This document shows positions 1-64,000 of a stretch of DNA of 64,000 nucleotides, piece after piece (position 1 is the first letter of the stretch; every line of letters begins with the position of its first letter). The position numbers and the translations under genes are program-made. The notes below the pieces were generated by a model. It did not search any database. It was not told the origin of the DNA and saw only the letters and a program-made list of their open reading frames with translations. The stretch spans positions 124,001-188,000 of the forward strand of contig NZ_JRKI01000009.1 in NCBI RefSeq assembly GCF_000935125.1, in the 5' to 3' direction. Origin of the DNA: Streptomyces natalensis ATCC 27448 (GTDB lineage Bacteria > Actinomycetota > Actinomycetes > Streptomycetales > Streptomycetaceae).

Positions 1-1
1 C

Positions 2-295
2 CCGAGCGTGCGCAACGACCCGCAGGACAAGGCCGTACGCTGCAACACCCGCACCACCCGCCTGTCGGGTACCCGCCAACTGCGGATGGACTGCGGCGGG
101 TTCTACGGCGGCACCTCGGGCAGCCCCTGGCTGGCCGATTTCGACGAGGGGTCCGGCACCGGCCGGATCGTCGGCCTGATCGGCGGTCTCAACGGTGGCG
201 GCCCCAAGGGCCCGCACAGCGACCGGACCTCCTACAGCCCGTACTTCGGGCCGGAGATCCTCGCCCTGTACAACCGCGCCACCCAGGACAGCTGA
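2..295 (+). CDS. trypsin-like secreted serine protease, C-terminal part (5' truncated by window edge)
   Basis: The frame is open to the left edge, so only the last 97 codons are visible. The GGTSGSPW block about 40 residues into the visible part is the nucleophile-serine motif of S1/V8-type chymotrypsin-fold proteases, and the following IVGLIGG strand and Tyr-rich end fit the C-terminal barrel. The catalytic His and Asp must lie upstream of the window. Family members are normally exported peptidases; the signal peptide cannot be seen. The family assignment is good but substrate specificity cannot be given. The gene converges with the next gene across a GC-rich hairpin. Confidence 0.75.
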   Translation, partial: PSVRNDPQDKAVRCNTRTTRLSGTRQLRMDCGGFYGGTSGSPWLADFDEGSGTGRIVGLIGGLNGGGPKGPHSDRTSYSPYFGPEILALYNRATQDS

Positions 296-309
296 CCGGC
301 GGGAGCTCG

Positions 310-338
310 GGCGGAGGCGCTAACGCAGCGCCTCCGCC
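310..338. terminator. bidirectional hairpin between convergent genes
   Basis: An 11-bp perfect stem (310-320 with 328-338, arm GGCGGAGGCGC) closes a 7-nt loop between the protease end and the end of the opposite gene, whose stop codon lies at its left arm. There is no U-tract, as is common for Streptomyces hairpin terminators. Confidence 0.5.
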
Positions 339-1027
339 ACGCCCTTCTCCCGCGGCCCCAGAAAGCGCGGATCGGGCCGCAGCGCCGCGTCCGCCGCCGC
401 CTTCCCCGCCGCGAAGATCTCCCGTACGCCGCCATAGGCCCAGGTCACATCGTGTGTGGCGGCCACCCCGACGCCATACGCATCGATCCCGGCCGCCTCG
501 CACAGCGCCAGCGCCCGCCGGATGTGAAAGCCCTGGCTGACCAGCACCGCCCGCTTCACCCCGAAGATCCGGCGTGCGCGGCTGCACGAGTCCCAGGTGT
601 CGAATCCCGCGTAATCGCCGACGATCTTCCGGGCCGGGACGCCGTGCCGCACCAGATAGCCGCGCATCGCATCCGGTTCGTCGTAGTCGTGGGTGCTGTT
701 GTCGCCGGTGACCAGGATGGCGCGGACCGTTCCCCGGGTGTAGAGCGCGGCGGCCGCGTCCAGACGGTGGGCGAGATACGGGGACGGCTCGCCGTTCCAC
801 AGGCCCGCACCGAAAACGACGGCAACGGGGGCGGCGGGCGCATCGGCGACCGTGCGGACACGGGGGCCGCCCGTGGCGTTCATCCAGGTCGCGGGGGCCA
901 GCGCCAGGACCGTCAGGACCACCACGGCCTGGTAGGCGAGGCGCCGGCCACGCCTGGTCCGCGGCAGCCGTACCCGGCGCGCGCCGCTGCGTATGAGCCC
1001 TATGAGACCCGGCCCCTGTCCTCGCAT
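320..1027 (-). CDS. SanA/YdcF-type DUF218 membrane-anchored protein
   Basis: This is a 235-aa protein with an Arg-rich N-terminus, one membrane segment at about residues 28-48, then a DUF218 domain outside the membrane. Recognisable blocks are AVVFGAGLWNGEPSPYLAHR, ILVTGDNSTHDYDEP and SQGFHIRRAL, all characteristic of the SanA/ElyC/YdcF family. Relatives affect envelope integrity (SanA, ElyC) but the biochemical reaction is not settled. The ATG at 1027 is chosen because it directly precedes the basic stretch before the membrane helix; the open frame runs further up but only as antisense of the next gene. It stands alone, divergent from the gamma-glutamylcyclotransferase-like gene. Confidence 0.8.
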   Translation of the reverse strand: MRGQGPGLIGLIRSGARRVRLPRTRRGRRLAYQAVVVLTVLALAPATWMNATGGPRVRTVADAPAAPVAVVFGAGLWNGEPSPYLAHRLDAAAALYTRGTVRAILVTGDNSTHDYDEPDAMRGYLVRHGVPARKIVGDYAGFDTWDSCSRARRIFGVKRAVLVSQGFHIRRALALCEAAGIDAYGVGVAATHDVTWAYGGVREIFAAGKAAADAALRPDPRFLGPREKGVAEALR

Positions 1028-1177
1028 GCCTGCCCACCCCGTTCCGACCGATTGTCGCCAGTTGCGACGCCCAGGGGCCTGGCATGGTTGCAGTAAGGGC
1101 CCAACGTCACAGCTCAGAGGGCACAGCTCAGTCGTCACAGCCCAGCCGGCACCCGACCCGGAGAGGACCGCCCGCCC

Positions 1178-1735
1178 ATGACCACCGAGCCCGAGCGGCT
1201 GCCGTTCTTCGTCTACGGAACGCTGCGCCCCGGTGAGGCCAACTACGCCCGGACGCTGCGCGGCAGGACCGCCGCGGAGGAGCCCGCCCGGATGGCCGGC
1301 GCGCTGCTCTACGACGGCCCCGGATACCCGTACGCGACGGCCGGGCCCCCGGACGCGGTCGTCCACGGCACCCTGGTGTGGCCCCGCGCCGCCGACTACG
1401 ACGCGGTGCGCGCCGTGCTCGACCGGCTGGAGGGCTATGCGCCCGGCGATCCGCGGAACCTCTACGAACGGGTGGTCACCGACGCGCTCCGCCCCGACGG
1501 CAGCCGGGTCCGGGCCTGGGTCTACCTGGCGGCGCCACCGCTCGCCGCCCGGCTGCGCGCCACCGGGACCGTCATCGAGGGCGGCCGCTGGGGCGCCCTT
1601 ACAGCGCCGGTCCGGGCCCCCGTTAACCTGGACGATCCATCCCGTACCGGAGATCCGTCCCGTACCGAGGGCCCGTCCCCTGCGGGCGGCCCGCCCCGTA
1701 CCGAGGACCCCTCCCGTCCCGCAGAACAGGTGTGA
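1178..1735 (+). CDS. gamma-glutamylcyclotransferase-like (GGCT/AIG2) protein
   Basis: A 185-aa protein opening with FFVYGTLRPGEANY, the substrate-loop signature of the GGCT/AIG2 fold; LDRLEGYAPGDP and NLYERV follow in the usual order. Family enzymes cyclise the gamma-glutamyl part of peptides or amines to 5-oxoproline, but the family also contains members with no known activity. The fold ends near residue 150; the last 35 residues are a low-complexity tail of degenerate D-P-S-R-T-E repeats coded by an imperfect DNA repeat around 1630-1725. A GGAGAGGA ribosome site precedes the ATG. The stop overlaps the GTG of the adenine deaminase gene, so the two are probably translationally coupled. Confidence 0.75.
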   Translation: MTTEPERLPFFVYGTLRPGEANYARTLRGRTAAEEPARMAGALLYDGPGYPYATAGPPDAVVHGTLVWPRAADYDAVRAVLDRLEGYAPGDPRNLYERVVTDALRPDGSRVRAWVYLAAPPLAARLRATGTVIEGGRWGALTAPVRAPVNLDDPSRTGDPSRTEGPSPAGGPPRTEDPSRPAEQV

Positions 1736-2757
1736 CCCGCGTGCCTTCCTCCTCCTCGCCCGCCCCCTCCGCCGCCAGGCCCCCGCTCCCCAAGGCGGAG
1801 CTGCATCTGCACATCGAGGGCACCCTGGAGCCCGAGCTGGCCTTCGCGCTCGCCGCACGCAACGGCGTCACCCTGCCCTACGCCACCGAGGACGAACTGC
1901 GCCGCGCCTACTCCTTCAGCGACCTCCAGTCCTTCCTCGACCTGTACTACGCGCTGATGGCCGTCCTGCGCACCGAGGACGACTTCGCCGACCTCGCCCA
2001 CGCCTATCTGGCGCGCGCCGAGGAACAGGGCGTACGGCACGCCGAGATCTTCTTCGACCCGCAGGCGCACACCGCCCGCGGCGTCTCCCTCGGCACGGTC
2101 ATCCGCGGGCTCTCCCGCGCCCTGGACGCCGCCCAGGAGACCTACGGCATCACCACCCGCCTCATCATGTGCTTCCTGCGCGACGAGAGCGCCGCATCGG
2201 CCCTGGAGACCTTCGAGGCGGCCCGCCCCTACCTGGACCGGATCACCGCCGTCGGGCTGGACTCCGCCGAGGTCGGGCACCCGCCGTCGAAGTTCAAGGA
2301 GGTCTACGCGCTGGCCCGGGAGGCCGGGCTCAAGTGCGTGGCGCACGCGGGGGAGGAGGGGCCGCCCGCGTATGTGTGGGAGGCGCTGGACGTCCTGGGC
2401 GTGGACCGGATCGACCACGGGGTGCGCGCCCTGGAGGACGAGCGGCTGGTCGCGCGCCTGGTGGCGGACCGCATCCCGCTCACCGTCTGCCCGCTGTCCA
2501 ACGTCCGCCTCCGCGTCATCGACGACCTCGCCGCCCATCCGCTGCCCGCCATGCTCGACGCCGGCCTCCTGGTCACCGTCAACTCCGACGACCCCGCCTA
2601 CTTCGGCGGCTACGCCCACGACAACTTCGCCGCGGTACGCGACGCCCTCGGCCTCGACGACGCGGCGCTGCGCACCCTGGCCCGCAACTCGTTCGAGGCG
2701 TCGTTCCTGGACGAGGCGACGCGGGCGGCCTATCTGGCGGAGGTCGACGCGTACTAG
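1732..2757 (+). CDS. adenine deaminase (type 2, adenosine-deaminase superfamily)
   Basis: A 341-aa metal-dependent amidohydrolase. Zinc ligands are seen in KAELHLHIEG near the N-terminus, in VAHAGEEGPP, and in TVNSDDPAYFGGY near the C-terminus. The text HLHIEGTLEPEL, GLDSAEVGHPPSKF and SDDPAYFGGY matches the bacterial/fungal adenine deaminases (PA0148 and Aah1 type) rather than true adenosine deaminases, so the likely reaction is adenine to hypoxanthine plus ammonia in purine salvage. Genes of this kind are often labelled adenosine deaminase. The GTG at 1732 overlaps the previous stop (GTGA); a second GTG at 1741 is also possible. The stop codon sits inside a 24-bp tandem repeat. Confidence 0.85.
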   Translation: MTRVPSSSSPAPSAARPPLPKAELHLHIEGTLEPELAFALAARNGVTLPYATEDELRRAYSFSDLQSFLDLYYALMAVLRTEDDFADLAHAYLARAEEQGVRHAEIFFDPQAHTARGVSLGTVIRGLSRALDAAQETYGITTRLIMCFLRDESAASALETFEAARPYLDRITAVGLDSAEVGHPPSKFKEVYALAREAGLKCVAHAGEEGPPAYVWEALDVLGVDRIDHGVRALEDERLVARLVADRIPLTVCPLSNVRLRVIDDLAAHPLPAMLDAGLLVTVNSDDPAYFGGYAHDNFAAVRDALGLDDAALRTLARNSFEASFLDEATRAAYLAEVDAY

Positions 2758-2800
2758 GGAGCGGAGGTCGACGCGTACTAGGGAGAGGTCGACGCGTACG
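2737..2800. repeat. 24-bp tandem repeat spanning the adenine deaminase stop codon
   Basis: Two identical adjacent copies (2737-2760 and 2761-2784) and a third partial copy (2785-2799) contain GAGGTCGACGCGTAC. Copy 1 codes for the last residues (AEVDAY) and stop; later copies repeat the same peptide plus stop out of use. It looks like replication slippage at the gene end. Confidence 0.9.
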
Positions 2801-2855
2801 CCCCCCCGTATGGTGACTTGTGGTGACAACACCGCTGCCGACTCGTTGGCATGGC

Positions 2856-3068
2856 ATGCCATACACACGTCATGTACTCACCGGATTCGCGCTTGCGACC
2901 GCTCTTCTCGCCACCCTGCCGGCACCGGCGGCCGTGGCTGCCACCGAGGAAGACTCGACCCCCATCACGCCTCATGTCGTGATGCCTCTGGGCGACTTCC
3001 TGACGGGGCACGGCACTCCGGCCAACTGGAGCGTCCTCGGGGTGGGCCTCACACCCGTCGCCCACTAG
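2856..3068 (+). CDS. small secreted protein of unknown function
   Basis: From the ATG at 2856 the product is 70 aa: a basic start (MPYTRH), a hydrophobic stretch rich in Leu and Ala, and an Ala-X-Ala type cleavage site near APAAVA-A, leaving a mature peptide of about 42 residues (EEDSTPITP to VGLTPVAH). No domain is recognised. An in-frame GTG at 2820 would give a longer, less signal-like start. Its TAG overlaps the stop codon of the convergent nitrate reductase gene (shared CTAG). The signal peptide is the main support for it being a real gene. Confidence 0.5.
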   Translation: MPYTRHVLTGFALATALLATLPAPAAVAATEEDSTPITPHVVMPLGDFLTGHGTPANWSVLGVGLTPVAH

Positions 3069-5200
3069 GGCCGTTCCACCTGCTGGGCCCGTTCCACCCG
3101 TACCGCGCACACCTTGAACTCCGGCATCCGGGACGTCGGATCGAGCGCCGGATTGGTCAGGGTGTTGGCGCGGCCCGGGCCCGGCCAGTGGAAGGGCATG
3201 AAGACCGTGTCGGGGCGGATGGCGGCGGTCACCCGGGCCGGGGCGGCCGCGCGGCCGCGCCGGGACTCCACCGCGACCAGCTCGCCGTCCGCTATCCCGA
3301 GCCGCGCCGCCAGTTGGGGGTGCAGCTCGACGAACGGGCCCGGCGCGGCGGCGTTCAGCTCGGCCACCCGCCGGGTCTGCGCGCCCGACTGATACTGCGC
3401 CAGCACCCGCCCGGTGGTCAGCAGCACCGGGTACGCCTCGTCCGGCTCCTCGGCCGCCGGGCGGTGCACCACGGGGACGAACCGGGCCCGGCCGTCGGGG
3501 GTGGCGAAACGCTCCAGGAAGAGCCGCGGCGTACCGGGGTGCGCCCCCGCCTCCTCGGGCTGCTCCGGGCACGGCCAGAACACGCCGTCCTCCGCCGCGA
3601 TCCGCCGGTAGGTGATCCCCGAGTAGTCGGCCGGTCCGCCCGCCGAGGCCCGGCGCAGCTCGTCGAAGACCTCCTCCGGGTCGGCCGGGAAGCCCTTCTC
3701 CCGGCCCAGCCGCGCCGCCAGCGCGCCGAGGACCTCCAGGTCGGTACGGACACCGGGCGGCGGATCCAGCGCCCGGCGGCGCAGCAGGACCCTGCCCTCC
3801 AGATTGGTCGTGGTGCCGGTCTCCTCCGCCCACTGGGCGACCGGCAGCACCACATCCGCCAGCGCGGCCGTCTCCGAGAGCACCACATCGGCGACCGCCA
3901 GGAAGCCCAGCGACCGTATGCGATCCTCCACATGGGCGGCCCGCGGCGCCGAGACCACCGGGTTGGAGCCCATCAGCAGCAGCGCGCGGATCTCGCCGCC
4001 CAGCGCGTCCAGCAGCTCGTACGCGCTGCGCCCGGGGCCGGGCAGCGCGTCCGGATCGACGTCCCACACCTGCGCCACATGCCGCCGGGCCGCCGGGTCG
4101 TCGAGCTTGCGGTAGCCGGGCAACTGGTCGGCCTTCTGGCCGTGTTCGCGGCCCCCCTGGCCGTTGCCCTGGCCGGTCAGGCACCCGTAGCCGGACAGCT
4201 CGCGGCCCGCGCGCCCGGTGGCCAGACACAGATTGATCCAGGCGCCCACGGTGTCGGTGCCCTTGGCCTGCTGCTCGGGCCCGCGCGCCGTCAGCACCAT
4301 GGACGACTCGGCGCCGCAGAACATCCCTACCGCCGCCCGGAGGTCGGGGACGGGAATGCCCGTGATGCGTTCGACCATTTCCGGCCAGTGCGCCATCGCC
4401 GCGGCCCGCGCCTTCTCCCACCCGTCGGTCCGCGCCGCGATGAACTCCTCGTCCGTACGGCCCTCGGCGACCACCAGGTGGAGCAGCCCCAGGGCGAGCG
4501 CGAGATCGGTGCCCGGGCGCGGCGCCAGATGCAGATCGGCCTGTTCGGCGGTGCGGGTGCGGCGCGGGTCGACGACGATCAGCCGGCCGCCGTTCTCCCG
4601 CAGCTCGGTCAGATAGCGCAGGGCGGGCGGCATGGTTTCGGCCAGGTTGGAGCCCACCAGGATGACGCAGCCGGTGCGGGCGACATCGGCCAGCGGGAAC
4701 GGCAGCCCGCGGTCCAGGCCGAACGCGCGGGCGTGCGCCGCCGCGGCCGAGGACATGCAGAACCGGCCGTTGTAGTCGATCTGCGAGGTGCCGAGCACGA
4801 CCCGGGCGAATTTCCCCAGCGTATACGCCTTCTCATTGGTCAGCCCGCCCCCGCCGAAGACCCCGACGGCGTCCCGGCCGTGCTCCGCGCCCGCCCGGCG
4901 CAGGCCGTCCGCGACCCGGTCCAGCGCCTCGTCCCAGGTGGCCGGGGCGAGCTCCCCGGTGGCGGGATCGCGCACCAGAGGGGAGGTCAGCCGTGCCCCC
5001 GGGGCCAGCAGCTCGGCTGCCGTACGGCCCTTACCGCACAGCGCGCCCCGGTTCACCGGGAACGCGGTCCGCTCGACCACCGTCACACCGGGGCCGTCAC
5101 CGGACGCCCCGGAGGCCCGCTCGACGGGCCGCAGCCCCATGCCGCATTGCAGGGCACAGTAGGGGCAGTGGGTGTCGACGGTGGCGTTCGCGGCGTTCAT
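3065..5200 (-). CDS. nasA: assimilatory nitrate reductase, molybdopterin catalytic subunit
   Basis: A 711-aa molybdopterin oxidoreductase. The N-terminus binds one 4Fe-4S cluster with Cys12, Cys15, Cys19 and Cys55 (HCPYCALQCGM and GALCGKG). The NGRFCMSSA block contains the Cys expected to ligate molybdenum in the NasA/Nap/formate dehydrogenase group. YLTELRENGGRLIVVDPRRT, GYGCLTGQGNGQGGREHGQK and the C-terminal MFMPFHWP-type molydopterin-binding segment follow in the usual order. The protein should reduce nitrate to nitrite in the cytoplasm. The divergent neighbour is a sirohydrochlorin chelatase, whose siroheme product is needed by the partner nitrite reductase, which supports NasA over formate dehydrogenase. 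The ATG at 5200 has the 4Fe-4S motif starting at residue 12, as usual. Confidence 0.85.
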   Translation of the reverse strand: MNAANATVDTHCPYCALQCGMGLRPVERASGASGDGPGVTVVERTAFPVNRGALCGKGRTAAELLAPGARLTSPLVRDPATGELAPATWDEALDRVADGLRRAGAEHGRDAVGVFGGGGLTNEKAYTLGKFARVVLGTSQIDYNGRFCMSSAAAAHARAFGLDRGLPFPLADVARTGCVILVGSNLAETMPPALRYLTELRENGGRLIVVDPRRTRTAEQADLHLAPRPGTDLALALGLLHLVVAEGRTDEEFIAARTDGWEKARAAAMAHWPEMVERITGIPVPDLRAAVGMFCGAESSMVLTARGPEQQAKGTDTVGAWINLCLATGRAGRELSGYGCLTGQGNGQGGREHGQKADQLPGYRKLDDPAARRHVAQVWDVDPDALPGPGRSAYELLDALGGEIRALLLMGSNPVVSAPRAAHVEDRIRSLGFLAVADVVLSETAALADVVLPVAQWAEETGTTTNLEGRVLLRRRALDPPPGVRTDLEVLGALAARLGREKGFPADPEEVFDELRRASAGGPADYSGITYRRIAAEDGVFWPCPEQPEEAGAHPGTPRLFLERFATPDGRARFVPVVHRPAAEEPDEAYPVLLTTGRVLAQYQSGAQTRRVAELNAAAPGPFVELHPQLAARLGIADGELVAVESRRGRAAAPARVTAAIRPDTVFMPFHWPGPGRANTLTNPALDPTSRMPEFKVCAVRVERAQQVERP

Positions 5201-5362
5201 GCGCGCCAGCGTGGTACGGGGGTGTTACCGGGCGAGGTTCGCGCCGGTTTCGGGCGCGCGGCGGGGACCTCCGACGGGGCGCACGCTGCGGGGAGGCCGG
5301 GCGGTACACGGATTTCCCCGCGGCGAAACGGAACCGCAACGACCGGCTGCCAGGCTCCCGCC

Positions 5363-6328
5363 ATGACGGAGTGGATATCGTCCCAGCCCACGCCGGACCC
5401 GGTGGCCCCCGCCGGGGCCGCCCCCCTCGTCCTCGCCGCCGAGATCACCGCCCGGCTGAGCACCCAGCTCAGCCACGTCCGGCTGCACGGCTACCGGAGC
5501 CCCGGCCCGCGGCGCCCGGCGTCCGGCTCCGGCGGCGCCCCCGGCGGCGCCCCCGACGGCGCCCCCGACGGCGCGACCCCCACCCTGGTCGCCGTCGCCC
5601 ACGGCAGCCGCGACCCGCGGGCCCTGCCCACCGTCCGCGCCCTGCTCGACCGGGTCCGCGCCCTGCGTCCGGATCTGCCCGTACGCCTCGGCCATATCGA
5701 GCTCAACCGGCCGCGGCTCGCCGACGTCCTGGCGGAGCTGTCCGGCCGGGCCGTCCTCGTACCGCTGCTTTTCGGCCACGGTTACCACGTCACCCACGAT
5801 CTGCCCGCCGCCCTGGCGGCCGCGCCCCACCTGGACGGCACCGTCGCCGCCCCCCTGGGCCCGCACTCTCTCCTGGTGGAGGCGCTGTACGGCCGCCTCC
5901 TGGAAGCCGGGTTCCCCGACGCCCCCGCCCGCGCCCGTACGGCCGTCGTCCTCGCCTCGGCCGGCTCCCGGGCGGCGCGCTCGGGCGAGGACACCGCGCG
6001 TCTGGCCCGGCTCCTGTCCGCCCGGCTCGGTGGCGTCCCCGTCCTCCCCGCCTTCGCCTCGGCGGCCACGCCCACCGTCCCGGAAGCCGTGCGCCTGCTC
6101 ACCGCCCGCGGCTACGACCGCATCGCGCTGGCCTCCTGCTTCACCGCCCCGGGCCGCTTCGCCGCCGAGTGCGCCGCCCACGCCCCCGGGGCCGCCGCCG
6201 CACCCCTGGGCGACCACCCGGCGCTGGCCCGCCTCGTCCTGCACCGCTACGACGAGGCCGTCGCCCGGGTATCCGGCCACGCCCCTGCCCCGGCACACCA
6301 CCGCGCGCTCGCACCGGCCCACGGCTAG
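5363..6328 (+). CDS. CbiX-type sirohydrochlorin chelatase, two-domain
   Basis: A 321-aa protein. [18 protein letters not shown] at about residues 75-90 is the metal-binding His motif of CbiX/SirB chelatases, and [20 protein letters not shown] supplies the second conserved His. The second half repeats the fold more weakly ([42 protein letters not shown]). Such enzymes insert Fe2+ (siroheme) or Co2+ (cobalamin) into sirohydrochlorin. Because it is divergent from nasA, siroheme supply for nitrite reductase is the likely role. A short Gly-Ala-Pro-Asp repeat separates the N-terminal extension from the domain. The start ATG leads into a poorly conserved 70-residue N-terminus. Confidence 0.8.
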
Positions 6329-6488
6329 GGCGATGGGCCCTGGCCGGGCCCACGGCACCCCCACCGCGCCCGGGCCCCGGCCCACAGGCCGCCACCTGAC
6401 CCCGCCACTTGACCCCGTCACCCGACCCCGCCGCCCTCCCGCGCCCCGGATCCGGCACCGACGGCACCAGGGCGGCTACCGTCGCTGT

Positions 6489-7805
6489 ATGACGGGCACA
6501 CCATCGACAACCGGCCAGGCCCCCGGCACCCTGGGCTACACCGACGCGGACGCCGAACGCTGGGTCGCCGAGCCCGACAAACGCCCCGGCCGCACCGCCT
6601 TCCAGCGCGACCGCGCCCGGGTCCTGCACTCCGCCGCGCTGCGCAGGCTGGCCGGCAAGACCCAGGTCGTCACCCCCGGCACGCTCACCCACGCCTGGGA
6701 CGCCAGCCCCCGCACCCGCCTGACCCACTCCCTGGAGTGCGCCCAGGTGGGGCGCGAACTGGGCGCCGCCCTCGGCTGCGACCCCGACCTCGTCGAGGCC
6801 GCCTGTCTGGCGCACGATCTGGGCCATCCGCCCTTCGGGCACAACGGCGAGCAGACGCTCAACCGTGTGGCCGCCGCCTGTGGCGGCTTCGAGGGCAACG
6901 CCCAGTCGCTGCGGCTGCTGGCCCGTCTGGAGCCCAAACGGTTCGTCCCCGCCCCGGACGGCCCGGCGCTCAGCGTCGGCCTCAACCTCACCCGCGCCAC
7001 CCTGGACGCCGCCACCAAATACCCCTGGCCGCGCGGCGCCCACCCCACCGACCCCGACTCACCCAAATTCGGCGTCTACGCCGACGACCTGCCGGTCTTC
7101 GACTGGTTCCGGAAGGACGCGCCGCCCGCCGCACGCAGCTTCGAGGCGCAGGTCATGGACTGGTCGGACGATGTCGCGTACTCGGTGCACGACGTCGAGG
7201 ACGGCCTGCACGCCGGCCATCTCGATCCCAACCTCCTGCTCGCCGACGCCGAACGCGCCGAGATCTTCGCGGTCGCCGCCGCCCGCTACGCCCCCGGCGC
7301 GGACCCCGCGGAGCTGGCCGCCGCCCTGGACCGCCTCCTGGAGCAGGAGTGGTGGCCGCACGGCTACGACGGCACCGCACTCGCCCAGGCCCGGCTCAAG
7401 GACGCCACCAGCCAGCTGATCGGCCGTTTCTGCCTGGCGGCCGAGGGCGCCACCCGGGCCGCATGGGGCGACGGACGGCTCACCCGTTACGCGGCCCAGC
7501 TGATGGTTCCGGACGAAACACGGCTGGAATGCGCCGTTTTGAAGGCCGTCGCCGACCGGTACGTCATACAGCGTCCCGACCAGGAGGCGGTCCGCGCCGA
7601 CCAGCGCGTGGTGATCGCCGAACTGGCCGAGGCGCTGCTCGCCCGCGCCCCCGACGGCCTTGATCCGCAGTTCCGTTCGCTGTTCGACACCGCCGCCGAC
7701 GACACCGCCCGGATGCGCGTCGTCATCGATCAGATCGCCTCCCTGACGGACGCCTCCGCACGCTCTCTGCACGCCCGCCTCACACATCGCCCTGGTAACG
7801 CTTAG
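6489..7805 (+). CDS. dgt: deoxyguanosinetriphosphate triphosphohydrolase (dGTPase-like HD protein)
   Basis: A 438-aa HD-domain phosphohydrolase. [19 protein letters not shown] and [17 protein letters not shown] are classic dGTPase blocks, and [17 protein letters not shown] carries the metal-binding HD pair; [16 protein letters not shown] supplies the second Asp/His region. It hydrolyses dGTP (or other dNTPs) to the nucleoside and triphosphate, acting on nucleotide pools. It lies upstream of dnaG on the same strand, with a flavoprotein and a dehydratase between them. ATG 6489 is preceded by a short spacer with no strong ribosome site; GC content and codon usage are typical of the core. Confidence 0.9.
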
Positions 7806-7810
7806 GGCAA

Positions 7811-7827
7811 CCCAGGGTGACCCTGGG
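7811..7827 (+). terminator. short hairpin after the dGTPase gene
   Basis: CCCAGGG, loop TGA, CCCTGGG begins 6 nt after the dgt stop. The 7-bp perfect stem without a U-run fits a weak or Rho-assisted terminator. Confidence 0.4.
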
Positions 7828-8061
7828 CAGACAGTCCCCCTTCCCCCCTCACCCTCCGTGCGGGACGCTCGGACCGGGCCGTCTTCGAACGGGTACGGCG
7901 TACCGGGAACCACCACCGCACCGGAGACATCAACGGGGGGAGAAGCACGCCGGTGAAGGACACCGGTACGCGCACGGAGGGGGCACCGCACACGGGGGCA
8001 CGACCGGGGCGTTCACGGACGCGGGACGCGTCCGTACGGCACCGCAACGAGGAGGAAGCAA

Positions 8062-9324
8062 GTGGTCGACGCACACCAGACGTTCGTCATCGTCGGAGGT
8101 GGCCTGGCCGGGGCGAAGGCCGCGGAGACGCTCCGCTCGGAGGGCTTCACCGGCCGGGTGATCCTCATCTGCGACGAGCGCGACCACCCCTACGAACGCC
8201 CCCCGCTCTCCAAGGGGTATCTGCTCGGCAAGGAGGAGCGGGACAGCGTCTTCGTCCACGAACCCACCTGGTACGCCCGGGCCGACATCGAGCTCCACCT
8301 GGGCCAGCCCGCCGTCCACCTGGACCCCGCGGCCAGGACCGTACGCCTCGGGGACGGCACCCTGATCGCCTACGACAGGCTGCTGCTCGCCACCGGCGCC
8401 GAACCGCGCCGCCTGGACATCCCCGGCACGGCCCTGGCCGGCGTCCACCACCTGCGCCGCCTCGCACACGCCGAACGGCTGCGGGGCGTCCTCGCCTCCC
8501 TCGGCCGGGAGAACGGCCACCTCGTCATCGCCGGCGCCGGCTGGATCGGCCTGGAGGTCGCCGCCGCGGCCCGCTCCTACGGCGCCGAGGTCACCGTCGT
8601 GGAACAGGCCCCCACCCCCCTGCACGGCGTTCTGGGCCCCGAACTGGGCGCCATGTTCGCCGAACTGCACCGCGAGAAGGGCGTGCGCTTCCACTTCGGC
8701 GCCCGCCTCACCGAGATCATCGGCCAGGACGGCATGGTCCTCGCGGCGCGCACCGACGACGGCGAGGAACACCCCGCCCACGACGTCCTCGCCGCCATCG
8801 GCGCCGCCCCGCGCACCGCCCTCGCCGAACAGGCCGGGCTCGCCCTCGTCGACCGCGAGGACGGCGGCGGCATCGCGGTGGACGCCGCGCTGCGCACCTC
8901 CGACCCGCACATCTACGCCGCCGGTGACGTCGCGGCCGCCCACCATCCCCTCCTGGGCAGCCGCATCCGCGTCGAACACTGGGCCAACGCCCTCAACGGC
9001 GGACCGGCCGCGGCCCGCGCCATGCTCGGCGAGGACGTCCGCTACGACCGCATCCCGTACTTCTTCTCCGACCAGTACGACCTCGGAATGGAGTACTCCG
9101 GATACGCCCCGCCCGGCTCCTACGACCAGGTCGTCTGCCGCGGCGACGTCGGCAAACGGGAGTTCGTCGCCTTCTGGCTCGCCGGGGGCCGCCTCCTGGC
9201 CGGGATGAACGTCAACGTCTGGGACGTCGCCGAGCCCGTACGGCAACTGATCCGCGAGGGGCGGCCGTTGGACGCCGACGCGCTGGCCGACCCGGACGTT
9301 CCGCTGGAGTCGCTGCTCCCGTAG
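8062..9324 (+). CDS. FAD-dependent NAD(P)H oxidoreductase, ferredoxin-reductase type
   Basis: A 420-aa two-dinucleotide-binding flavoprotein. The FAD site is GGGLAGAKAAETL from residue 12; the NAD(P)H site is AGAGWIGLEVAAAARSYGAEV near residue 155; IYAAGDVAA is the second FAD contact. The C-terminal part (YFFSDQYDLGMEYSGY, FVAFWLAGGRLLAGMNVNVWD) is the reductase-C domain of BphA4/rhodocoxin-reductase-like proteins, which pass electrons to ferredoxins, often for cytochrome P450s. No ferredoxin or P450 lies nearby, so the partner is unknown. The GTG start is well supported by GAGGAGG a few bases upstream. Confidence 0.85.
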   Translation: MVDAHQTFVIVGGGLAGAKAAETLRSEGFTGRVILICDERDHPYERPPLSKGYLLGKEERDSVFVHEPTWYARADIELHLGQPAVHLDPAARTVRLGDGTLIAYDRLLLATGAEPRRLDIPGTALAGVHHLRRLAHAERLRGVLASLGRENGHLVIAGAGWIGLEVAAAARSYGAEVTVVEQAPTPLHGVLGPELGAMFAELHREKGVRFHFGARLTEIIGQDGMVLAARTDDGEEHPAHDVLAAIGAAPRTALAEQAGLALVDREDGGGIAVDAALRTSDPHIYAAGDVAAAHHPLLGSRIRVEHWANALNGGPAAARAMLGEDVRYDRIPYFFSDQYDLGMEYSGYAPPGSYDQVVCRGDVGKREFVAFWLAGGRLLAGMNVNVWDVAEPVRQLIREGRPLDADALADPDVPLESLLP

Positions 9325-9410
9325 CGTGCCCGTGTGAGCGAGCGGAGAGAGAGAACAATCAGGAGGTGCGCGCCTCGCGCATGCGAGGCCGAGCGCAGCG
9401 AGGTTTCGGT

Positions 9411-10430
9411 ATGAGCGCCCCCGAGACCACAGGTCCCACCGGTCCCGCCCGTAGCACCGCCCCCGGCGCGCCCGTCCCGGCCGTCACTCTCGACGACGTC
9501 CGGGACGCCGCCGGGCGGCTGGCGGGCGTCGCCCACCGCACGCCCGTCCTGCGCTCCCGCACCCTCGATGCGCGCCTCGGCGCCGAGATCCACCTCAAGT
9601 GCGAGAACTTCCAGCGCATCGGCGCCTTCAAGTTCCGCGGCGCCTACAACGCGATCTCGCGCCTCTCCCCGCAGCAGCTGGCCCGCGGGGTCGTCGCCTA
9701 CTCCTCCGGCAACCACGCCCAGGCCGTCGCGCTGGCCGCCCGCGAGCTCGGCACCCGGGCCGTGATCGTCATGCCCGAGGACGCACCGCGCTCCAAACGG
9801 GACGCCACCGCCGGCTACGGCGCCGAGATCGTCTCCTACGACCGCTACACCGGCGACCGCGCCGCCCTCGCGCAGCAGCTGGCCGACGAGCGGGGCCTCG
9901 CCCTGATCCCGCCCTACGACCATCCGCACATCATCGCCGGTCAGGGCACCGCCGCCCTCGAACTGATCGAGGAGACCGGCCCACTGGACGCGCTGCTGGC
10001 GCCGGTCGGCGGGGGCGGCCTGATGGCGGGCTCGGCCGTCGCCGCCACCGCCCTGGTACCCGGCATCCGCATGATCGGCGTGGAACCGGAGGCGGGCGAC
10101 GACACCCTGCGCTCCCTGAAGGCCGGCCATCGCATCACGATCCCCGTGCCGCACACCATCGCCGACGGCCAGGCCGTCGAGTCCCCCGGCGAACTCCCCT
10201 TCGCGATCAACCGCCGTCTCCTCGACTCGATCACCCTGGTCACCGACGACGACATCCGCGCCGCCATGGCCTTCGCCTTCGAACGCCTCAAGATCGTCAC
10301 CGAGCCCAGCGGCGCCAGCGCGCTCGCCGCCCTCCTCGCCGGCCGTATCGACCCCCTCCCGCCCCGCATCGGCGTGATCGTCTCCGGCGGCAACATCGGA
10401 CTGGACCGTTTCCTGGAACTGCTGCGCTGA
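9411..10430 (+). CDS. threonine/serine dehydratase (fold-type II PLP enzyme)
   Basis: The 339-aa product has ENFQRIGAFKFRGAYNAI, where the Lys binds PLP, then YSSGNHAQAVALAAREL (phosphate-contacting region) and PVGGGGLMAGSAVAAT, the tetraglycine PLP-phosphate loop. There is no C-terminal ACT domain, so it is a catabolic-type (TdcB-like) threonine ammonia-lyase or a serine racemase relative; sequence alone does not separate them. Start choice is uncertain: an AGGAGG at 9361 lies directly before a GTG (9366) and 14 nt before an ATG (9381), and the ATG at 9411 is chosen because conserved sequence begins well after it. The gene stands between the FAD reductase and dnaG. Confidence 0.8.
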   Translation: MSAPETTGPTGPARSTAPGAPVPAVTLDDVRDAAGRLAGVAHRTPVLRSRTLDARLGAEIHLKCENFQRIGAFKFRGAYNAISRLSPQQLARGVVAYSSGNHAQAVALAARELGTRAVIVMPEDAPRSKRDATAGYGAEIVSYDRYTGDRAALAQQLADERGLALIPPYDHPHIIAGQGTAALELIEETGPLDALLAPVGGGGLMAGSAVAATALVPGIRMIGVEPEAGDDTLRSLKAGHRITIPVPHTIADGQAVESPGELPFAINRRLLDSITLVTDDDIRAAMAFAFERLKIVTEPSGASALAALLAGRIDPLPPRIGVIVSGGNIGLDRFLELLR

Positions 10431-10510
10431 CCTGCGACAACGCCCGCCGCCACGCGCACCGGCCCGGCCGGGCGGCAGGGACTGTCCTACCCCCACCGTA
10501 GAATTCACGC

Positions 10511-12421
10511 GTGGCAGGCAGGATCAACGATGACGACGTGAAGGCGGTACGGGACGCGGTCCCGATCGACGCCGTCGTGTCCGAGTACCTCCAGCTCCGC
10601 AACGCCGGCGGCGGCAATCTCAAGGGCCTGTGCCCCTTCCACGACGAGAAGTCCCCCTCCTTCCACGTGAGCACGGCCAAGGGGCTCTACCACTGCTTCG
10701 GCTGCCAGGAGGGCGGCGACACCGTCGACTTCATCATGAAGATCGACCACCTCTCCTTCGCCGAGACCATCGAGCGCCTCGCCGCCCAGGCCGGCATCAC
10801 CCTGCGCTACGAAGAGGGCGGCTACACCCCCGGCCGCCAGCAGGGCGAACGCACCCGCCTGGTGGAGGCCCACAAGGCCGCCGCCCAGTTCTACATCGAG
10901 CAGCTGGACGGCCCCGAGGCCGAGATCGGCCGCCGCTTCCTCGCCGAGCGCGGCTTCGACCAGTCCGCCGCCCAGCACTTCGGCGTCGGCTACAGCCCGG
11001 CCGGCTGGGACCACCTCACCCGCTTCCTGCGCGGCCGCGGCTTCAGCGACCAGGAACTGGTCCTCTCCGGCCTCTCCCAGGAGGGCCGCCGCGGCCCCAT
11101 CGACCGCTTCCGCGGCCGCCTGATGTGGCCCATCCGCGATATCGCCGGCGAGGTCGTCGGCTTCGGCGCCCGCAAGCTCCGCGACGACGACAACGGCCCC
11201 AAGTACCTCAACACCCCCGAGACCCCCCTCTACCGCAAGTCCCAGGTCCTCTACGGCATCGACCTCGCCAAGAAGGAGATCGCCAAGACCAACCGCGCGG
11301 TCGTCGTCGAGGGCTATACGGACGTCATGGCCTGCCACCTGGCGGGCGTCACCACCGCCATCGCCACCTGCGGTACGTCCTTCGGCGAGGGCCACATCAA
11401 GATCCTCCGGCGCCTGCTGATGGACAACGCCAACGCCGAGGTCATCTTCACCTTCGACGGCGACGCCGCCGGCCAGAAGGCGGCCCTGCGCGCCTTCGAG
11501 GACGACCAGAAGTTCGCCGCCGAAACCTCCATCGCCATCACCCCCGGCGGCATGGACCCCTGCGAACTGCGCCTGGCCAAGGGCGACGACGCCGTCGCCG
11601 GGCTGGTCGAATCCCGCACCCCGCTCTTCGAGTTCGCCCTCCGGCACGTCGTCGCGCGCCACAACCTCGACACCGCCGTCGGCCGCGCCGCCGCCCTCGA
11701 CGAAGCCGCGCCCATCGTCGCCCACATCAAGAACAGCTCCATCCAGCACGAATCCGCCGTCCAGCTGGCCGGCATGCTCGGCATCCTGGACACCCAGTTC
11801 GTCGTCAAGCGCGTGTCCCAGCTCGCCCGCTGGGCCCGCGAACGCGGCCGCGACGGCCAGGACCGCCCCCGTACGCCGCACCGCGCCTCGGCCGCCGCCG
11901 AGGCGCCCCCGCAGCCGGCCGGCTCCCGCGGTCCCGCCCTCAACCTCCGCAGCCCCGCCCACCGCGTCGAGCGCGAACTGCTCAAACTCGCCCTCCAGCG
12001 CCCCGACCTGGTCTCCCCGGCCTTCGACGCCTACGGGATCGACGAGTTCACCGCCCCGCCCTACGCCACGGTCCGCCAGTGCATCGAGGACGCCGGCGGC
12101 GCCACCGCCGGGGCCGCCGACCCCGGATACGTCCCCCGCGTCCGCGAGGCCGCCCCCGACGACACCGTCCGCGCCATGGTCACCGAACTGGCCGTGGAGC
12201 CCCTGCACACCCGCCGCGACCCCGACGAGGCATACGCCGGCGTCCAGCTCGTCGCCGTCCGGCTGGCCGCCGTCAACCACCGCGTCACCGAAATCCGCGG
12301 CACCCTCCAACGCCTGGGCCCCCGCGCCGACCCCGACCACCTCGCCGCCGTCCAGAACGAACTCTGGATCCTCCAGCAGTACGGCCAGTCCCTCCGCGAA
12401 CGCGGCTACGCCGCCCTCTAG
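10511..12421 (+). CDS. dnaG: DNA primase DnaG
   Basis: A 636-aa bacterial primase that makes RNA primers at the replication fork. The N-terminal zinc ribbon has Cys41, His44, Cys62 and Cys65. The middle contains the RNA-polymerase basic region (GRLMWPIRDIAGEVVGFGAR and GPKYLNTPETPLYRKS) and the TOPRIM core with VVVEGYTDVMACH and FTFDGDAAGQ. The C-terminal domain, after a linker at about residue 460, would bind DnaB helicase. Length is normal. The start is GTG with a clear preceding gap of about 80 bp. Position just upstream of a sigma-70 gene echoes the rpsU-dnaG-rpoD macromolecular synthesis arrangement, although here the sigma factor is HrdA-like. Confidence 0.97.
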   Translation: MAGRINDDDVKAVRDAVPIDAVVSEYLQLRNAGGGNLKGLCPFHDEKSPSFHVSTAKGLYHCFGCQEGGDTVDFIMKIDHLSFAETIERLAAQAGITLRYEEGGYTPGRQQGERTRLVEAHKAAAQFYIEQLDGPEAEIGRRFLAERGFDQSAAQHFGVGYSPAGWDHLTRFLRGRGFSDQELVLSGLSQEGRRGPIDRFRGRLMWPIRDIAGEVVGFGARKLRDDDNGPKYLNTPETPLYRKSQVLYGIDLAKKEIAKTNRAVVVEGYTDVMACHLAGVTTAIATCGTSFGEGHIKILRRLLMDNANAEVIFTFDGDAAGQKAALRAFEDDQKFAAETSIAITPGGMDPCELRLAKGDDAVAGLVESRTPLFEFALRHVVARHNLDTAVGRAAALDEAAPIVAHIKNSSIQHESAVQLAGMLGILDTQFVVKRVSQLARWARERGRDGQDRPRTPHRASAAAEAPPQPAGSRGPALNLRSPAHRVERELLKLALQRPDLVSPAFDAYGIDEFTAPPYATVRQCIEDAGGATAGAADPGYVPRVREAAPDDTVRAMVTELAVEPLHTRRDPDEAYAGVQLVAVRLAAVNHRVTEIRGTLQRLGPRADPDHLAAVQNELWILQQYGQSLRERGYAAL

Positions 12422-12553
12422 GGCCGCCCCCCCCGGGGCAGGCCGTAGAGGGCCCACAGCACCCCCCGGTAGCCATCCGGTCACGGACCGGACTCAAAAA
12501 GTGGCCGCACGCCCCTCGTGGCGGGAGTGTGTCGTACTCCACACTGAGGGGCG

Positions 12554-13816
12554 GTGCCTGAGTCCTCGGAGCGCGGCGGGTCCGGTTGCCCTGATCCGGA
12601 ATCCCCCGCGCAACCGCTCGTGACGTACGGGACGGACGGCGGCTCGGCCGCATCCGTACCCGGCCCTTCTGCCGCCCTCGCAGCGATCACCCTGGAGGTC
12701 GCCCCCGTGCAGACCCAGACCCTCGCCGACGCGCCGGCCCCCGCGGCACCGGACCTGGATCCGGTCACCGTGCCACAGCAGTCCGGGGCACCCGCCGCAG
12801 AGTCGCTCGCCGGGGAGGCCGCCGCCCAGGAACTCCCCGAACCGGCCGACCCTCCCGATCCCCCCGACCCCGCACCCCGCCCCGATGCGGCCGGCCCCTC
12901 CGCCGACCTCTTCCGCCAGTACCTCCGCGAGATCGGCCGCATCCCGCTGCTCACCGCCGCCGAGGAGGTCGAGCTCGCCCGCCACGTCGAGGCCGGCCTG
13001 TTCGCCGAGGAGAAACTCACCGGCACCCCCGACCTCGACTCCCCTATCGACTCCCAACTCGCCTACGACCTCGACAAGTTGGTGGTCCTGGGCCGGATGG
13101 CCAAACGCCGCCTGATCGAGGCCAACCTCCGCCTGGTCGTCTCCGTCGCCAAACGCTACGTCGGCCGCGGGCTGACCATGCTCGACCTCGTCCAGGAGGG
13201 CAACCTCGGCCTCATCCGCGCCGTCGAGAAATTCGACTATGCCCGCGGCTACAAGTTCTCCACCTACGCGACCTGGTGGATCCGCCAGGCCATGTCCCGG
13301 GCCCTCGCCGACCAGGCCAGAACCATCCGCGTCCCGGTCCATGTCGTCGAGCTGATCAACCGTGTGGTCCGCGTCCAGCGCCGGATGCTCCAGGAACGCG
13401 GCTACGAACCCACCCCCGACGAAGTCGCCCGTCACCTCGACCTCACCGAGGAACGCGTCAGCGAGGTCCTCCGCCTGGCCCAGGAACCGGTCTCCCTGCA
13501 CGCCCCCGTGGGCGAGGAGGACGAGGTGGCCCTCGGCGACCTCATCGAGGACGGCGATGCCGCCTCCCCCGTCGAATCCGCCGCCTTCCTCCTGCTCCGC
13601 GAACACCTCGACGCCGTCCTGTCGACCCTCGGCGAACGCGAACGCAAGGTCGTCCAGCTCCGCTACGGCCTCGCCGACGGCCGCCCCCGCACCCTCGAAG
13701 AAATCGGCCGCCTCTTCGGCGTCACCCGCGAACGCATACGCCAAATCGAATCCAAAACCCTCAACAAACTCCGTGACCACGCCTTCGCGGACCAGCTCAG
13801 GGGGTACCTGGATTAG
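12554..13816 (+). CDS. hrdA: principal-type RNA polymerase sigma factor, HrdA-like
   Basis: The 420-aa protein has a disordered, Pro/Ala-rich N-terminus of about 110 residues, then region 1.2 ([15 protein letters not shown]), regions 2.1-2.4 ([54 protein letters not shown]), region 3 and region 4 with the helix-turn-helix ending [15 protein letters not shown]. This is a group 1/2 sigma-70. HrdB of Streptomyces is longer and HrdD shorter; the length and dnaG-proximal position fit HrdA, which I recall lies near dnaG in S. coelicolor. The GTG at 12554 follows an inverted-repeat-rich intergenic region; an internal start around codon 50 cannot be excluded. Its end overlaps the opposite gene by 20 bp. 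Confidence 0.8.
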
Positions 13817-14591
13817 GGACTGTCCGAGGGGCCGGCCGTCCCCGCTCTCCTCGCGCCCCGTACCCCTCGGGCCGCTCTATCGGCAGTTCCGTGATTCCCA
13901 GATCCCGCCGCATGGTCTGGCGCACCTCATAGAGCCCCTCCGAGGCGCGCTTCAGCCCGTCCCTCGCCTCGGTCAGCCGGGCCTCCCGGCCGGCCGGGTC
14001 CGGCGCCTCCGGGTCGAGCAGCCGCTGGATCCTGGACATCAGATGAACCAGGCCGCCACCGGCCGCGAGGACCCCGTCGGACGCCACCATCTGCGCCTCG
14101 GCGTAGACGTCCCGCAGCCCCTGCCGCGCCTCCTCGACCTCGGGACGGGGCCGGGAGTGCGGCCAAGGCCCTTCGCCGGCGGGTCCGCCGGCGAGATCCG
14201 TACCGAGATCCGTACCGAGATCCGTACCGAGATCCGTACCGAGATCCGTACCGAGATCCGTACCGAGATCCGTACCGAGATCCGTACCGAGATCCGTACC
14301 GAGATCCGTACCGAGATCCGTACCGAGATCCGTACCGAGGTCCGTACAACGACGGAACAGCACCGCGTGGTACTGCCGCAGGCTCTGGTTGAAGCTCGCA
14401 TACGACACCCGCCGCGCCTCGATCAGCTCGCGGTGCTCCGCGGCGCGCCGCTCCTCGCGCTGCTCCTGGGCTACGTGCGCGAGTTCGACTGCCTTGGAGC
14501 GGAGCGTGCTGCGGTGTGTGAGGAGCCCGGACACCAGGGTCCCGAGGACGCCGACCACCGCCACGACCAGGGAAGTCGTCGAAGCATCCAT
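13797..14591 (-). CDS. membrane-anchored coiled-coil protein with TDLG repeats, unknown function
   Basis: A 264-aa protein beginning [19 protein letters not shown], a single N-terminal membrane helix, followed by a highly charged helix ([19 protein letters not shown]) typical of membrane-anchored Streptomyces proteins. Residues about 80-130 are a run of roughly twelve T-D-L-G tetrapeptides coded by a 12-bp DNA repeat. The remainder is helical. No enzyme motif is visible. The repeat has a length divisible by three, so copy-number changes keep the frame open. The gene ends inside the 3' end of hrdA on the other strand. The start at 14591 gives the membrane helix directly; an upstream Met at 14642 would add 17 unlikely residues. 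Confidence 0.65.
14195..14350. repeat. 12-bp tandem minisatellite, about 12 perfect copies
   Basis: The unit GATCCGTACCGA runs perfectly from 14195 to 14338 (12 copies) with a degenerate thirteenth. Inside the minus-strand gene it reads as T-D-L-G. All copies are identical at the base level, which points to recent expansion. It is a candidate length-variable locus between strains. Confidence 0.95.
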
Positions 14592-14670
14592 GCCCCGACG
14601 ATAGCGGCCGTCAAGGAGTGCGGGCGAGCAACTTCCCTGCAAGGAGAGGGGGTTGGGTGTCCGGCCGTGC

Positions 14671-16152
14671 TCACTCCTCCCGCCGGAACGCCCCGGGATG
14701 GGCCTCGTCCCGTACCGCCGTGAACTGCTGGCGGACCGCCTGGCCGACGGGCAGGGTCTCGCCCGGTTCGAAGATCTGGCTGGCGGCCGCCGGCCACTGG
14801 GGCGGGTCGATCCAGGGGGAGCCGCCGCCCGGGGCGGGCTCGGTGCCGGGGGCCGGGGCGAGGGTGCCGTGGGCGACGCCCCAGGCCCAGGCGGCCTGCC
14901 GGGCCGCGCCCAGGGCCGCGTACTCGGCCGGCTGCGGCACCACGACCTGCACCCCGAAGATCCCGGGCGCCGCCGCCTGCACCGCGCCCAGCTCCGCCGC
15001 CGCGCCCAGCAGGAACACCCGGCGCACCGTCATGCCCCGCCCGCGCAGCACATCCAGCGCATCCGCCAGCCCGCAGAGCATGCCCTCCACGGCCGCCCGC
15101 GCCAGATGCTCCGGCTTCATGCTCTCGCGCCGCATACCGTGCAACGACCCTGCGGTGTGCGGCAGATGGGGCGTACGTTCACCCTCCAGATACGGCAGCA
15201 GCACCATGCCGTACGCACCGGGCGACGACTTCAGCGCCTGTTCGGACAGCCCCGCCAGATCCGTGCCGAGCATCTCCGCCGTACCGCGCAGCACCCGCAC
15301 CGCATTGGTCGTGTGCACCACGGGCAGATGCCGCCCGGTGGCGTCCGCGAACGAGGTGATCGTCCCGGTGGGGTCCGTCAGCGCCTCGTGATGGATCCCG
15401 AAGACGGACCCCGAGGCGCCGAGCGACACCACCGCGTCGCCCTCCACGGCGCCCAGCCCGAAGGCGGCCGCCATCGTCTCGCTCGTACCGGCCGAGATCA
15501 GCAGCCCCTCCGGCGTGAACCCGGCCGTCCCGGACGGCCCCAGCACCTCCGGCAGCCGCACCTGATGGCCCAGCGCCAGCTCGATCAGATCCGGCCGGTA
15601 GGAGCCGGTCGCCGCCGACCAGAAACCCGTCGTCGAGGCCCCGCCCCGGTCCGTCGTACGTCGCGCGGGCCGCCCCAGCAGCTGCCAGGCCAGCCAGTCG
15701 TGCGGCTGCATGACCTCCGCGATCCGCGCCGCGTTGTCCGGTTCCGTACGGGCCAGCCAGCGCAGCTTGGTCACCGGATGCGCCGCCTGCGGCACCGTCC
15801 CGACGGCCTGCGCCCATGCGCTGCGCCCGCCGAGCGCGTCCACCAGGTCCGCGGCCGCGGACTGCGCCCGCTTGTCGTTGCCGACCAGCGCGGGCCGTAC
15901 GAGATTCCCCTCCGCATCCAGCGGCACCAACCCGTGCTGCTGCGCGGAAACCCCGATCGCCTGGACGCCCTCCAGCAGCCCGCCTCCCGCGGCCTCGCCC
16001 AGCGACATCAGCCACGCCTGCGGATCGGTCTCCGGACCCTTCTCGACGGGGTGTGGTGCATACCCCTGCCTGATGACGGCACCCGTGTCCGCATCGCAGA
16101 CCACGATCCGTGTGCTTGTGGACGAACTGTCCAGTCCGGCGACTATCCCCAT
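14671..16152 (-). CDS. xylB: xylulokinase (FGGY carbohydrate kinase)
   Basis: A 493-aa FGGY-family kinase that should phosphorylate D-xylulose to xylulose 5-phosphate. The N-terminal ATPase lobe starts GIVAGLDSSSTSTRIVV; GVSAQQHGLVPLD and PHDWLAWQLLG are sugar-site blocks of xylulokinases; SAGTSETMAAAFGLG and VSLGASGSVFGIHHEA lie in the second lobe, and YLEGERTPHLPHTAGSLHGM matches the FGGY signature 2 region. Start ATG 16152 removes an upstream extension that is only open frame. The upstream sequence contains a GCCCCATGGGGC palindrome over the start region, a possible operator. No isomerase or transporter is adjacent. Substrate is assigned by family resemblance. Confidence 0.8.
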   Translation of the reverse strand: MGIVAGLDSSSTSTRIVVCDADTGAVIRQGYAPHPVEKGPETDPQAWLMSLGEAAGGGLLEGVQAIGVSAQQHGLVPLDAEGNLVRPALVGNDKRAQSAAADLVDALGGRSAWAQAVGTVPQAAHPVTKLRWLARTEPDNAARIAEVMQPHDWLAWQLLGRPARRTTDRGGASTTGFWSAATGSYRPDLIELALGHQVRLPEVLGPSGTAGFTPEGLLISAGTSETMAAAFGLGAVEGDAVVSLGASGSVFGIHHEALTDPTGTITSFADATGRHLPVVHTTNAVRVLRGTAEMLGTDLAGLSEQALKSSPGAYGMVLLPYLEGERTPHLPHTAGSLHGMRRESMKPEHLARAAVEGMLCGLADALDVLRGRGMTVRRVFLLGAAAELGAVQAAAPGIFGVQVVVPQPAEYAALGAARQAAWAWGVAHGTLAPAPGTEPAPGGGSPWIDPPQWPAAASQIFEPGETLPVGQAVRQQFTAVRDEAHPGAFRREE

Positions 16153-16335
16153 GGTCCAAGATTTTGCCCCATGGGGCGATGGGGTGCATAAGGAGGGCGT
16201 GCGGGGCAGAGTGCCGGGTTTGCCCGGACCCGCCCCCCGGTTCCCCCTGGCCTCGCCCACGTCGTACGGGCCCGCGGACCCAGATGCTCCTGGGCCCGCG
16301 GGCTCCGGCCGTATCCCGTCGTCACCTACGGGGCG

Positions 16336-16641
16336 TCACGTATTGCTGGTGCCCCACTCGTCCTCGTCCTCGTAGCCCGTGCGCTGCTCCCGCAGCGAGC
16401 GGACCCGGTCCGTGACGGACGGCGGCAGGCGGTCGCTCACCTTGGCCGACACCGCACCGAAGGCCCGGGTGGCGACCTGGCGTCCACCGAGAACGGCGGA
16501 CTCGGCGGTGTTGCGGACGGCGGGGTTCTCCGCGATCCGCCGGGCGGCCTTGCGCATCTGCTCGTACCGCTCCCGGCCGGCCCGGGTGCCGAGCACATAT
16601 CCGACGGCCAGCCCCGCGATGAACGTGAGCCGGTAGCGCAT
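16336..16641 (-). CDS. YtxH-like small membrane protein
   Basis: A 101-aa protein starting MRYRLTFIAGLAVGYVLGTRAGRERYEQM, the conserved one-helix start of actinobacterial YtxH-domain proteins, followed by an amphipathic basic helix and an acidic tail ending DEDEWGTSNT. It is probably anchored in the membrane with the rest in the cytoplasm. YtxH proteins are linked to stress responses in Firmicutes, but no function is established for this branch. It is a single gene, divergent from the tRNA cluster. Confidence 0.7.
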   Translation of the reverse strand: MRYRLTFIAGLAVGYVLGTRAGRERYEQMRKAARRIAENPAVRNTAESAVLGGRQVATRAFGAVSAKVSDRLPPSVTDRVRSLREQRTGYEDEDEWGTSNT

Positions 16642-16905
16642 CGCTCCACCTTCCCTCTCGTCGCTCCCGTGCGCGAGGGCCGCAGCCGCCGCGCTCCGAT
16701 GGCGTCCGAACCCGTCCGGTGCCGTCCCGCACCGGACCGCCGGGCCGTGCCACCCGCCTACCCGTCAGGACCGCGGATCACCCGAGGCCACCGGCGGGGA
16801 TACCGATTGGCGGAGCACCCCCCTGCTTGCGCTAATGTATGTGTCGCAGCGAGCGCGCGCCGTCCGGAGCACCGGAAGGAGGCGCATTCGAGGCACACAG
16901 AGCAA

Positions 16906-16978
16906 TCCCCTGTAGCTCAATTGGCAGAGCAGCCGGCTGTTAACCGGCAGGTTACTGGTTCGAGTCCAGTCGGGGGAG
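16906..16978 (+). tRNA. tRNA-Asn (GTT), copy 1
   Basis: The 73-nt cloverleaf has acceptor stem TCCCCTG with CGGGGGA, anticodon loop CTGTTAA (GTT, asparagine) on stem GCCGG/CCGGC, and a TTCGAGT T-loop. CCA is not encoded. This copy differs from the next two in the anticodon and variable region. Confidence 0.97.
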
Positions 16979-16983
16979 CTCGG

Positions 16984-17056
16984 TCCCCTGTAGCTCAATT
17001 GGCAGAGCATTCGGCTGTTAACCGGAGGGTTACTGGTTCGAGTCCAGTCGGGGGAG
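16984..17056 (+). tRNA. tRNA-Asn (GTT), copy 2
   Basis: Same acceptor, D-arm and T-arm as copy 1. The anticodon stem is TTCGG/CCGGA and the anticodon is GTT. It is separated from copy 1 by only 5 nt, so the cluster is probably one transcript. Confidence 0.97.
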
Positions 17057-17061
17057 CTCGG

Positions 17062-17134
17062 TCCCCTGTAGCTCAATTGGCAGAGCATTCGGCTGTTAAC
17101 CGGAGGGTTACTGGTTCGAGTCCAGTCGGGGGAG
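17062..17134 (+). tRNA. tRNA-Asn (GTT), copy 3
   Basis: Identical to copy 2 in sequence and at the same 78-nt spacing, indicating a recent tandem duplication of copy 2. It is followed by a hairpin with a T run. Confidence 0.97.
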
Positions 17135-17145
17135 CAGAGAGAACG

Positions 17146-17169
17146 AGGGCCCCGGAAGGGGTCCTTTTT
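17146..17169 (+). terminator. Rho-independent terminator of the tRNA-Asn operon
   Basis: AGGGCCCC, loop GGAA, GGGGTCCT followed by TTTTTC gives an 8-bp stem with a U-run, 11 nt after the last tRNA-Asn. Confidence 0.85.
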
Positions 17170-17458
17170 CTTGTCTGTCTTCGTGTTCGCCGTGCGCGCC
17201 TGCTTGTCCGCCCCGTCGGTCCTGTGCCCGTCTTCCGTGGCTTCCTTCCGCGCTCCGTTCGGTGCCGCGGACCTGCGACGGAAGCGAATGTGCGGCGCGA
17301 GGGAACCGAACCACCGGTGATCGAAGTCCTCTTGGGCATGCACGGTCGCACGACGGCAGCCCAAAGGAAGCCCAACGGCAGCCCACACGGGCAGCAGATC
17401 GTATGAGCGGCTATGCTGCGGCAGACGGCGCGCACAAATGTGCGCGGCGCGCCGTGAG

Positions 17459-17535
17459 GGGGCGGTAGCTCAGCCGGTTAGAGCAGCGGACTCATAATCC
17501 GTCGGCCGTGGGTTCGAGTCCCACCCGCCCCACCA
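17459..17535 (+). tRNA. tRNA with CAT anticodon (elongator Met or Ile2), target site of an integrated island
   Basis: The 77-nt tRNA includes an encoded CCA. The acceptor is GGGGCGG with CCGCCCC, the anticodon stem GCGGA/TCCGT closes loop CTCATAA (anticodon CAT), and the T-loop is TTCGAGT. Sequence alone does not decide between elongator methionine and lysidine-modified isoleucine tRNA. Its last 48 bp (17488-17535) recur exactly at 37410-37457, which marks it as the attachment site of the island that follows; the tRNA itself stays intact. Confidence 0.95.
17488..17535 (+). repeat. attL: 48-bp tRNA-derived direct repeat, left copy
   Basis: Runs from GGACTCATAATCC in the anticodon arm to the encoded CCA. 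It is identical to 37410-37457. Sequences outside the two copies differ at once on both sides, which is the pattern of site-specific integration. Confidence 0.9.
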
Positions 17536-17537
17536 GC

Positions 17538-17554
17538 GCAGGTCTCTGACCTGC
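17538..17554. repeat. palindrome next to attL, repeated near attR
   Basis: GCAGGTCTCTGACCTGC (7-bp arms, 3-nt loop) lies 3 nt inside attL. A copy, CAGGTCTCTGACCTGC, is at 37343-37358 near attR. The pair may be an integrase or excisionase site, or a hairpin that ends tRNA transcription. Confidence 0.6.
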
Positions 17555-18458
17555 AAAAACGTCCCTCCTCGGCGGAGAGATCGCGAACTCTGGCTCAACG
17601 AGAAAATCCGCTGCTCAAGGGTTCTGCCCGAGGTGTGCGGGCGCGACCTGGTTGATCGCGACAAGCGTCTGACCAGCAGTTTTGGTAGCTCCTCCGTGTG
17701 CTGGAAGGTGAGCCACGGTGCCGGGAACCAAGATCGAGGGGACGTGCAGGGGACGCGAGGGCGGGCGTGGGGCCGGTCGTGAGGTGGCAGGGGCCTGTCG
17801 CTCCAAGAGGGAACAGCAGTGCTAGGTCGATTCGGTGATCTGCACCACGCGGGAAGGCCATGGCTCTGTTGGAGGAGGTACCTCGCCAGTCTCGGCGGGA
17901 CGAACCTCGACTTCGCCGCCGTGCCGCTGATGTCCCCGCCCGATGGGCTGGAGCGAGTCGAGGTCGCATTCGCCGCTGCCCGCGCTACGGCCTCTGCGGA
18001 CCAGCGGTGGCTGGCCCGCCTTGGAGTTGTATGAGCCGGTACTCGACGCACTGGAGACCTCCCGGGCCGCCTGCAAGACCGGCAACAGCGCGACGGCGCT
18101 CGGCTTGATCCTCACCGTCTTCGAGTGGCACCTGGGCGAGCTGGTCGAGGCTGGTTCGACGCGGCCATGGGAGAGGCGACCCGGGCGGGCAGGGCGTCTC
18201 TGGAGACGGTGTTCGGTGTCCGGGACGTGTCGGCGGAGACGGCGTACTCGTGAACCCGGATATCCGAACCTGGGGAATGCGTCGTCTGGCGTCGGTGTGC
18301 GTGTTCGACGCTGGATGCTGGTTGACCGAGCTAGTAGTGCTTTGTTAGGTGGTGTCGTAGGGCTGCCATGGGTTGGATTGCGTTGGTGGCAGGTGGGGCA
18401 GGTGTCGGCCCAGGTGGCCAGCGGGTGTTGGAGGAGGTCCAGGGCCTGGTAAGGGCTC

Positions 18459-18478
18459 AGAAGCCATCCGCATACCGA
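18459..18478 (+). repeat. IS-end-like motif, copy A
   Basis: AGAAGCCATCCGCATACCGA matches 20454-20473 at 19 of 20 positions. A related but diverged sequence forms the start of the complete IS at 22976. It is probably the left terminus of a lost element. Confidence 0.4.
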
Positions 18479-18610
18479 GCGACAAGGCTGCCGGGTCGAA
18501 CGAAGGCGTTGATGGGCGGAACTGGGTGGGAGGTAGGTAACTGGCAGGTATCGGCGCCCCAGGGCCGGTTTTGGTAGACGGGCGGTGTCGATCAGGTCGG
18601 GGCGTGGTTC

Positions 18611-19063
18611 TCACGCGGCGCAGAACTCGTTGCCTTCCGGGTCCTGCATGATCCACCAGTGGCCGGCTGGCCCCTTGTTCACCTCAGAGACGCGGGTCGC
18701 GCCTAGGGCCTCCAGCCGTGTCACCAGGGCGTCGAGGCCGCCGGACTCGCTGTGGACGTCGAGGTGTAGGCGGTTTTTGCCGGTCTTGCTGTCGGGGACG
18801 TCTTGGAAGAGCAGGCGTCGCCCGCGGCCGATGCCGCTTATGGGGTCGAACGGATCCTCGGGATGGCGGATGGCCGCGTAGCCACGGAAGGTCTTGCGGC
18901 CGCGGTGCTCGGCGACTGCTTCCTCGCCTAGGTGGCCGGCCGCCAGCAGCTGATCGATGAGCACGCTGGGGTCTTCCACCTCGTACTGCAGGGCTGCGGC
19001 CCAGAAGTCCGCGAGGGCGGGTGCGTTCGTGCTGTCGACGACCAGTTTCCAGTTCAAAGCCAT
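18611..19063 (-). CDS. VOC superfamily (glyoxalase/bleomycin-resistance-like) protein
   Basis: A 150-aa protein of the vicinal-oxygen-chelate fold. It starts MALNWKLVVDSTNAPALADFWAAAL, the usual first beta-alpha unit, and ends with WWIMQDPEGNEFCA, the conserved final strand with metal-ligand Glu. Two babab modules are expected in this length, with LHLDVHSE as the second metal-ligand strand. Substrate is unknown; relatives include antibiotic-binding proteins and dioxygenase-like enzymes. It is divergent from a CGNR regulator, and both start codons lie in one palindrome, so the CGNR protein very likely controls it. The start at 19063 matches the conserved family start; only about 20 bp separate the two starts. 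Confidence 0.75.
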   Translation of the reverse strand: MALNWKLVVDSTNAPALADFWAAALQYEVEDPSVLIDQLLAAGHLGEEAVAEHRGRKTFRGYAAIRHPEDPFDPISGIGRGRRLLFQDVPDSKTGKNRLHLDVHSESGGLDALVTRLEALGATRVSEVNKGPAGHWWIMQDPEGNEFCAA

Positions 19064-19088
19064 GTAACCGGTTATATTAGTTACATGG
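19060..19088. promoter_or_regulatory. palindromic operator covering both divergent start codons
   Basis: CCATGTAAC (19060-19068) and GTTACATGG (19080-19088) form a perfect 9-bp inverted repeat with an 11-bp spacer; a second 10-bp palindrome TAACCGGTTA (19065-19074) overlaps it. Both ATG codons (19063 minus, 19085 plus) lie inside the arms. With about 20 bp between starts the transcripts may be leaderless or one promoter may lie within a coding region. Confidence 0.7.
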
Positions 19089-19687
19089 ACTCCGCCGCAA
19101 ACCGAGGGCTCGTACTGCGCTCCCACACCGGCGCCGCCTACCGGTTCGACCCCGGCGCCCTGTGCCTGGAACTGCTCCCCACCGGAGGCCCTGGCCCCTT
19201 CAGTCGGTACGAGGTACTCCACGAACCCGCCGACCTGGCCACCTGGGCCGAGCGGTCACGCCTCACCCCAACCCCCGACCTACGGATCACCGACGGCGAG
19301 GTGGCCGACGCGCGCCGACTGCGCAACGCCCTGTTCCGGGCAGCCGCCGCCCGCACCCGCAACGAACCGCCCACGCCCAGCGATCTGGACGTGATCAACG
19401 ACGCGGCCGCGCATGCACCACTGGCGCCCGCCATCAAAACGGACGGAACGCGGCACTGGGCCGGCACCGGCGATGGCACCCAGCTGCTCGCCACCATCGC
19501 GCGCGACGCCGTGGACCTCCTCACCGGCCCCCTCGCTCCTCGTATCCGGGTGTGCGCGGCCGAGGACTGCCACCTGATCTACGTCGACACCTCGCGCCCC
19601 GGCCGTCGCCGCTGGTGCTCCATGGAGCACTGCGGCAACCGCCACAAAGTCCGCGCCCTGCGCACCCGTCGCTTCGAGGAAGGATGA
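19085..19687 (+). CDS. CGNR zinc-finger (ABATE domain) regulator
   Basis: A 200-aa protein with an N-terminal ABATE (DUF1470-type) domain and a C-terminal CGNR zinc finger: CAAEDCHLIYVDTSRPGRRR then WCSMEHCGNRHKVRALRTR, with four Cys for zinc. CGNR proteins are thought to be DNA-binding regulators; the ABATE part may sense a small stress-related ligand. Shared operator and divergence suggest it represses itself, the VOC gene, or both. Its TGA overlaps the ATG of the next gene (ATGA at 19684), so the SRPBCC protein is co-translated. Confidence 0.85.
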   Translation: MDSAANRGLVLRSHTGAAYRFDPGALCLELLPTGGPGPFSRYEVLHEPADLATWAERSRLTPTPDLRITDGEVADARRLRNALFRAAAARTRNEPPTPSDLDVINDAAAHAPLAPAIKTDGTRHWAGTGDGTQLLATIARDAVDLLTGPLAPRIRVCAAEDCHLIYVDTSRPGRRRWCSMEHCGNRHKVRALRTRRFEEG

Positions 19688-20085
19688 CCGCGATGCCCAC
19701 CGGACTCACCAAGGACGCCGGCTGGCAGATCGGCGTCTCCCGCACCCTGCCCCACCCCCCGTCCGTCGTCTGGGACTTCATCAGTGGGCCCGAAGGGCTC
19801 GCGCTCTGGCTCGGCCCTGGTGCCACCCTCACCCCCGAGCGCGGCACCCCCTACCGGACGACCACCGGCGCGGCGGGCGAAGTACGCGGCTACCGGCCGG
19901 GCGACCGGATCCGCGTCACCCACGACACCACCACCGTCCAGGTCGCTCTCCGCCCCACCGCCGACGGGGACAGAACCATGCTGCGGTTCCACCAAGAACA
20001 CCTGGCCAACGCCGACGAACGTGAACGGCAACGGGCCCACTGGCAACAGGTCATGGACAAGGTGGTCACTGCCCTCGACCAGTAG
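19684..20085 (+). CDS. SRPBCC/AHSA1-type ligand-binding protein
   Basis: A 133-aa protein with the START/AHSA1 helix-grip fold: VSRTLPHPPSVVWDFISGPEGLALWLG near the start (WxFxxxPxxLxxWLG is the family block), GEVRGYRPGDRIRVTH in the middle, and RTMLRFHQEHLANADERERQRAHW before the long C-terminal helix. These proteins bind hydrophobic ligands; no catalytic residues can be assigned. Start overlaps the CGNR stop (ATGA), so it belongs to a three-gene unit with the CGNR and VOC proteins, a plausible small detoxification module carried by the island. Confidence 0.8.
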   Translation: MTAMPTGLTKDAGWQIGVSRTLPHPPSVVWDFISGPEGLALWLGPGATLTPERGTPYRTTTGAAGEVRGYRPGDRIRVTHDTTTVQVALRPTADGDRTMLRFHQEHLANADERERQRAHWQQVMDKVVTALDQ

Positions 20086-20265
20086 CCCGCCACACCACCC
20101 ACGCCCACCGGCCCGGGCACCCGTCGAGACCGGGGTGCCGCTGGCTCGCTGCTCGTGCCCGGAGCTGGCCCGCGAGGCATCGCCGCTTCGTGTCGGCCTC
20201 CACCTTGCGCCGCTCGCCGGCCCAGGGCGCGCTCAAAGCCTGGCAGCACCGCTCCTGGATCTTCA

Positions 20266-20419
20266 TCACCGACTCCGAGCCTTCGAAGACCGCTACAACG
20301 CCACGGCACAGCCGTTCCAGCGGAAGTTCACCACCTCCGACCTGAACGTTCTGCTTGCCAGGCTCGACCGGCACACCGCTGACCGTCAGGAAGAATCCTC
20401 CGTCGCACTGACAGCATGA
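20266..20419 (+). pseudogene. 3' fragment of an IS630-type transposase
   Basis: The frame reads HRLRAFEDRYNATAQPFQ followed by RKFTTSDLNVLLARLDRH, the end of the DDE domain of IS630-family transposases, where the R-Y-N-x-T-A-x-P-F block precedes the last strand. Upstream sequence to 20086 is only broken frame, so about 80 percent of the gene is missing. Confidence 0.55.
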
Positions 20420-20731
20420 TCAACCCTCGAAGGACCTCCAGAGGCGACCACTTAGAAGCCATCCGCATTCCGATCGGTGGAGTTGCCGGTCGAACAGGGT
20501 TACTGCTCGGGTGCTCGCGACGGGGGCGGTGCATGAAGGCAGGACCTCCTGGTAGCTCGGCGATGTGAGTCAGGTCGAGCTTCCGGAGGCCCGTTGCCAC
20601 AGTCTTGCGTGAGCGTGTCCGTACGGGTGCTCTGACCGCATAGGTCTCGCGCGAGGGGTCAACTGCCTTCGATGAAGGGGTCGTTGCCATACTAGATCCG
20701 CACGCGTCGGCACGGGATTGGAGCACTGAGT
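20420..20731. other. non-coding stretch with diverged IS 5' end
   Basis: From 20454 (AGAAGCCATCCGCATTCCGA) to about 20640 the sequence runs parallel, with many changes, to the left 170 bp of the complete IS at 22976: both contain a GGTCGAAC/GTTCGAAC block, a TGAAGGCAG block and a GCCRCAGTCTTGCGTGAG block in the same order. No gene is visible. The 3' part probably holds the promoter of the next gene. Confidence 0.45.
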
Positions 20732-21163
20732 ATGGTCCGCACTGTGGTCCCCATGGCGTTGACGATTGTCCTCGTGGCAATTGGCCTGTTGCACTTCATC
20801 TGGGCGTTCTCCCCCTGGCCGATGAGCGATGCGGTGACGTTTTCCAGGACGATTGGTGGCGTCGATGATGACAAGATGCCGCCGGCACCGAGCACCGTTC
20901 TGGTGGGCCTGGCACTGATCGGTGGCGCTGCGCTCACCCTTATGGTCAATGAGTCCATCCCGGGGATCGGCCCGGGCTGGCTGCGGTTGGTGGGCATGTA
21001 CGGCCTGACGGTCGTTCTGCTCGCCCGCGGCCTGGGCGGATACTTCATGAACTCCGGAGCCGCCATCGAATTCCAGCGGCTGAACACCTTCCTGTACTCA
21101 CCGTTGTGTGTGGCACTCGGCGTCCTGAGTGGAATTGTTGCGGTAGCCGCGAGCAGGCGTTAA
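20732..21163 (+). CDS. DUF3995-type four-helix membrane protein
   Basis: A 143-aa integral membrane protein with four predicted helices: MALTIVLVAIGLLHFIWAF, VLVGLALIGGAALTLMV, LRLVGMYGLTVVLLARGLGGYF and LYSPLCVALGVLSGIVAVAA. The order, the R-G-x-x-G-Y in helix 3 and the LYSPLC start of helix 4 resemble DUF3995 proteins. The function of the family is unknown. Codon choice is less GC-extreme than in the core, in line with the island. The ATG at 20732 or 20753 could be used. Confidence 0.65.
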   Translation: MVRTVVPMALTIVLVAIGLLHFIWAFSPWPMSDAVTFSRTIGGVDDDKMPPAPSTVLVGLALIGGAALTLMVNESIPGIGPGWLRLVGMYGLTVVLLARGLGGYFMNSGAAIEFQRLNTFLYSPLCVALGVLSGIVAVAASRR

Positions 21164-21315
21164 GGGTTGTCCCGTAACTGATCTCCGATGAGTGACTCCG
21201 AGTCTTTGCTGACCGTCAACCGCCGATGCGATCAACGGATGGCTCCCCCATGTGGGGGATCGTGATCGTCCGCGCGGCTGACGCCCTGTCGCCGAGGCTC
21301 GGCGATGGTGGAGTC

Positions 21316-21843
21316 ATGCCGATCCACCTTTCTCTGGGCGACACCGAACGTCCGGTTCCGCGTTGGGCGCTCCAGCTCGCGAAGGCCCTTCCGTTCATCC
21401 TCCTGCCGCACTGCCTGTGGCGGCTGCCGTTCGCCTTCGACTTCTCGATGGGAACGGTGGATCCGTCGGCACCGTCCATGCAATGGTGGGCCCCGGCCTA
21501 CGTGTTCGGGCTGAGCGTGCTCACAGAGGCACTGGCGCTGCTCTGTACCGGCCTGGTCAGCGGGTGGGGCGAGAAAGTCCCGGACTGGGTGCCGCTGATC
21601 GGCAGTCGGCGGGTCGCGCCGCTCGCCGCAATCATTCCGGCGACCTTGGGCGGACTGGGCCTGATCGCACTGTGGGACCCCATGCCCCTCGCCTGGTTCG
21701 GTCTGCTGGGCTTCCACGAGGTCGCCTTCAGCAACGGCTGGTGGATGCTCTTGGCACGTGTGTGCATCAGCCCGGTGATGCTGTGGGGCCCGATCGTGCT
21801 CGCCCTTACCTACGCTTACTACCGACGTCGCCGAGCTGTCTGA
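21316..21843 (+). CDS. membrane protein of unknown function
   Basis: A 175-aa hydrophobic protein with four likely helices: LQLAKALPFILLPHCLWRL, AYVFGLSVLTEALALLCTGL, VAPLAAIIPATLGGLGLIAL and a last helix ending with YYRRRRAV. The ATG at 21316 has GGTGGAG upstream; an in-frame upstream GTG-type extension to 21226 would add a non-hydrophobic segment and is less likely. Trp-rich loops are notable. No family is recognised. It follows the DUF3995 gene on the same strand with a 150-bp gap that starts with GGGTTGTCCCGTAAC, an IS-end-like string. Confidence 0.6.
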   Translation: MPIHLSLGDTERPVPRWALQLAKALPFILLPHCLWRLPFAFDFSMGTVDPSAPSMQWWAPAYVFGLSVLTEALALLCTGLVSGWGEKVPDWVPLIGSRRVAPLAAIIPATLGGLGLIALWDPMPLAWFGLLGFHEVAFSNGWWMLLARVCISPVMLWGPIVLALTYAYYRRRRAV

Positions 21844-21888
21844 CTCCCGCGGGCCAGGCCAGGTCGGTGTGGATGCGATGACCTCGAC

Positions 21889-22417
21889 GTGGCTGGTGTG
21901 ATCACGGCGTCGGCCGTCCGGGATGGCCCCGTTCACCGGGTTGAGCCCACGTGCCTTCGGGAAGTGGTGACGGTTCTGCGGCGCGAGGGTGCGGATGCGG
22001 TCCGCAAGGGCCGGCTTTGGAGTCTTCCGCTGGAGGACCGGGCGTTGCTAGTAGCGGCTTACTGGTGCACGAATTTGACGACGAGGCAGCTCGCCCCGCT
22101 GTTCGGGGTGTCCAAGTCACGGCGGACCGGATCATCGACCACCTCGGGCAGATGCTTGCGCTCCAGCCCCGCAAGAGGTTCGCCAAGGACATTGTGCTCA
22201 TCGTGGATGGCACCTGGTCCCCACCCGCGACCACACCATCGCCGCGCAGTCGAAGAACTATCGGTACTCCACCAACCACCAGGTCGTCATCGACGCCGAC
22301 ACCTGCGAGGTCGTCGTGGTCGGCCGACCGCTCGCAGGGAACCGCAACGACTGCAAGGTAGGCATGTATCGAAGGTCCCGCCCGGCACGCCCGCTGCTGC
22401 ATTGTCGGGTTATTTGA
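21889..22417 (+). pseudogene. IS5-family DDE transposase, multiply frameshifted
   Basis: Three consecutive frames spell a HTH-plus-DDE transposase: LEDRALLVAAYWCTNLTTRQ with LAPLFGVSKS in the first; ADRIIDHLGQMLALQPRKR and FAKDIVLIVDGTW (first catalytic Asp) in the second; DHTIAAQSKNYRYSTNHQ and VVIDADTCEVVVVGRPLAG in the third. At least two frameshifts and loss of the C-terminal Asp/Glu region make it inactive. Confidence 0.7.
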
Positions 22418-22505
22418 GTACGCCCGGTACGAGGACGCCCCTCCGCCTTGCGACCTAGTTCCGCCGCCGGATGTGACCGGGCGCCTCATGCCATAGCCTC
22501 CCCGC

Positions 22506-22976
22506 ATGACGGCAGTTGACTCTCACCCCAGCGGCCCCCGCAGTCCGGAGCAGCGCAAGCGCGAGGCGCTTGAACGGCTCGCGCGGGACGACGACGTATG
22601 GGCCGCCACGGCCGACGCCACCGGCGAGCCGTGCCTCGTTCCGCTGGCCTTCTGGTGGGACGGCGAGGCGGTGTGGCTGTCCACCCGCGACACCAACCCG
22701 ACCGGGCGCAACCTGTGTGCCTCGGGTCGGATCCGGCTCAGCTTCGGCCACAGCCGGGACGTGGTCCTGGTCCACGGCACCGCACGCATGCTGACCCGAG
22801 AGGAGCTCCCGGCCGAGGTGGGCGACGCCTTCGCCGCCAAGGATGGCTGGGACCCTCGCAAGGACCACCCCTCGTACGTCTTCTTCCAGGTCACCCCGCA
22901 GGTGCTGCAGGCGTGGGGCACGGTTCCCGAGATGGCCGGACGGACCCTGATGCGCGACGGGAAGTGGTTGGTCTAA
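22506..22976 (+). CDS. pyridoxamine-phosphate-oxidase-like flavin/F420-binding protein
   Basis: A 156-aa split-beta-barrel protein. LARDDDVWAATADATGEPCLVPLAFWWDG is the typical start of F420- or FMN-dependent PNPOx-like enzymes, followed by GRNLCASGRIRLSFGHSRD and the C-terminal YVFFQVTPQVLQAWG. In actinobacteria this group is commonly F420-linked. The reaction is unknown. Its TAA stop is partly supplied by the IS inserted immediately downstream at 22976; without the IS the codon would have been TAG. It is convergent with the bacteriocin cluster's last gene. Confidence 0.75.
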   Translation: MTAVDSHPSGPRSPEQRKREALERLARDDDVWAATADATGEPCLVPLAFWWDGEAVWLSTRDTNPTGRNLCASGRIRLSFGHSRDVVLVHGTARMLTREELPAEVGDAFAAKDGWDPRKDHPSYVFFQVTPQVLQAWGTVPEMAGRTLMRDGKWLV

Positions 22977-23244
22977 GAAGGCTTCGCTGATCGGTCACCC
23001 GGGTTGTCAGTTCGAACGAGGTTTTCCTGATCGGGTGATCGCGGCAGCTTCGACGCGTGAAGGCAGAATCCCTCGGTAATTCGGGGTTGCGAAGCCATCC
23101 GAGCACCGGGAGTCCCTGTTGCCGCAGTCTTGCGTGAGTGCGCCTGCCGCGTCCGACTACCGCGTGTCGCCATGTGATTGCCTCGCGCACCGGTTCGGAA
23201 ATGCCGCGGATCGTCCGGTCCGGACACCGTGCTATGGCTCCGAC

Positions 23245-24068
23245 ATGACCGAGGCTGAGTGGCAGGTCATCCGTGCGTCAATGCCGGTGCCGGCCTGGCT
23301 GGAGGGGCGGGGCGGCCGTCCGGAGGGCTACTGCCACCGGCAGGTGATGGACGCGGCCCGCTACGTGGTCGACAACGGGGTGAAGTGGGCGAACCTGCCC
23401 AGGAACTTCCCACCGTTTCGGCGGGTGCACGCCTTCGTCCGCCGCTGGTGCATCACGGGCCTGCTGGCCGAGCTCCACGACCGGCTGCGCGACCGCGTAC
23501 GGGAGAAGGAAGGGCGCTCGCCGGACCCGACAGCAGCGATCATGGATTCGCAGTCTGTGCGGGCGGCATCGAATATCCCGCGCTCGACGTCGGGCTGGGA
23601 CGGCGGGAAGAAGACGGCAGGCCGCAAGCGCCACGTGGTCACGGACTGTCTCGGGCTGGTCCTGGTGGTGCTGGTGACCGCAGCCGACGTCCAGGACCGG
23701 GATGCGGCGGTGGGGCTGCTCGAGCGGTTGCGCGCGCTGTATTCTCGGTCCGTCTCGTCTGGGCGGACGGCGGCTATGCCGGGCGTCTGGTCGACTGGGC
23801 AGCCGAGAAGATCCAGCTCACTCTTGAGATCGTGAAACGCTCCGACGACACACGCGGGTTCACGGTGCTGCCGCGAAGGTGGGTGGTGGAGCGAACGCTG
23901 AGCTGGCTGGTTCGCTCGCGTCGCCTGGTGCGTGACTACGAGACGCTGCCCGCCATGCACGAGACGATGGTGCTGTGGTCCATGACCATGCTGATGAGCG
24001 GCCGCCTATCCGGGCGCCGCCGGGACGCCTTCCTCAGTCGGCCGCCGACACCGGCGGCGGCGCAGTGA
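23245..24068 (+). pseudogene. IS5-family transposase with a frameshift near position 23742
   Basis: Frame 1 from ATG 23245 reads MTEAEWQVIRASMPVPAWL, RYVVDNGVKWANLPRNFPP and DSQSVRAASNIPRSTSGWD (first Asp). After about residue 165 the protein continues in the -1 frame: VRLVWADGGYAGRLVDWA (second Asp) and RRWVVERTLSWLVRSRRL (Glu motif). Joined, these give a full DDE transposase. No slippery heptamer is seen at the joint (CTGTATTCTCGG), so a one-base deletion is more likely than programmed frameshifting. Confidence 0.75.
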
Positions 24069-24510
24069 ACACGTTCGGCCGCAGCTCGGTGGCCCAGCCC
24101 CGCGCGGCCAGCCGCCTGACCCGTGAACGCACCCCCTCGATCCGGGCCGGCGTCATCTCCCAGCCCAGCGCGAGCGCGATCGGCTTGATCCGCAGCCCAC
24201 CGGCCGCGTCCCGCGCGGCCAGGACCTGCATGATCTGCTGGTACTCCGGCGCGAGTACCTCGATGCCGACGCCCTCGGCCCGCTCGGGCACGACCCGGCC
24301 CGCCACCACGGCCCTGGCCTGCCCGACCTCTTCAGCCAACGGCTCGGCCAGCACCTCCGCCACCGTCGCGCGGGCATCGGTCAGCCGCTGAAGTGCGCAT
24401 TCGGCGGCGTCCAGTGCGGCCTGCACACGTTCGGCCTCCTCCCGCAGCTGGGCGACTTCCTCACGGACCTTCTTCTCCCGGGCCTCCAGCAGACCGAGCA
24501 CCGACGGCAT
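24034..24510 (-). CDS. IS-associated coiled-coil/winged-helix protein, unknown function
   Basis: A 158-aa protein starting MPSVLGLLEAREKKVREEV, a long charged coiled coil to about residue 60, then a segment LRIKPIALALGWEMTPARI and IEGVRSRVRRLAARGWA that looks like a winged helix. It lies inside the IS, opposite the transposase, with 35 bp of 3' overlap. Similar coiled-coil genes occur beside Streptomyces transposases, from memory; a role in transposition or regulation is inference. The ATG at 24510 begins the conserved text. Confidence 0.5.
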   Translation of the reverse strand: MPSVLGLLEAREKKVREEVAQLREEAERVQAALDAAECALQRLTDARATVAEVLAEPLAEEVGQARAVVAGRVVPERAEGVGIEVLAPEYQQIMQVLAARDAAGGLRIKPIALALGWEMTPARIEGVRSRVRRLAARGWATELRPNVFTAPPPVSAAD

Positions 24511-24624
24511 TCGCCACCTCCACGAGCGACACGAACATGAACCGCCCGAACTCTCCCGCCACCGAACGCAGTTCATGCCCGTCGGCAAAAACTCAGCGAT
24601 CACGTTCGGAAAGCGGAAGCCTTC

Positions 24625-25386
24625 TTAGGTAACTCTGGTCGTGCGAGAGAGGTACCAGATACTTCCGGACAGGAGCACTGCGCACCAGGCGGCGACGGAG
24701 AGGGCGGCCGGAGCCCAGTGGGCGTCGGAGGCGAGCCGCGTGAGTGCAGAGCCTGGCAGCCATGCAGACACGGCCCAGCCTTGAGCTGCCGCGAAGACGG
24801 TCAGGGCGGACTCGCCCACCAGGATCCACACAAAGAGGACACTGAGCGCGGCCCCGGTACTGCGTAGCAGTAGCCCCGCGGCGGAACCGTAGACCGTGGC
24901 GGCGACCAGCGCCGCCAGTACTCGCAAGGCGACGGATACGCTGCCGAGCCATACCGGACCAGACGTCCAGGCCGAGGTGTCCAGATGGCGAAGGCAGGCC
25001 GCGATCCACGTCGTTGCGACGGTTGCCAGGCAAGTGGTCGCGGCTACGAGTACCGCCAGTACTGCCTGCCCGGCCACCTTCCCCAGGAGGAGCTCGGGCC
25101 GGTCGGGCAGGCGGACGAGCAGATTGCGCCACGTGCCGTATCGGTACTCCTTTGTGAAGGAGTTCGCCGCCACTGCCATGAGGATCAAGCAGATGAACGA
25201 CGTGGCCGTCTGCAGGGGTTTCAGGGGCCCGCTGATTCCTGCCGTGGGGGAGTCGGTGAGAGCGACCAAGGTGGCTGCCGCGATCGCGGCTACCGCGCCC
25301 GTACCGATGAGGAGGGGGATCAGTACGCGGGGGCGTAGGGTCTTCACCCGTTCGCTGCGGTAGGCGTGTACGAGGGCGGTCAGCAC
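24625..25386 (-). CDS. ABC-2 type permease of the bacteriocin cluster (putative immunity/export)
   Basis: A 253-aa membrane protein with six predicted helices starting at LIPLLIGTGAVAAIAAATLV and ending SVAAWCAVLLSGSIWYLS. SFTKEYRYGTWRNLLVRLPDR is the cytoplasmic E-Y-x-x-G-T-x-x motif shared by BcrB/NatB-like ABC-2 permeases, which pair with a separate ATPase. The GTG start overlaps the end of the ATPase gene 25380-26384, so the two form one transporter. In lantibiotic and circular bacteriocin systems such pairs give producer self-protection; that role is inferred. Its stop codon is completed by the flanking IS target TA. Confidence 0.75.
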   Translation of the reverse strand: MLTALVHAYRSERVKTLRPRVLIPLLIGTGAVAAIAAATLVALTDSPTAGISGPLKPLQTATSFICLILMAVAANSFTKEYRYGTWRNLLVRLPDRPELLLGKVAGQAVLAVLVAATTCLATVATTWIAACLRHLDTSAWTSGPVWLGSVSVALRVLAALVAATVYGSAAGLLLRSTGAALSVLFVWILVGESALTVFAAAQGWAVSAWLPGSALTRLASDAHWAPAALSVAAWCAVLLSGSIWYLSRTTRVT

Positions 25387-26384
25387 TGCGATTCCTGACG
25401 GAGGAGGGAAAAGAAGGCTTCTTCGAGCGTGGGGCGTCGCACCGTGAGGTGGGACAGGGTGATGCCGTGGGCAGCCGCGGTACGGTTCAGCTCGCCCGCG
25501 TGCTCGGCTGCGGTATCGACCAGCAGGCGGTCCTCGTGCCGTCGGACGTCGTAGCCTGCCTCTGTGAAGGCGCTGGTGAGAGCGGTGAGCTGGTCCTTCC
25601 GTTCCGGGGCCGCCTCGATGGACGAATGCTGGGAGGCGGCAAGGGCGTTTCGGTCCCCTTGAAACAGCGTGGCGCCCTGGTACAGGAAGACGAAGTGGTC
25701 GCAGATGGCGTCGAGTTCGTTGAGCTGATGGCTGGATATCAGCACAGTGGTGCCGTCGGACGTCAGGCTGCGCAGAAGCTCGCGTAGTTGTGCGGTGCCG
25801 ACCGGGTCGAGGCCGTTGGTGGGCTCGTCCAGGATCAGCAGGCGCGGTTCGGTCAGGAGGGCCACGGCGATGCCGAGTCGCTGGCGCATGCCGAGCGAGT
25901 AAGTAGCAACCGGGCGGTCGGCTTGCTGCTCCATGCCGGTCCGGCTCAGGGCGCGGTGGATGTGGTCATCGCCGAGGCCTGCGAGTTCGGCCAGGACGCG
26001 GAGGTTCTTGCGGCCGGTGAGCTGGGGGTAGAGGGCGGGTTGTTCGATGAGAGCGCCCACCTGGGGAAGGTATCGGGCGGGGTGGTTGAGGGGAGAGCCG
26101 AGTACGGTGCCCGTGCCTGCCTCGGGCTGGTCCAGGCCCAGCAGGAGCCGCATCGTGGTGGTCTTGCCGGAGCCGTTGGGGCCGATCAGAGCCGTGAGCG
26201 ATCCGGCGGGCACGGTGAGGTCGAGCTGGTGCAGGCCAGTGTGGCCGGGATAGGTACGTCGCAGGCCCGCGACGTGCACAGCGGGTTCGGCCGTAGCGTC
26301 GGGCGTGGTGGCCATCGGGGGCGGTGCCGTGACGGACGGAGTTGTCGGAGTCACCTGACGGGCTTGTGGGGTGGTCTGAGTCAT
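25380..26384 (-). CDS. ABC transporter ATPase (BcrA type) of the bacteriocin cluster
   Basis: A 334-aa protein with a flexible Thr/Pro N-terminus of about 33 residues, then an ABC ATPase domain: Walker A GPNGSGKTTT, signature YSLGMRQRLGIA, Walker B LLILDEPTNGLDP, and switch His in LISSHQLNELD. The C-terminal 90 residues form the extension common in BcrA/NatA-like drug-resistance ATPases. It overlaps the next ATPase gene by 4 bp (ATGA) and the permease by 7 bp, so the genes are translationally coupled. Energising export or immunity is the inferred role. Confidence 0.85.
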   Translation of the reverse strand: MTQTTPQARQVTPTTPSVTAPPPMATTPDATAEPAVHVAGLRRTYPGHTGLHQLDLTVPAGSLTALIGPNGSGKTTTMRLLLGLDQPEAGTGTVLGSPLNHPARYLPQVGALIEQPALYPQLTGRKNLRVLAELAGLGDDHIHRALSRTGMEQQADRPVATYSLGMRQRLGIAVALLTEPRLLILDEPTNGLDPVGTAQLRELLRSLTSDGTTVLISSHQLNELDAICDHFVFLYQGATLFQGDRNALAASQHSSIEAAPERKDQLTALTSAFTEAGYDVRRHEDRLLVDTAAEHAGELNRTAAAHGITLSHLTVRRPTLEEAFFSLLRQESQC

Positions 26385-27103
26385 GGGGTGGACTCCGCGG
26401 TGGTTGGCTCCGGGCGAGTGAGGGCGTCGGTGGCGCCCAGGCGTCGCAGGGCGGTGGTGACGGTTTCGTCCGCCAGGCGCACGTCGTGCACGACGCAGCC
26501 GTGCTGGAGGACGAGGAGACGGTCGGCGAGGTCGTCCGCCCAGGCGAGGTCATGGGTGCACAGGACGACGGTCCGTTTCTGGGCGTGCCAGTCCCTCACC
26601 GTTTCCCGCAGCGTGGTGACGGCCGTGGCGTCGAGCGCGTTGGCCGGCTCGTCCATGAGGACGAGAGCGGGGTCGTGGAGGGTGGCCGCGACGAGGCCGA
26701 GCTGTTTGCGCATGCCCAGGGAGAGCTCTCGGACCAGGGCATCGTGGCGGTCCGCCAGCACCGTGTGCTCCAACCGCTCCAGGGCGGTCGCCAAGGGGGC
26801 TCCGTGCAGCCGGCAGATGAAGGACAGCTGCTCGCGGACCGTGAGGTAGTCGTACAGGGGAGGCTCGGCCTGGACGAAACCACGGACGGTCCGCGCGGCC
26901 AGGTTGGTCGCGGCGTGGCCGGCGATGCGTACCCGGCCTGCGCTGGGTTCGGACAGCCCGGCCAGCAACCGCAGTAGGGTCGTCTTGCCGGAGCCGTTGC
27001 GGCCCACCAAGCAGACGAATTCGCCGTCGTCGACGGTGAAGTGCGCCTCGTGCAGGGCGGTGTGGTCGCCGAAGCGTACGGTGACGGATTCGACGTCGAT
27101 CAC
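26381..27103 (-). CDS. ABC transporter ATPase, second, of the bacteriocin cluster
   Basis: A 240-aa ATPase: Walker A GRNGSGKTTLLRLLAG, signature RELSLGMRKQLGLVAA, Walker B ALVLMDEPANALD, H-loop LCTHDLAWAD. The Q-loop is in GFVQAEPPLYDYL. It lacks the long C-terminal extension of its neighbour, so the two ATPases are not simple duplicates. It overlaps both the upstream permease gene (ATGA at 27100) and the downstream ATPase gene. Circular bacteriocin clusters always encode at least one such ATPase, thought to drive export with cyclisation; this one, paired with the large permease, is the better candidate for that role. Confidence 0.85.
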   Translation of the reverse strand: MIDVESVTVRFGDHTALHEAHFTVDDGEFVCLVGRNGSGKTTLLRLLAGLSEPSAGRVRIAGHAATNLAARTVRGFVQAEPPLYDYLTVREQLSFICRLHGAPLATALERLEHTVLADRHDALVRELSLGMRKQLGLVAATLHDPALVLMDEPANALDATAVTTLRETVRDWHAQKRTVVLCTHDLAWADDLADRLLVLQHGCVVHDVRLADETVTTALRRLGATDALTRPEPTTAESTP

Positions 27104-28794
27104 GGTGTTGCCTTCCTGAAGTGCAGGTCACGACGGGCCAGGGCGCCCAGCCCCACGCCCATGACGAGTAGGGCGGCGAGGCCGGCTCCGGTATCAATCG
27201 CAAGTGCGGTGCCGCCCTGCGCTCCGGTCGCGCCGCGGAGCACAGGGCCGAGCGCGGTAGGGGAGGCCAGCAGCGCGGCGAGCACGCCCTCGACCGTCTC
27301 AGCGACACCGGAACGGCTCGTCCGCTCGTCGTCGAACCTCTCAGGCAGCGGTACGAGGAATGCCGTCGCCACGATCGCGCAGCTTCCGGCGAGCAGCGCG
27401 ACCGGAAGCGCCAGGAACGTACTGGGGACCATCGGTCCACCGCCGGCGAGCAGCAGCCCGAGGTAGCCGGGTACTACCGGCAGCGCGGCGATGACGGTGC
27501 AGGCCGCGACCTTGCCGACAAGGACGCGGCCGAAGGGGACCGGCGCCTGACGCAGCATCTCAATGGACCTGTGCTCGGCCTCCACGCCCGCGACCTGGGC
27601 GACGATGCCGGAGATGGCGAGGTACATCGCGACCGCCGCTGTGGTACCCCATGTGTCGGCGGGCAGTGACCACGGGAGATGAGTGCCGTAGCGGAGCCGT
27701 ACACCGCAGCCGAGTGCGGCCAGGCCGAGGCCGAGTACACACACGCGGTACAGCGGGCCGGTCACGGCCGTGGGGCGGCGTTGCGCCGACAGCAGGTCCT
27801 TGATGACGACAGCGGTGATCAGCCCCGTGGCGTGGAGGGGGCGCGAAGCGGTCCGGCCAACGGTGGCCCTCGGCGCCGTCGGGCCGCATGGGTGCAGTGC
27901 ACTGTGCCGCTCGGCGCGCCGCACCAGTCCGCAGGCCAGCACGACCAGCACCACCACGGAGACGGACCACACCGCCCATGTCCAGCTCAGATGCCCAGGC
28001 AGGAACAGCTCATCCCACCACTTTGGACGGAAGTCCGAGGCGGTGCGCCGGAAGGAGGCGGACATCGCCTCCGGCTTCAGCGTGGCGGATGGAAGGATGC
28101 CCGCCACGAGGGGCGAGACGAGATAGCCGAAGGTGAACGCCGCCGCCGTCGTCCAAGCAACTCTGCGGCCCACCGAGTGCATACCGCGGGACGTGGCCAG
28201 AGCAGCGGTTGCGCAGACCCGCGACAGGGCCGCCGTCAGTGCCGTACCCGCTGCTGTCACCAGGACGGCAGGCAGCACACGTGCGCCGTCCTCGGACGCC
28301 GACAGCCAAGGGACCGCGACCAGGACCGCTGAGAGGAACACGCCGGTGGAACCTACGAGTTGGGGCAGCCACAGGCGGGCCAGGGAGACCGCCCGGGGCG
28401 GGACACGCCAGGCCATCAGCAGGCTGCGGTCCGGTGGCTCCAGCAGCATCCGCGTCTGGGAAGGCCGCGCCGCAAGCAGGTTTGCCATCACGATCACCAT
28501 GACCACGGGCCAGCACACTCCGGCCACCGTGGACGCACCAGAACCGGTCACCGGAAAGACCCGCCCCACGGCGGTACTGATCGCCCAGAGCAGCGCAGCA
28601 ACGAACAGCAGACCACTTACCCCGACGACCAGCACGAAGGTCCGCAAGGGGGCCGACATATCACGGTATCCCGGAAGCCGGTTGCGCCGGCGCCGCAGAT
28701 CTCCCTCGAGCACGGTCAGACCGGCCCGCCACGCATACCGCCGGTCGGGCGAGGCCCGCCTGCGCGGTGCCTGGACTCCTGGCTGACGCTCCAT
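27100..28794 (-). CDS. large ABC-type permease (about 12 helices) of the bacteriocin cluster
   Basis: A 564-aa integral membrane protein. From ATG 28794 a basic cytoplasmic start (ERQPGVQAPRRR) precedes roughly twelve hydrophobic helices, for example TFVLVVGVSGLLFVAALLW and LITAVVIKDLLSAQRRP, the latter a cytoplasmic block repeated in both halves, so the protein looks like two fused six-helix ABC-2 permease units. Another landmark is VEAEHRSIEMLRQAPVPFGR, with the E-x-R-x-x-x-L-R-x-x-P motif of ABC exporter permeases that handle peptides. Its stop overlaps the ATPase start. Likely the membrane partner of that ATPase in peptide export. Confidence 0.75.
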   Translation of the reverse strand: MERQPGVQAPRRRASPDRRYAWRAGLTVLEGDLRRRRNRLPGYRDMSAPLRTFVLVVGVSGLLFVAALLWAISTAVGRVFPVTGSGASTVAGVCWPVVMVIVMANLLAARPSQTRMLLEPPDRSLLMAWRVPPRAVSLARLWLPQLVGSTGVFLSAVLVAVPWLSASEDGARVLPAVLVTAAGTALTAALSRVCATAALATSRGMHSVGRRVAWTTAAAFTFGYLVSPLVAGILPSATLKPEAMSASFRRTASDFRPKWWDELFLPGHLSWTWAVWSVSVVVLVVLACGLVRRAERHSALHPCGPTAPRATVGRTASRPLHATGLITAVVIKDLLSAQRRPTAVTGPLYRVCVLGLGLAALGCGVRLRYGTHLPWSLPADTWGTTAAVAMYLAISGIVAQVAGVEAEHRSIEMLRQAPVPFGRVLVGKVAACTVIAALPVVPGYLGLLLAGGGPMVPSTFLALPVALLAGSCAIVATAFLVPLPERFDDERTSRSGVAETVEGVLAALLASPTALGPVLRGATGAQGGTALAIDTGAGLAALLVMGVGLGALARRDLHFRKATP

Positions 28795-28810
28795 CCTCTG
28801 CCCCTGCCGC

Positions 28811-29242
28811 TCAGACAGGCCGACGCCACAGCAGCGCGACGGCGCTTGCCACCACCACGCAACCGATGAACGCGAGCGCCACGGCGTCCAGCCCCTCCGC
28901 CGCAGGAAACCGCCAACCCGCGACGCCCAGGGGTACACACACCAGCGCGGAGACACCGAACAGCAGCCAAGTGCCGAACGACGCCAACCCGACCAGCACC
29001 GCGAGCACGACCAACAGCACCGCGACCGCGAACCAGCCCCAGTTCAGCAGGTCCTGCGTACGCAGGACCCCGGCACGAGCGTGGTCGGTGATCTGCGGAG
29101 CCTGCTCGATCGCGGTCTTCGTGGCGTCCCGTGTCAAGCGGTACCAGACACCGCGTACCACGGCCAGCAGGGCGGCTGCTGCGCACAGGGCACCCGTAAC
29201 GGCCATAGCGGAGCGTGGGTTCCGCTGGCGAGAGGCCGGCAT
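28811..29242 (-). CDS. small membrane protein in the bacteriocin cluster (immunity candidate)
   Basis: A 143-aa protein with four predicted helices: VTGALCAAAALLAVVRGVWY, FAVAVLLVVLAVLVGLASF, LLFGVSALVCVPLGVAGW and AVALAFIGCVVVASAVALLW, with short basic ends (MPASRQRNPRS and WRRPV). A periplasmic loop of about 35 residues follows helix 1. Size, basicity and place next to the export genes fit the small hydrophobic immunity proteins of circular bacteriocins, although those known are usually shorter. No family is recognised. The start ATG at 29242 has GAAAGG upstream; 16 bp separate its stop from the permease start. Confidence 0.6.
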   Translation of the reverse strand: MPASRQRNPRSAMAVTGALCAAAALLAVVRGVWYRLTRDATKTAIEQAPQITDHARAGVLRTQDLLNWGWFAVAVLLVVLAVLVGLASFGTWLLFGVSALVCVPLGVAGWRFPAAEGLDAVALAFIGCVVVASAVALLWRRPV

Positions 29243-29320
29243 GGCATTCCTTTCATGGAGGGGATCTCGTGGACAGTGTCGCGCGGGGGTACCGCGGCGT
29301 GGGCCGTCCGGCGATCAGGG

Positions 29321-29947
29321 TCAGGTGATCAGGCAGACCGCCGTGTAGAAGGCCGTGGGGACCATGGCGCAAGCCACGCTCCGTGGCCACGACAACTGCG
29401 CGGCGTGCCGCGCGGCAAACACGCAGGCGGCGGCCAGTACAGCCAGTGCCGGATCGGCTCCGCCCAGGACGGCGACGATGTGATCGGTGGCGGGCAGGGA
29501 GAACAGTACTGAACCCAGCACCAGCACAAGGAGCTTGCCAAAGAGGAAGCCCGTAACCGCGAGCCCGAGGAAGGTCCGGTCGTCGGCAAAGGACCCACGG
29601 CTTCCGGCGAGTCGACACGCGACGGCGCCGACCGCTCCCGCGATCAGCACGATGAACAGTACGCCAAGGGCGTTGAGTACCGAACCGAAGAGCCACGCCG
29701 CAGCGACTCCGGCCTTGACCGCTCCTGCGTCCGCGTCCGGGACCCGGTGCACCACGCCGTCGCGGTACTGGCCGAGCAGTGTGAGGTTGACCAACGGAAT
29801 CGCCAGCATGAGTAGCAAGATGAGGAGCCGGTACGTCCGGCGCGGGGTGTTCCACGACTGGTTGGACTCTGCTGCTGCCTCTCCTTGTGGGGCCATGCCC
29901 GAGAAGGCACCGCCTTGCAGACCGGCTCGTGCCACGTCGGAGTTCAC
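29321..29947 (-). CDS. five-helix YIP1-like membrane protein in the bacteriocin cluster
   Basis: A 208-aa protein from GTG 29947, which overlaps the stop of the DUF95 gene (GTGA). The first 35 residues are soluble, then come five hydrophobic segments: LLILLLMLAIPLVNLTLLG, AWLFGSVLNALGVLFIVLIA, FLGLAVTGFLFGKLLVLVLG, ALAVLAAACVFAARHAA and VACAMVPTAFYTAVCLIT. The layout resembles YIP1-domain proteins found in several bacteriocin clusters. Tight coupling to the DUF95 gene argues for a joint role in maturation or export of the circular peptide. A GTG at 29974 is an alternative start. Confidence 0.6.
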   Translation of the reverse strand: MNSDVARAGLQGGAFSGMAPQGEAAAESNQSWNTPRRTYRLLILLLMLAIPLVNLTLLGQYRDGVVHRVPDADAGAVKAGVAAAWLFGSVLNALGVLFIVLIAGAVGAVACRLAGSRGSFADDRTFLGLAVTGFLFGKLLVLVLGSVLFSLPATDHIVAVLGGADPALAVLAAACVFAARHAAQLSWPRSVACAMVPTAFYTAVCLIT

Positions 29948-30474
29948 CTCGCACTCACCCAAGTTTCTACGCACGCAGCCACGACGAGCATGGCCATCGA
30001 CAGCCCGAGCAGGGCTGCCGCATCGACAAGACTTTGATTGATCTGCACCTTTCGCCCGGCCAGAAGGGCTCGAGCCGCAGCCAGGGCGGGAACCAGCCCT
30101 GCTGCGATGGCCACGCCGAACGCGGGCAGTTCCAGCACCGCGTGCGGCAGCACGGTGCGCGCGAACGGCGCGGCACCGAGAGCGTAGGCGTGCGCGATGA
30201 ACAGACCGCTGCTGAGCCCGGCGAAGAGCGAGACCAGGACCGCGCCGAGTCCGAAAGTGACGACTCCGCTAAATGCCACCGCGGCAATCCCGCAATTGTT
30301 CGCCAGAATTTCTGTGAACAAACCTACGCTTGGTTGTTTGGGCGCAACATGGACGGACTGCGACGTCCGGTCGGCGAAGAGAATTCCGCACAACAGGCAG
30401 CCCAGCCACAACACTTGACCACAGACAAGCGTCAGGCGTTGGCGTCGCGCGATCGAAGCCATAAAGGCCATCAC
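29944..30474 (-). CDS. SpoIIM/DUF95 family membrane protein, circular-bacteriocin maturation type
   Basis: A 176-aa membrane protein with five predicted helices. ANNCGIAAVAFSGVVTFGLG followed by HAYALGAAPFARTVLPHAVL and ELPAFGVAIAAGL is the SpoIIM/DUF95 signature (N-N at the start of one helix, P-H-x-x-x-E-L-P-A at another). A DUF95 protein is a hallmark of circular bacteriocin clusters, where it is needed for maturation, secretion or immunity; its exact biochemistry is unknown. It is the first gene after the precursor and hairpin and overlaps the next gene by four bases. Start may be ATG 30474 or the internal Met a few residues later. Confidence 0.85.
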   Translation of the reverse strand: MMAFMASIARRQRLTLVCGQVLWLGCLLCGILFADRTSQSVHVAPKQPSVGLFTEILANNCGIAAVAFSGVVTFGLGAVLVSLFAGLSSGLFIAHAYALGAAPFARTVLPHAVLELPAFGVAIAAGLVPALAAARALLAGRKVQINQSLVDAAALLGLSMAMLVVAACVETWVSAR

Positions 30475-30525
30475 GGCCCTCTCCCAAATTTCTCGGATGC
30501 GCAGCTGGGGATTCCTGGACGCGTG

Positions 30526-30564
30526 ACTCTTGCGAGGCCCCGGAGTCCGGGGCCTCGCAAGAGT
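30526..30564 (-). terminator. strong hairpin between the bacteriocin precursor and processing genes
   Basis: ACTCTTGCGAGGCCCC (30526-30541) pairs perfectly with GGGGCCTCGCAAGAGT (30549-30564) around a 7-nt loop. It lies 18 bp after the precursor stop and 51 bp before the DUF95 start. Such partial terminators let the precursor be made in excess over the machinery, and also protect its mRNA. Confidence 0.75.
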
Positions 30565-30581
30565 TCACCTATTCACCGGGA

Positions 30582-30866
30582 TTAGGCGACGGCAGCGGTA
30601 CGCCCGGCCCGCGCGATGGCCTTCTTCAGGATCCAGAGGCCAATGCCGCCAGCCGCGGTCACGCCGCCGAACATAGCCAGCGCGGAGGCAATGTCCGTCC
30701 CGGCCATAATGGCATCAAAGGCCTTGTTCGCAGCGGCGGTCGAGAGACCGAAGTAGCTGGTCAGCGCGTCGGGGGCGGACAGCGCCAGGGTGAACGGCGC
30801 GGCGATACCGACGACGGCGGCGCCGGCCGCGGCCATACGCTTCTTGGACATGGCAACAACAGACAT
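30582..30866 (-). CDS. circular bacteriocin precursor (garvicin ML/carnocyclin-like)
   Basis: A 94-aa peptide. Residues 1-34 form a hydrophobic leader with basic start (MSVVAMSKKR). Residues 35-94, starting LTSYFGLSTAAANKAF and ending KAIARAGRTAAVA, are exactly 60 residues, the size of carnocyclin A and garvicin ML. The stretch AGTDIASALAMFGG followed by VTAAGGIG aligns closely with the central helices of garvicin ML as I remember it. The core has hydrophobic helices, few acids and a basic C-terminal helix, as in the saposin-like circular bacteriocins. Leader removal before Leu35 and Leu35-Ala94 ligation are predicted. TGGAGA lies 7 nt before the ATG. Downstream genes encode the DUF95 protein and ABC modules expected of such a cluster. 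Confidence 0.85.
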   Translation of the reverse strand: MSVVAMSKKRMAAAGAAVVGIAAPFTLALSAPDALTSYFGLSTAAANKAFDAIMAGTDIASALAMFGGVTAAGGIGLWILKKAIARAGRTAAVA

Positions 30867-31275
30867 GTATTCTCCACTAACTGCTCTGATGAGTGGTTGG
30901 CTGCATGGCAGCCGCGGGGTGCGTCAGTCTTGGTAGGGCGGCGCACCCCATTTTCGTACCGTCAAGAGATGAAATCAGGCGGGAATGCAGGATCACCTGC
31001 GGGCAACACCCGGCAAGGAATCGACAGGAACTTGTCAGTACCGTGGTCAGCGATACTCGCCCTGAACTCCCCCTGTTTCTCACCCCGTGACGACCGGACC
31101 ATGTAATCATTTCGTCAAGCAACCGTCAACTCCACCCAGCCAACCCGAAATCGGACCTCACAAAGCGCAGCCCGAAGCCAGGCGCCCCCATAAAGGCACA
31201 GCTGATCCTTGCTCCATTCCTCTTGACCGCGACGCGAAGGTATCGATGTACTGATCTTTGAGTCGTGGTTGACGA
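30867..31275. promoter_or_regulatory. leader and promoter region of the bacteriocin operon
   Basis: About 410 bp without a gene. On the minus strand TTGACG (31124-31129), a 17-bp spacer and TTACAT (31101-31106) make a fair sigma-70-type promoter, which would give a leader of about 230 nt before the precursor. An inverted repeat GGGGTGCG (30916-30923) / CGCACCCC (30942-30949) lies in that leader and may be an operator or a regulatory hairpin. The region is less GC-rich than its surroundings. Confidence 0.4.
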
Positions 31276-31640
31276 GTGGGCGGCCGTGCGCGGCATACCA
31301 GATGTATGAGCACTCGAACTCGCAAGCAACTGAGTCTGGTTGGGCCGGAGCGGCGGCGTTCACACAGGGACGATTACTCGTACACGGGATGCGGCAGAGC
31401 AAGGTCGCAGAGGCGCTCGGAGGTCTGGCGTCTGCTGCACCGTCTGGGCTGGGCCTGGCAGGTACCCAAAGCGCAGGCCATTGAGCGCAACGAGGAGGCG
31501 ATCGCCGCATGGTGCACGGAATCATGACCGGCAGCCTCCCATCCGCGCCTGGGGTAAGGCCGGACATACGCCGGCACTGCGGATGCCCGGCAAGCACAAC
31601 GACAAGATCAGCATGTTCGCTTGGGTGTGCTCTCTCCTGT
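31276..31640 (+). pseudogene. IS630-type transposase remnant (winged-helix part)
   Basis: One frame reads VWRLLHRLGWAWQVPKAQAI followed by ERNEEAIAAW, the winged-helix and linker of IS630 transposases. A second frame continues with AWGKAGHTPALRMPGKHND, the start of the DDE domain. No complete catalytic core follows. It lies directly upstream of the bacteriocin promoter region, transcribed away from it. Confidence 0.6.
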
Positions 31641-31660
31641 TCCGTTTGTTCGGTGAGTGG

Positions 31661-31777
31661 TCACTCGTCGGTGACGGGTGCCTCGTGCGGGAGTCGGTCG
31701 CCCGGTGCGGCTCGGTGGTAGGCCGCGAGTTGTGCGGTGGCGATCCGGTCCCAGTCCAGGTGGGTGTCCGGGAACAT
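31661..31777 (-). pseudogene. short C-terminal remnant of an unidentified gene
   Basis: A 38-codon minus-strand frame reads MFPDTHLDWDRIATAQLAAY then HRAAPGDRLPHEAPVTDE and stops. Its sequence looks like the natural acidic tail of a larger enzyme, but the frame is cut at the junction with the glycine-rich gene near 31780. Identity is unknown. Confidence 0.25.
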
Positions 31778-31781
31778 CGCG

Positions 31782-32420
31782 GTGACACCCGGAGAGGTTC
31801 TGCTGATCGTGGTGGGTAGCAACTTCGGACACGGCGGTGGTACCTCTTACAGCGGTGGCGGTATGAGCGGGGTGTACAGCACACAGTTCCGCCAGGTGCT
31901 CCTCATTGCTGGCGGTGGTGGAGGGGGAGGCACGAGCAGCGGCGCTGGTGGGGCGGGCGGTGGGGCCTCCGGAGGCGATGGGACCTTCGCCTCCGGCAGC
32001 GGTACCGCGGGACGCGGCGCGTCGGGCGGGACCGGCGGCGAGGGGGCACGGTGGGCAGACAACTACGCTGGCAGGGGAGGCAATACCGGGCAGACCGGCG
32101 GCCTGAGCAGGGTTAATTCCGCAGCCGGTTACCCGCCACTCCCCGGCATGGGGGGCGGCGGCGGGGCAGACTACGGCGGCAACGGGGGCGGTGGCGCCGG
32201 CTACGCGGGCGGTGGCGGCGGGATGGCTGGCGGCGGCTTTTTCGCTGGCGGTGGCGGCGGTTCTGGTTTCGCATCAGGCCCCGGTGTCTCGGGCGGGGTG
32301 ACAATCGCAGGTTCGGGCCGCAGTGTGGCGGGAAAGAACGACCCCCTCTACCAGGCAGGCATCGGGGACGGTGGTAGTCAGTCGTACGGTCAGCCCGGGC
32401 AGGTGGTGCTGCAGTGGTAG
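31782..32420 (+). CDS. glycine-rich protein, 5' truncated
   Basis: From codon 31782 (VTPGEVLLIVVGSNFG) the frame encodes about 212 residues, over 40 percent Gly, with blocks such as VLLIAGGGGGGGTSSG and GGGGAGYAGGGGGMAGGG, ending QPGQVVLQW. The V-T-P-G-E-x-L start and L-L-I-A-G-G-G continuation match the middle of secreted glycine-rich beta-sandwich proteins of actinobacteria, so a signal peptide and first strands seem to be missing where the sequence joins a foreign remnant at about 31780. Without its own promoter and signal it may not be expressed. The in-frame sequence past its TAG continues as the next entry. Confidence 0.5.
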   Translation: MTPGEVLLIVVGSNFGHGGGTSYSGGGMSGVYSTQFRQVLLIAGGGGGGGTSSGAGGAGGGASGGDGTFASGSGTAGRGASGGTGGEGARWADNYAGRGGNTGQTGGLSRVNSAAGYPPLPGMGGGGGADYGGNGGGGAGYAGGGGGMAGGGFFAGGGGGSGFASGPGVSGGVTIAGSGRSVAGKNDPLYQAGIGDGGSQSYGQPGQVVLQW

Positions 32421-32459
32421 GCACCTGTCTTAACGGTCGCTCAGGTCGACCCGAATCCC

Positions 32460-32801
32460 GTGGACATGGTGCCGGAAGTCACCACGCAAATGGCATTCAC
32501 GGTGTCCGCGGACACCACGGTTCCCGCCGGCCGGACCATCACGCTAACCTTCCCGCCAGGCGTGACCTTGGCGCCGGGCGGCACTGTCCGCTACATCTGC
32601 CCACCCGGCAGCAACCTCCTACTGACCCCCACGGTCGGCCCTGGCGGGTCCATGAGCTTCACAGCCTGGGAGATCAACCCCTCGACGGCATGCTTCTACT
32701 CCGTCGACGTCCAGGCATCGACAACCACCCCCGGCCCCCTCCAGGGCAGCATCACCGTCGACGACACCACTGCGACAACTCAATTCAACATCATCAACTA
32801 A
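32460..32801 (+). CDS. Ig-like beta-sandwich protein or read-through domain, unknown function
   Basis: A 113-aa frame with alternating hydrophobic strands: EVTTQMAFTVSADTTVPAG, RTITLTFPPGVTLAPGGTV and GSITVDDTTATTQFNIIN, plus two Cys (YICPPGS and STACFYSVD) that could form a disulphide. It resembles a bacterial Ig-like or DUF11-like adhesion domain. It is in the same frame as the glycine-rich gene, separated by one TAG and 13 codons (APVLTVAQVDPNP), so it may once have been its C-terminal domain. There is no signal peptide or clear ribosome site at GTG 32460. Confidence 0.4.
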   Translation: MDMVPEVTTQMAFTVSADTTVPAGRTITLTFPPGVTLAPGGTVRYICPPGSNLLLTPTVGPGGSMSFTAWEINPSTACFYSVDVQASTTTPGPLQGSITVDDTTATTQFNIIN

Positions 32802-33086
32802 CTGAGCCCGCCCCCTCGCGCTGTCGCTGGCCACTGTCACCGGCATCTCCGTTCCCCGGGCCGGCCGAAATGCAGGGGAAACGTGCTGCTGAGGCAAGGG
32901 GCCGCACGTCAGGGGCTCTGACGCCGTGCCGACCTGTCGCGGTAACCCCTCGATGCTGTCCGCCCCGGCGCACATCGCCGCCGCCAGCGACGTCACCTTC
33001 GCGGTCGAGTTCGCCCTTGCTGCCGCACAAGCGAGGGCCACAACGGCAGCCAGCTGCCTGGCCGGCAGACGCACGATCCCGGCCGG
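32802..33086. other. intergenic stretch, nothing recognised
   Basis: About 285 bp between the beta-sandwich frame and the Tn3-type remnant. It probably contains more of the decayed transposase, since fragments such as GGCGCACATCGCCGCCGCC read as broken coding sequence, but no continuous frame is seen. Confidence 0.3.
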
Positions 33087-33690
33087 GTGGACGCCCTGCT
33101 GAACCTCGACGGCGGGGTGAAGCCGGAGATGGTGGCCACCGACAACGCCTCGTACTCCGACATGGTGTTCGGCCTGTTCAAGATCCTCGGCTACAACTTC
33201 AGCCCGCGCTTCCGCGACCTGGACGACCAGCGGTTCTGGCGGGCCACCATGCCCGGCGTCGTCACCGGCACCTACGGCGCTCTGGAAGACCTGGCCCGCA
33301 ACCGCGTGAACCTGAACAAGGTGATCACGCACTGGCCGGACATGCTGAAAGTCGCCGGTTCCCTGGTCACCAACCAGGTCCGCGCCTACGACCTGCTGCG
33401 CATGTTCGGCCGCGAGGGGCGCCCCACCCCACTGGGCGCGGCGTTCGCGGAGTACGGGCGCGTCGCCAAGACCGAACATCTGCTGCGGGTGGTCGACCCG
33501 GTCGATGACACCTACCGCCGCCAGATGAACCGGCAGCTCACCGTGCAGGAATCCCGCCACAAGCTCGCGCGGGACGTGTGCCACGGCAAGCGCGGCACCA
33601 TCCACCAGGCGTACCGGGACGGCATGGAGGACCAGCTCGGCGCGCTCGGCCTGGTCCTCAACGCCCGGCATCGAGGACCCGGTCGTCTTC
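33087..33690 (+). pseudogene. Tn3-family transposase, C-terminal fragment
   Basis: About 195 codons read MVATDNASYSDMVFGLFKIL, DDQRFWRATM, LVTNQVRAYDLLRMFGREG, PTPLGAAFAEYGRVAKTEHL and GMEDQLGALGLVLNA, the characteristic final third of Tn3-family transposases (S-Y-S-D-x-V-F-G contains part of the catalytic region). The N-terminal two thirds and the last 60 or so residues are absent; at about 33670 it is fused to a recombinase gene. Confidence 0.8.
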
Positions 33691-34518
33691 GAGGAGGACC
33701 CGGGCACCTCCAGCCGCCTCCACCCGCTCCAGCGGCCGAAGTTCCGCGAGCTGCTGAACTACGCGCGGCCGGGTGACACCGTGCACCTCTCGGAGATGTT
33801 CCGCCTCGTACGGGGCACCGGGCACATCCTCGACGTGCTCGACGTCCTCCACCGCGACCAGGTCGCGCTGCGCATCCACGACGGAGCGTTCTCCGCGATG
33901 GACCTCACCGCCCGCCACCCACGCACCGGCGAACCGCTGTCCACCGTGAAGTTCATGGTGCAGACCCTCGCCGCCGCCGGCGAACTCCAACGCGACCTCC
34001 AGCGCGAGCTGACGTACGACGGTCTGCGCGCCGCCGAGGCCAAGGGCAGCAAGGGCGGGCGCCGCCCCGCCGTGGCGGCCGCGAAGACCGATGCCGTACG
34101 CACCGCGTACCTGGAGGGCCGCTCCATCGCCGCCCTCGCCCGCGACCACAGAGTTAGCCGCGGCGCGATCCGCACGGCCGTCGCCGACCTCCTGCCCGAC
34201 CACACCGTCAGCGAGCAGGAGGGCGGCCCGGCTCCGGAGACGCCGGTCACCCTCGACATGCCGGGCAAGGTCGCCGACTTCCTCCGCGCCACCGACCTGG
34301 AGCCCGCCGAGCGCGCCGCGCTCGACCTGGGGGCGACTGTACGGCGCGGCCAGGGCTACACCCTGCGCGTCACGGCTGTCGCTGCGGTCCACCGCCGGCT
34401 CCTCCACCGCTCCCAGCCCCTCGACGGCGGCGAAGGCGTCCCTGCGGTCCCGGCCCAGCGCAAGGCCCGCCGCGAGTACGAGAACCGGGTCGGCGCGCTC
34501 ACACCGACCGGGCCTTGA
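33672..34518 (+). pseudogene. serine recombinase (resolvase-type), N-terminal catalytic part lost
   Basis: The frame reads LQRPKFRELLNYARPGDTVH, VRGTGHILDVLDVLHRDQV and VKFMVQTLAAAGELQRDLQ, the dimer-helix part of a resolvase/invertase domain, followed by GRRPAVAAAKTDAVRTAYLE and SIAALARDHRVSRGAIRTAV, a Hin-type helix-turn-helix. The first 60 residues, with the catalytic Ser, are missing at the junction with the Tn3 transposase fragment. A C-terminal extension ending QRKARREYENRVGALTP recurs at 36932-37084. The pair is the decayed tnpA/tnpR of a Tn3-like transposon. Confidence 0.7.
34357..34505 (+). repeat. 149-bp direct repeat, copy 1 (recombinase 3' end)
   Basis: Equal in length and similar at most positions to 36932-37080; both encode a peptide ending AQRKARREYENR followed by a Leu-Thr-Pro end. 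The copies flank the 34698-36764 gene. Confidence 0.75.
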
Positions 34519-34697
34519 TCTTTCTTACCGGGATTTCCTGTACTGCAACTACTCGTACCCGGCCAGGCGATGCAGGCTTTACGCCATCTTTCAAGCCTTA
34601 TGCGTGTCATGTCCTTTTGGGGGAGTTTGGCTGGGCAGGCTGGGCCGCGTCGATCGGTGCACCCGGATGGTGCGTGTGAGTGGGAGGACGGGTTCAT

Positions 34698-36764
34698 ATG
34701 GCCGGTATCCAGCAGGAGGAGCGGATCGAGCGGCTGAAGGCGTTGCTGGTGGGTGAGAGCAGAAGCCGGCGGGCGGGCGCGGCGCTGTCTTCTGCTCCTG
34801 ACCGGTCCAAGAACCTGATGCTGGGGGTGTTGCTGCACGGCGCGAACCGGTTGCGGGAGGGCTTTGAGCTGACCGACCTGGAGCAGGTTCTGGTGGATGC
34901 GCTTTCCACGATCGTTGACACCGAGGAGGTGAAGGCGTGGGGCGGGGCCTACCGGGAGACGGTGGCTGCCGCCGGGGCGGACAAGCTGATCCTGCCCCTG
35001 CTGATCACCTTGCGTTGGCCCAGGTATGGGTACTCCTTCAATGACCTGAGGTCTCAGCTGCCGAAGCTCAGGCAGGAGGCATGGGAGGCGCCGAATGTGT
35101 CGCTGGTCCCGTGGGAGGACCTGGTGTCCGGCCGCGTCGAGGAGGATGAGGCGTTCGTGGAGGCGATGCGGGAGACCGGCTTCGCCATCACCGGCATCGC
35201 CCGCTACTCCTCTCCCTCCTCCAGCGCGTCCTCCGAGGACGCCTTGGGTGCACAGGCCGAAGTGGCGGCACTGGAGCCGTGGCGGGTGAAGCTGGAGATG
35301 GAGAGCTTCTACGTCGAGCGTGAGGTCGGTGATCAGTGGAACAGCCGCGACGAGATCTACTTCGCCGCCTCCTCCGGTGTCGGCGGCGGCGTGGGGGAGA
35401 CGTTCATCTCCGAGGAGTTCGGCGCCGTCGAGAAAGGCCAGACCCGCGAGTTCTCCAGCAGCCGCAAGGTGTTCCTGAACAAGATGTGCTCCAGCGGCAC
35501 GGTCCTGACCGGCATCCAGGTCTGGGAGGCCGACCAGTCCAACTCCGCCTGGTACGACAAACTCCAGCTCGCCCTGGAAAGCACCGTCGAGATGGTCGAC
35601 GAGTACGTCGACAAAAACCCCATGAACAACCTGGTCCCGGTCCCCGACACGGTCGCCATCGGCTGGGAGATCGCCAAGCTGTTCATCGCACTGATGGACA
35701 CCCTGCGCAACCACGACGACCTGTCCTGCTCGCGCACCTTCATCCTGACCCGCGAGGACATGACCGCCCTGCACGGCGGGCGCGAGCTGGAGTGGAACTT
35801 CAACGGCGACGGCCACCACAAACTCCGCGTCCGCTACACCGGCGAGCGCCCTCCCTACCCCACCGGCAGCGTCTACTGCACGTTTAGGGACCAGGACGGC
35901 TCTTCCGGACAGGGCGGCGAATGGAGTACGCCGATGCCGCTGGGCGGGCGGGCGCAGGGCGCACCCCGCGCGGCCGTCCACGACGGCAAGCTCCATGTCG
36001 TCTACGCGAACGCGCATCAACAGGGGCTCATGACGTCGGGCTGGTATGACGGCACCGGGTGGAAGGCACCGACATCCACTGGAAGATCGACGCCACAGCC
36101 GGTGGGACTGGCCGTATGGAACCAGAAGCTGTGGAGCCACTGGTACGTCCCCGTTGGGCCCTGCCTCTGGGGCACCTCGTGGGACAGCGACCACTGGCAT
36201 AACTACACCTTCCAGCTGACAGAGCTGGACACCAGATTCGGTTCCGGCCTGGCCGAGCGCAACGGAAGGCTCTGGGTGGCCCGCAGCTCCCACCGGCAGA
36301 GAACAGAAGGCAACGCGCTGGTCCTCTGCGGCAGCACGGAAGACGACGGCGGCCACTTCGGCGACGAGAAAGAGCTGGCGACGTCCTCGCACGCTTTCGG
36401 TACCGTCTCCATGGCCTACGGCCTGGACCGCATGTGGGTAACGGCCCGCCAGGACCGACAGGTACGCACCTACTGGAGCGCCAGGGGCCAGAGCCCCGAC
36501 ACGGCACAATGGCAGTCGGAGGCCGGCCCGCAGGCAGGAAGCAGCAACAACCCCGCCCTGCACTTCGACGGCCAGAACCTGTGGTGCGCGTACACCGACA
36601 CCAGCGGCAAGCCCCACCTCAGCCGACGTGTGAACGAAACCAGCACCTCCGCCGGCTCCTGGAGCACCCCCGTCCCCATCGGAGACGGCACACACCCCAC
36701 CGTCCTCGACGCCCCCGGCATCGCCACCTACAAGGGACGCATGTACGCCTTCTACCACGCCTGA
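34698..36764 (+). CDS. 689-aa three-part protein with C-terminal propeller-like repeats, unknown function
   Basis: From ATG 34698 (GGACGGG upstream is weak) the protein has a charged helical N-terminus of about 155 residues, a central domain at about 195-390 with LEMESFYVEREVGDQWNSRD, IYFAASSGVGGGVGET and SSGTVLTGIQVWEAD, and a C-terminal region of four to five repeats such as PRAAVHDGKLHVVYANAHQQ, GLAVWNQKLWSHWYVPVG and PALHFDGQNLWCAYTDTSG. The repeated hydrophobic-D-G-K-L-x-V-x-Y units suggest a beta-propeller, as in lectins and sialidases, without Asp-box catalytic residues. No signal peptide is seen. It is flanked by duplicated recombinase ends, so it looks like acquired cargo. A role in surface binding or antagonism is speculation. 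Confidence 0.65.
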   Translation: MAGIQQEERIERLKALLVGESRSRRAGAALSSAPDRSKNLMLGVLLHGANRLREGFELTDLEQVLVDALSTIVDTEEVKAWGGAYRETVAAAGADKLILPLLITLRWPRYGYSFNDLRSQLPKLRQEAWEAPNVSLVPWEDLVSGRVEEDEAFVEAMRETGFAITGIARYSSPSSSASSEDALGAQAEVAALEPWRVKLEMESFYVEREVGDQWNSRDEIYFAASSGVGGGVGETFISEEFGAVEKGQTREFSSSRKVFLNKMCSSGTVLTGIQVWEADQSNSAWYDKLQLALESTVEMVDEYVDKNPMNNLVPVPDTVAIGWEIAKLFIALMDTLRNHDDLSCSRTFILTREDMTALHGGRELEWNFNGDGHHKLRVRYTGERPPYPTGSVYCTFRDQDGSSGQGGEWSTPMPLGGRAQGAPRAAVHDGKLHVVYANAHQQGLMTSGWYDGTGWKAPTSTGRSTPQPVGLAVWNQKLWSHWYVPVGPCLWGTSWDSDHWHNYTFQLTELDTRFGSGLAERNGRLWVARSSHRQRTEGNALVLCGSTEDDGGHFGDEKELATSSHAFGTVSMAYGLDRMWVTARQDRQVRTYWSARGQSPDTAQWQSEAGPQAGSSNNPALHFDGQNLWCAYTDTSGKPHLSRRVNETSTSAGSWSTPVPIGDGTHPTVLDAPGIATYKGRMYAFYHA

Positions 36765-37409
36765 GCAGGCAGCTGACCCGAACGAGGACACCGCACAGCC
36801 GCCAATCCGCATGCTCACCCCCGGCCTCGACGAACTCGCCCAGCCCCCACGTATCCGGGGCACGCACAGGGCACCGACCAGACCATGATCGTTCTCGGCG
36901 CCAACGGCTGTACCGGTGTTCCCTGAGGCCGTACACCCTGCGCGTCAGCGCCGTTCCCGCCGTGCACCGCGGGCTCCTCGCCCGCTGCCAGCCGCTCGAC
37001 GGCGCCCAGGGCGGCCCGGCGGTCCCGGCTCAGCGCAAGGCCCGCCGCGAGTACGAGAACAGGGGCAGCGCCCTCACACCCTGAACAAGATCGTTCTCAC
37101 CGATAACCGCTGTACCGATGTTCCCCGAGGCCGGGAACCCAGGGTGGTGCCCTTGGATCGGTAAGGCATTCCGCTGCGCGAGAGTTCCAATCCGCGCGAC
37201 CGCGGTGCCGCAACTTGCGTCTATGTCGTAACGCACTTCAGCGCCTTCGGCGGTAACAGCTCTCGGGGGACCGCCAGGGGACGCGCAGGGGACGGAAGGA
37301 CCCGGAAGGATCAGGAAAACCGACGCACGACCGGAACGGCTACAGGTCTCTGACCTGCGAATATAGGAAGATCGAGGCAAGATCGGGAAGTGTTCGGAAG
37401 ATCCGTAAA
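36765..37409. other. right end of island: duplicated recombinase tail and att-proximal sequence
   Basis: No intact gene. 36932-37084 encodes the peptide end PYTLRVSAVPAVHRGLLAR to REYENRGSALTP, a second copy of the recombinase tail. A shorter repeat, CGGCTGTACCGGTGTTCCCT near 36905 and CCGCTGTACCGATGTTCCCC near 37105, brackets it. From 37265 runs of CAGGGGACG resemble 17745-17760 at the left end, and the palindrome at 37343 is shared with the left end. Confidence 0.6.
36932..37080 (+). repeat. 149-bp direct repeat, copy 2 (orphan recombinase tail)
   Basis: Matches 34357-34505 in length and most bases, keeping the reading frame and stop. It has no upstream recombinase body and so is a fragment. 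Confidence 0.75.
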
Positions 37410-37457
37410 GGACTCATAATCCGTCGGCCGTGGGTTCGAGTCCCACCCGCCCCACCA
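37410..37457 (+). repeat. attR: 48-bp tRNA-derived direct repeat, right copy
   Basis: An exact copy of the tRNA 3' part, preceded by GATCCGTAAA rather than a tRNA 5' half, so it cannot fold into a tRNA. The chromosome continues after it (CCGCCTGGCAGC). Confidence 0.9.
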
Positions 37458-37736
37458 CCGCCTGGCAGCGCAGAAACGATCAGACCCAGGCGCAGCGCAC
37501 GGACGAGGGTCGTCACGCGTCGCGTGGCGGCCCTCGCGTTCGTTCCGGCCCCGGCCCGCCCCCGACCGTCATCCGTCGGCCCCTCCCCTGTAGATCTCCT
37601 GCGCGTCCTCTGCATGACACTACTCATGGTTATGGTGCGGCTACCCACTGCGACGGCGATGTAACCGTCCCTCGTGCCGATACGAGGGCGTGCGTCGGTA
37701 CGAGGAGGTGTGCCGGTACGAGGACGATCCGCCGGG

Positions 37737-38525
37737 TCACGTCCGCGGGGCGGCCTCGCCCGCCAGGGCGCTCGGGCGGGCGGCGAATTCGGGTTCCGGG
37801 CTGAAGCGTGCCTGCATGCCGTCGGCCAGGGCGTGCAGGGCCGCGGCGCCGTCCCCGTGGAACGAGGAACCGTGCATCACGGCCAAGGTCTTGGGCGCGA
37901 GTGCGGCGAGCTCGTGCAGGGTTTGCACGGCGGCCGTCAGGCAGGAGGTCTGGCGGAATACCGCTTCCGCCTCCAGGGCCGGTTCGACCAGATCGTCCCC
38001 GGTGACCGGGGGCCCGTTGCCGATGTGGGTGAACAGGTCGCCGCACAGCAGCGTGCCGGTCGTCTCCTCGTACAGCACGCGGGCCTCCCAATTGTGCGGC
38101 ACATGCGGGGTGTTGAAATGCCGCACCCGGCGCCTGACCTGCTTGCCGCCCAGGTCGAGCAGCTCGCCGTGGGCCATCGGGCGCGGCGGGCGGTCGGCCA
38201 GGTCGTTGAGGGAAACCAGGCAGCCCTGGAGGCCGTGCGCCACCTCGGCGTACGGGGCCGCGGCCAGGAAGTCGTTCATCGCGCCGCACTCGTCCGCCTC
38301 GACGTGTCCGAAGGTCAGCCAGCGCAGCCGTTCGAGGGGCAGGACGCGGCCGACGGCCGCCGAGACCATGGGGAACAGCGCGCGCATGCCCGTATGGAAG
38401 AGCAGCGGTTGTTCCGCGTCGATCAGGAACTGGTTGAAGGTGAAACCGGCGGGTGGGGCCACTTCGGGGATGAAGGTGGAGATCCGGTAGATGCCGTCGG
38501 CTATCTCATCGACGCGTGTCTCCAT
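37737..38525 (-). CDS. MBL-fold protein of the flavodiiron/ODP type, altered metal site
   Basis: A 262-aa protein with the metallo-beta-lactamase fold. IADGIYRISTFIPE begins the first sheet; the usual H-x-H-x-D-H loop reads TFGHVEADECGAMNDFL, as in flavodiiron/ODP (oxygen-binding diiron) proteins with H-x-E-x-D. VPHNWEARVLYEETTGTLLCGDLFTH supplies the later His and Asp ligands and VMHGSSFHGDG the last His. It has no flavodoxin domain, so it may sense or reduce O2 or NO only with a partner. It starts at ATG 38525, right after the island boundary, and diverges from the cupin gene. Confidence 0.7.
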   Translation of the reverse strand: METRVDEIADGIYRISTFIPEVAPPAGFTFNQFLIDAEQPLLFHTGMRALFPMVSAAVGRVLPLERLRWLTFGHVEADECGAMNDFLAAAPYAEVAHGLQGCLVSLNDLADRPPRPMAHGELLDLGGKQVRRRVRHFNTPHVPHNWEARVLYEETTGTLLCGDLFTHIGNGPPVTGDDLVEPALEAEAVFRQTSCLTAAVQTLHELAALAPKTLAVMHGSSFHGDGAAALHALADGMQARFSPEPEFAARPSALAGEAAPRT

Positions 38526-38675
38526 GGTGCAGCACGTCCTTCCGTCCGTCCGGCAGCGTGCACCCCGATCCATCCATCGTAGGGGCCGGTCGGGGCCTCC
38601 TCCTGGTGCCGATTTCCTGTGGCCGGGGGGTGTGGGGCGGCGCACCATGGAAGGGCCGGGAAGGAAGTGGTCCTG

Positions 38676-39038
38676 ATGATCGAGGTCAAGACGATCGACA
38701 AGCCGGATGAACGGCGTGACTTTCCGCGCGGCCACCTCAACGCTCTGCACCTGACCGGACTGGACTTCGCGGTCGGCGTCTTCGAGCCGGGCTGGCGCTG
38801 GTCGGAGTCGGTGGGGCCGCTTGCCGGGACCGAGAGCTGCGAGGTCCACCACAACGGCTTCGTGGTCCAGGGCCGGATGAGGATCCGTATGAACGACGGT
38901 GCCGAGACCGAGGTCGGGGCGGGCGATGTGTTCGTCTGTCCTGCCGGGCACGACGCCTGGGTGGTCGGCAGTGAGCAGGTCGTCGTGTACGACTTCGCCG
39001 GCGGGATGGCGAGGGACTACGCCAAGTCGACGGGGTGA
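38676..39038 (+). CDS. cupin-domain protein
   Basis: A 120-aa single-domain cupin. FEPGWRWSESVGPLAGTESC and EVHHNGFVVQGRMRI form cupin motif 1, VGAGDVFVCPAGHDAWVVG motif 2 with the conserved P-x-G-H. The metal-binding His pair is only partly kept. Such small cupins may bind a ligand or metal; no pathway is indicated. The ATG at 38676 has AAGGAAGTGG upstream and starts the conserved text MIEVKTIDKPDERRDF. Confidence 0.7.
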   Translation: MIEVKTIDKPDERRDFPRGHLNALHLTGLDFAVGVFEPGWRWSESVGPLAGTESCEVHHNGFVVQGRMRIRMNDGAETEVGAGDVFVCPAGHDAWVVGSEQVVVYDFAGGMARDYAKSTG

Positions 39039-39350
39039 GGGGCGAGGGATGGATGGGGGGACGGGGCGGGGGTTGCGGGCTGCGGCTCTGCGGGTCGGTT
39101 CCGGGGCGGAGGTGGGGTTCCTCATGCGCGTGGGGTTCCTCACCCACTCCGGTCCGGATCGAATCTGAATCGGATGTCTAGGACGGCGCGCGCTGGGCAG
39201 GGGAGCCGGATGGTTCGGTGCGCCAGGTCGGTTCGGTGTGCGGAAAGTGCGGAATACGGCGCGGACGGCGACCGTTAACGCAGCTGGACACCGGCGGGAC
39301 CGACCGGACCAACCGACAACGACCCCAGACCGGAAGCAGGGAAAGCACGC
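39039..39350. other. intergenic region upstream of thioredoxin
   Basis: 312 bp: a very G-rich first third (39039-39110) without a gene, then the SigR-type promoter listed separately. No other element was recognised. Confidence 0.5.
39251..39276 (+). promoter_or_regulatory. SigR-type (thiol-stress) promoter of the thioredoxin gene
   Basis: GGAAT at 39251-39255, exactly 18 nt, then GTT at 39274-39276. This is the established SigR consensus (GGAAT-N18-GTT) of Streptomyces, which drives thioredoxin and other redox genes under disulphide stress. It lies 75 bp before the thioredoxin ATG. Confidence 0.7.
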
Positions 39351-39740
39351 ATGAGCACCGTAGAGCTCACCAAGGACAACTTCGACGAGATCGTCTCCGG
39401 CAACGGCTTCGTCCTGATCGACTTCTGGGCCGAGTGGTGCGGCCCCTGCAAGAGCTTCGGCCCGATCTTCGAGCGGTCGTCCGAGAAGCACGACGACCTG
39501 GTGTTCGCCAAGGTCGACACGGAGGCCCAGCCCGAGCTGGCGCAGGCCTTCCAGATCCAGTCCATCCCCACGGTGATGATCGTCCGCGACAACATCGCGG
39601 TGTTCGCCCAGCCCGGGGCGCTTCCGGAGGCCGCCCTGGAGGACGTCATCGGTCAGGCCCGGAACCTGGACATGGACGAGGTCCGCGCGTCGGTCGCCGA
39701 GGCGCAGCAGGCCGAGCAGGCGCAGCAGGCCGAGGCGTAG
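39351..39740 (+). CDS. trxA: thioredoxin
   Basis: A 129-aa thioredoxin. The active site WCGPC puts the redox cysteines at 30 and 33; the conserved Asp24, the cis-Pro in SIPTVMIV and Gly before the last helix are present. It reduces protein disulphides in the cytoplasm using thioredoxin reductase. A C-terminal Gln/Ala/Glu tail (AEAQQAEQAQQAEA) extends beyond the fold. The preceding GGAAT-N18-GTT promoter indicates control by SigR/RsrA. A good GGAAAG ribosome site precedes the ATG. It is monocistronic or co-transcribed with the phosphatase gene 40 bp downstream. Confidence 0.95.
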   Translation: MSTVELTKDNFDEIVSGNGFVLIDFWAEWCGPCKSFGPIFERSSEKHDDLVFAKVDTEAQPELAQAFQIQSIPTVMIVRDNIAVFAQPGALPEAALEDVIGQARNLDMDEVRASVAEAQQAEQAQQAEA

Positions 39741-39779
39741 TAGGCGGCGAGCAGGGGCAGGGGCAGGTGAGGCGGGCAC

Positions 39780-40388
39780 GTGAGCGAGCTGCTGTTGATC
39801 CGGCACGGCGAGACCGAGTGGAGCCGGAACGGCCGCCACACCGGCCGGAGCGATCTGCCGCTCACCGCCGACGGCGAGGAGCAGGCCCGCGCACTGCGGC
39901 CCCTGCTGTCGGGCCGGAAGATCGCGTATGTGTACTCCAGCCCGATGCGGCGCGCCCTGCGCACCGCCGAACTGGCCGGGCTCCCCACCCCGCAGATAGA
40001 GCCTGAGCTGCGTGAATGGGACTACGGCGGCTACGAGGGCGTCACCACCGCCGAGATCCACCGCGACCGGCCCGACTGGTACCTCTTCCGCGACGGCGTC
40101 GCCCCCGGCCCCGCCGGGCACCCGGGGGAGTCGCCCGAGGAGGTCGGGGCGCGCGCCGACCGGGTGCTGGCACGGATCACGCCCCGGCTGGATGTGGGAG
40201 ATGGGGCCGATGCGGGCGATGTGGTCCTGGTGGCGCACGCCCACTTTCTGCGCGTACTGACCGCCCGCCGGCTCGGGCTGCCCCCGTCCGCGGGCGGGCT
40301 GTTCACGTTCGAGACCGGCACGGTCGGCGTCCTGGGCACCGAACACGAACGGCCCGCGGTGGTCGCCTGGAATGCGCGGAGTCTGTGA
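39780..40388 (+). CDS. histidine phosphatase family (phosphoglycerate-mutase-like) protein
   Basis: A 202-aa acid phosphatase-like protein. LLIRHGETEWSRNGRHTG holds the catalytic His9 in the R-H-G motif; YSSPMRRALRTAEL and LREWDYGGYEG follow, and LVAHAHFLRVLTARRLG provides the second His. The group removes phosphate from small metabolites such as sugar phosphates or alpha-ribazole phosphate. The substrate is not clear. The GTG start has GGCAGGTGAGGCGG upstream. The stop codon lies in a 17-bp tandem repeat. Confidence 0.8.
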   Translation: MSELLLIRHGETEWSRNGRHTGRSDLPLTADGEEQARALRPLLSGRKIAYVYSSPMRRALRTAELAGLPTPQIEPELREWDYGGYEGVTTAEIHRDRPDWYLFRDGVAPGPAGHPGESPEEVGARADRVLARITPRLDVGDGADAGDVVLVAHAHFLRVLTARRLGLPPSAGGLFTFETGTVGVLGTEHERPAVVAWNARSL

Positions 40389-40440
40389 CGTCCGGTGGTC
40401 CGTGACGTCCGGGAGTCCGTGACGTCCGGGAGTTCGTGAA
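40385..40440. repeat. 17-bp tandem repeat at the phosphatase stop codon
   Basis: Three successive units like GTGACGTCCGGGAGTCC start at 40385, 40402 and 40419, with a partial fourth at 40436. The first contains the TGA stop of the phosphatase. Each unit carries its own TGA in the same relative position. Confidence 0.85.
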
Positions 40441-40513
40441 GCCGGGAGGCGCGGAACGGGCGGTGCTGCGCCAAGGGGCGCGGCGTACGGCTACGGGGCC
40501 GTGGAGACGGCGC

Positions 40514-41542
40514 TCACGGAGCCAGCGGATCGAGATGCAGCGGTTCCACCTTGCCCTCGATCATCGCGCCCAGCCCATGGACGGCACAGGTGTCGGGGCG
40601 GTCCGCGACATGTACGGGCATGGCGGTGGCCTGCTCGATCATCGCCTGAAGGCCCGGGGTCAGCGCACTGCCGCCCGCGAGCATGATGCCGCGGTCCGCG
40701 AGGTCGGCCACCAGGTCCGGCGGGCAGTTGCGCAGTACCGCCCCGATACCGTCGAGGATCGCGGTCAGCGGCGTGGTGATGGCCTTCAGTACCCGCTCGG
40801 TGTCGACCTGTACGGAACGCGCCAGCCCGCTGACCACGTCCCGGCCGTGCACCTCGGTCGACGACGCCTGCGCATCGTCTCCGGACAGCATCACCTGGAG
40901 GGGGCGGACGGCCTGGTTCGGCACCATCAGCTCATGGTGCAGCCGCATGTGCTGGATGACCGCATGATCGATGGTGTTGCCGCCCACCGGAACGGTCTCG
41001 GCGGCGACGATCGAGCCGACCGACAGCACCGCGACCTGCGTGGTACCCGCCCCGCACATCACGATCATGGTCGCTTCCGGCTGCTCCACCGGCAGCCCGC
41101 AGCCCACCGCCGCTGCGATCAGCGTGTCGACCAGCTCCACCCGTCGGGCGCCCAGCCCGGTGAGGGTCTCCACGGCGGCCCGCTGTGCCAGCGGCTCGCT
41201 GCCGTACGGCATGCACACCGCCGCCCGCATCGAGGGCTTGCGCCGCCACGTCCTGCGCAGCTTGTCGCCGACGAGGTTGCGCAGCAGCCGCTGGGCCATG
41301 TCGATGTCCACGACGGTGCCGCCGGAGACCGGATGCATCACCCGGATGTAGTCGGGCGTGCGGCCGTCCATCACCTCGGCCTGCGCGCCGACGGCCAGCA
41401 GGGCTCCCGTGCGGACGTTGACCGCGGCCACCGACGGCTCGTCGACGATCATTCCCTGATTCTTGAGGTACACCCTTGTACGGGCCGCGCCGAGGTCGAC
41501 GGCAACGGAGCAGCGCCGCAGCTGGGTGAGGCTTATGGTCAT
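40514..41542 (-). CDS. mbl: MreB-like actin homologue (Mbl type)
   Basis: A 342-aa bacterial actin. AVDLGAARTRVYLKNQG is phosphate loop 1, MIVMCGAGTTQVAVLSVG phosphate loop 2 and IMLAGGSALTPGLQAMIE the adenosine motif, all in order; TVDIDMAQRLLRNLV is the connect region. Compared with MreB the nucleotide loops are divergent (L-G-A-A for D-L-G-T-A). Streptomyces has MreB plus a diverged Mbl paralogue in the SCO24xx region, with roles in spore wall formation; this gene fits Mbl. There are no mreC/mreD genes beside it, which also argues against MreB proper. Start ATG 41542. Confidence 0.75.
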   Translation of the reverse strand: MTISLTQLRRCSVAVDLGAARTRVYLKNQGMIVDEPSVAAVNVRTGALLAVGAQAEVMDGRTPDYIRVMHPVSGGTVVDIDMAQRLLRNLVGDKLRRTWRRKPSMRAAVCMPYGSEPLAQRAAVETLTGLGARRVELVDTLIAAAVGCGLPVEQPEATMIVMCGAGTTQVAVLSVGSIVAAETVPVGGNTIDHAVIQHMRLHHELMVPNQAVRPLQVMLSGDDAQASSTEVHGRDVVSGLARSVQVDTERVLKAITTPLTAILDGIGAVLRNCPPDLVADLADRGIMLAGGSALTPGLQAMIEQATAMPVHVADRPDTCAVHGLGAMIEGKVEPLHLDPLAP

Positions 41543-41676
41543 GGCGGATGACTCCCCTTTGGGCCGGGTGGGTGGAGTGGGCGCAAGAGTCGCTCCTGGC
41601 CATCGTGCGGCGAGCGGACGTCAGCGGCCCGTTGGGGAGGTCCGGTTGGGGGACGGGGCGGCCCGGACGGCGGCGT

Positions 41677-42294
41677 TTACGCGGTCCGGTCGACCAGTCT
41701 CTGGAAGAGCCCCCAGGTGAATTCCGTGACCAGGGCATGCGGCGCGGCATCCGGGTCGGGATCGGGAACCGTGCAGGCCAGCGCCCAGCGGGTGGGGGCG
41801 CTGCCCTCCATCGGGCGGGCCGGCGGGAACGCGCGGGCGACCTCGTCGACCGTGCAGGACCAGGGGGCGAGGTCCGCGGTGGTACGGAGGGCGGGGGCGG
41901 GGGCGCCGGGGGCGCGGACGAGCCAGGCGTTCCAGACGGCGCCGCGCTCGGTGGTCAGGATCTCGAACCGCAGATCGGGCCAGAGCGGCACCGGCCAGGT
42001 CAGCGCCTCGCAGGTCATATCGCCCAGGCGGCGGGCGGTGACGGACTCGGGGGCGCCGAGCAGCGCGCGGTAGGGCCGGAGGCCGCCGGGTGCGCGCGGG
42101 GCATGCATCCGCGCCTGCCAGCGGCGGTTGGCCTCGAGCAGATCGGCGCGGGAGGCCCCCAGCGTATGCAGCGCGTCCTCGACGAGTCCGGGCTGGTGGT
42201 CGGCCATCCGGCGCAGCAGAACGAGCTGGAAGGCGACGGGTCCGGGCGGGCCGGAGGGGCCGGTCGGAGGGTCGTTGTCAGTGGCGGCGTTCAT
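41677..42294 (-). CDS. conserved protein of unknown function
   Basis: A 205-aa soluble protein, Pro/Ala-rich, with landmarks FQLVLLRRMADHQPGLVED, ALHTLGASRADLLEANRRWQ and VTEFTWGLFQRLVDRT at the end. No domain is recognised. It overlaps the end of the FkbM-type gene by 17 bp and so is probably the last gene of the envelope operon. ATG 42294 gives the first residues MNAATDND; the frame upstream is only antisense. Possibly a regulatory or accessory protein. Confidence 0.5.
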   Translation of the reverse strand: MNAATDNDPPTGPSGPPGPVAFQLVLLRRMADHQPGLVEDALHTLGASRADLLEANRRWQARMHAPRAPGGLRPYRALLGAPESVTARRLGDMTCEALTWPVPLWPDLRFEILTTERGAVWNAWLVRAPGAPAPALRTTADLAPWSCTVDEVARAFPPARPMEGSAPTRWALACTVPDPDPDAAPHALVTEFTWGLFQRLVDRTA

Positions 42295-43117
42295 GATGGA
42301 CATCGTCGTGGATGTCGCGGGGGTGGATGTCGTGGTGGCGGATCTCGGGGCCTTGGCGGTTGCCGGGGCGGGTGCCGGCGGGGAGGAAGAGCACGGAGTT
42401 GACATAGCGGCGGTGCGGGGCGAGGGAGCGCCTCAGCAGGCCGTGTTCGGCGACATGGGAGGTACGGGACTGATGAGCGGGCAGATCGAAGTCGGCCAGC
42501 GGCGTCCAGCGGTCGTGCGGCAGGACCCAGCCGCGATAGCCGCGCGCCGCCGTCCACTCCAGGACGGGCGCCAGCGGCTGGATACGCGTCTCCAACTCCA
42601 CGAACAGCGCCGGGAGTTCCCGCTCGACGGTGCGCGCGGCGCCGCGCAGCACGGCCAGCTCGCCGCCGTCCACATCGATCTTGATGAGGGTGACGGAGTC
42701 CAGCTCCAGCGAGTCCAGGGGGAGGCAGGGCACGTCCAGTCCGCTGCCGTGCAGCTCGCGGCGCACCAGCGAGGAGACCCCGCGCTCGCCCCGGCCGTCC
42801 GCCGGCAGCCAGAGGGTGGCGCGACCGGTGCGGTCGGCGGCCGCGGCGGGGACCACCTCGACATGCGGCGGGGTGACGGAGTCGATCAGCCGGGCCAGGT
42901 GTGGCACGGGCTCCAGGGTGACCACCCGCTCCGCACGACGGGCCAGCCGCCGGGTCCAGGGGCCCAGCCAGCCGCCGACGTCCACGGCCGTACCGCCCGT
43001 CGGGCAGAAGTCGGTCAGCCGCCCGAGTTCCGGCTCGAACCGCGGGTACAGCCCGCCCGCCAGCGCGGCCACCAGCCGCCCGGGCAGCCACGGCCCCACC
43101 CGCGCGGCGAGCGTCAC
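42278..43117 (-). CDS. FkbM-family SAM-dependent methyltransferase
   Basis: A 279-aa protein. GGTAVDVGGWLGPWTRRLAR carries the SAM-binding glycine loop, VVTLEPVPHLARLID the acidic strand-2 residue, and LDSVTLIKIDVDGGELAVLRG with the I-D-V-D-G motif is the FkbM family signature. These enzymes methylate hydroxyls or amides on glycans and natural products. A His-rich tail (RHHDIHPRDIHDDVHHERRH) ends the protein. GTG start overlaps the stop of the Trm112-like gene (GTGA). It sits in a minus-strand operon with DMT transporter and Trm112-like genes, which suggests a glycan or lipid target in the envelope. Confidence 0.8.
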   Translation of the reverse strand: MTLAARVGPWLPGRLVAALAGGLYPRFEPELGRLTDFCPTGGTAVDVGGWLGPWTRRLARRAERVVTLEPVPHLARLIDSVTPPHVEVVPAAAADRTGRATLWLPADGRGERGVSSLVRRELHGSGLDVPCLPLDSLELDSVTLIKIDVDGGELAVLRGAARTVERELPALFVELETRIQPLAPVLEWTAARGYRGWVLPHDRWTPLADFDLPAHQSRTSHVAEHGLLRRSLAPHRRYVNSVLFLPAGTRPGNRQGPEIRHHDIHPRDIHDDVHHERRH

Positions 43118-43350
43118 GACGGCACCTCGGCTTCGGCCAGCCGCCGGAGGATCCGGTCGTGCTCGGCGTCGGTGACCTCTTCCCCCGAGGAGGGGAGGAG
43201 CTGCGGGATACCGTCCCGGATCGGATAGCGGCGGCGCATCCGTGGGTTGTAGAGCGAGCTTTCGCCCTCGCCCTCGCCGGTGAGGAGCGAGAGCGGCCCC
43301 TTGTCCAGCGGGCAGGCGAGGATCTTCAGCAGCGGGTCATCGAGGTTCAT
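43114..43350 (-). CDS. Trm112-family small protein
   Basis: A 78-aa protein of the Trm112/UPF0434 type: LKILACPLDKGPLSLL at the start has the conserved C-P-x-x-K/D pattern, and YPIRDGIPQLLP the conserved end strand. Trm112 proteins activate or stabilise partner methyltransferases, which makes its position directly before an FkbM methyltransferase suggestive. Starts at ATG 43350 overlapping the DMT transporter stop and ends overlapping the methyltransferase start. Confidence 0.8.
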   Translation of the reverse strand: MNLDDPLLKILACPLDKGPLSLLTGEGEGESSLYNPRMRRRYPIRDGIPQLLPSSGEEVTDAEHDRILRRLAEAEVPS

Positions 43351-44315
43351 GGCTCAACTCCGTTGGCGAAAGGGGGAGTTACGGGAGGGCGAGCTATCGG
43401 AGGGTGGGTTGCCGGAGGGGGAGTTGCGGGAGCTGGGGGCTCATGGCGGGGGAGGGCCAGCAGGACGGTCAGGGCCACGGCCGTACCGCCGAGCCGTAGC
43501 GCCAGCCGCAGGGGATCGGCCGGCAGCGGTTCGCCGAAGGCGACGGTGCCGCAGGCGACGGTGAACACACAGGTGATGGTGGAGCAGACGGGGACGATGA
43601 CGGAGGCGCGACAGCGTTGCAGCGCGGTCTGGGAGAGCACCAGCCCGGTGGCGCCGGTGAAGAGGAGGAGATAGGGGTACGGCGAGCGCAGCAGGTGCCC
43701 GGCCGCGGCCGGGATGTCGTGGGTGGTGAGCAGGCCGGAGACGCCCTTGATGGCCAGTGAACTGACGCCGTAGAGGAGACCGACGGCCACCCCGTAGGCG
43801 ACGCCTGCCGTCGGCAGGCGGTGGCGGCGTCGTGCGCGCCGTTCCGCCGACCCGTACAGCAGCAGGCCCGCGGCCAGCGACGGCACGGCGATGGTGAGCA
43901 GCGTGGCGGGCGGGGCGGTGCGGGCGATGGTCCGGGCTTCGTCGCCCTGGAGGGAGGCGACGACCATCACCAGCGCGACGAGGATCGCCACCATGCTCTG
44001 GCGCTCCCGGCCGCTGGTCCGCTCGCCCAGCACCACCGACGACAGAATCAGCAGCAGGACCAGCCCCGAGACGAAGATGCCCTGGGCCGCGGCGATCGGG
44101 AGGGCGCGGTAGACGGCGAGTTGGGCGGCGAACCCCGCGGCCAGGGCGAGCGAGCCGCCGAGCCACCGCGGGCTGCCGAGGAGATGGCGTACGACCAGGG
44201 CGGGACGGCGGGTGCTGAGGGCGGGCAGCGTGGCCAGCGCGCGTTTCTCCAGCACGAAACCGGTGCTGTACAGCACGTTGGCGATCAGAGCCGATGCCAC
44301 GCCCCACCACAGCAT
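43347..44315 (-). CDS. DMT-superfamily membrane transporter
   Basis: A 322-aa membrane protein with nine to ten helices. LWWGVASALIANVLYSTGFV starts helix 1, and paired four-to-five-helix halves end with IVPVCSTITCVFTVACGTVA and FGEPLPADPLRLALRLGG, where the F-G-E block in the last quarter is typical of DMT transporters (EamA or NIPA-like). It may move small metabolites or lipid-linked sugars. The tail after about residue 285 is Pro/Thr-rich. ATG 44315; downstream genes are coupled by 4-bp overlaps. Confidence 0.7.
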   Translation of the reverse strand: MLWWGVASALIANVLYSTGFVLEKRALATLPALSTRRPALVVRHLLGSPRWLGGSLALAAGFAAQLAVYRALPIAAAQGIFVSGLVLLLILSSVVLGERTSGRERQSMVAILVALVMVVASLQGDEARTIARTAPPATLLTIAVPSLAAGLLLYGSAERRARRRHRLPTAGVAYGVAVGLLYGVSSLAIKGVSGLLTTHDIPAAAGHLLRSPYPYLLLFTGATGLVLSQTALQRCRASVIVPVCSTITCVFTVACGTVAFGEPLPADPLRLALRLGGTAVALTVLLALPRHEPPAPATPPPATHPPIARPPVTPPFANGVEP

Positions 44316-44378
44316 GGGCCTGCTCCCTTCTCCGCGTTCGGGTCGGCATCGGTGTGCGGTGGCTCCTGTGGACGGCGG

Positions 44379-45176
44379 TCAAGGGGCCTGGAGGGAGCGA
44401 GGGGTTCTGCGGCGGGCGTGGGCCAGGAGGATGGAGGAGAGGGACGGCAGATGGCAGGCGGCGCGGTCGAGGGGGCGCAGGGGGCGGGGGACGTCGTGGT
44501 AGGGGGCGCCGGTCAGGCGGATGACGTCGAAACCGGAGGCGGTCAGGAAGGCGCGCAGCGCACGGGCGGTGTAGAGGCGCAGGTGGCCGACGACCTGGGT
44601 GCCGGGGCGGCCGTGGATATGGCGCAGGCTCACTTCCGAGAAGACGGGCTGGATCCCGGCGAGCAGCAGGCCGCGGTTGTACCAGGCGGCGAGATTCGGG
44701 GTGGAGAGCATGAGGTGGCCGCCGGGGCGCAGGATGCGGTGCAGTTCGTCCAGGGCGGCGTCGGGGTCGACGAGATGCTCGATGACCTCGCTGAAGAGCA
44801 CGGCGTCGGCGGAACCGGTCGCGAACGGCAGCCCGCCGTCGGTCAGTTCACCGCGTACGGCGGTCAGCTCACCGGGGGCGCTCGCGGGGATACGGGTCCG
44901 GGCGCGGCGCAGGGCGTCCTGGGACCAGTCGACGCCGACCAGGCGGTGTCCGGCCAGGAGGCGCGCCGCGGTGGCGGCCGCGGTGCCGTCGCCGCAGCCG
45001 ATGTCCAGGATGGTGGCGGGCGGCGCCCCGGTGCGGCGGGGGCCGAGGGCGCGCGCCAGGAGTGCGGCCTGGCGGGTGCTGCGGGCGGGGCCCGAGGCGA
45101 CCGGAACGGCGGGGTTCTCGTAGAAGTCCCGCAGTCCGGCCGGGGGGTGGGCGGCGCCGGTGGTGGGCCGGGTCAT
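44379..45176 (-). CDS. class I SAM-dependent methyltransferase
   Basis: A 265-aa methyltransferase: ATILDIGCGDGTAAATAARL is the SAM motif I, LVGVDWSQDALRRAR motif II region, DAVLFSEVIEHLVDPDAALD motif III/IV, and LHRILRPGGHLMLSTPNLA a methyltransferase-11/UbiE-like strand. The target is unknown; the cluster suggests a cell-envelope sugar or lipid. ATG at 45176 overlaps the stop of the acyltransferase-like gene (ATGA), so it is the last gene of the upstream coupled set. A 63-bp gap separates it from the DMT transporter gene. Confidence 0.8.
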   Translation of the reverse strand: MTRPTTGAAHPPAGLRDFYENPAVPVASGPARSTRQAALLARALGPRRTGAPPATILDIGCGDGTAAATAARLLAGHRLVGVDWSQDALRRARTRIPASAPGELTAVRGELTDGGLPFATGSADAVLFSEVIEHLVDPDAALDELHRILRPGGHLMLSTPNLAAWYNRGLLLAGIQPVFSEVSLRHIHGRPGTQVVGHLRLYTARALRAFLTASGFDVIRLTGAPYHDVPRPLRPLDRAACHLPSLSSILLAHARRRTPRSLQAP

Positions 45177-46846
45177 GGGGCGGCTCCTTCGGTGGCGGCG
45201 AGGGAGGCGGCGAAGAGGGCGCCGAAGCGGGCGCCGGCCGCATCGTCCAGCAGAGCGCGCGACCAGCGCAGCGCGAGCTGGATACGGCCGCCGACCGAAA
45301 CGGTGGTGACCGTCAGCCCGCGCGGCATCCGGGCCGGGGCCGAGAACCACACCGCGGTCGGCCGTCCGGCGTCGCCGAAGTCGAGGGGATAGGGGAGGCG
45401 GCCGATGTTGGAGAGGAGGGTGGTGGAGGTCCAGGGGGCGGCGGCCGTACGGAGTGCGCGGGTGGCTGCGCCGCGCAGGCCGACGGGCGCGACGGGGAGC
45501 GTCAACAGGGTGCCGGGCAGCCCGAGTTGGGAACCCCGGGTGGCCTTGAGGGCGCGGGTACGGGCGGCCGTACGGCGCAGCAGCAGGGCGACCGCCTCGG
45601 GATCGGGCGGATCGGCGGCGAGCAGGTCGGCGTCCCGTTGCTCCTCCGGGCCGAAGCCCACCGGGATCAGCCGGGTGCCGTTGCCGATGGGCATCTCGCC
45701 GCCGCGCGGCCGGTCGTCGACGGGCATGGTGACGATGACGGGGCGGGTGGGCCGGCCGTGCAGCCGGTTCCAGCGGGCGACCGTGAGGCACGTGGCGACC
45801 AGGAGCTGGTCGTTGACGGTGGGGGGCGTGGTGCGGGGGGCGGCATGGGGGGTGTTCGGTGCCGGGGTGTCCTCGCGGGGTGGTCTGGTGGGGACGGGAA
45901 GTTCGGTGATCAGCATGCCGTTGGTGTGGTCCGTGGGGCCAACGGGGGCGGAGGTGGTGACGAGGACGGTGGCAGGTACGGGGCTGGGGCCCTCGGTGTG
46001 GGAGTGGTCTCGGGGGTGCGGGGGACGGCCGGGGTCGTCGTGGTCGGGGGCGATACGGGCCGGGCGGACGAGACCGGGGCGGGCAGCCGGGGCGCGGTGC
46101 CGGGGTGGGGCGGTGCGCTCCGGGGTGCGTACGGGAGGCGGGGCGGGGGAGTTGTCCGCGCCCCCGTACAGCTCGGCGGTCGTGGCAAGGACACGGAGGC
46201 AGGCCGGGCCGTCCAGGGCGGTGTGGTGGAGGGTGAGGACGAGGACGGTGCCGTCGGCCGCGTCCGGATGGCGTTCGACCACCTCCAGGCGGACGGGGGG
46301 AGAGGCATCCAGGGGCGGGCATGCGGTGAGGGCGCGCTCGCGGGCGCGGACGAGGGCGTCCGGGCCGGGGGGCGGGAAGACGACGGGGTCGACGTCCGGG
46401 GTGGCGGTCAGCTCCCACTCGTAGCGGCGGCGCCACCAGCTCACCGGGGCCTGGCGCATCAGGATCCGGGGGTGGCGCAGGAGGGCCCGGTGGAACGCGG
46501 TGCGCAGGCGCGTGTGGTCGATCCGGCCGGGCAGATGCACCTCGATATGCACGGTTTCGGGCTCGTCGTCCCGCAGACAGTGCCGGGAGATCTCGTCGAC
46601 GAGGGGGAAGGGGAGACGGGCGACGGCCGGGGGGCGGGGGGTGCTGGTGGGGGAGGGGACCTGGCTGTCCGGTTCCTGCCCGTCCGGTTCCCGCCCCTCC
46701 GGTTCTGCCCGGCCTTCGGGCTCGCGCCGGTCCGGTTTCTGCCCGTCCGGTTCCCACCCGTCCGACTCCGCCCGCCCGTCGGGAGCCCGCCCGTCGGGCC
46801 CCCGTCCGTCCGGCTCCCGCCGCGGCGGCTCCCGCAATGTGGTCAC
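45173..46846 (-). CDS. condensation-domain-like acyltransferase
   Basis: A 557-aa protein. The first 55 residues are degenerate repeats of E-P-D-G-R/Q coded by a 15-bp DNA repeat. Next comes the chloramphenicol-acetyltransferase-like fold with the catalytic H-H-x-x-x-D-G motif in LTLHHTALDGPACLR at about residue 195; DQLLVATCLTVARWN and VTMPVDDRPRGG match the middle of PapA/condensation proteins, and LSNIGRLPYPLDFGD the late S-N-I-G block. Such enzymes join acyl groups to hydroxyls or amines. Start is GTG 46846, overlapping the AftD-like gene stop. A Pro-rich insert at about 240-290 splits the fold. An acyl decoration of envelope glycan is the likely job. Confidence 0.75.
   Translation of the reverse strand: MTTLREPPRREPDGRGPDGRAPDGRAESDGWEPDGQKPDRREPEGRAEPEGREPDGQEPDSQVPSPTSTPRPPAVARLPFPLVDEISRHCLRDDEPETVHIEVHLPGRIDHTRLRTAFHRALLRHPRILMRQAPVSWWRRRYEWELTATPDVDPVVFPPPGPDALVRARERALTACPPLDASPPVRLEVVERHPDAADGTVLVLTLHHTALDGPACLRVLATTAELYGGADNSPAPPPVRTPERTAPPRHRAPAARPGLVRPARIAPDHDDPGRPPHPRDHSHTEGPSPVPATVLVTTSAPVGPTDHTNGMLITELPVPTRPPREDTPAPNTPHAAPRTTPPTVNDQLLVATCLTVARWNRLHGRPTRPVIVTMPVDDRPRGGEMPIGNGTRLIPVGFGPEEQRDADLLAADPPDPEAVALLLRRTAARTRALKATRGSQLGLPGTLLTLPVAPVGLRGAATRALRTAAAPWTSTTLLSNIGRLPYPLDFGDAGRPTAVWFSAPARMPRGLTVTTVSVGGRIQLALRWSRALLDDAAGARFGALFAASLAATEGAAP
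46672..46842. repeat. degenerate 15-bp tandem repeat at the acyltransferase N-terminus
   Basis: Units of the type CGTCCGGTTCCCGCC repeat about ten times with changes; on the minus strand they code (R/Q)-E-P-D-G. Length is a multiple of three, keeping the frame. Confidence 0.7.
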
Positions 46847-49800
46847 TCTTCCGTCTCCTCCCCCAGGGGCCGTGGGCCCGGACGTCGTTGCCGGTGGGCC
46901 CAGTTGGGGCCGTTGCCCGGTGTCCGGCCCCGGGCCTGGAGGGGGCGTCCGGCGATGGTCGGCGCGTCGGGCCCCGGCCGCGCCGTGTCCCGGTCGCGGC
47001 GGGGAAGCGGGGGGAGGGACGCGCCCGGCGTGCCCGAAGCGCCGTCCGTCCGGGCCGCCGCTCCCCCGGGCACACCAGGCGCACCAGGCACACCGAGCAC
47101 ACCAGGCGCACTCGGCACACCCGCCGCCCCCGGCGCCTCCCGCACCGTCACCACCGCCGCCGCCAGCGCCGCCAGCGCACACCCCTGCGCCACGGCGCCG
47201 AACGCCCCCCGGCCCGCGGCGACCGGTTCGCCCGCGCCGAAAGCCGCGGTGATGCCCGCGCCCGTCATGGCCGCGAAGGCGACCGGTGCCAGGAACCGCG
47301 GCCGGAAGCGGGCCACGAGCGCCAGCAGCGGCACCACCACCGCGAACGGCCCGGACGCCAGGGCCACCACGCCCGTGAGCGCCACCACGCCCAGCACCCA
47401 CGACGGCGCGGGCGGCGCCACCGGAGCCGGCGGCGGGGTGCGCGGGGTACGCCGTATCAAGGCCGAGACGACGAGCAGCAGGACGCCCGCCATCCCGCCG
47501 ATCAGCCCCAGGTCGTAGGCGGTCGCCGGAGCGTAGGACAGCTCGACGGTGCCGCCCGCGCCGGCCGGGACGAGGAAGCCCTGCTGCCAGCCGTCCACCC
47601 GGAGCGGGGTCAGCGGCCGTCCGTCGAGGGTGGCGTGCCAGCCGTCGTTGGCGTTCTCGTACATCTGGAGGTAGACGGCCCTGCCCGCTCCGACGGCGAC
47701 CGTACGGTGGTCCCCCGACCAGTCCTCGGCCCGCACGGTGCGGGCCTGCGCGGCCGACCCGGGGGCCGGCGCCGCTCCTCTGCTCAGCGTCACATCCGTG
47801 AGCGCCAGCGGCCCCTGGTCGCCGGCCTCCACCCGGTGCCGCCCGGAGGGCAGCGTCAGCCGTCCGTCGGGGGCCTCCCCGGCGCACAACTGCACGGTGA
47901 CCGGCCGCCGTTCGGTCAGATCGCGGAGGTACCCGGAGGCCCTGGTGGCGTGCAGGACGCCGTCGACGGCGAGCATCGGGCCCTGGCCGCAGCCGACCGA
48001 GAAGCGCTTGTGGGCGGGCGGGGGCGGGGTGCGGTACGCGTCGAGGGCCGGGATGTACACCTCGCTGAGGCCGACCGGGAGTTGCAGGGCCTGGCCGGCG
48101 ACCGGGTTGTGGAGGGTCAGTTCCTTGACCTTGCTGATGGTGATGTCGAGGCGGTCGGTGGTGATCGGGTCGAAGCGGGCCTGCCCGTACTCGTCGACCC
48201 CGGCGGTGGCCGCACCGTCCGGCGAATTGATCAGGATCTGCTCGGGCCGGGTGGAGATACCGCCGGCCGCGGCCAGCACGATCTGGTCGATCTTCTTCCT
48301 GCCGGGCCAGCGGAGGTGGAGCGTGGGGCGGTCGCCGGCGATCCAGGCGGTGGTCAGATCGCCGTCGACGAGATTGCGGGGGCTGAGCGACTGGCCGAAG
48401 CCGAAGCTGGTGGAGTCGGCGGTGGCGGTGATGCGGTCCTTCTGCTCGGGTGCGATCTTGTCCATCAGTGTGTCGAGCGCGGGGCCGGGGACGGCCAGGG
48501 CCTTACCGGAAACGGCGTAGGACGCGCCCGCGTCGGTATGGAACTGGCGGTGCAGACCGGTCTCGGCGGAGACGGGGGAGAGGCCGCCGGGGTCGCTGCC
48601 GCGGTGCAGGGAGACGGTCTCGGCGGGCGCATCGGCCCCCTGGCCGCTCGCGTCCCCACCGAGGGAACTCCCGGAACCTTCCGAACTCCCCGAACCTCCC
48701 GAACTCCCCGGACCGGTCCGGGAACTCCCCGAACTCCCCGCACTCCCTGTGCCGCTCCGGGAACTCCCCGTATCCGTCGGGAGTTGAAGAAGACGAGTGA
48801 CCTGCACGCCGGGTACGGAGATCTCGCGGAAGCCCGCACCCGAGAGCCCCGCTCGCGGCGTCTGGGAGCCCAGGATGGTGAGTTTCAGCCAGGTCGCGGT
48901 CCCGGCAGGGGCCTTGACCTGCTGGGGGGTGCCGTCCGGGCGCAGCGGGCTGACCGCGCTGCCGCGGTCGGTCTCGATGCGTACGGACGTCGGGGCGGCG
49001 CGCAGGCCGTCGCCGGGCAGCGGGGTCAGGAAGAGCGACGAGGGGACAGCGGTGGGCTTGGTGAAGGCGATACGGATCCACTGACCGACGGGGTCGCCCG
49101 CGCTGCCCTCCGCCCAGGCGGTGTCCGGGTTGCCGTCGAAGGCGTTGACCGGGTCGTACTGGGGGAGGTGGAAGAGCCAGTTGCCGCTGGTGGAGGCGGT
49201 GACGGAGGCGGCGCCGCGCAGGACGGCGGTGGTCTGGTGCGCGATGCCGGTGGTCGGCAGGATCTGCCGCGGCGGCCGGCCGGGGTCCTGGACGCTGTCG
49301 GGGTGGTTGGTTTCGGTGGCCGTATAGGTATAGGACGTATTGCTGTTGACCAGGCCGAAGCGGGTGTCGGCGCGGCGCAGCCCGTCGGCGGTCAGCTGGA
49401 GCGGCACGTTGCCCAGGCCGGGGTGGTTGTCGCCGGTCAGGACGGTCGGCCGGTCGCGCAGGGTGGGGTCCGCCGAGAGCTGGAGCAGTGATTCGGGGCC
49501 GCCGCTGAGCTGGGCGGTGTCCGCGACGGCCTTGGCGGTGACGGGTCCGGGCGCGGGCGTGCCCTCGGGCTCGTAGATCTCGACCGAGCGCTGACGCGGA
49601 TACAGGCCCTGGACCTGCACCGGCGCCTCGGCGGGGATCTTGCCGCTGGTGGTCAGCGGGCCGAAGGCGACGGCCTTGCGGTAGCCGGACGCCTCCAGGG
49701 TGCGTTTGACGGTCTGGGGCGGCACATAGCCGATCTGGTCCGGGTCGAGATCATTGCGTACGACGACGTCATGAATGCCCGCACGGCCCAAGTAGTCGCG

Positions 49801-51441
49801 CAGTCCGGGGACTTGGGCGCCGGTCATCAGGGCCTGCTCGACGGCGTCCAGGGTCCGGCGGGCGCCCGGGGTGCCGAACGGGACGAAGTCGCGCTGTGCC
49901 CAGGGGGACCGGGCGAGGACGTCGAGGGGTTCGTCGATGGGCGAGCCCCAGGTGTAGATGCCGTGGGCGGTGGCGGGAACGACCAGGGCGCGGCTGTGCG
50001 GGGTGTGGGTGCGCAGCCAGCCGGCGGTGCGTTCCCAGTAGCCGGGCAGCCGGGTGAAGGCGCCGGGCTGGAGGACGGTGCCGGTCAGGAAGGGGAGGGC
50101 GAGGGCCGGGAGGACGAGCACGGCGGCCAGAAGGGCGACCCATCGCGAGGGGAGCGGTCCACGGCACGATAGACGGTGACCGGCGGCGGTGCGGCGGGCC
50201 CCGCTCCCTTCGGCCCGGCTGCCACGTCCCGCGGCGGCCACGGCAAGGACATGCGCCAGCCCGAGGGTGAGCGCCAGGGCCAGGCCCGGGGTGAATTTGT
50301 AGATGTTGCGGAACGGCCGCAGCCAGCCGTTCAGCCAGTCCTGCCACAGCCCGTGGACGGGGCCGCCCAGCGCACCGCCGTATCCGGCCAGCGCGATCAG
50401 GGCGACGCTGAGCACGGTCAGCAGCAGCCAGCGGCGTTCGGGCAGATCGCGGCGGGCCAGCCCGGCCAGGCCCAGCGCGGCGGCCAGCGCCGAGCCCGCC
50501 ACCGCGCACCAGTTGGCGGTCATGGTCCAGCCGGCCGGCAGCCAGGGCTGTCCGAAGTTGAGGTAGCCGACCCAGTTGCCGGCGCCGCGCAGCAGCTCGG
50601 TGGCGGACATGGTGCCGGTGGTGGTGTCCGCCTGCTCGATGAACGGCATGAAGTTCTCGCCGTGGATGCCCAGCAGCAGGAGGGGGACGACCCACCAGGC
50701 GGTGGCCAGGACGACGCCGGGCAGCCACCAGGCGAGCAGCTGCGGGCGCCGGGGTCCCGTACGGGAGAGCAGATACAGGCCGACGGGTAACAGGGAGGCC
50801 AGCGTCGAGGCCGCGTTGACGCCGCCCATGAAGGGGATCAGCAGTGCCGACCGGGTCGCCGCGATACGGGCCCCGGTCCGCGGGTTCGTCAGCGGCAGCA
50901 GCACCCAGGGGAGCAGCGCGCCGGGGAGCGCGGCGGCGGAGGTGGAGCCGATGACGACGGTGTACGTCGGCCACAGCGCGTAGCAGGCGGCGGCGAGCAG
51001 CCGGGTGGGCGGGGTGCCGAAGCGCAGCCGTTCGGCCAGCCGCAGCGCGCCCCAGAAGGCGGCGGTGACGATCAGCGACATCCACAGGCGTTCGGCGAGC
51101 CAGACCGGCAGCTGGAGCAGATGCGTCAGGCCGTAGTAGGGCAGGGTCGGGAAGGCGTAGCCGAAGTACTGGTCGGCGAGGCCGCCGAAGCCCGCCCGGT
51201 CGTGCCACAACTGGCCCAGGTCGGCCAGGAATCCCCAGGGATCGGTGGTCACCCCCAGCTTGGTCTCGAAGGTCATCTTGCCGGGCGAGGGGGCCAGGAA
51301 GCCGATCAGCGCGAGGGCCCAGAAGGCGACCAGCCAGCGCCTGCCGCGCGGTGCGTCCGGTGGCGGGGCGGAGGTCGGCAGGGCCCGGTCGCCGGTGTCG
51401 GGCGATCCCGGGGACGGGGAGGGCCGCAGGGTCTGGGTCAT
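46843..51441 (-). CDS. AftD-like giant membrane arabinofuranosyltransferase homologue (DUF3367)
   Basis: A 1532-aa protein. The N-terminal 450 residues hold about ten membrane helices of a GT-C glycosyltransferase (start RRWLVAFWALALIGFLAPSPG; LADQYFGYAFPTLPYYGL is the first external loop; QDWLNGWLRPFRNIYKFTPG is an AftD/DUF3367 block). The central 850 residues are extracytoplasmic beta-rich domains, with GNPDTAWAEGSAGDPVGQW and DGDLTTAWIAGDRPTLHLRW, two F5/8C-like sugar-binding modules, then helices near the end. A Ser/Gly linker coded by GAACTCCC repeats lies at 48660-48780. In mycobacteria AftD adds arabinose to arabinogalactan; Streptomyces lack that polymer, so the acceptor is unknown. 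Overlaps neighbours at both ends (ATGA and GTGA). Confidence 0.85.
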   Translation of the reverse strand: MTQTLRPSPSPGSPDTGDRALPTSAPPPDAPRGRRWLVAFWALALIGFLAPSPGKMTFETKLGVTTDPWGFLADLGQLWHDRAGFGGLADQYFGYAFPTLPYYGLTHLLQLPVWLAERLWMSLIVTAAFWGALRLAERLRFGTPPTRLLAAACYALWPTYTVVIGSTSAAALPGALLPWVLLPLTNPRTGARIAATRSALLIPFMGGVNAASTLASLLPVGLYLLSRTGPRRPQLLAWWLPGVVLATAWWVVPLLLLGIHGENFMPFIEQADTTTGTMSATELLRGAGNWVGYLNFGQPWLPAGWTMTANWCAVAGSALAAALGLAGLARRDLPERRWLLLTVLSVALIALAGYGGALGGPVHGLWQDWLNGWLRPFRNIYKFTPGLALALTLGLAHVLAVAAAGRGSRAEGSGARRTAAGHRLSCRGPLPSRWVALLAAVLVLPALALPFLTGTVLQPGAFTRLPGYWERTAGWLRTHTPHSRALVVPATAHGIYTWGSPIDEPLDVLARSPWAQRDFVPFGTPGARRTLDAVEQALMTGAQVPGLRDYLGRAGIHDVVVRNDLDPDQIGYVPPQTVKRTLEASGYRKAVAFGPLTTSGKIPAEAPVQVQGLYPRQRSVEIYEPEGTPAPGPVTAKAVADTAQLSGGPESLLQLSADPTLRDRPTVLTGDNHPGLGNVPLQLTADGLRRADTRFGLVNSNTSYTYTATETNHPDSVQDPGRPPRQILPTTGIAHQTTAVLRGAASVTASTSGNWLFHLPQYDPVNAFDGNPDTAWAEGSAGDPVGQWIRIAFTKPTAVPSSLFLTPLPGDGLRAAPTSVRIETDRGSAVSPLRPDGTPQQVKAPAGTATWLKLTILGSQTPRAGLSGAGFREISVPGVQVTRLLQLPTDTGSSRSGTGSAGSSGSSRTGPGSSGGSGSSEGSGSSLGGDASGQGADAPAETVSLHRGSDPGGLSPVSAETGLHRQFHTDAGASYAVSGKALAVPGPALDTLMDKIAPEQKDRITATADSTSFGFGQSLSPRNLVDGDLTTAWIAGDRPTLHLRWPGRKKIDQIVLAAAGGISTRPEQILINSPDGAATAGVDEYGQARFDPITTDRLDITISKVKELTLHNPVAGQALQLPVGLSEVYIPALDAYRTPPPPAHKRFSVGCGQGPMLAVDGVLHATRASGYLRDLTERRPVTVQLCAGEAPDGRLTLPSGRHRVEAGDQGPLALTDVTLSRGAAPAPGSAAQARTVRAEDWSGDHRTVAVGAGRAVYLQMYENANDGWHATLDGRPLTPLRVDGWQQGFLVPAGAGGTVELSYAPATAYDLGLIGGMAGVLLLVVSALIRRTPRTPPPAPVAPPAPSWVLGVVALTGVVALASGPFAVVVPLLALVARFRPRFLAPVAFAAMTGAGITAAFGAGEPVAAGRGAFGAVAQGCALAALAAAVVTVREAPGAAGVPSAPGVLGVPGAPGVPGGAAARTDGASGTPGASLPPLPRRDRDTARPGPDAPTIAGRPLQARGRTPGNGPNWAHRQRRPGPRPLGEETEE

Positions 51442-52163
51442 GGCAACCGCCGGAGGATGAGGAGAAGGTTCCAGGTGGCGACCTCCCGGACACCCGGGAG
51501 GCGGGGGAGGGCCTCGGCGAGGAACGGTGCGTAGCGGGAGCGCGCGGTGACGATCGCGACGTCGTCCCGGGCCCGTACCTGCCGCAGGGTGCGGCCGATG
51601 TGCACGGCGAAGAGATTGACGCCCAGGGTGTGCTTGGCCGGTCTGCCGGTGCGCCGGAGGTAGCGCCTGCGGGCCCGCTCGGCGCCCAGATAGTGCCACG
51701 GTGCGGTCTCATGGCCGCCCCAGGGGGACAGCCAGTTGGTGAAGGAGACGTAGATCAGCCCGTGGGGTCGGGTGACGCGGACCATTTCGCTCAGGAAGGT
51801 CTGCGGATCGGCGACATGCTCCAGGACGTTGGAGGAGAAGCAGATGTCGGCGGCGCCGTCGGCGAGCGGCAGCAGATAGCCGTCGGCGACCACCGCGCCC
51901 TCGGGGATGCGGCCGCGTGCGGTCAGTTCCGCCGTATCGGGCTCGAAGAGCAGGCCCTGGGCACCGCGCCGCCGGAACTCCTCGGTGAAGTGCCCGCTGC
52001 CGCCGCCGACATCGGCGACCACCGCCCCCTTGAGCGGGGCATGGCGCTCCACCTGGTCGGCGGCGTCCCGGGCGAGCAGCCCGTAACAGTGTTCCGGTGC
52101 GCTCTGCTCGTCGAGGAAGGCGCGGAAGAGGGCGTAGGACCTGCGCAGCGAGGGGTCGCGCAC
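51438..52163 (-). CDS. class I SAM-dependent methyltransferase, envelope cluster
   Basis: A 241-aa methyltransferase: GAVVADVGGGSGHFTEEFRR is motif I, FEPDTAELTARGR motif II, and DICFSSNVLEHVADPQTFLS with MVRVTRPHGLIYVSFTNW motif III/IV. SPWGGHETAPWHYLGAERAR is a feature shared with glycan-cluster methyltransferases of mycobacteria. Start is GTG 52163; no better start is in reach. Its stop overlaps the AftD-like ATG, and the glycosyltransferase gene ends 7 bp upstream, so all belong to one operon. Confidence 0.8.
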   Translation of the reverse strand: MRDPSLRRSYALFRAFLDEQSAPEHCYGLLARDAADQVERHAPLKGAVVADVGGGSGHFTEEFRRRGAQGLLFEPDTAELTARGRIPEGAVVADGYLLPLADGAADICFSSNVLEHVADPQTFLSEMVRVTRPHGLIYVSFTNWLSPWGGHETAPWHYLGAERARRRYLRRTGRPAKHTLGVNLFAVHIGRTLRQVRARDDVAIVTARSRYAPFLAEALPRLPGVREVATWNLLLILRRLP

Positions 52164-52170
52164 CGGGCCC

Positions 52171-53394
52171 TCACCGCCCGGGCGGAGCGGTGAGGAACGC
52201 CTCCGCGGCGACCGCGCGGAAGTCGGCGACCGTATGGCTCCACCGGAAGTGGGCGGCGCGCTGCTCCGCGGCCAGTGCGAAGGTCTCGCGGCGGCGGGAG
52301 CTGAGCGCGAGGGTGCACCAGTGCGCGGCGAAGGCGCTCTCGCCGCGGGCCAGCAGGCCGGTGACGCCGTGCTCGACGGAGTCCCGCAGCCCGGGGATGT
52401 CGAAGCCGACGGCGGGCGTACGGCGCGCGGCGGCCTCCATGACCACCAGCCCCCAGCCCTCCACCAGCGAGGGATGCAGCAACAGCCAGGCGGAGCACAG
52501 GAGTTGGTGTTTGCGGTGTTCGGAGATCCGGCCGGTGAAGGTGACGTCCGGACCGGCCAGCGCCGTCAGCCGGGCCCGCTCCGGGCCGTCGCCGACGATC
52601 ACCAGCCGGCCGCCGGTCACCGGGCGGACCCGCTCCCACAGCCGCAGCAGCAGATCGATCCGCTTGTACTCGACGAGCCGGCCCATGGCCACGAAGAGCG
52701 GTTCGGGCGCCTTGGGGGCGAGCCGTCCCGGCTCCTCGACTCCGTTGTGGACCAGGCGGATACGGTCGCGGTCCACGCCGAGGGTGTGCAGCGCGGCGGC
52801 GGTCGAGCCGGAGACGGCGACCATCAGATTACGGCGATGGGTGCCGGCCAGCGCCCAGTGCTCCAGCCTGCGGCCGAGCCGGGCGGCGGGCCGCGGATAG
52901 CGCATCCCCCACAGATCCGTATGGACGTGGTTGACCAGGCACAGGGTCGGGCCCCGGTGCCACAGCGGCGCCAGGTACGGCATCCCGTTGCACACCTCGA
53001 CCAGCAGATCGCAGTCGCCGACCCGGCGGGGCAACTCCCGTGGCGCGCGCAGGAAATGCCCGGCGTCGCCGCCCGCAGAGATCACCCGGTAGCTGCGTTC
53101 GACGGGGGTACCTCCCTGCTCGCGAGGAGCCGAGAGCTTGGGGGCCGGCCCGCCGCACAGCAGGGTGACGTCGTGACCGTGCGCGGTGAGCCCGTCGGCG
53201 ATCTTGTCCACCAGGAGCTCGGAGCCGCCGGCGGCGGGATTGCCCAGGTCGCGGCGGGCGAGGAAGACGATACGGCGGGGGAGCGGTGGCCCGGAGGGGG
53301 ACGGGCCGGGGGCGGGCGGCGCGAGCGGGGCCGTCCGGACGGGGGACGGGACGGGGTGGAGAGGCGGCGGGGACGGTTGTACGTGCTGGGGCAT
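52171..53394 (-). CDS. GT4 family glycosyltransferase
   Basis: A 407-aa GT-B fold enzyme. RRIVFLARRDLGNPAAGGSE starts the first Rossmann domain (the G-G-S-E acceptor loop is GT4-like), and RLVHNGVEEPGRL, FVAMGRLVEYKRIDLLLRLW, VEGWGLVVMEAAARRTPAVG form the donor-binding domain with the conserved E-x-x-x-x-x-x-E pair. It transfers sugar from a nucleotide-sugar to an envelope acceptor. Residues about 86-98 (PKLSAPREQGGTPVE) are coded by an interspersed repeat element inserted in frame, also seen at 53726. A Pro-rich N-terminus of about 38 residues precedes the fold. ATG 53394. Confidence 0.85.
   Translation of the reverse strand: MPQHVQPSPPPLHPVPSPVRTAPLAPPAPGPSPSGPPLPRRIVFLARRDLGNPAAGGSELLVDKIADGLTAHGHDVTLLCGGPAPKLSAPREQGGTPVERSYRVISAGGDAGHFLRAPRELPRRVGDCDLLVEVCNGMPYLAPLWHRGPTLCLVNHVHTDLWGMRYPRPAARLGRRLEHWALAGTHRRNLMVAVSGSTAAALHTLGVDRDRIRLVHNGVEEPGRLAPKAPEPLFVAMGRLVEYKRIDLLLRLWERVRPVTGGRLVIVGDGPERARLTALAGPDVTFTGRISEHRKHQLLCSAWLLLHPSLVEGWGLVVMEAAARRTPAVGFDIPGLRDSVEHGVTGLLARGESAFAAHWCTLALSSRRRETFALAAEQRAAHFRWSHTVADFRAVAAEAFLTAPPGR
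53101..53147. repeat. interspersed palindromic repeat, copy inside the glycosyltransferase gene
   Basis: GGGGGTACCTCCCTG followed by GAGCCGAGAGCTTGGGGG. The reverse complement matches 53726-53767 with a few changes. It contributes an in-frame peptide insertion to the enzyme. Confidence 0.7.
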
Positions 53395-53706
53395 GTGCGC
53401 TCCAACTCGTCTCAGGGTGCGGTACCAGCGGTGGGGGACGTACTGCGTGCTGAGTCGTACTGAGTCGTGCGGGGCGGAGCGGGCGGTGCAGGCCGTGCGG
53501 GGCGTTGCAGGCGGTGCGACGCGGGTGGTGCGTGCGGTGCGACCCGGATGGCGCGGGGCAGGCGTGGTGCGGGTGGTGCCGATGAGGGTGGTGCCCGGGT
53601 GTGGTGCCGGTGTGGGGTGGTCAGTGTTCGCCGCCCCCGGGCGCCGGGGCTACTCACCGGGGTGACAAAATCCCCGGCCGATTGTGCTGACGGTTCATCA
53701 CTTCGC

Positions 53707-54771
53707 TCAGGACCGGCCGTCCGGATCCCCCAAGTTCTCGGCTTCGCTCGAACAGGGAGGTGCCCCCACCCCCCGCACCACCAGCACCACCCCCACCAGC
53801 GCCAGCAGCCCGCCCGCCCCCGCCGCACCCCACGGCAGCGTCCCGCTCACCAGCGCCAGCTTGTCGCGGTCCGCCTCCGCCAGCCGCACCTGGGCCCGCC
53901 GCGTCGCCGGCGTGAACCGCAGCCGCTCACCGCGCAGCAGGGTCACCGCATCGGACCGCGCCCCGGGCGCCCGCAGCGTCTTGAGCGGCGAGATCGCGGC
54001 ATCGATGATCCGGCCCGTACGCGGCTCCGCGACCAGCTCGATCCGGGAGTTCGCATACCACTCCTCGGCCTGGATCTGCCCCTGCCGCGGCCGCCCCACC
54101 AGCCGCCCCGGCACCTGCCGGCTGCCCGTCCGGGTGGCCGGCACGCTCCCGGTGAAGCGGTATCCCGTCACCCCCCAGGCCGTCGTCGTCCCGGTGAAAC
54201 GGAGCGGCACGGCGGCCCCCAGCGTGTTGTCCCACCAGCGATAGCCCCGCTTCTCCAGATCGAAGGGGAATTTGAGGTAGGCATCCCCGTCGAACCGGGT
54301 CGGCGCCTCCCCGCAGCAGTGCACCGGTCCGTTGCTGCGCCGGTCGGTCACCCACCGCTCGGTGGTCCACTGGAACGCCCGCCGCGGATCGTGCAGCGCC
54401 AGCGTCCCGGGGGTGTCGACCGTCGTGGACACGTCCCACACCGCCCGCCCGCTGCGCTCGCTCGCCGCGACATCGCCCAGCACATGCCGGGTGATGGTGA
54501 TCTTCTGCCGCTGCCGGGTCAGCAGCGCCTCGGCGTCGAAGTAGCTCCCGGTGCCGGTGAAGACGGTGGTGACATCGACATCGACCGGGGTGACCTTGGC
54601 CCGCGGGGTGACGTACCAGGCCAGCAGCGGCGCCAGGACCAGCAGAAACACCCCGATGCCCAGGACGAGCAGCGAGAGCGGCGAGGCCCTGCGGGCGGCG
54701 GCGGGCGCCCCCGGCTCGGGCGCACGGGAAGGCGGGTGGGCAGGCGTACGGGCAGACGGATCGGCAGACAT
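53707..54771 (-). CDS. DUF3068 (PorA-like) membrane-anchored protein
   Basis: A 354-aa protein with a short cytoplasmic N-terminus, a membrane helix (LSLLVLGIGVFLLVLAPLLAWYV), a large exported domain of about 260 residues, and a second helix (WGAAGAGGLLALVGVVLVVRG) near the end. The exported part contains VDVTTVFTGTGSYFDAEAL, FDGDAYLKFPFDLEKRGYRW and GVTGYRFTGSVPATRTGSRQ, as in DUF3068 proteins of actinobacteria. Function is unknown; in corynebacteria relatives are linked to the outer envelope. The final 16 residues come from an interspersed repeat. It is the first gene before the glycosyltransferase and probably belongs to the same envelope system. ATG 54771. Confidence 0.8.
   Translation of the reverse strand: MSADPSARTPAHPPSRAPEPGAPAAARRASPLSLLVLGIGVFLLVLAPLLAWYVTPRAKVTPVDVDVTTVFTGTGSYFDAEALLTRQRQKITITRHVLGDVAASERSGRAVWDVSTTVDTPGTLALHDPRRAFQWTTERWVTDRRSNGPVHCCGEAPTRFDGDAYLKFPFDLEKRGYRWWDNTLGAAVPLRFTGTTTAWGVTGYRFTGSVPATRTGSRQVPGRLVGRPRQGQIQAEEWYANSRIELVAEPRTGRIIDAAISPLKTLRAPGARSDAVTLLRGERLRFTPATRRAQVRLAEADRDKLALVSGTLPWGAAGAGGLLALVGVVLVVRGVGAPPCSSEAENLGDPDGRS
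53726..53767. repeat. interspersed palindromic repeat, copy at the DUF3068 gene end
   Basis: CCCCCAAGTTCTCGGCTTCG then AACAGGGAGGTGCCCCC, opposite orientation to the copy at 53101. On the minus strand it codes the last residues (PPCSSEAENLGDP) of the DUF3068 protein. From memory, similar elements recur through Streptomyces genomes. Confidence 0.7.
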
Positions 54772-55072
54772 ACGAGCACTCCTGGAAGCGGGTGAGGGGA
54801 CACGCTCTGGTGCACGTGCGGCGGCGCCGGGTCCCGTCCGGCGAAAGCGGGCCGGACGGCCCTGGTGCCATGGGCCGGGAACGTAAGCGAACTCTTGACA
54901 GGGCGTCAATGCCCTTCCACACTCGGCAGTCGCCACGACTGCTGTGTGCCGCGCTGTGGGACGCGGCGCCGGGCCGGCCGCGATGCCCGCGCACCGCGGC
55001 CGCGCCGTGTGCCGTACCAGCCCCGACGGGGACCGGCCATGGTCCCCGGCATCGACGAAGGGCCGCCGCGCC

Positions 55073-55219
55073 ATGCACCGACTGCTCGCCGCCGCACTGA
55101 CCGCCCTGGCCGCCGCCGCACTCGCGCTCGGCGCCGCGCTGGCCGTCGTCGCCGCCCTGGATGCCGCCCCGCGGCAGCCCAATGTGCCGCTGGTGACGTT
55201 CGGCCGTACCGGCGCATAG
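55073..55219 (+). CDS. 48-aa single-helix small protein
   Basis: MHRLLAAALTALAAAALALG opens a hydrophobic helix of about 28 residues, followed by a short tail DAAPRQPNVPLVTFGRTGA. It resembles short Streptomyces proteins with one N-terminal helix and a Pro/Thr tail that lie before PucR-like regulators, but the family is not certain. The tail would lie outside the cell. A TTGACA at 54895 could be part of its promoter. Next gene follows 31 bp later on the same strand. Confidence 0.5.
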   Translation: MHRLLAAALTALAAAALALGAALAVVAALDAAPRQPNVPLVTFGRTGA

Positions 55220-55250
55220 GACGCATCGGACAGACGGAGGAGGCCCGGCC

Positions 55251-56492
55251 ATGGTGACCGCCGTACGCTCCGCCTGGCGGGAGGTCCCGCCCCGACAGGT
55301 GCGCCGGTTCGCCGCGCTCGCCCTGGGCGAGGTGCCCGCACTGGCCGAGGGCATCCTGCACGAGATCCGCCGCGAATTCCCCCAACTTCCCCTGGTACTG
55401 GACGAGTTCGGGGAACCGCGCGCCCTCGTCGGCATCCGTCAGTCGCTGGAACACTTCGTCGCGCATATGACCGAGGGCCTCGACCGGCCGCATGTCCACC
55501 CCCAGGTCTTCCAGGAGTTCGGCCGCGACGAGGGCATCCAGGGCCGCAGCCTGGACGCCCTCCAGGCCATCTACCGCCTCGGCGTCAAACTCGCCTGGCG
55601 CCGCCTCGCCGAGATCGGCCAGCAGGTCGCCATCCCGGCACCGGCCATGTACGAACTGGCCGAATCGGGCTTCGAGTACCTCGACGGACTGGTCGCCGCA
55701 TCCGTACGCGGCTACGCCGAGGCCGCCGCCCGCCAGGCCGGGGAGCGGCTGCGGCTGCAACGCCGCCTGATGGAGCAGCTGTTCGCGGCCCGCGGCATAC
55801 GGTCCCGGCCCGGCCGCGGCGGACCGGCGCCGGCCGGCCGGCACGCCACGCTCGCCGAACGCGCCGCCCGCATCGGCTGGCCGCTGCCCGAACGCGTCGC
55901 CGTCGCCGTCCTGCTGCGCCCCGCCCGCGCGGCGGTCGCCCCCGCCGTCGCCTCCGACGTCCTGCTGGACATGGACGGCGAACGGCCCCGGATGGTGGTC
56001 CCCGAACCGGACACCCCCGGGCGCCGCGCCCTGCTGGCCCGCGCGGCGGCCGGCTGGTCGGGCGCCATCGGGCCCGCCGTACCGCTGCTGGACGCCGCCA
56101 AATCGCTGCGCTGGGCCGGGGCCGCGGTCGACCTCATGGAACGCGGACTGCTGCCCGCGGGCGAGCTGTTGCAGTGCACCGACCACACCGAGGCGCTGGT
56201 TCTGCTGCCGCCCGAGGAACTGATCGAGGACCTCACCCGCCGCCGCCTCGCCCCCCTCGCCCGCTGCGGCCCCACCCACGCCCGCCGCCTCGCCGAAACC
56301 CTCCTGGCCTGGCTGGAAACCCGCGGCGGCGCCCCCGACGTCGCCGCCCGCCTCGGCGTCCATCCGCAGACCGTCCGCTACCGGCTGCGCCAGATACGGG
56401 AGCTGTGGGGCACCGAGGTGGACGACCCGGACCGCCGCTTCGAGCTGGAACTGGTGTTACGGGCGCGGAGGTTACGGGGGGAACTCGGCTGA
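55251..56492 (+). CDS. PucR-type transcriptional regulator
   Basis: A 413-aa regulator. The N-terminal 170 residues form a helical sensory domain (FPQLPLVLDEFGEPRALVG, GRDEGIQGRSLDALQAIYRLG). The middle is a GGDEF-like CdaR segment without its active motif, and the C-terminal PucR helix-turn-helix reads GAPDVAARLGVHPQTVRYRL then RQIRELWGTEVDDPDRRFELE. Ligand and target genes are unknown. ATG 55251 has GGAGGAGGCC upstream. It ends 72 bp before the convergent GntR/TetR hybrid gene. Confidence 0.85.
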   Translation: MVTAVRSAWREVPPRQVRRFAALALGEVPALAEGILHEIRREFPQLPLVLDEFGEPRALVGIRQSLEHFVAHMTEGLDRPHVHPQVFQEFGRDEGIQGRSLDALQAIYRLGVKLAWRRLAEIGQQVAIPAPAMYELAESGFEYLDGLVAASVRGYAEAAARQAGERLRLQRRLMEQLFAARGIRSRPGRGGPAPAGRHATLAERAARIGWPLPERVAVAVLLRPARAAVAPAVASDVLLDMDGERPRMVVPEPDTPGRRALLARAAAGWSGAIGPAVPLLDAAKSLRWAGAAVDLMERGLLPAGELLQCTDHTEALVLLPPEELIEDLTRRRLAPLARCGPTHARRLAETLLAWLETRGGAPDVAARLGVHPQTVRYRLRQIRELWGTEVDDPDRRFELELVLRARRLRGELG

Positions 56493-56564
56493 CGCCCCTC
56501 GCCCCGGCTGCGGCGTGCCGCGCCCAGCGGGTCACGCCCGGCAGCGCCGTGCCGCACCTGGTGG

Positions 56565-57509
56565 TCACGCCCGGCCCGACGCCATCCGCGTGACCAGCAC
56601 CTCCATCCCGTCCAGCAGCCGCGCCAGCCCGAACTCGAAGAGCGACTCCAGGTTCACCACGTCCTCCTCGATCCCGTCGACCCCCGCATACATCGGATAC
56701 GTACCGGACCTGAGGATCCCCTCGAAGGCCGGCTCCATCGCCGCCATCCACTGGTCCTGGTCCATTCCGGTCTCCTGCTGGGCCTCCAGCTCGTCCTCCA
56801 GCCCGGCGGCCGTGGACAGCACGAAGCCCAGCAGCGTCATCGCCATGTGGATCAGCGTCACCGGGTCCATCCCCGCCACCCGCGCCATCGTCCACTCGAT
56901 CAGGGCCATCGCCCGCGGCATCGGCTGCGGCCGGGTGATCGACAGATACTGCGCCAGCCACGGATGCCGCTGATAGAGCGCCCATTGCAGCCGAGCCCCC
57001 GCCTCCATGCGCTCCCGCCAGCCCTCCGGCGCCGGTTCGGGCAGCTCGACCTCGGCGAACGCCGCGTCCGCCATCAGCACCACCAGCTCGTCCTTACCGG
57101 CCACATGCCGGTACAGCGCCATCGAGGACGCCCCGAACTCCGCGGCCACCCGCCGCATCGACACCGCCCGCAGCCCCTCGGCATCGGCCACCTTGACCGC
57201 GGCCCGCACGACGCGTTCGCGGCTCAGCCCCGTGTCGGTCTCCCGGGGGCGGCGCTCACGCGGCGGTTCGGCGCGCGGGGTGCGCGGCGGTTCGGCCACG
57301 ACCGTCCCCACGCCCGGCACGGCCCGTACGACCCCCTCCTGACGCAGCGTCGTCAGCACCTTGGTGGCGGTCGCCATCGCCACGCCCCACTCCTTGGTGA
57401 TCCGCCGCGTCGAGGGCACCCGGTCCCCCGGGCCCAGCTCGCCGGCGTCGATACGGCGCCGGATCTCCGCGACGATCCGGCGGTAGGGCGGCGGGGCGGA
57501 CGGCTCCAC
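56565..57509 (-). CDS. GntR-TetR hybrid repressor
   Basis: A 314-aa fusion of two regulators. Residues 1-75 are a GntR winged helix (YRRIVAEIRRRIDAGELGPG, VPSTRRITKEWGVAMATATK). After a Pro/Arg linker, residues 95-310 are a TetR unit with helix-turn-helix VSMRRVAAEFGASSMALYRH followed by a tetracycline-repressor-type C-terminal domain (PWLAQYLSITRPQPMPRAM). Such fusions are a known actinobacterial type controlling neighbouring exporters. It is divergent from a DHA2-type MFS pump, with two AGTGCAC-containing sites between, so drug-induced derepression is likely. ATG 57509. Confidence 0.85.
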   Translation of the reverse strand: MEPSAPPPYRRIVAEIRRRIDAGELGPGDRVPSTRRITKEWGVAMATATKVLTTLRQEGVVRAVPGVGTVVAEPPRTPRAEPPRERRPRETDTGLSRERVVRAAVKVADAEGLRAVSMRRVAAEFGASSMALYRHVAGKDELVVLMADAAFAEVELPEPAPEGWRERMEAGARLQWALYQRHPWLAQYLSITRPQPMPRAMALIEWTMARVAGMDPVTLIHMAMTLLGFVLSTAAGLEDELEAQQETGMDQDQWMAAMEPAFEGILRSGTYPMYAGVDGIEEDVVNLESLFEFGLARLLDGMEVLVTRMASGRA

Positions 57510-57523
57510 GGGGCGACCTCCGT

Positions 57524-57607
57524 ACTAGTGCACCAGGGGATATGCGGCTGCGGTGAGCGTAGCAGCGGGGGTGCCGGACCGCCTTTGCCGAGGGCCAGTG
57601 CACTAGT
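57524..57607. promoter_or_regulatory. two operator sites of the GntR-TetR repressor
   Basis: ACTAGTGCAC (57524-57533) and its inverse GTGCACTAGT (57598-57607) lie in the divergent promoter region 64 bp apart; the second contains the palindrome AGTGCACT. Identical 10-bp inverted elements at both ends point to repressor sites for both promoters. Confidence 0.7.
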
Positions 57608-57679
57608 GTGACGTACCCCTAACTCCCTTTCCCTGCCTGCTGTTTGCGCCGTAAGCGGCGCATGCTTACCGTGTCCACC

Positions 57680-64000: not shown

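Follow-up and report, generated by a model that had tools for sequence, protein, structure and literature searches.

AftD is known as an alpha-arabinofuranosyltransferase of mycobacteria (GT53) which uses decaprenyl-phospho-arabinose (DPA) as its donor, and AftD and PgfA have so far been investigated as components of the mycobacterial wall. The occurrence of an AftD homologue in Streptomyces natalensis ATCC 27448 raises the question of what such a protein, and the genes surrounding it, might produce in a bacterium of this genus. An original prediction had proposed that the locus encodes a complete pathway for an acylated, methylated surface glycan. Our computational analysis of the stretch of 64,000 nucleotides that carries the locus (contig NZ_JRKI01000009.1; referred to as the window) makes it rather likely that the genes indeed form one locus for the assembly and delivery of an envelope glycan or glycolipid that is acylated and methylated, and that this product would be finished outside the membrane with a lipid-linked sugar other than arabinose.

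Gene content and organization of the locus

The genome of S. natalensis ATCC 27448 has a size of 8.65 Mb. Nine minus-strand genes at positions 42278-54771 of the window encode PgfA, a GT4 glycosyltransferase, the methyltransferase MT1, AftD, a condensation-type acyltransferase (Cond), the methyltransferase MT2, a NIPA/DMT transporter, Trm112 and an FkbM methyltransferase (Table 1). All genes named in the original prediction are present, and the AftD homologue has exactly the length of 1532 residues given there. The proposed span of 43347-54771 proved too short, as the genes for Trm112 and FkbM fall beyond it, and the gene set, while correct in all its listed members, had overlooked a divergently oriented PucR-type regulator gene. 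The protein that had been left nameless as DUF3068 belongs to a named family, PgfA, as indicated by its match to the equivalog NF053601 (307 bits, cut-off 160) and to PF11271 (247 bits). Overlaps of 4 bp occur at five junctions (MT1/AftD, AftD/Cond, Cond/MT2, transporter/Trm112 and Trm112/FkbM), a pattern as in a translationally coupled operon. The chain of overlapping genes suggested earlier was thus confirmed from MT1 to MT2 but does not include GT4, which is separated from MT1 by 7 bp; the spacing between PgfA and GT4 is 312 bp.

Table 1. Features of the AftD locus, with coordinates given as positions in the window.
Feature	Position	Strand	Basis or remark
PucR-type transcriptional regulator	55251..56492	+	PF13556 69.7 bits; divergent from pgfA
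PgfA / DUF3068 (PorA), membrane-anchored periplasmic, 354 aa	53707..54771	-	NF053601, PF11271
GT4 glycosyltransferase, 407 aa	52171..53394	-	PF13692/PF13439
MT1, MtrP-type SAM methyltransferase, 241 aa	51438..52163	-	PF08241 64 bits
AftD homologue, 1532 aa	46843..51441	-	PF11847, PF24607
Condensation-superfamily (PapA / WS-DGAT-like) acyltransferase, 557 aa	45173..46846	-	TIGR02946 below cut-off, fold of model
MT2, SAM methyltransferase, 265 aa	44379..45176	-	PF13489 81 bits
NIPA/DMT-type transporter, candidate flippase, 322 aa	43347..44315	-	PF05653 41.5 bits, cut-off 26.2
Trm112-like zinc protein, candidate methyltransferase partner, 78 aa	43114..43350	-	PF03966 44 bits
FkbM methyltransferase, optional member, 279 aa	42278..43117	-	PF05050 45.5 bits, TIGR01444 62.7 bits
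AftD residue E59 (first loop acid)	51265..51267	-	alignment
AftD residue G63 (position of second loop acid)	51253..51255	-	alignment
HHTALDG catalytic motif of acyltransferase	46208..46228	-	H208, D212

Conservation of the cluster as a unit

AftD is present in 21 of 121 Streptomycetaceae genomes, about one in six, and in 11 of 28 within the genus of the window. In all 21 AftD-positive genomes a PgfA gene resides within about 10 kb of AftD, PgfA being found in 59 of the 121 genomes overall. The 20 other Streptomycetaceae AftD loci that were sampled all contain PgfA, GT4, MT1, AftD, the acyltransferase and the transporter, and MT2 or Trm112 are missing from two of these loci, only where the sampled stretch was short. 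Two arrangements occur among the 20 loci, one (A) with the gene order of the window (13 loci) and another (B) in which the genes are shuffled (7 loci). Among the 56 named Streptomyces loci with enough flanking sequence, the order PgfA-GT4-MT1-AftD-Cond-MT2-NIPA-Trm112 on one strand is kept in 54; counted gene by gene, Trm112 occurs in all 56, NIPA/DMT in 55 and FkbM in 38. The divergent PucR gene adjoins PgfA in 69 of 70 named loci, and each of the 13 clade A loci has it. When the class as a whole was sampled, eight of eight AftD-positive Streptomycetaceae genomes carried the acyltransferase gene and none of 14 AftD-negative ones did; the only other family with this gene is f18, where its distance from AftD is 4-6 kb in most cases.

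The AftD proteins of the Streptomycetaceae form a single clade (support 100/99), which is composed of the groups A and B, and the PgfA tree repeats the Streptomycetaceae clades of the AftD tree, indicating that both genes travelled together within the family. Independent distribution of the genes, which would have spoken against a common pathway, is ruled out for the eight-gene unit from PgfA to Trm112, while FkbM is an optional member. The eight-gene cluster is, thus, a real conserved unit that is inherited as such, as the original prediction had implied. Values of dN/dS between 0.15 and 0.33 for the nine genes, each compared to the closest relative, demonstrate purifying selection; together with the 56 named loci and the profile and structure matches of AftD, they also exclude that the cluster is a product of chance or an annotation artefact.

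Relationship to the mycobacterial tmaT-pgfA-mmpA-mtrP-aftD locus

AftD had been regarded as a mycobacterial speciality. This view does not hold, as 112 of 246 Actinomycetes genomes, from 42 of 103 genera, carry the gene. In 85 of 110 tabulated genomes AftD is located within 20 kb of PgfA, which is never the case in family f18 (19 genomes), and GT4, MT1-type, AftD and PgfA genes recur together in most of the about 30 non-Streptomycetaceae loci compared. One of them, the mycobacterial locus L047 (family f4), comprises AftD, an AT3 acyltransferase, PgfA (340 bits), MmpA (651 bits), GT4 and MT1 in the gene order of the published tmaT/mmpA/mtrP region (PMC8698533). The window locus similarly unites AftD, PgfA, an MtrP-type methyltransferase and GT4, the latter being related to the glycosyltransferase of L047 at the position of Rv0225 (phmmer, E 4e-38), a gene on which we found no literature, and MT1 to the gene at the MtrP position (E 7e-53). 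Since this core is common to Mycobacteriaceae and to loci of other families, the window cluster is a version of the mycobacterial locus (Rv0224c-Rv0236c; NCgl2759-2765 region), a kinship that had gone unrecognised in the original prediction.

Both loci share PgfA, an MtrP-type methyltransferase, GT4, AftD and an acyltransferase partner. In contrast to the mycobacterial locus, that of Streptomyces has no MmpA, and a PapA-like acyltransferase replaces AT3; added are MT2, NIPA/DMT, Trm112, PucR and, often, FkbM. MmpA was not found in any of the 121 Streptomycetaceae genomes; homologues of MmpA are reported to be lacking outside corynebacteria and mycobacteria (PMC8698533). Outside Streptomyces, where counts of additional neighbours are lower bounds as a simple gene caller misses some overlapping genes, the AT3 cluster is represented at 22 non-Streptomycetaceae loci, and MT2 was not found in the sampled loci of other families, save for weak cross-matches to MT1-type genes. 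None of the loci L021-L040 has AT3; the condensation-type enzyme is located there instead. What is new is a mycobacterial core which occurs in altered form and class-wide, with the acyltransferase swapped and the AftD loop changed.

The AftD homologue and its active-site loop

AftD of S. natalensis matches PF11847 with 709 bits (cut-off 26) and CBM_AftD (PF24607) with 60 bits (cut-off 27), and resembles the solved AftD of M. abscessus (PDB 6w98/6wbx; E 7e-134) over residues 32-1402, including the GT-C part and the AftD binding module. The GT-C domain extends from residue 48 to 715 and is followed by an F5/8-type domain (747-824), CBM_AftD (1003-1130) and C-terminal transmembrane segments. In GT-C enzymes, the catalytic aspartate sits in the first periplasmic loop (PMC12041299). 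This loop reads DTKxD in other AftD proteins versus ETKLG in the window protein, which thus differs from mycobacterial AftD by D59->E and D63->G and also by the absence of the donor pathway. Position 59 is Asp in 30 of 32 AftD proteins from outside the Streptomycetaceae and Glu in the window protein; in the alignment of 80 named Streptomyces loci from which the residues were counted, 42 have Glu and 38 Asp, and an acid is present in all sequences checked. Position 63 is Asp in all 32 non-Streptomycetaceae proteins and in all seven of clade B, which retains both loop aspartates, and Gly in 14 of 14 clade A proteins and at 78 of the 80 named loci. A loss of catalytic-loop residues, a possibility raised in the original prediction, is hence real with respect to residue 63, where a (near-)invariant Asp is replaced clade-wide, but not with respect to residue 59, where the acid survives as Glu. 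Of the 103 columns that are (near-)invariant in the class, 87 are retained, E269 and K382 included; further departures from the class are found at positions 89, 92 (Tyr), 100 (Leu), 170 and 388 (Ala). The literature consulted, which did not include the primary AftD structure paper, yielded no text naming the catalytic residue of AftD. The loop changes suggest an altered specificity or, possibly, a non-catalytic role.

Absence of the known arabinan donor pathway

Family searches of the S. natalensis genome identified neither Emb, which is restricted to family f4 (19 of 246 Actinomycetes genomes), nor DprE1. The sole ALO-domain protein of the genome (L083), considered as a candidate for DprE1, reached 86 bits versus a cut-off of 500 and is a lactone-oxidase-type FAD enzyme. 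The UbiA family is represented in the genome by two proteins only, one being heme o synthase and the other MqnP, and DPPR synthase is accordingly absent as well. Lacking all three, this strain cannot make DPA by the known route, and the original prediction was right in that the enzymes needed for the substrate known from AftD are missing. Across the class, DprE1 is absent from 60 of 110 AftD-positive genomes, and in the Streptomycetaceae it occurs in 14 of 21 AftD-positive versus 48 of 100 AftD-negative genomes, a difference that is not significant (Fisher p 0.15). As DprE1 neither tracks AftD nor is present in these 60 genomes, there is no requirement for DPA produced by the known route. The locus cautions against naming such genes 'arabinofuranosyltransferase' from similarity.

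These findings bear on two other roles of the protein. It is quite improbable that AftD acts here as a true arabinofuranosyltransferase on an arabinan-bearing envelope glycan, with DPA provided by an unrecognised or shared route. Such a role would agree with the strong similarity to AftD over nearly the full length, with the 14 AftD-positive Streptomycetaceae genomes that do carry DprE1 and with the location of DprE1 near PgfA in the AftD locus of family f17; however, seven AftD-positive Streptomycetaceae, this strain included, manage without DprE1, which is not significantly more common where AftD is present and is missing from more than half of the AftD-positive genomes of the class, this genome has no DPPR synthase, and the loop changes are specific to the clade. 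An unlikely, though somewhat less remote, alternative is that clade A AftD has become non-catalytic and, like MmpA, acts as a scaffold or carrier by which an acylated glycolipid is transported, with PgfA and MT1 as partners. MmpA is similar to the N-terminal region of AftD and has no recognisable catalytic domains (PMC8698533), and its own absence from all 121 Streptomycetaceae genomes would agree with this role, as would the nearly exclusive Gly at position 63 in clade A and the variation between Asp and Glu at position 59. The acid that persists at position 59 in every sequence checked, the 87 retained columns with E269 and K382 among them, the preserved binding modules and the two aspartates of clade B rather argue for an enzyme.

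The acyltransferase

The acyltransferase of the window has no Pfam match, and its similarity to TIGR02946 (E 6e-9, 35 bits) is well below the cut-off of 310 bits, while a clade B orthologue exceeds the cut-off for PapA_C (PF16911; 34.8 versus 30 bits). A single-protein search for solved relatives yielded none, and the assignment to the condensation superfamily is based on the alignment and a predicted model. The AlphaFold2 model (pLDDT 66) matches condensation domains with Z-scores of up to 24.8, the WS/DGAT structure 6chj with 21.0 and PapA5 (1q9j) with 20.2. The HHxxxDG motif is present as HHTALDG, of which H208 and D212 are invariant in 15 orthologues. Given the condensation fold and the invariant His and Asp residues, acyl transfer is a well-supported prediction for this protein. 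The likeness to PapA5, WS/DGAT and condensation enzymes consists in the fold (Z 20-25) and the HHxxxDG motif; the protein differs from them in that it stands alone, has 11-18 % identity to solved members and is encoded in an envelope locus.

A proposed pathway and its product

From the protein families and the resemblance to the mycobacterial locus we infer a mechanism, and with it all substrates, the sequence of reactions and what the transporter, Trm112 and PucR do. GT4 would assemble a lipid-borne sugar chain at the cytoplasmic face, which would then be methylated by MT1, MT2 and, where present, FkbM, one of these enzymes possibly being activated by Trm112. The PapA-like enzyme would acylate a sugar hydroxyl, with CoA or a carrier protein as the source of the acyl group, and the NIPA/DMT protein might act as flippase for a lipid-linked intermediate or donor. 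Outside the membrane, AftD, whose binding modules would hold the acceptor as it grows, would add a sugar from a polyprenyl-phosphate donor other than DPA before PgfA takes the product through the wall; expression would be governed by PucR. Polyprenyl-phospho-mannose is the best donor candidate, since Streptomyces produce this compound by Ppm1, as described for S. coelicolor (PMC5882110). Neither a polyprenyl-sugar donor synthase nor a polymerase was found within the cluster. The idea of a single envelope pathway is well supported by the co-inherited unit, but its description as complete is unproven, given the absence of a donor synthase from the cluster. The arrangement is also reminiscent of the three-component pentofuranose systems (PMC11127046; lipid-linked donor, flippase and GT-C enzyme) in that it combines a GT-C protein bearing carbohydrate-binding domains with a candidate flippase; in contrast to these, the cluster has no donor synthase, the candidate flippase is DMT-like rather than MATE, and acylation and methylation are additional.

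With regard to the product, production of lipomannan or LAM is not known from Streptomyces (PMC5882110) and S. hygroscopicus possesses lipoteichoic acid (PMC3196553), so that no known polymer fits. The locus probably directs the synthesis of a surface glycan or glycolipid which is absent from current descriptions of Streptomyces envelopes. It may be a polymer or a small glycolipid, as PgfA has been tied both to trehalose monomycolate trafficking (PMC9678360) and, by its C. glutamicum homologue, to lipomannan/LAM maturation. A narrower form of the pathway favoured here, in which the product is not a polymer but a short, PgfA-exported acylated glycolipid similar to trehalose monomycolate (e.g. 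an acyl-methyl oligosaccharide), appears somewhat unlikely. In mycobacteria, PapA5, an enzyme of related fold, acylates a lipid, which would be in accordance with such a product. The same applies to the trafficking role of PgfA and to MtrP, MmpA and TmaT, which act on trehalose corynomycolate (PMC8698533). Conversely, the PgfA homologue of C. glutamicum serves lipomannan/LAM maturation instead, and the large binding modules of AftD are better suited to a polymeric acceptor.

Mycolic acids are not known from Streptomyces. It is quite possible, though not more likely than not, that the AftD-PgfA-MtrP-GT4 core represents an old actinobacterial export and assembly system for acylated surface glycans which predates mycolic acids and arabinogalactan. 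Mycobacteria would have adapted this core to arabinan and trehalose lipids, while Streptomyces would have retained it, with another lipid-linked sugar and a changed AftD active site, to make a glycan, acylated and methylated, that is as yet undescribed. Easily grown Streptomyces that carry the same locus but not the arabinan route would permit work on the shared function of the core without interference from arabinan and mycolates. We found no paper devoted to AftD outside the mycolata; one mention from Streptomyces lists aftD among the recombining genes of S. rimosus.

A second PgfA gene and related loci in other families

Apart from the PgfA gene of the AftD cluster, the genome of S. natalensis ATCC 27448 carries a second copy, which adjoins apparent rpsA and coaE genes. 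This pair of genes also borders the AftD-PgfA locus in many other families; thus, the site of the second PgfA gene may be the ancestral place of this locus. No linkage of AftD and PgfA was found in the Actinomycetes family f18, whose genomes (those with loci L059 and L060, and others) harbor AftD, mostly together with a second, distant paralogue, and where the condensation-type acyltransferase is linked to AftD in about ten genomes.

DprE1 is regarded as a marker of arabinan synthesis. The enzyme is present in 62 of the 121 Streptomycetaceae genomes (57 above the curated cut-off), and Emb was identified in none of the Streptomycetaceae genomes of the class sample. In several genomes of another family, f17, DprE1 is located about 2 kb from PgfA within the AftD locus, and Emb was not found in f17 genomes with DprE1 near PgfA. 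It is possible that the f17 AftD-PgfA-DprE1 locus represents an Emb-free arabinan locus.

Positions of the features discussed
Feature	Location	Strand	Remark
MreB/Mbl homologue	window 40514-41542	-	343 bits; downstream of cluster
Regulator with both GntR and TetR helix-turn-helix domains	window 56565-57509	-	adjoins MFS transporter
MFS transporter	window 57644-59302	+	adjoins GntR/TetR regulator
Second PgfA, window's genome	L074:9966-10967 = G000:C10:298998-299897		NF053601, 328 bits
f17 AftD locus with DprE1, example	G318:C7:770212-784428		DprE1 ~2 kb from PgfA
DprE1, example Streptomycetaceae genome	G033:C1:3893519-3894859		
Three tandem tRNA-Asn(gtt) genes	window 16906-17135	+	

Surroundings of the cluster

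The MreB/Mbl homologue occupies the corresponding place in 11 of the 56 named Streptomyces loci, all from close relatives, and conservation of the GntR/TetR regulator and the MFS transporter is similarly restricted to close relatives. Elsewhere in the window, a tRNA-Met gene lies a short way past the tRNA-Asn(gtt) trio.
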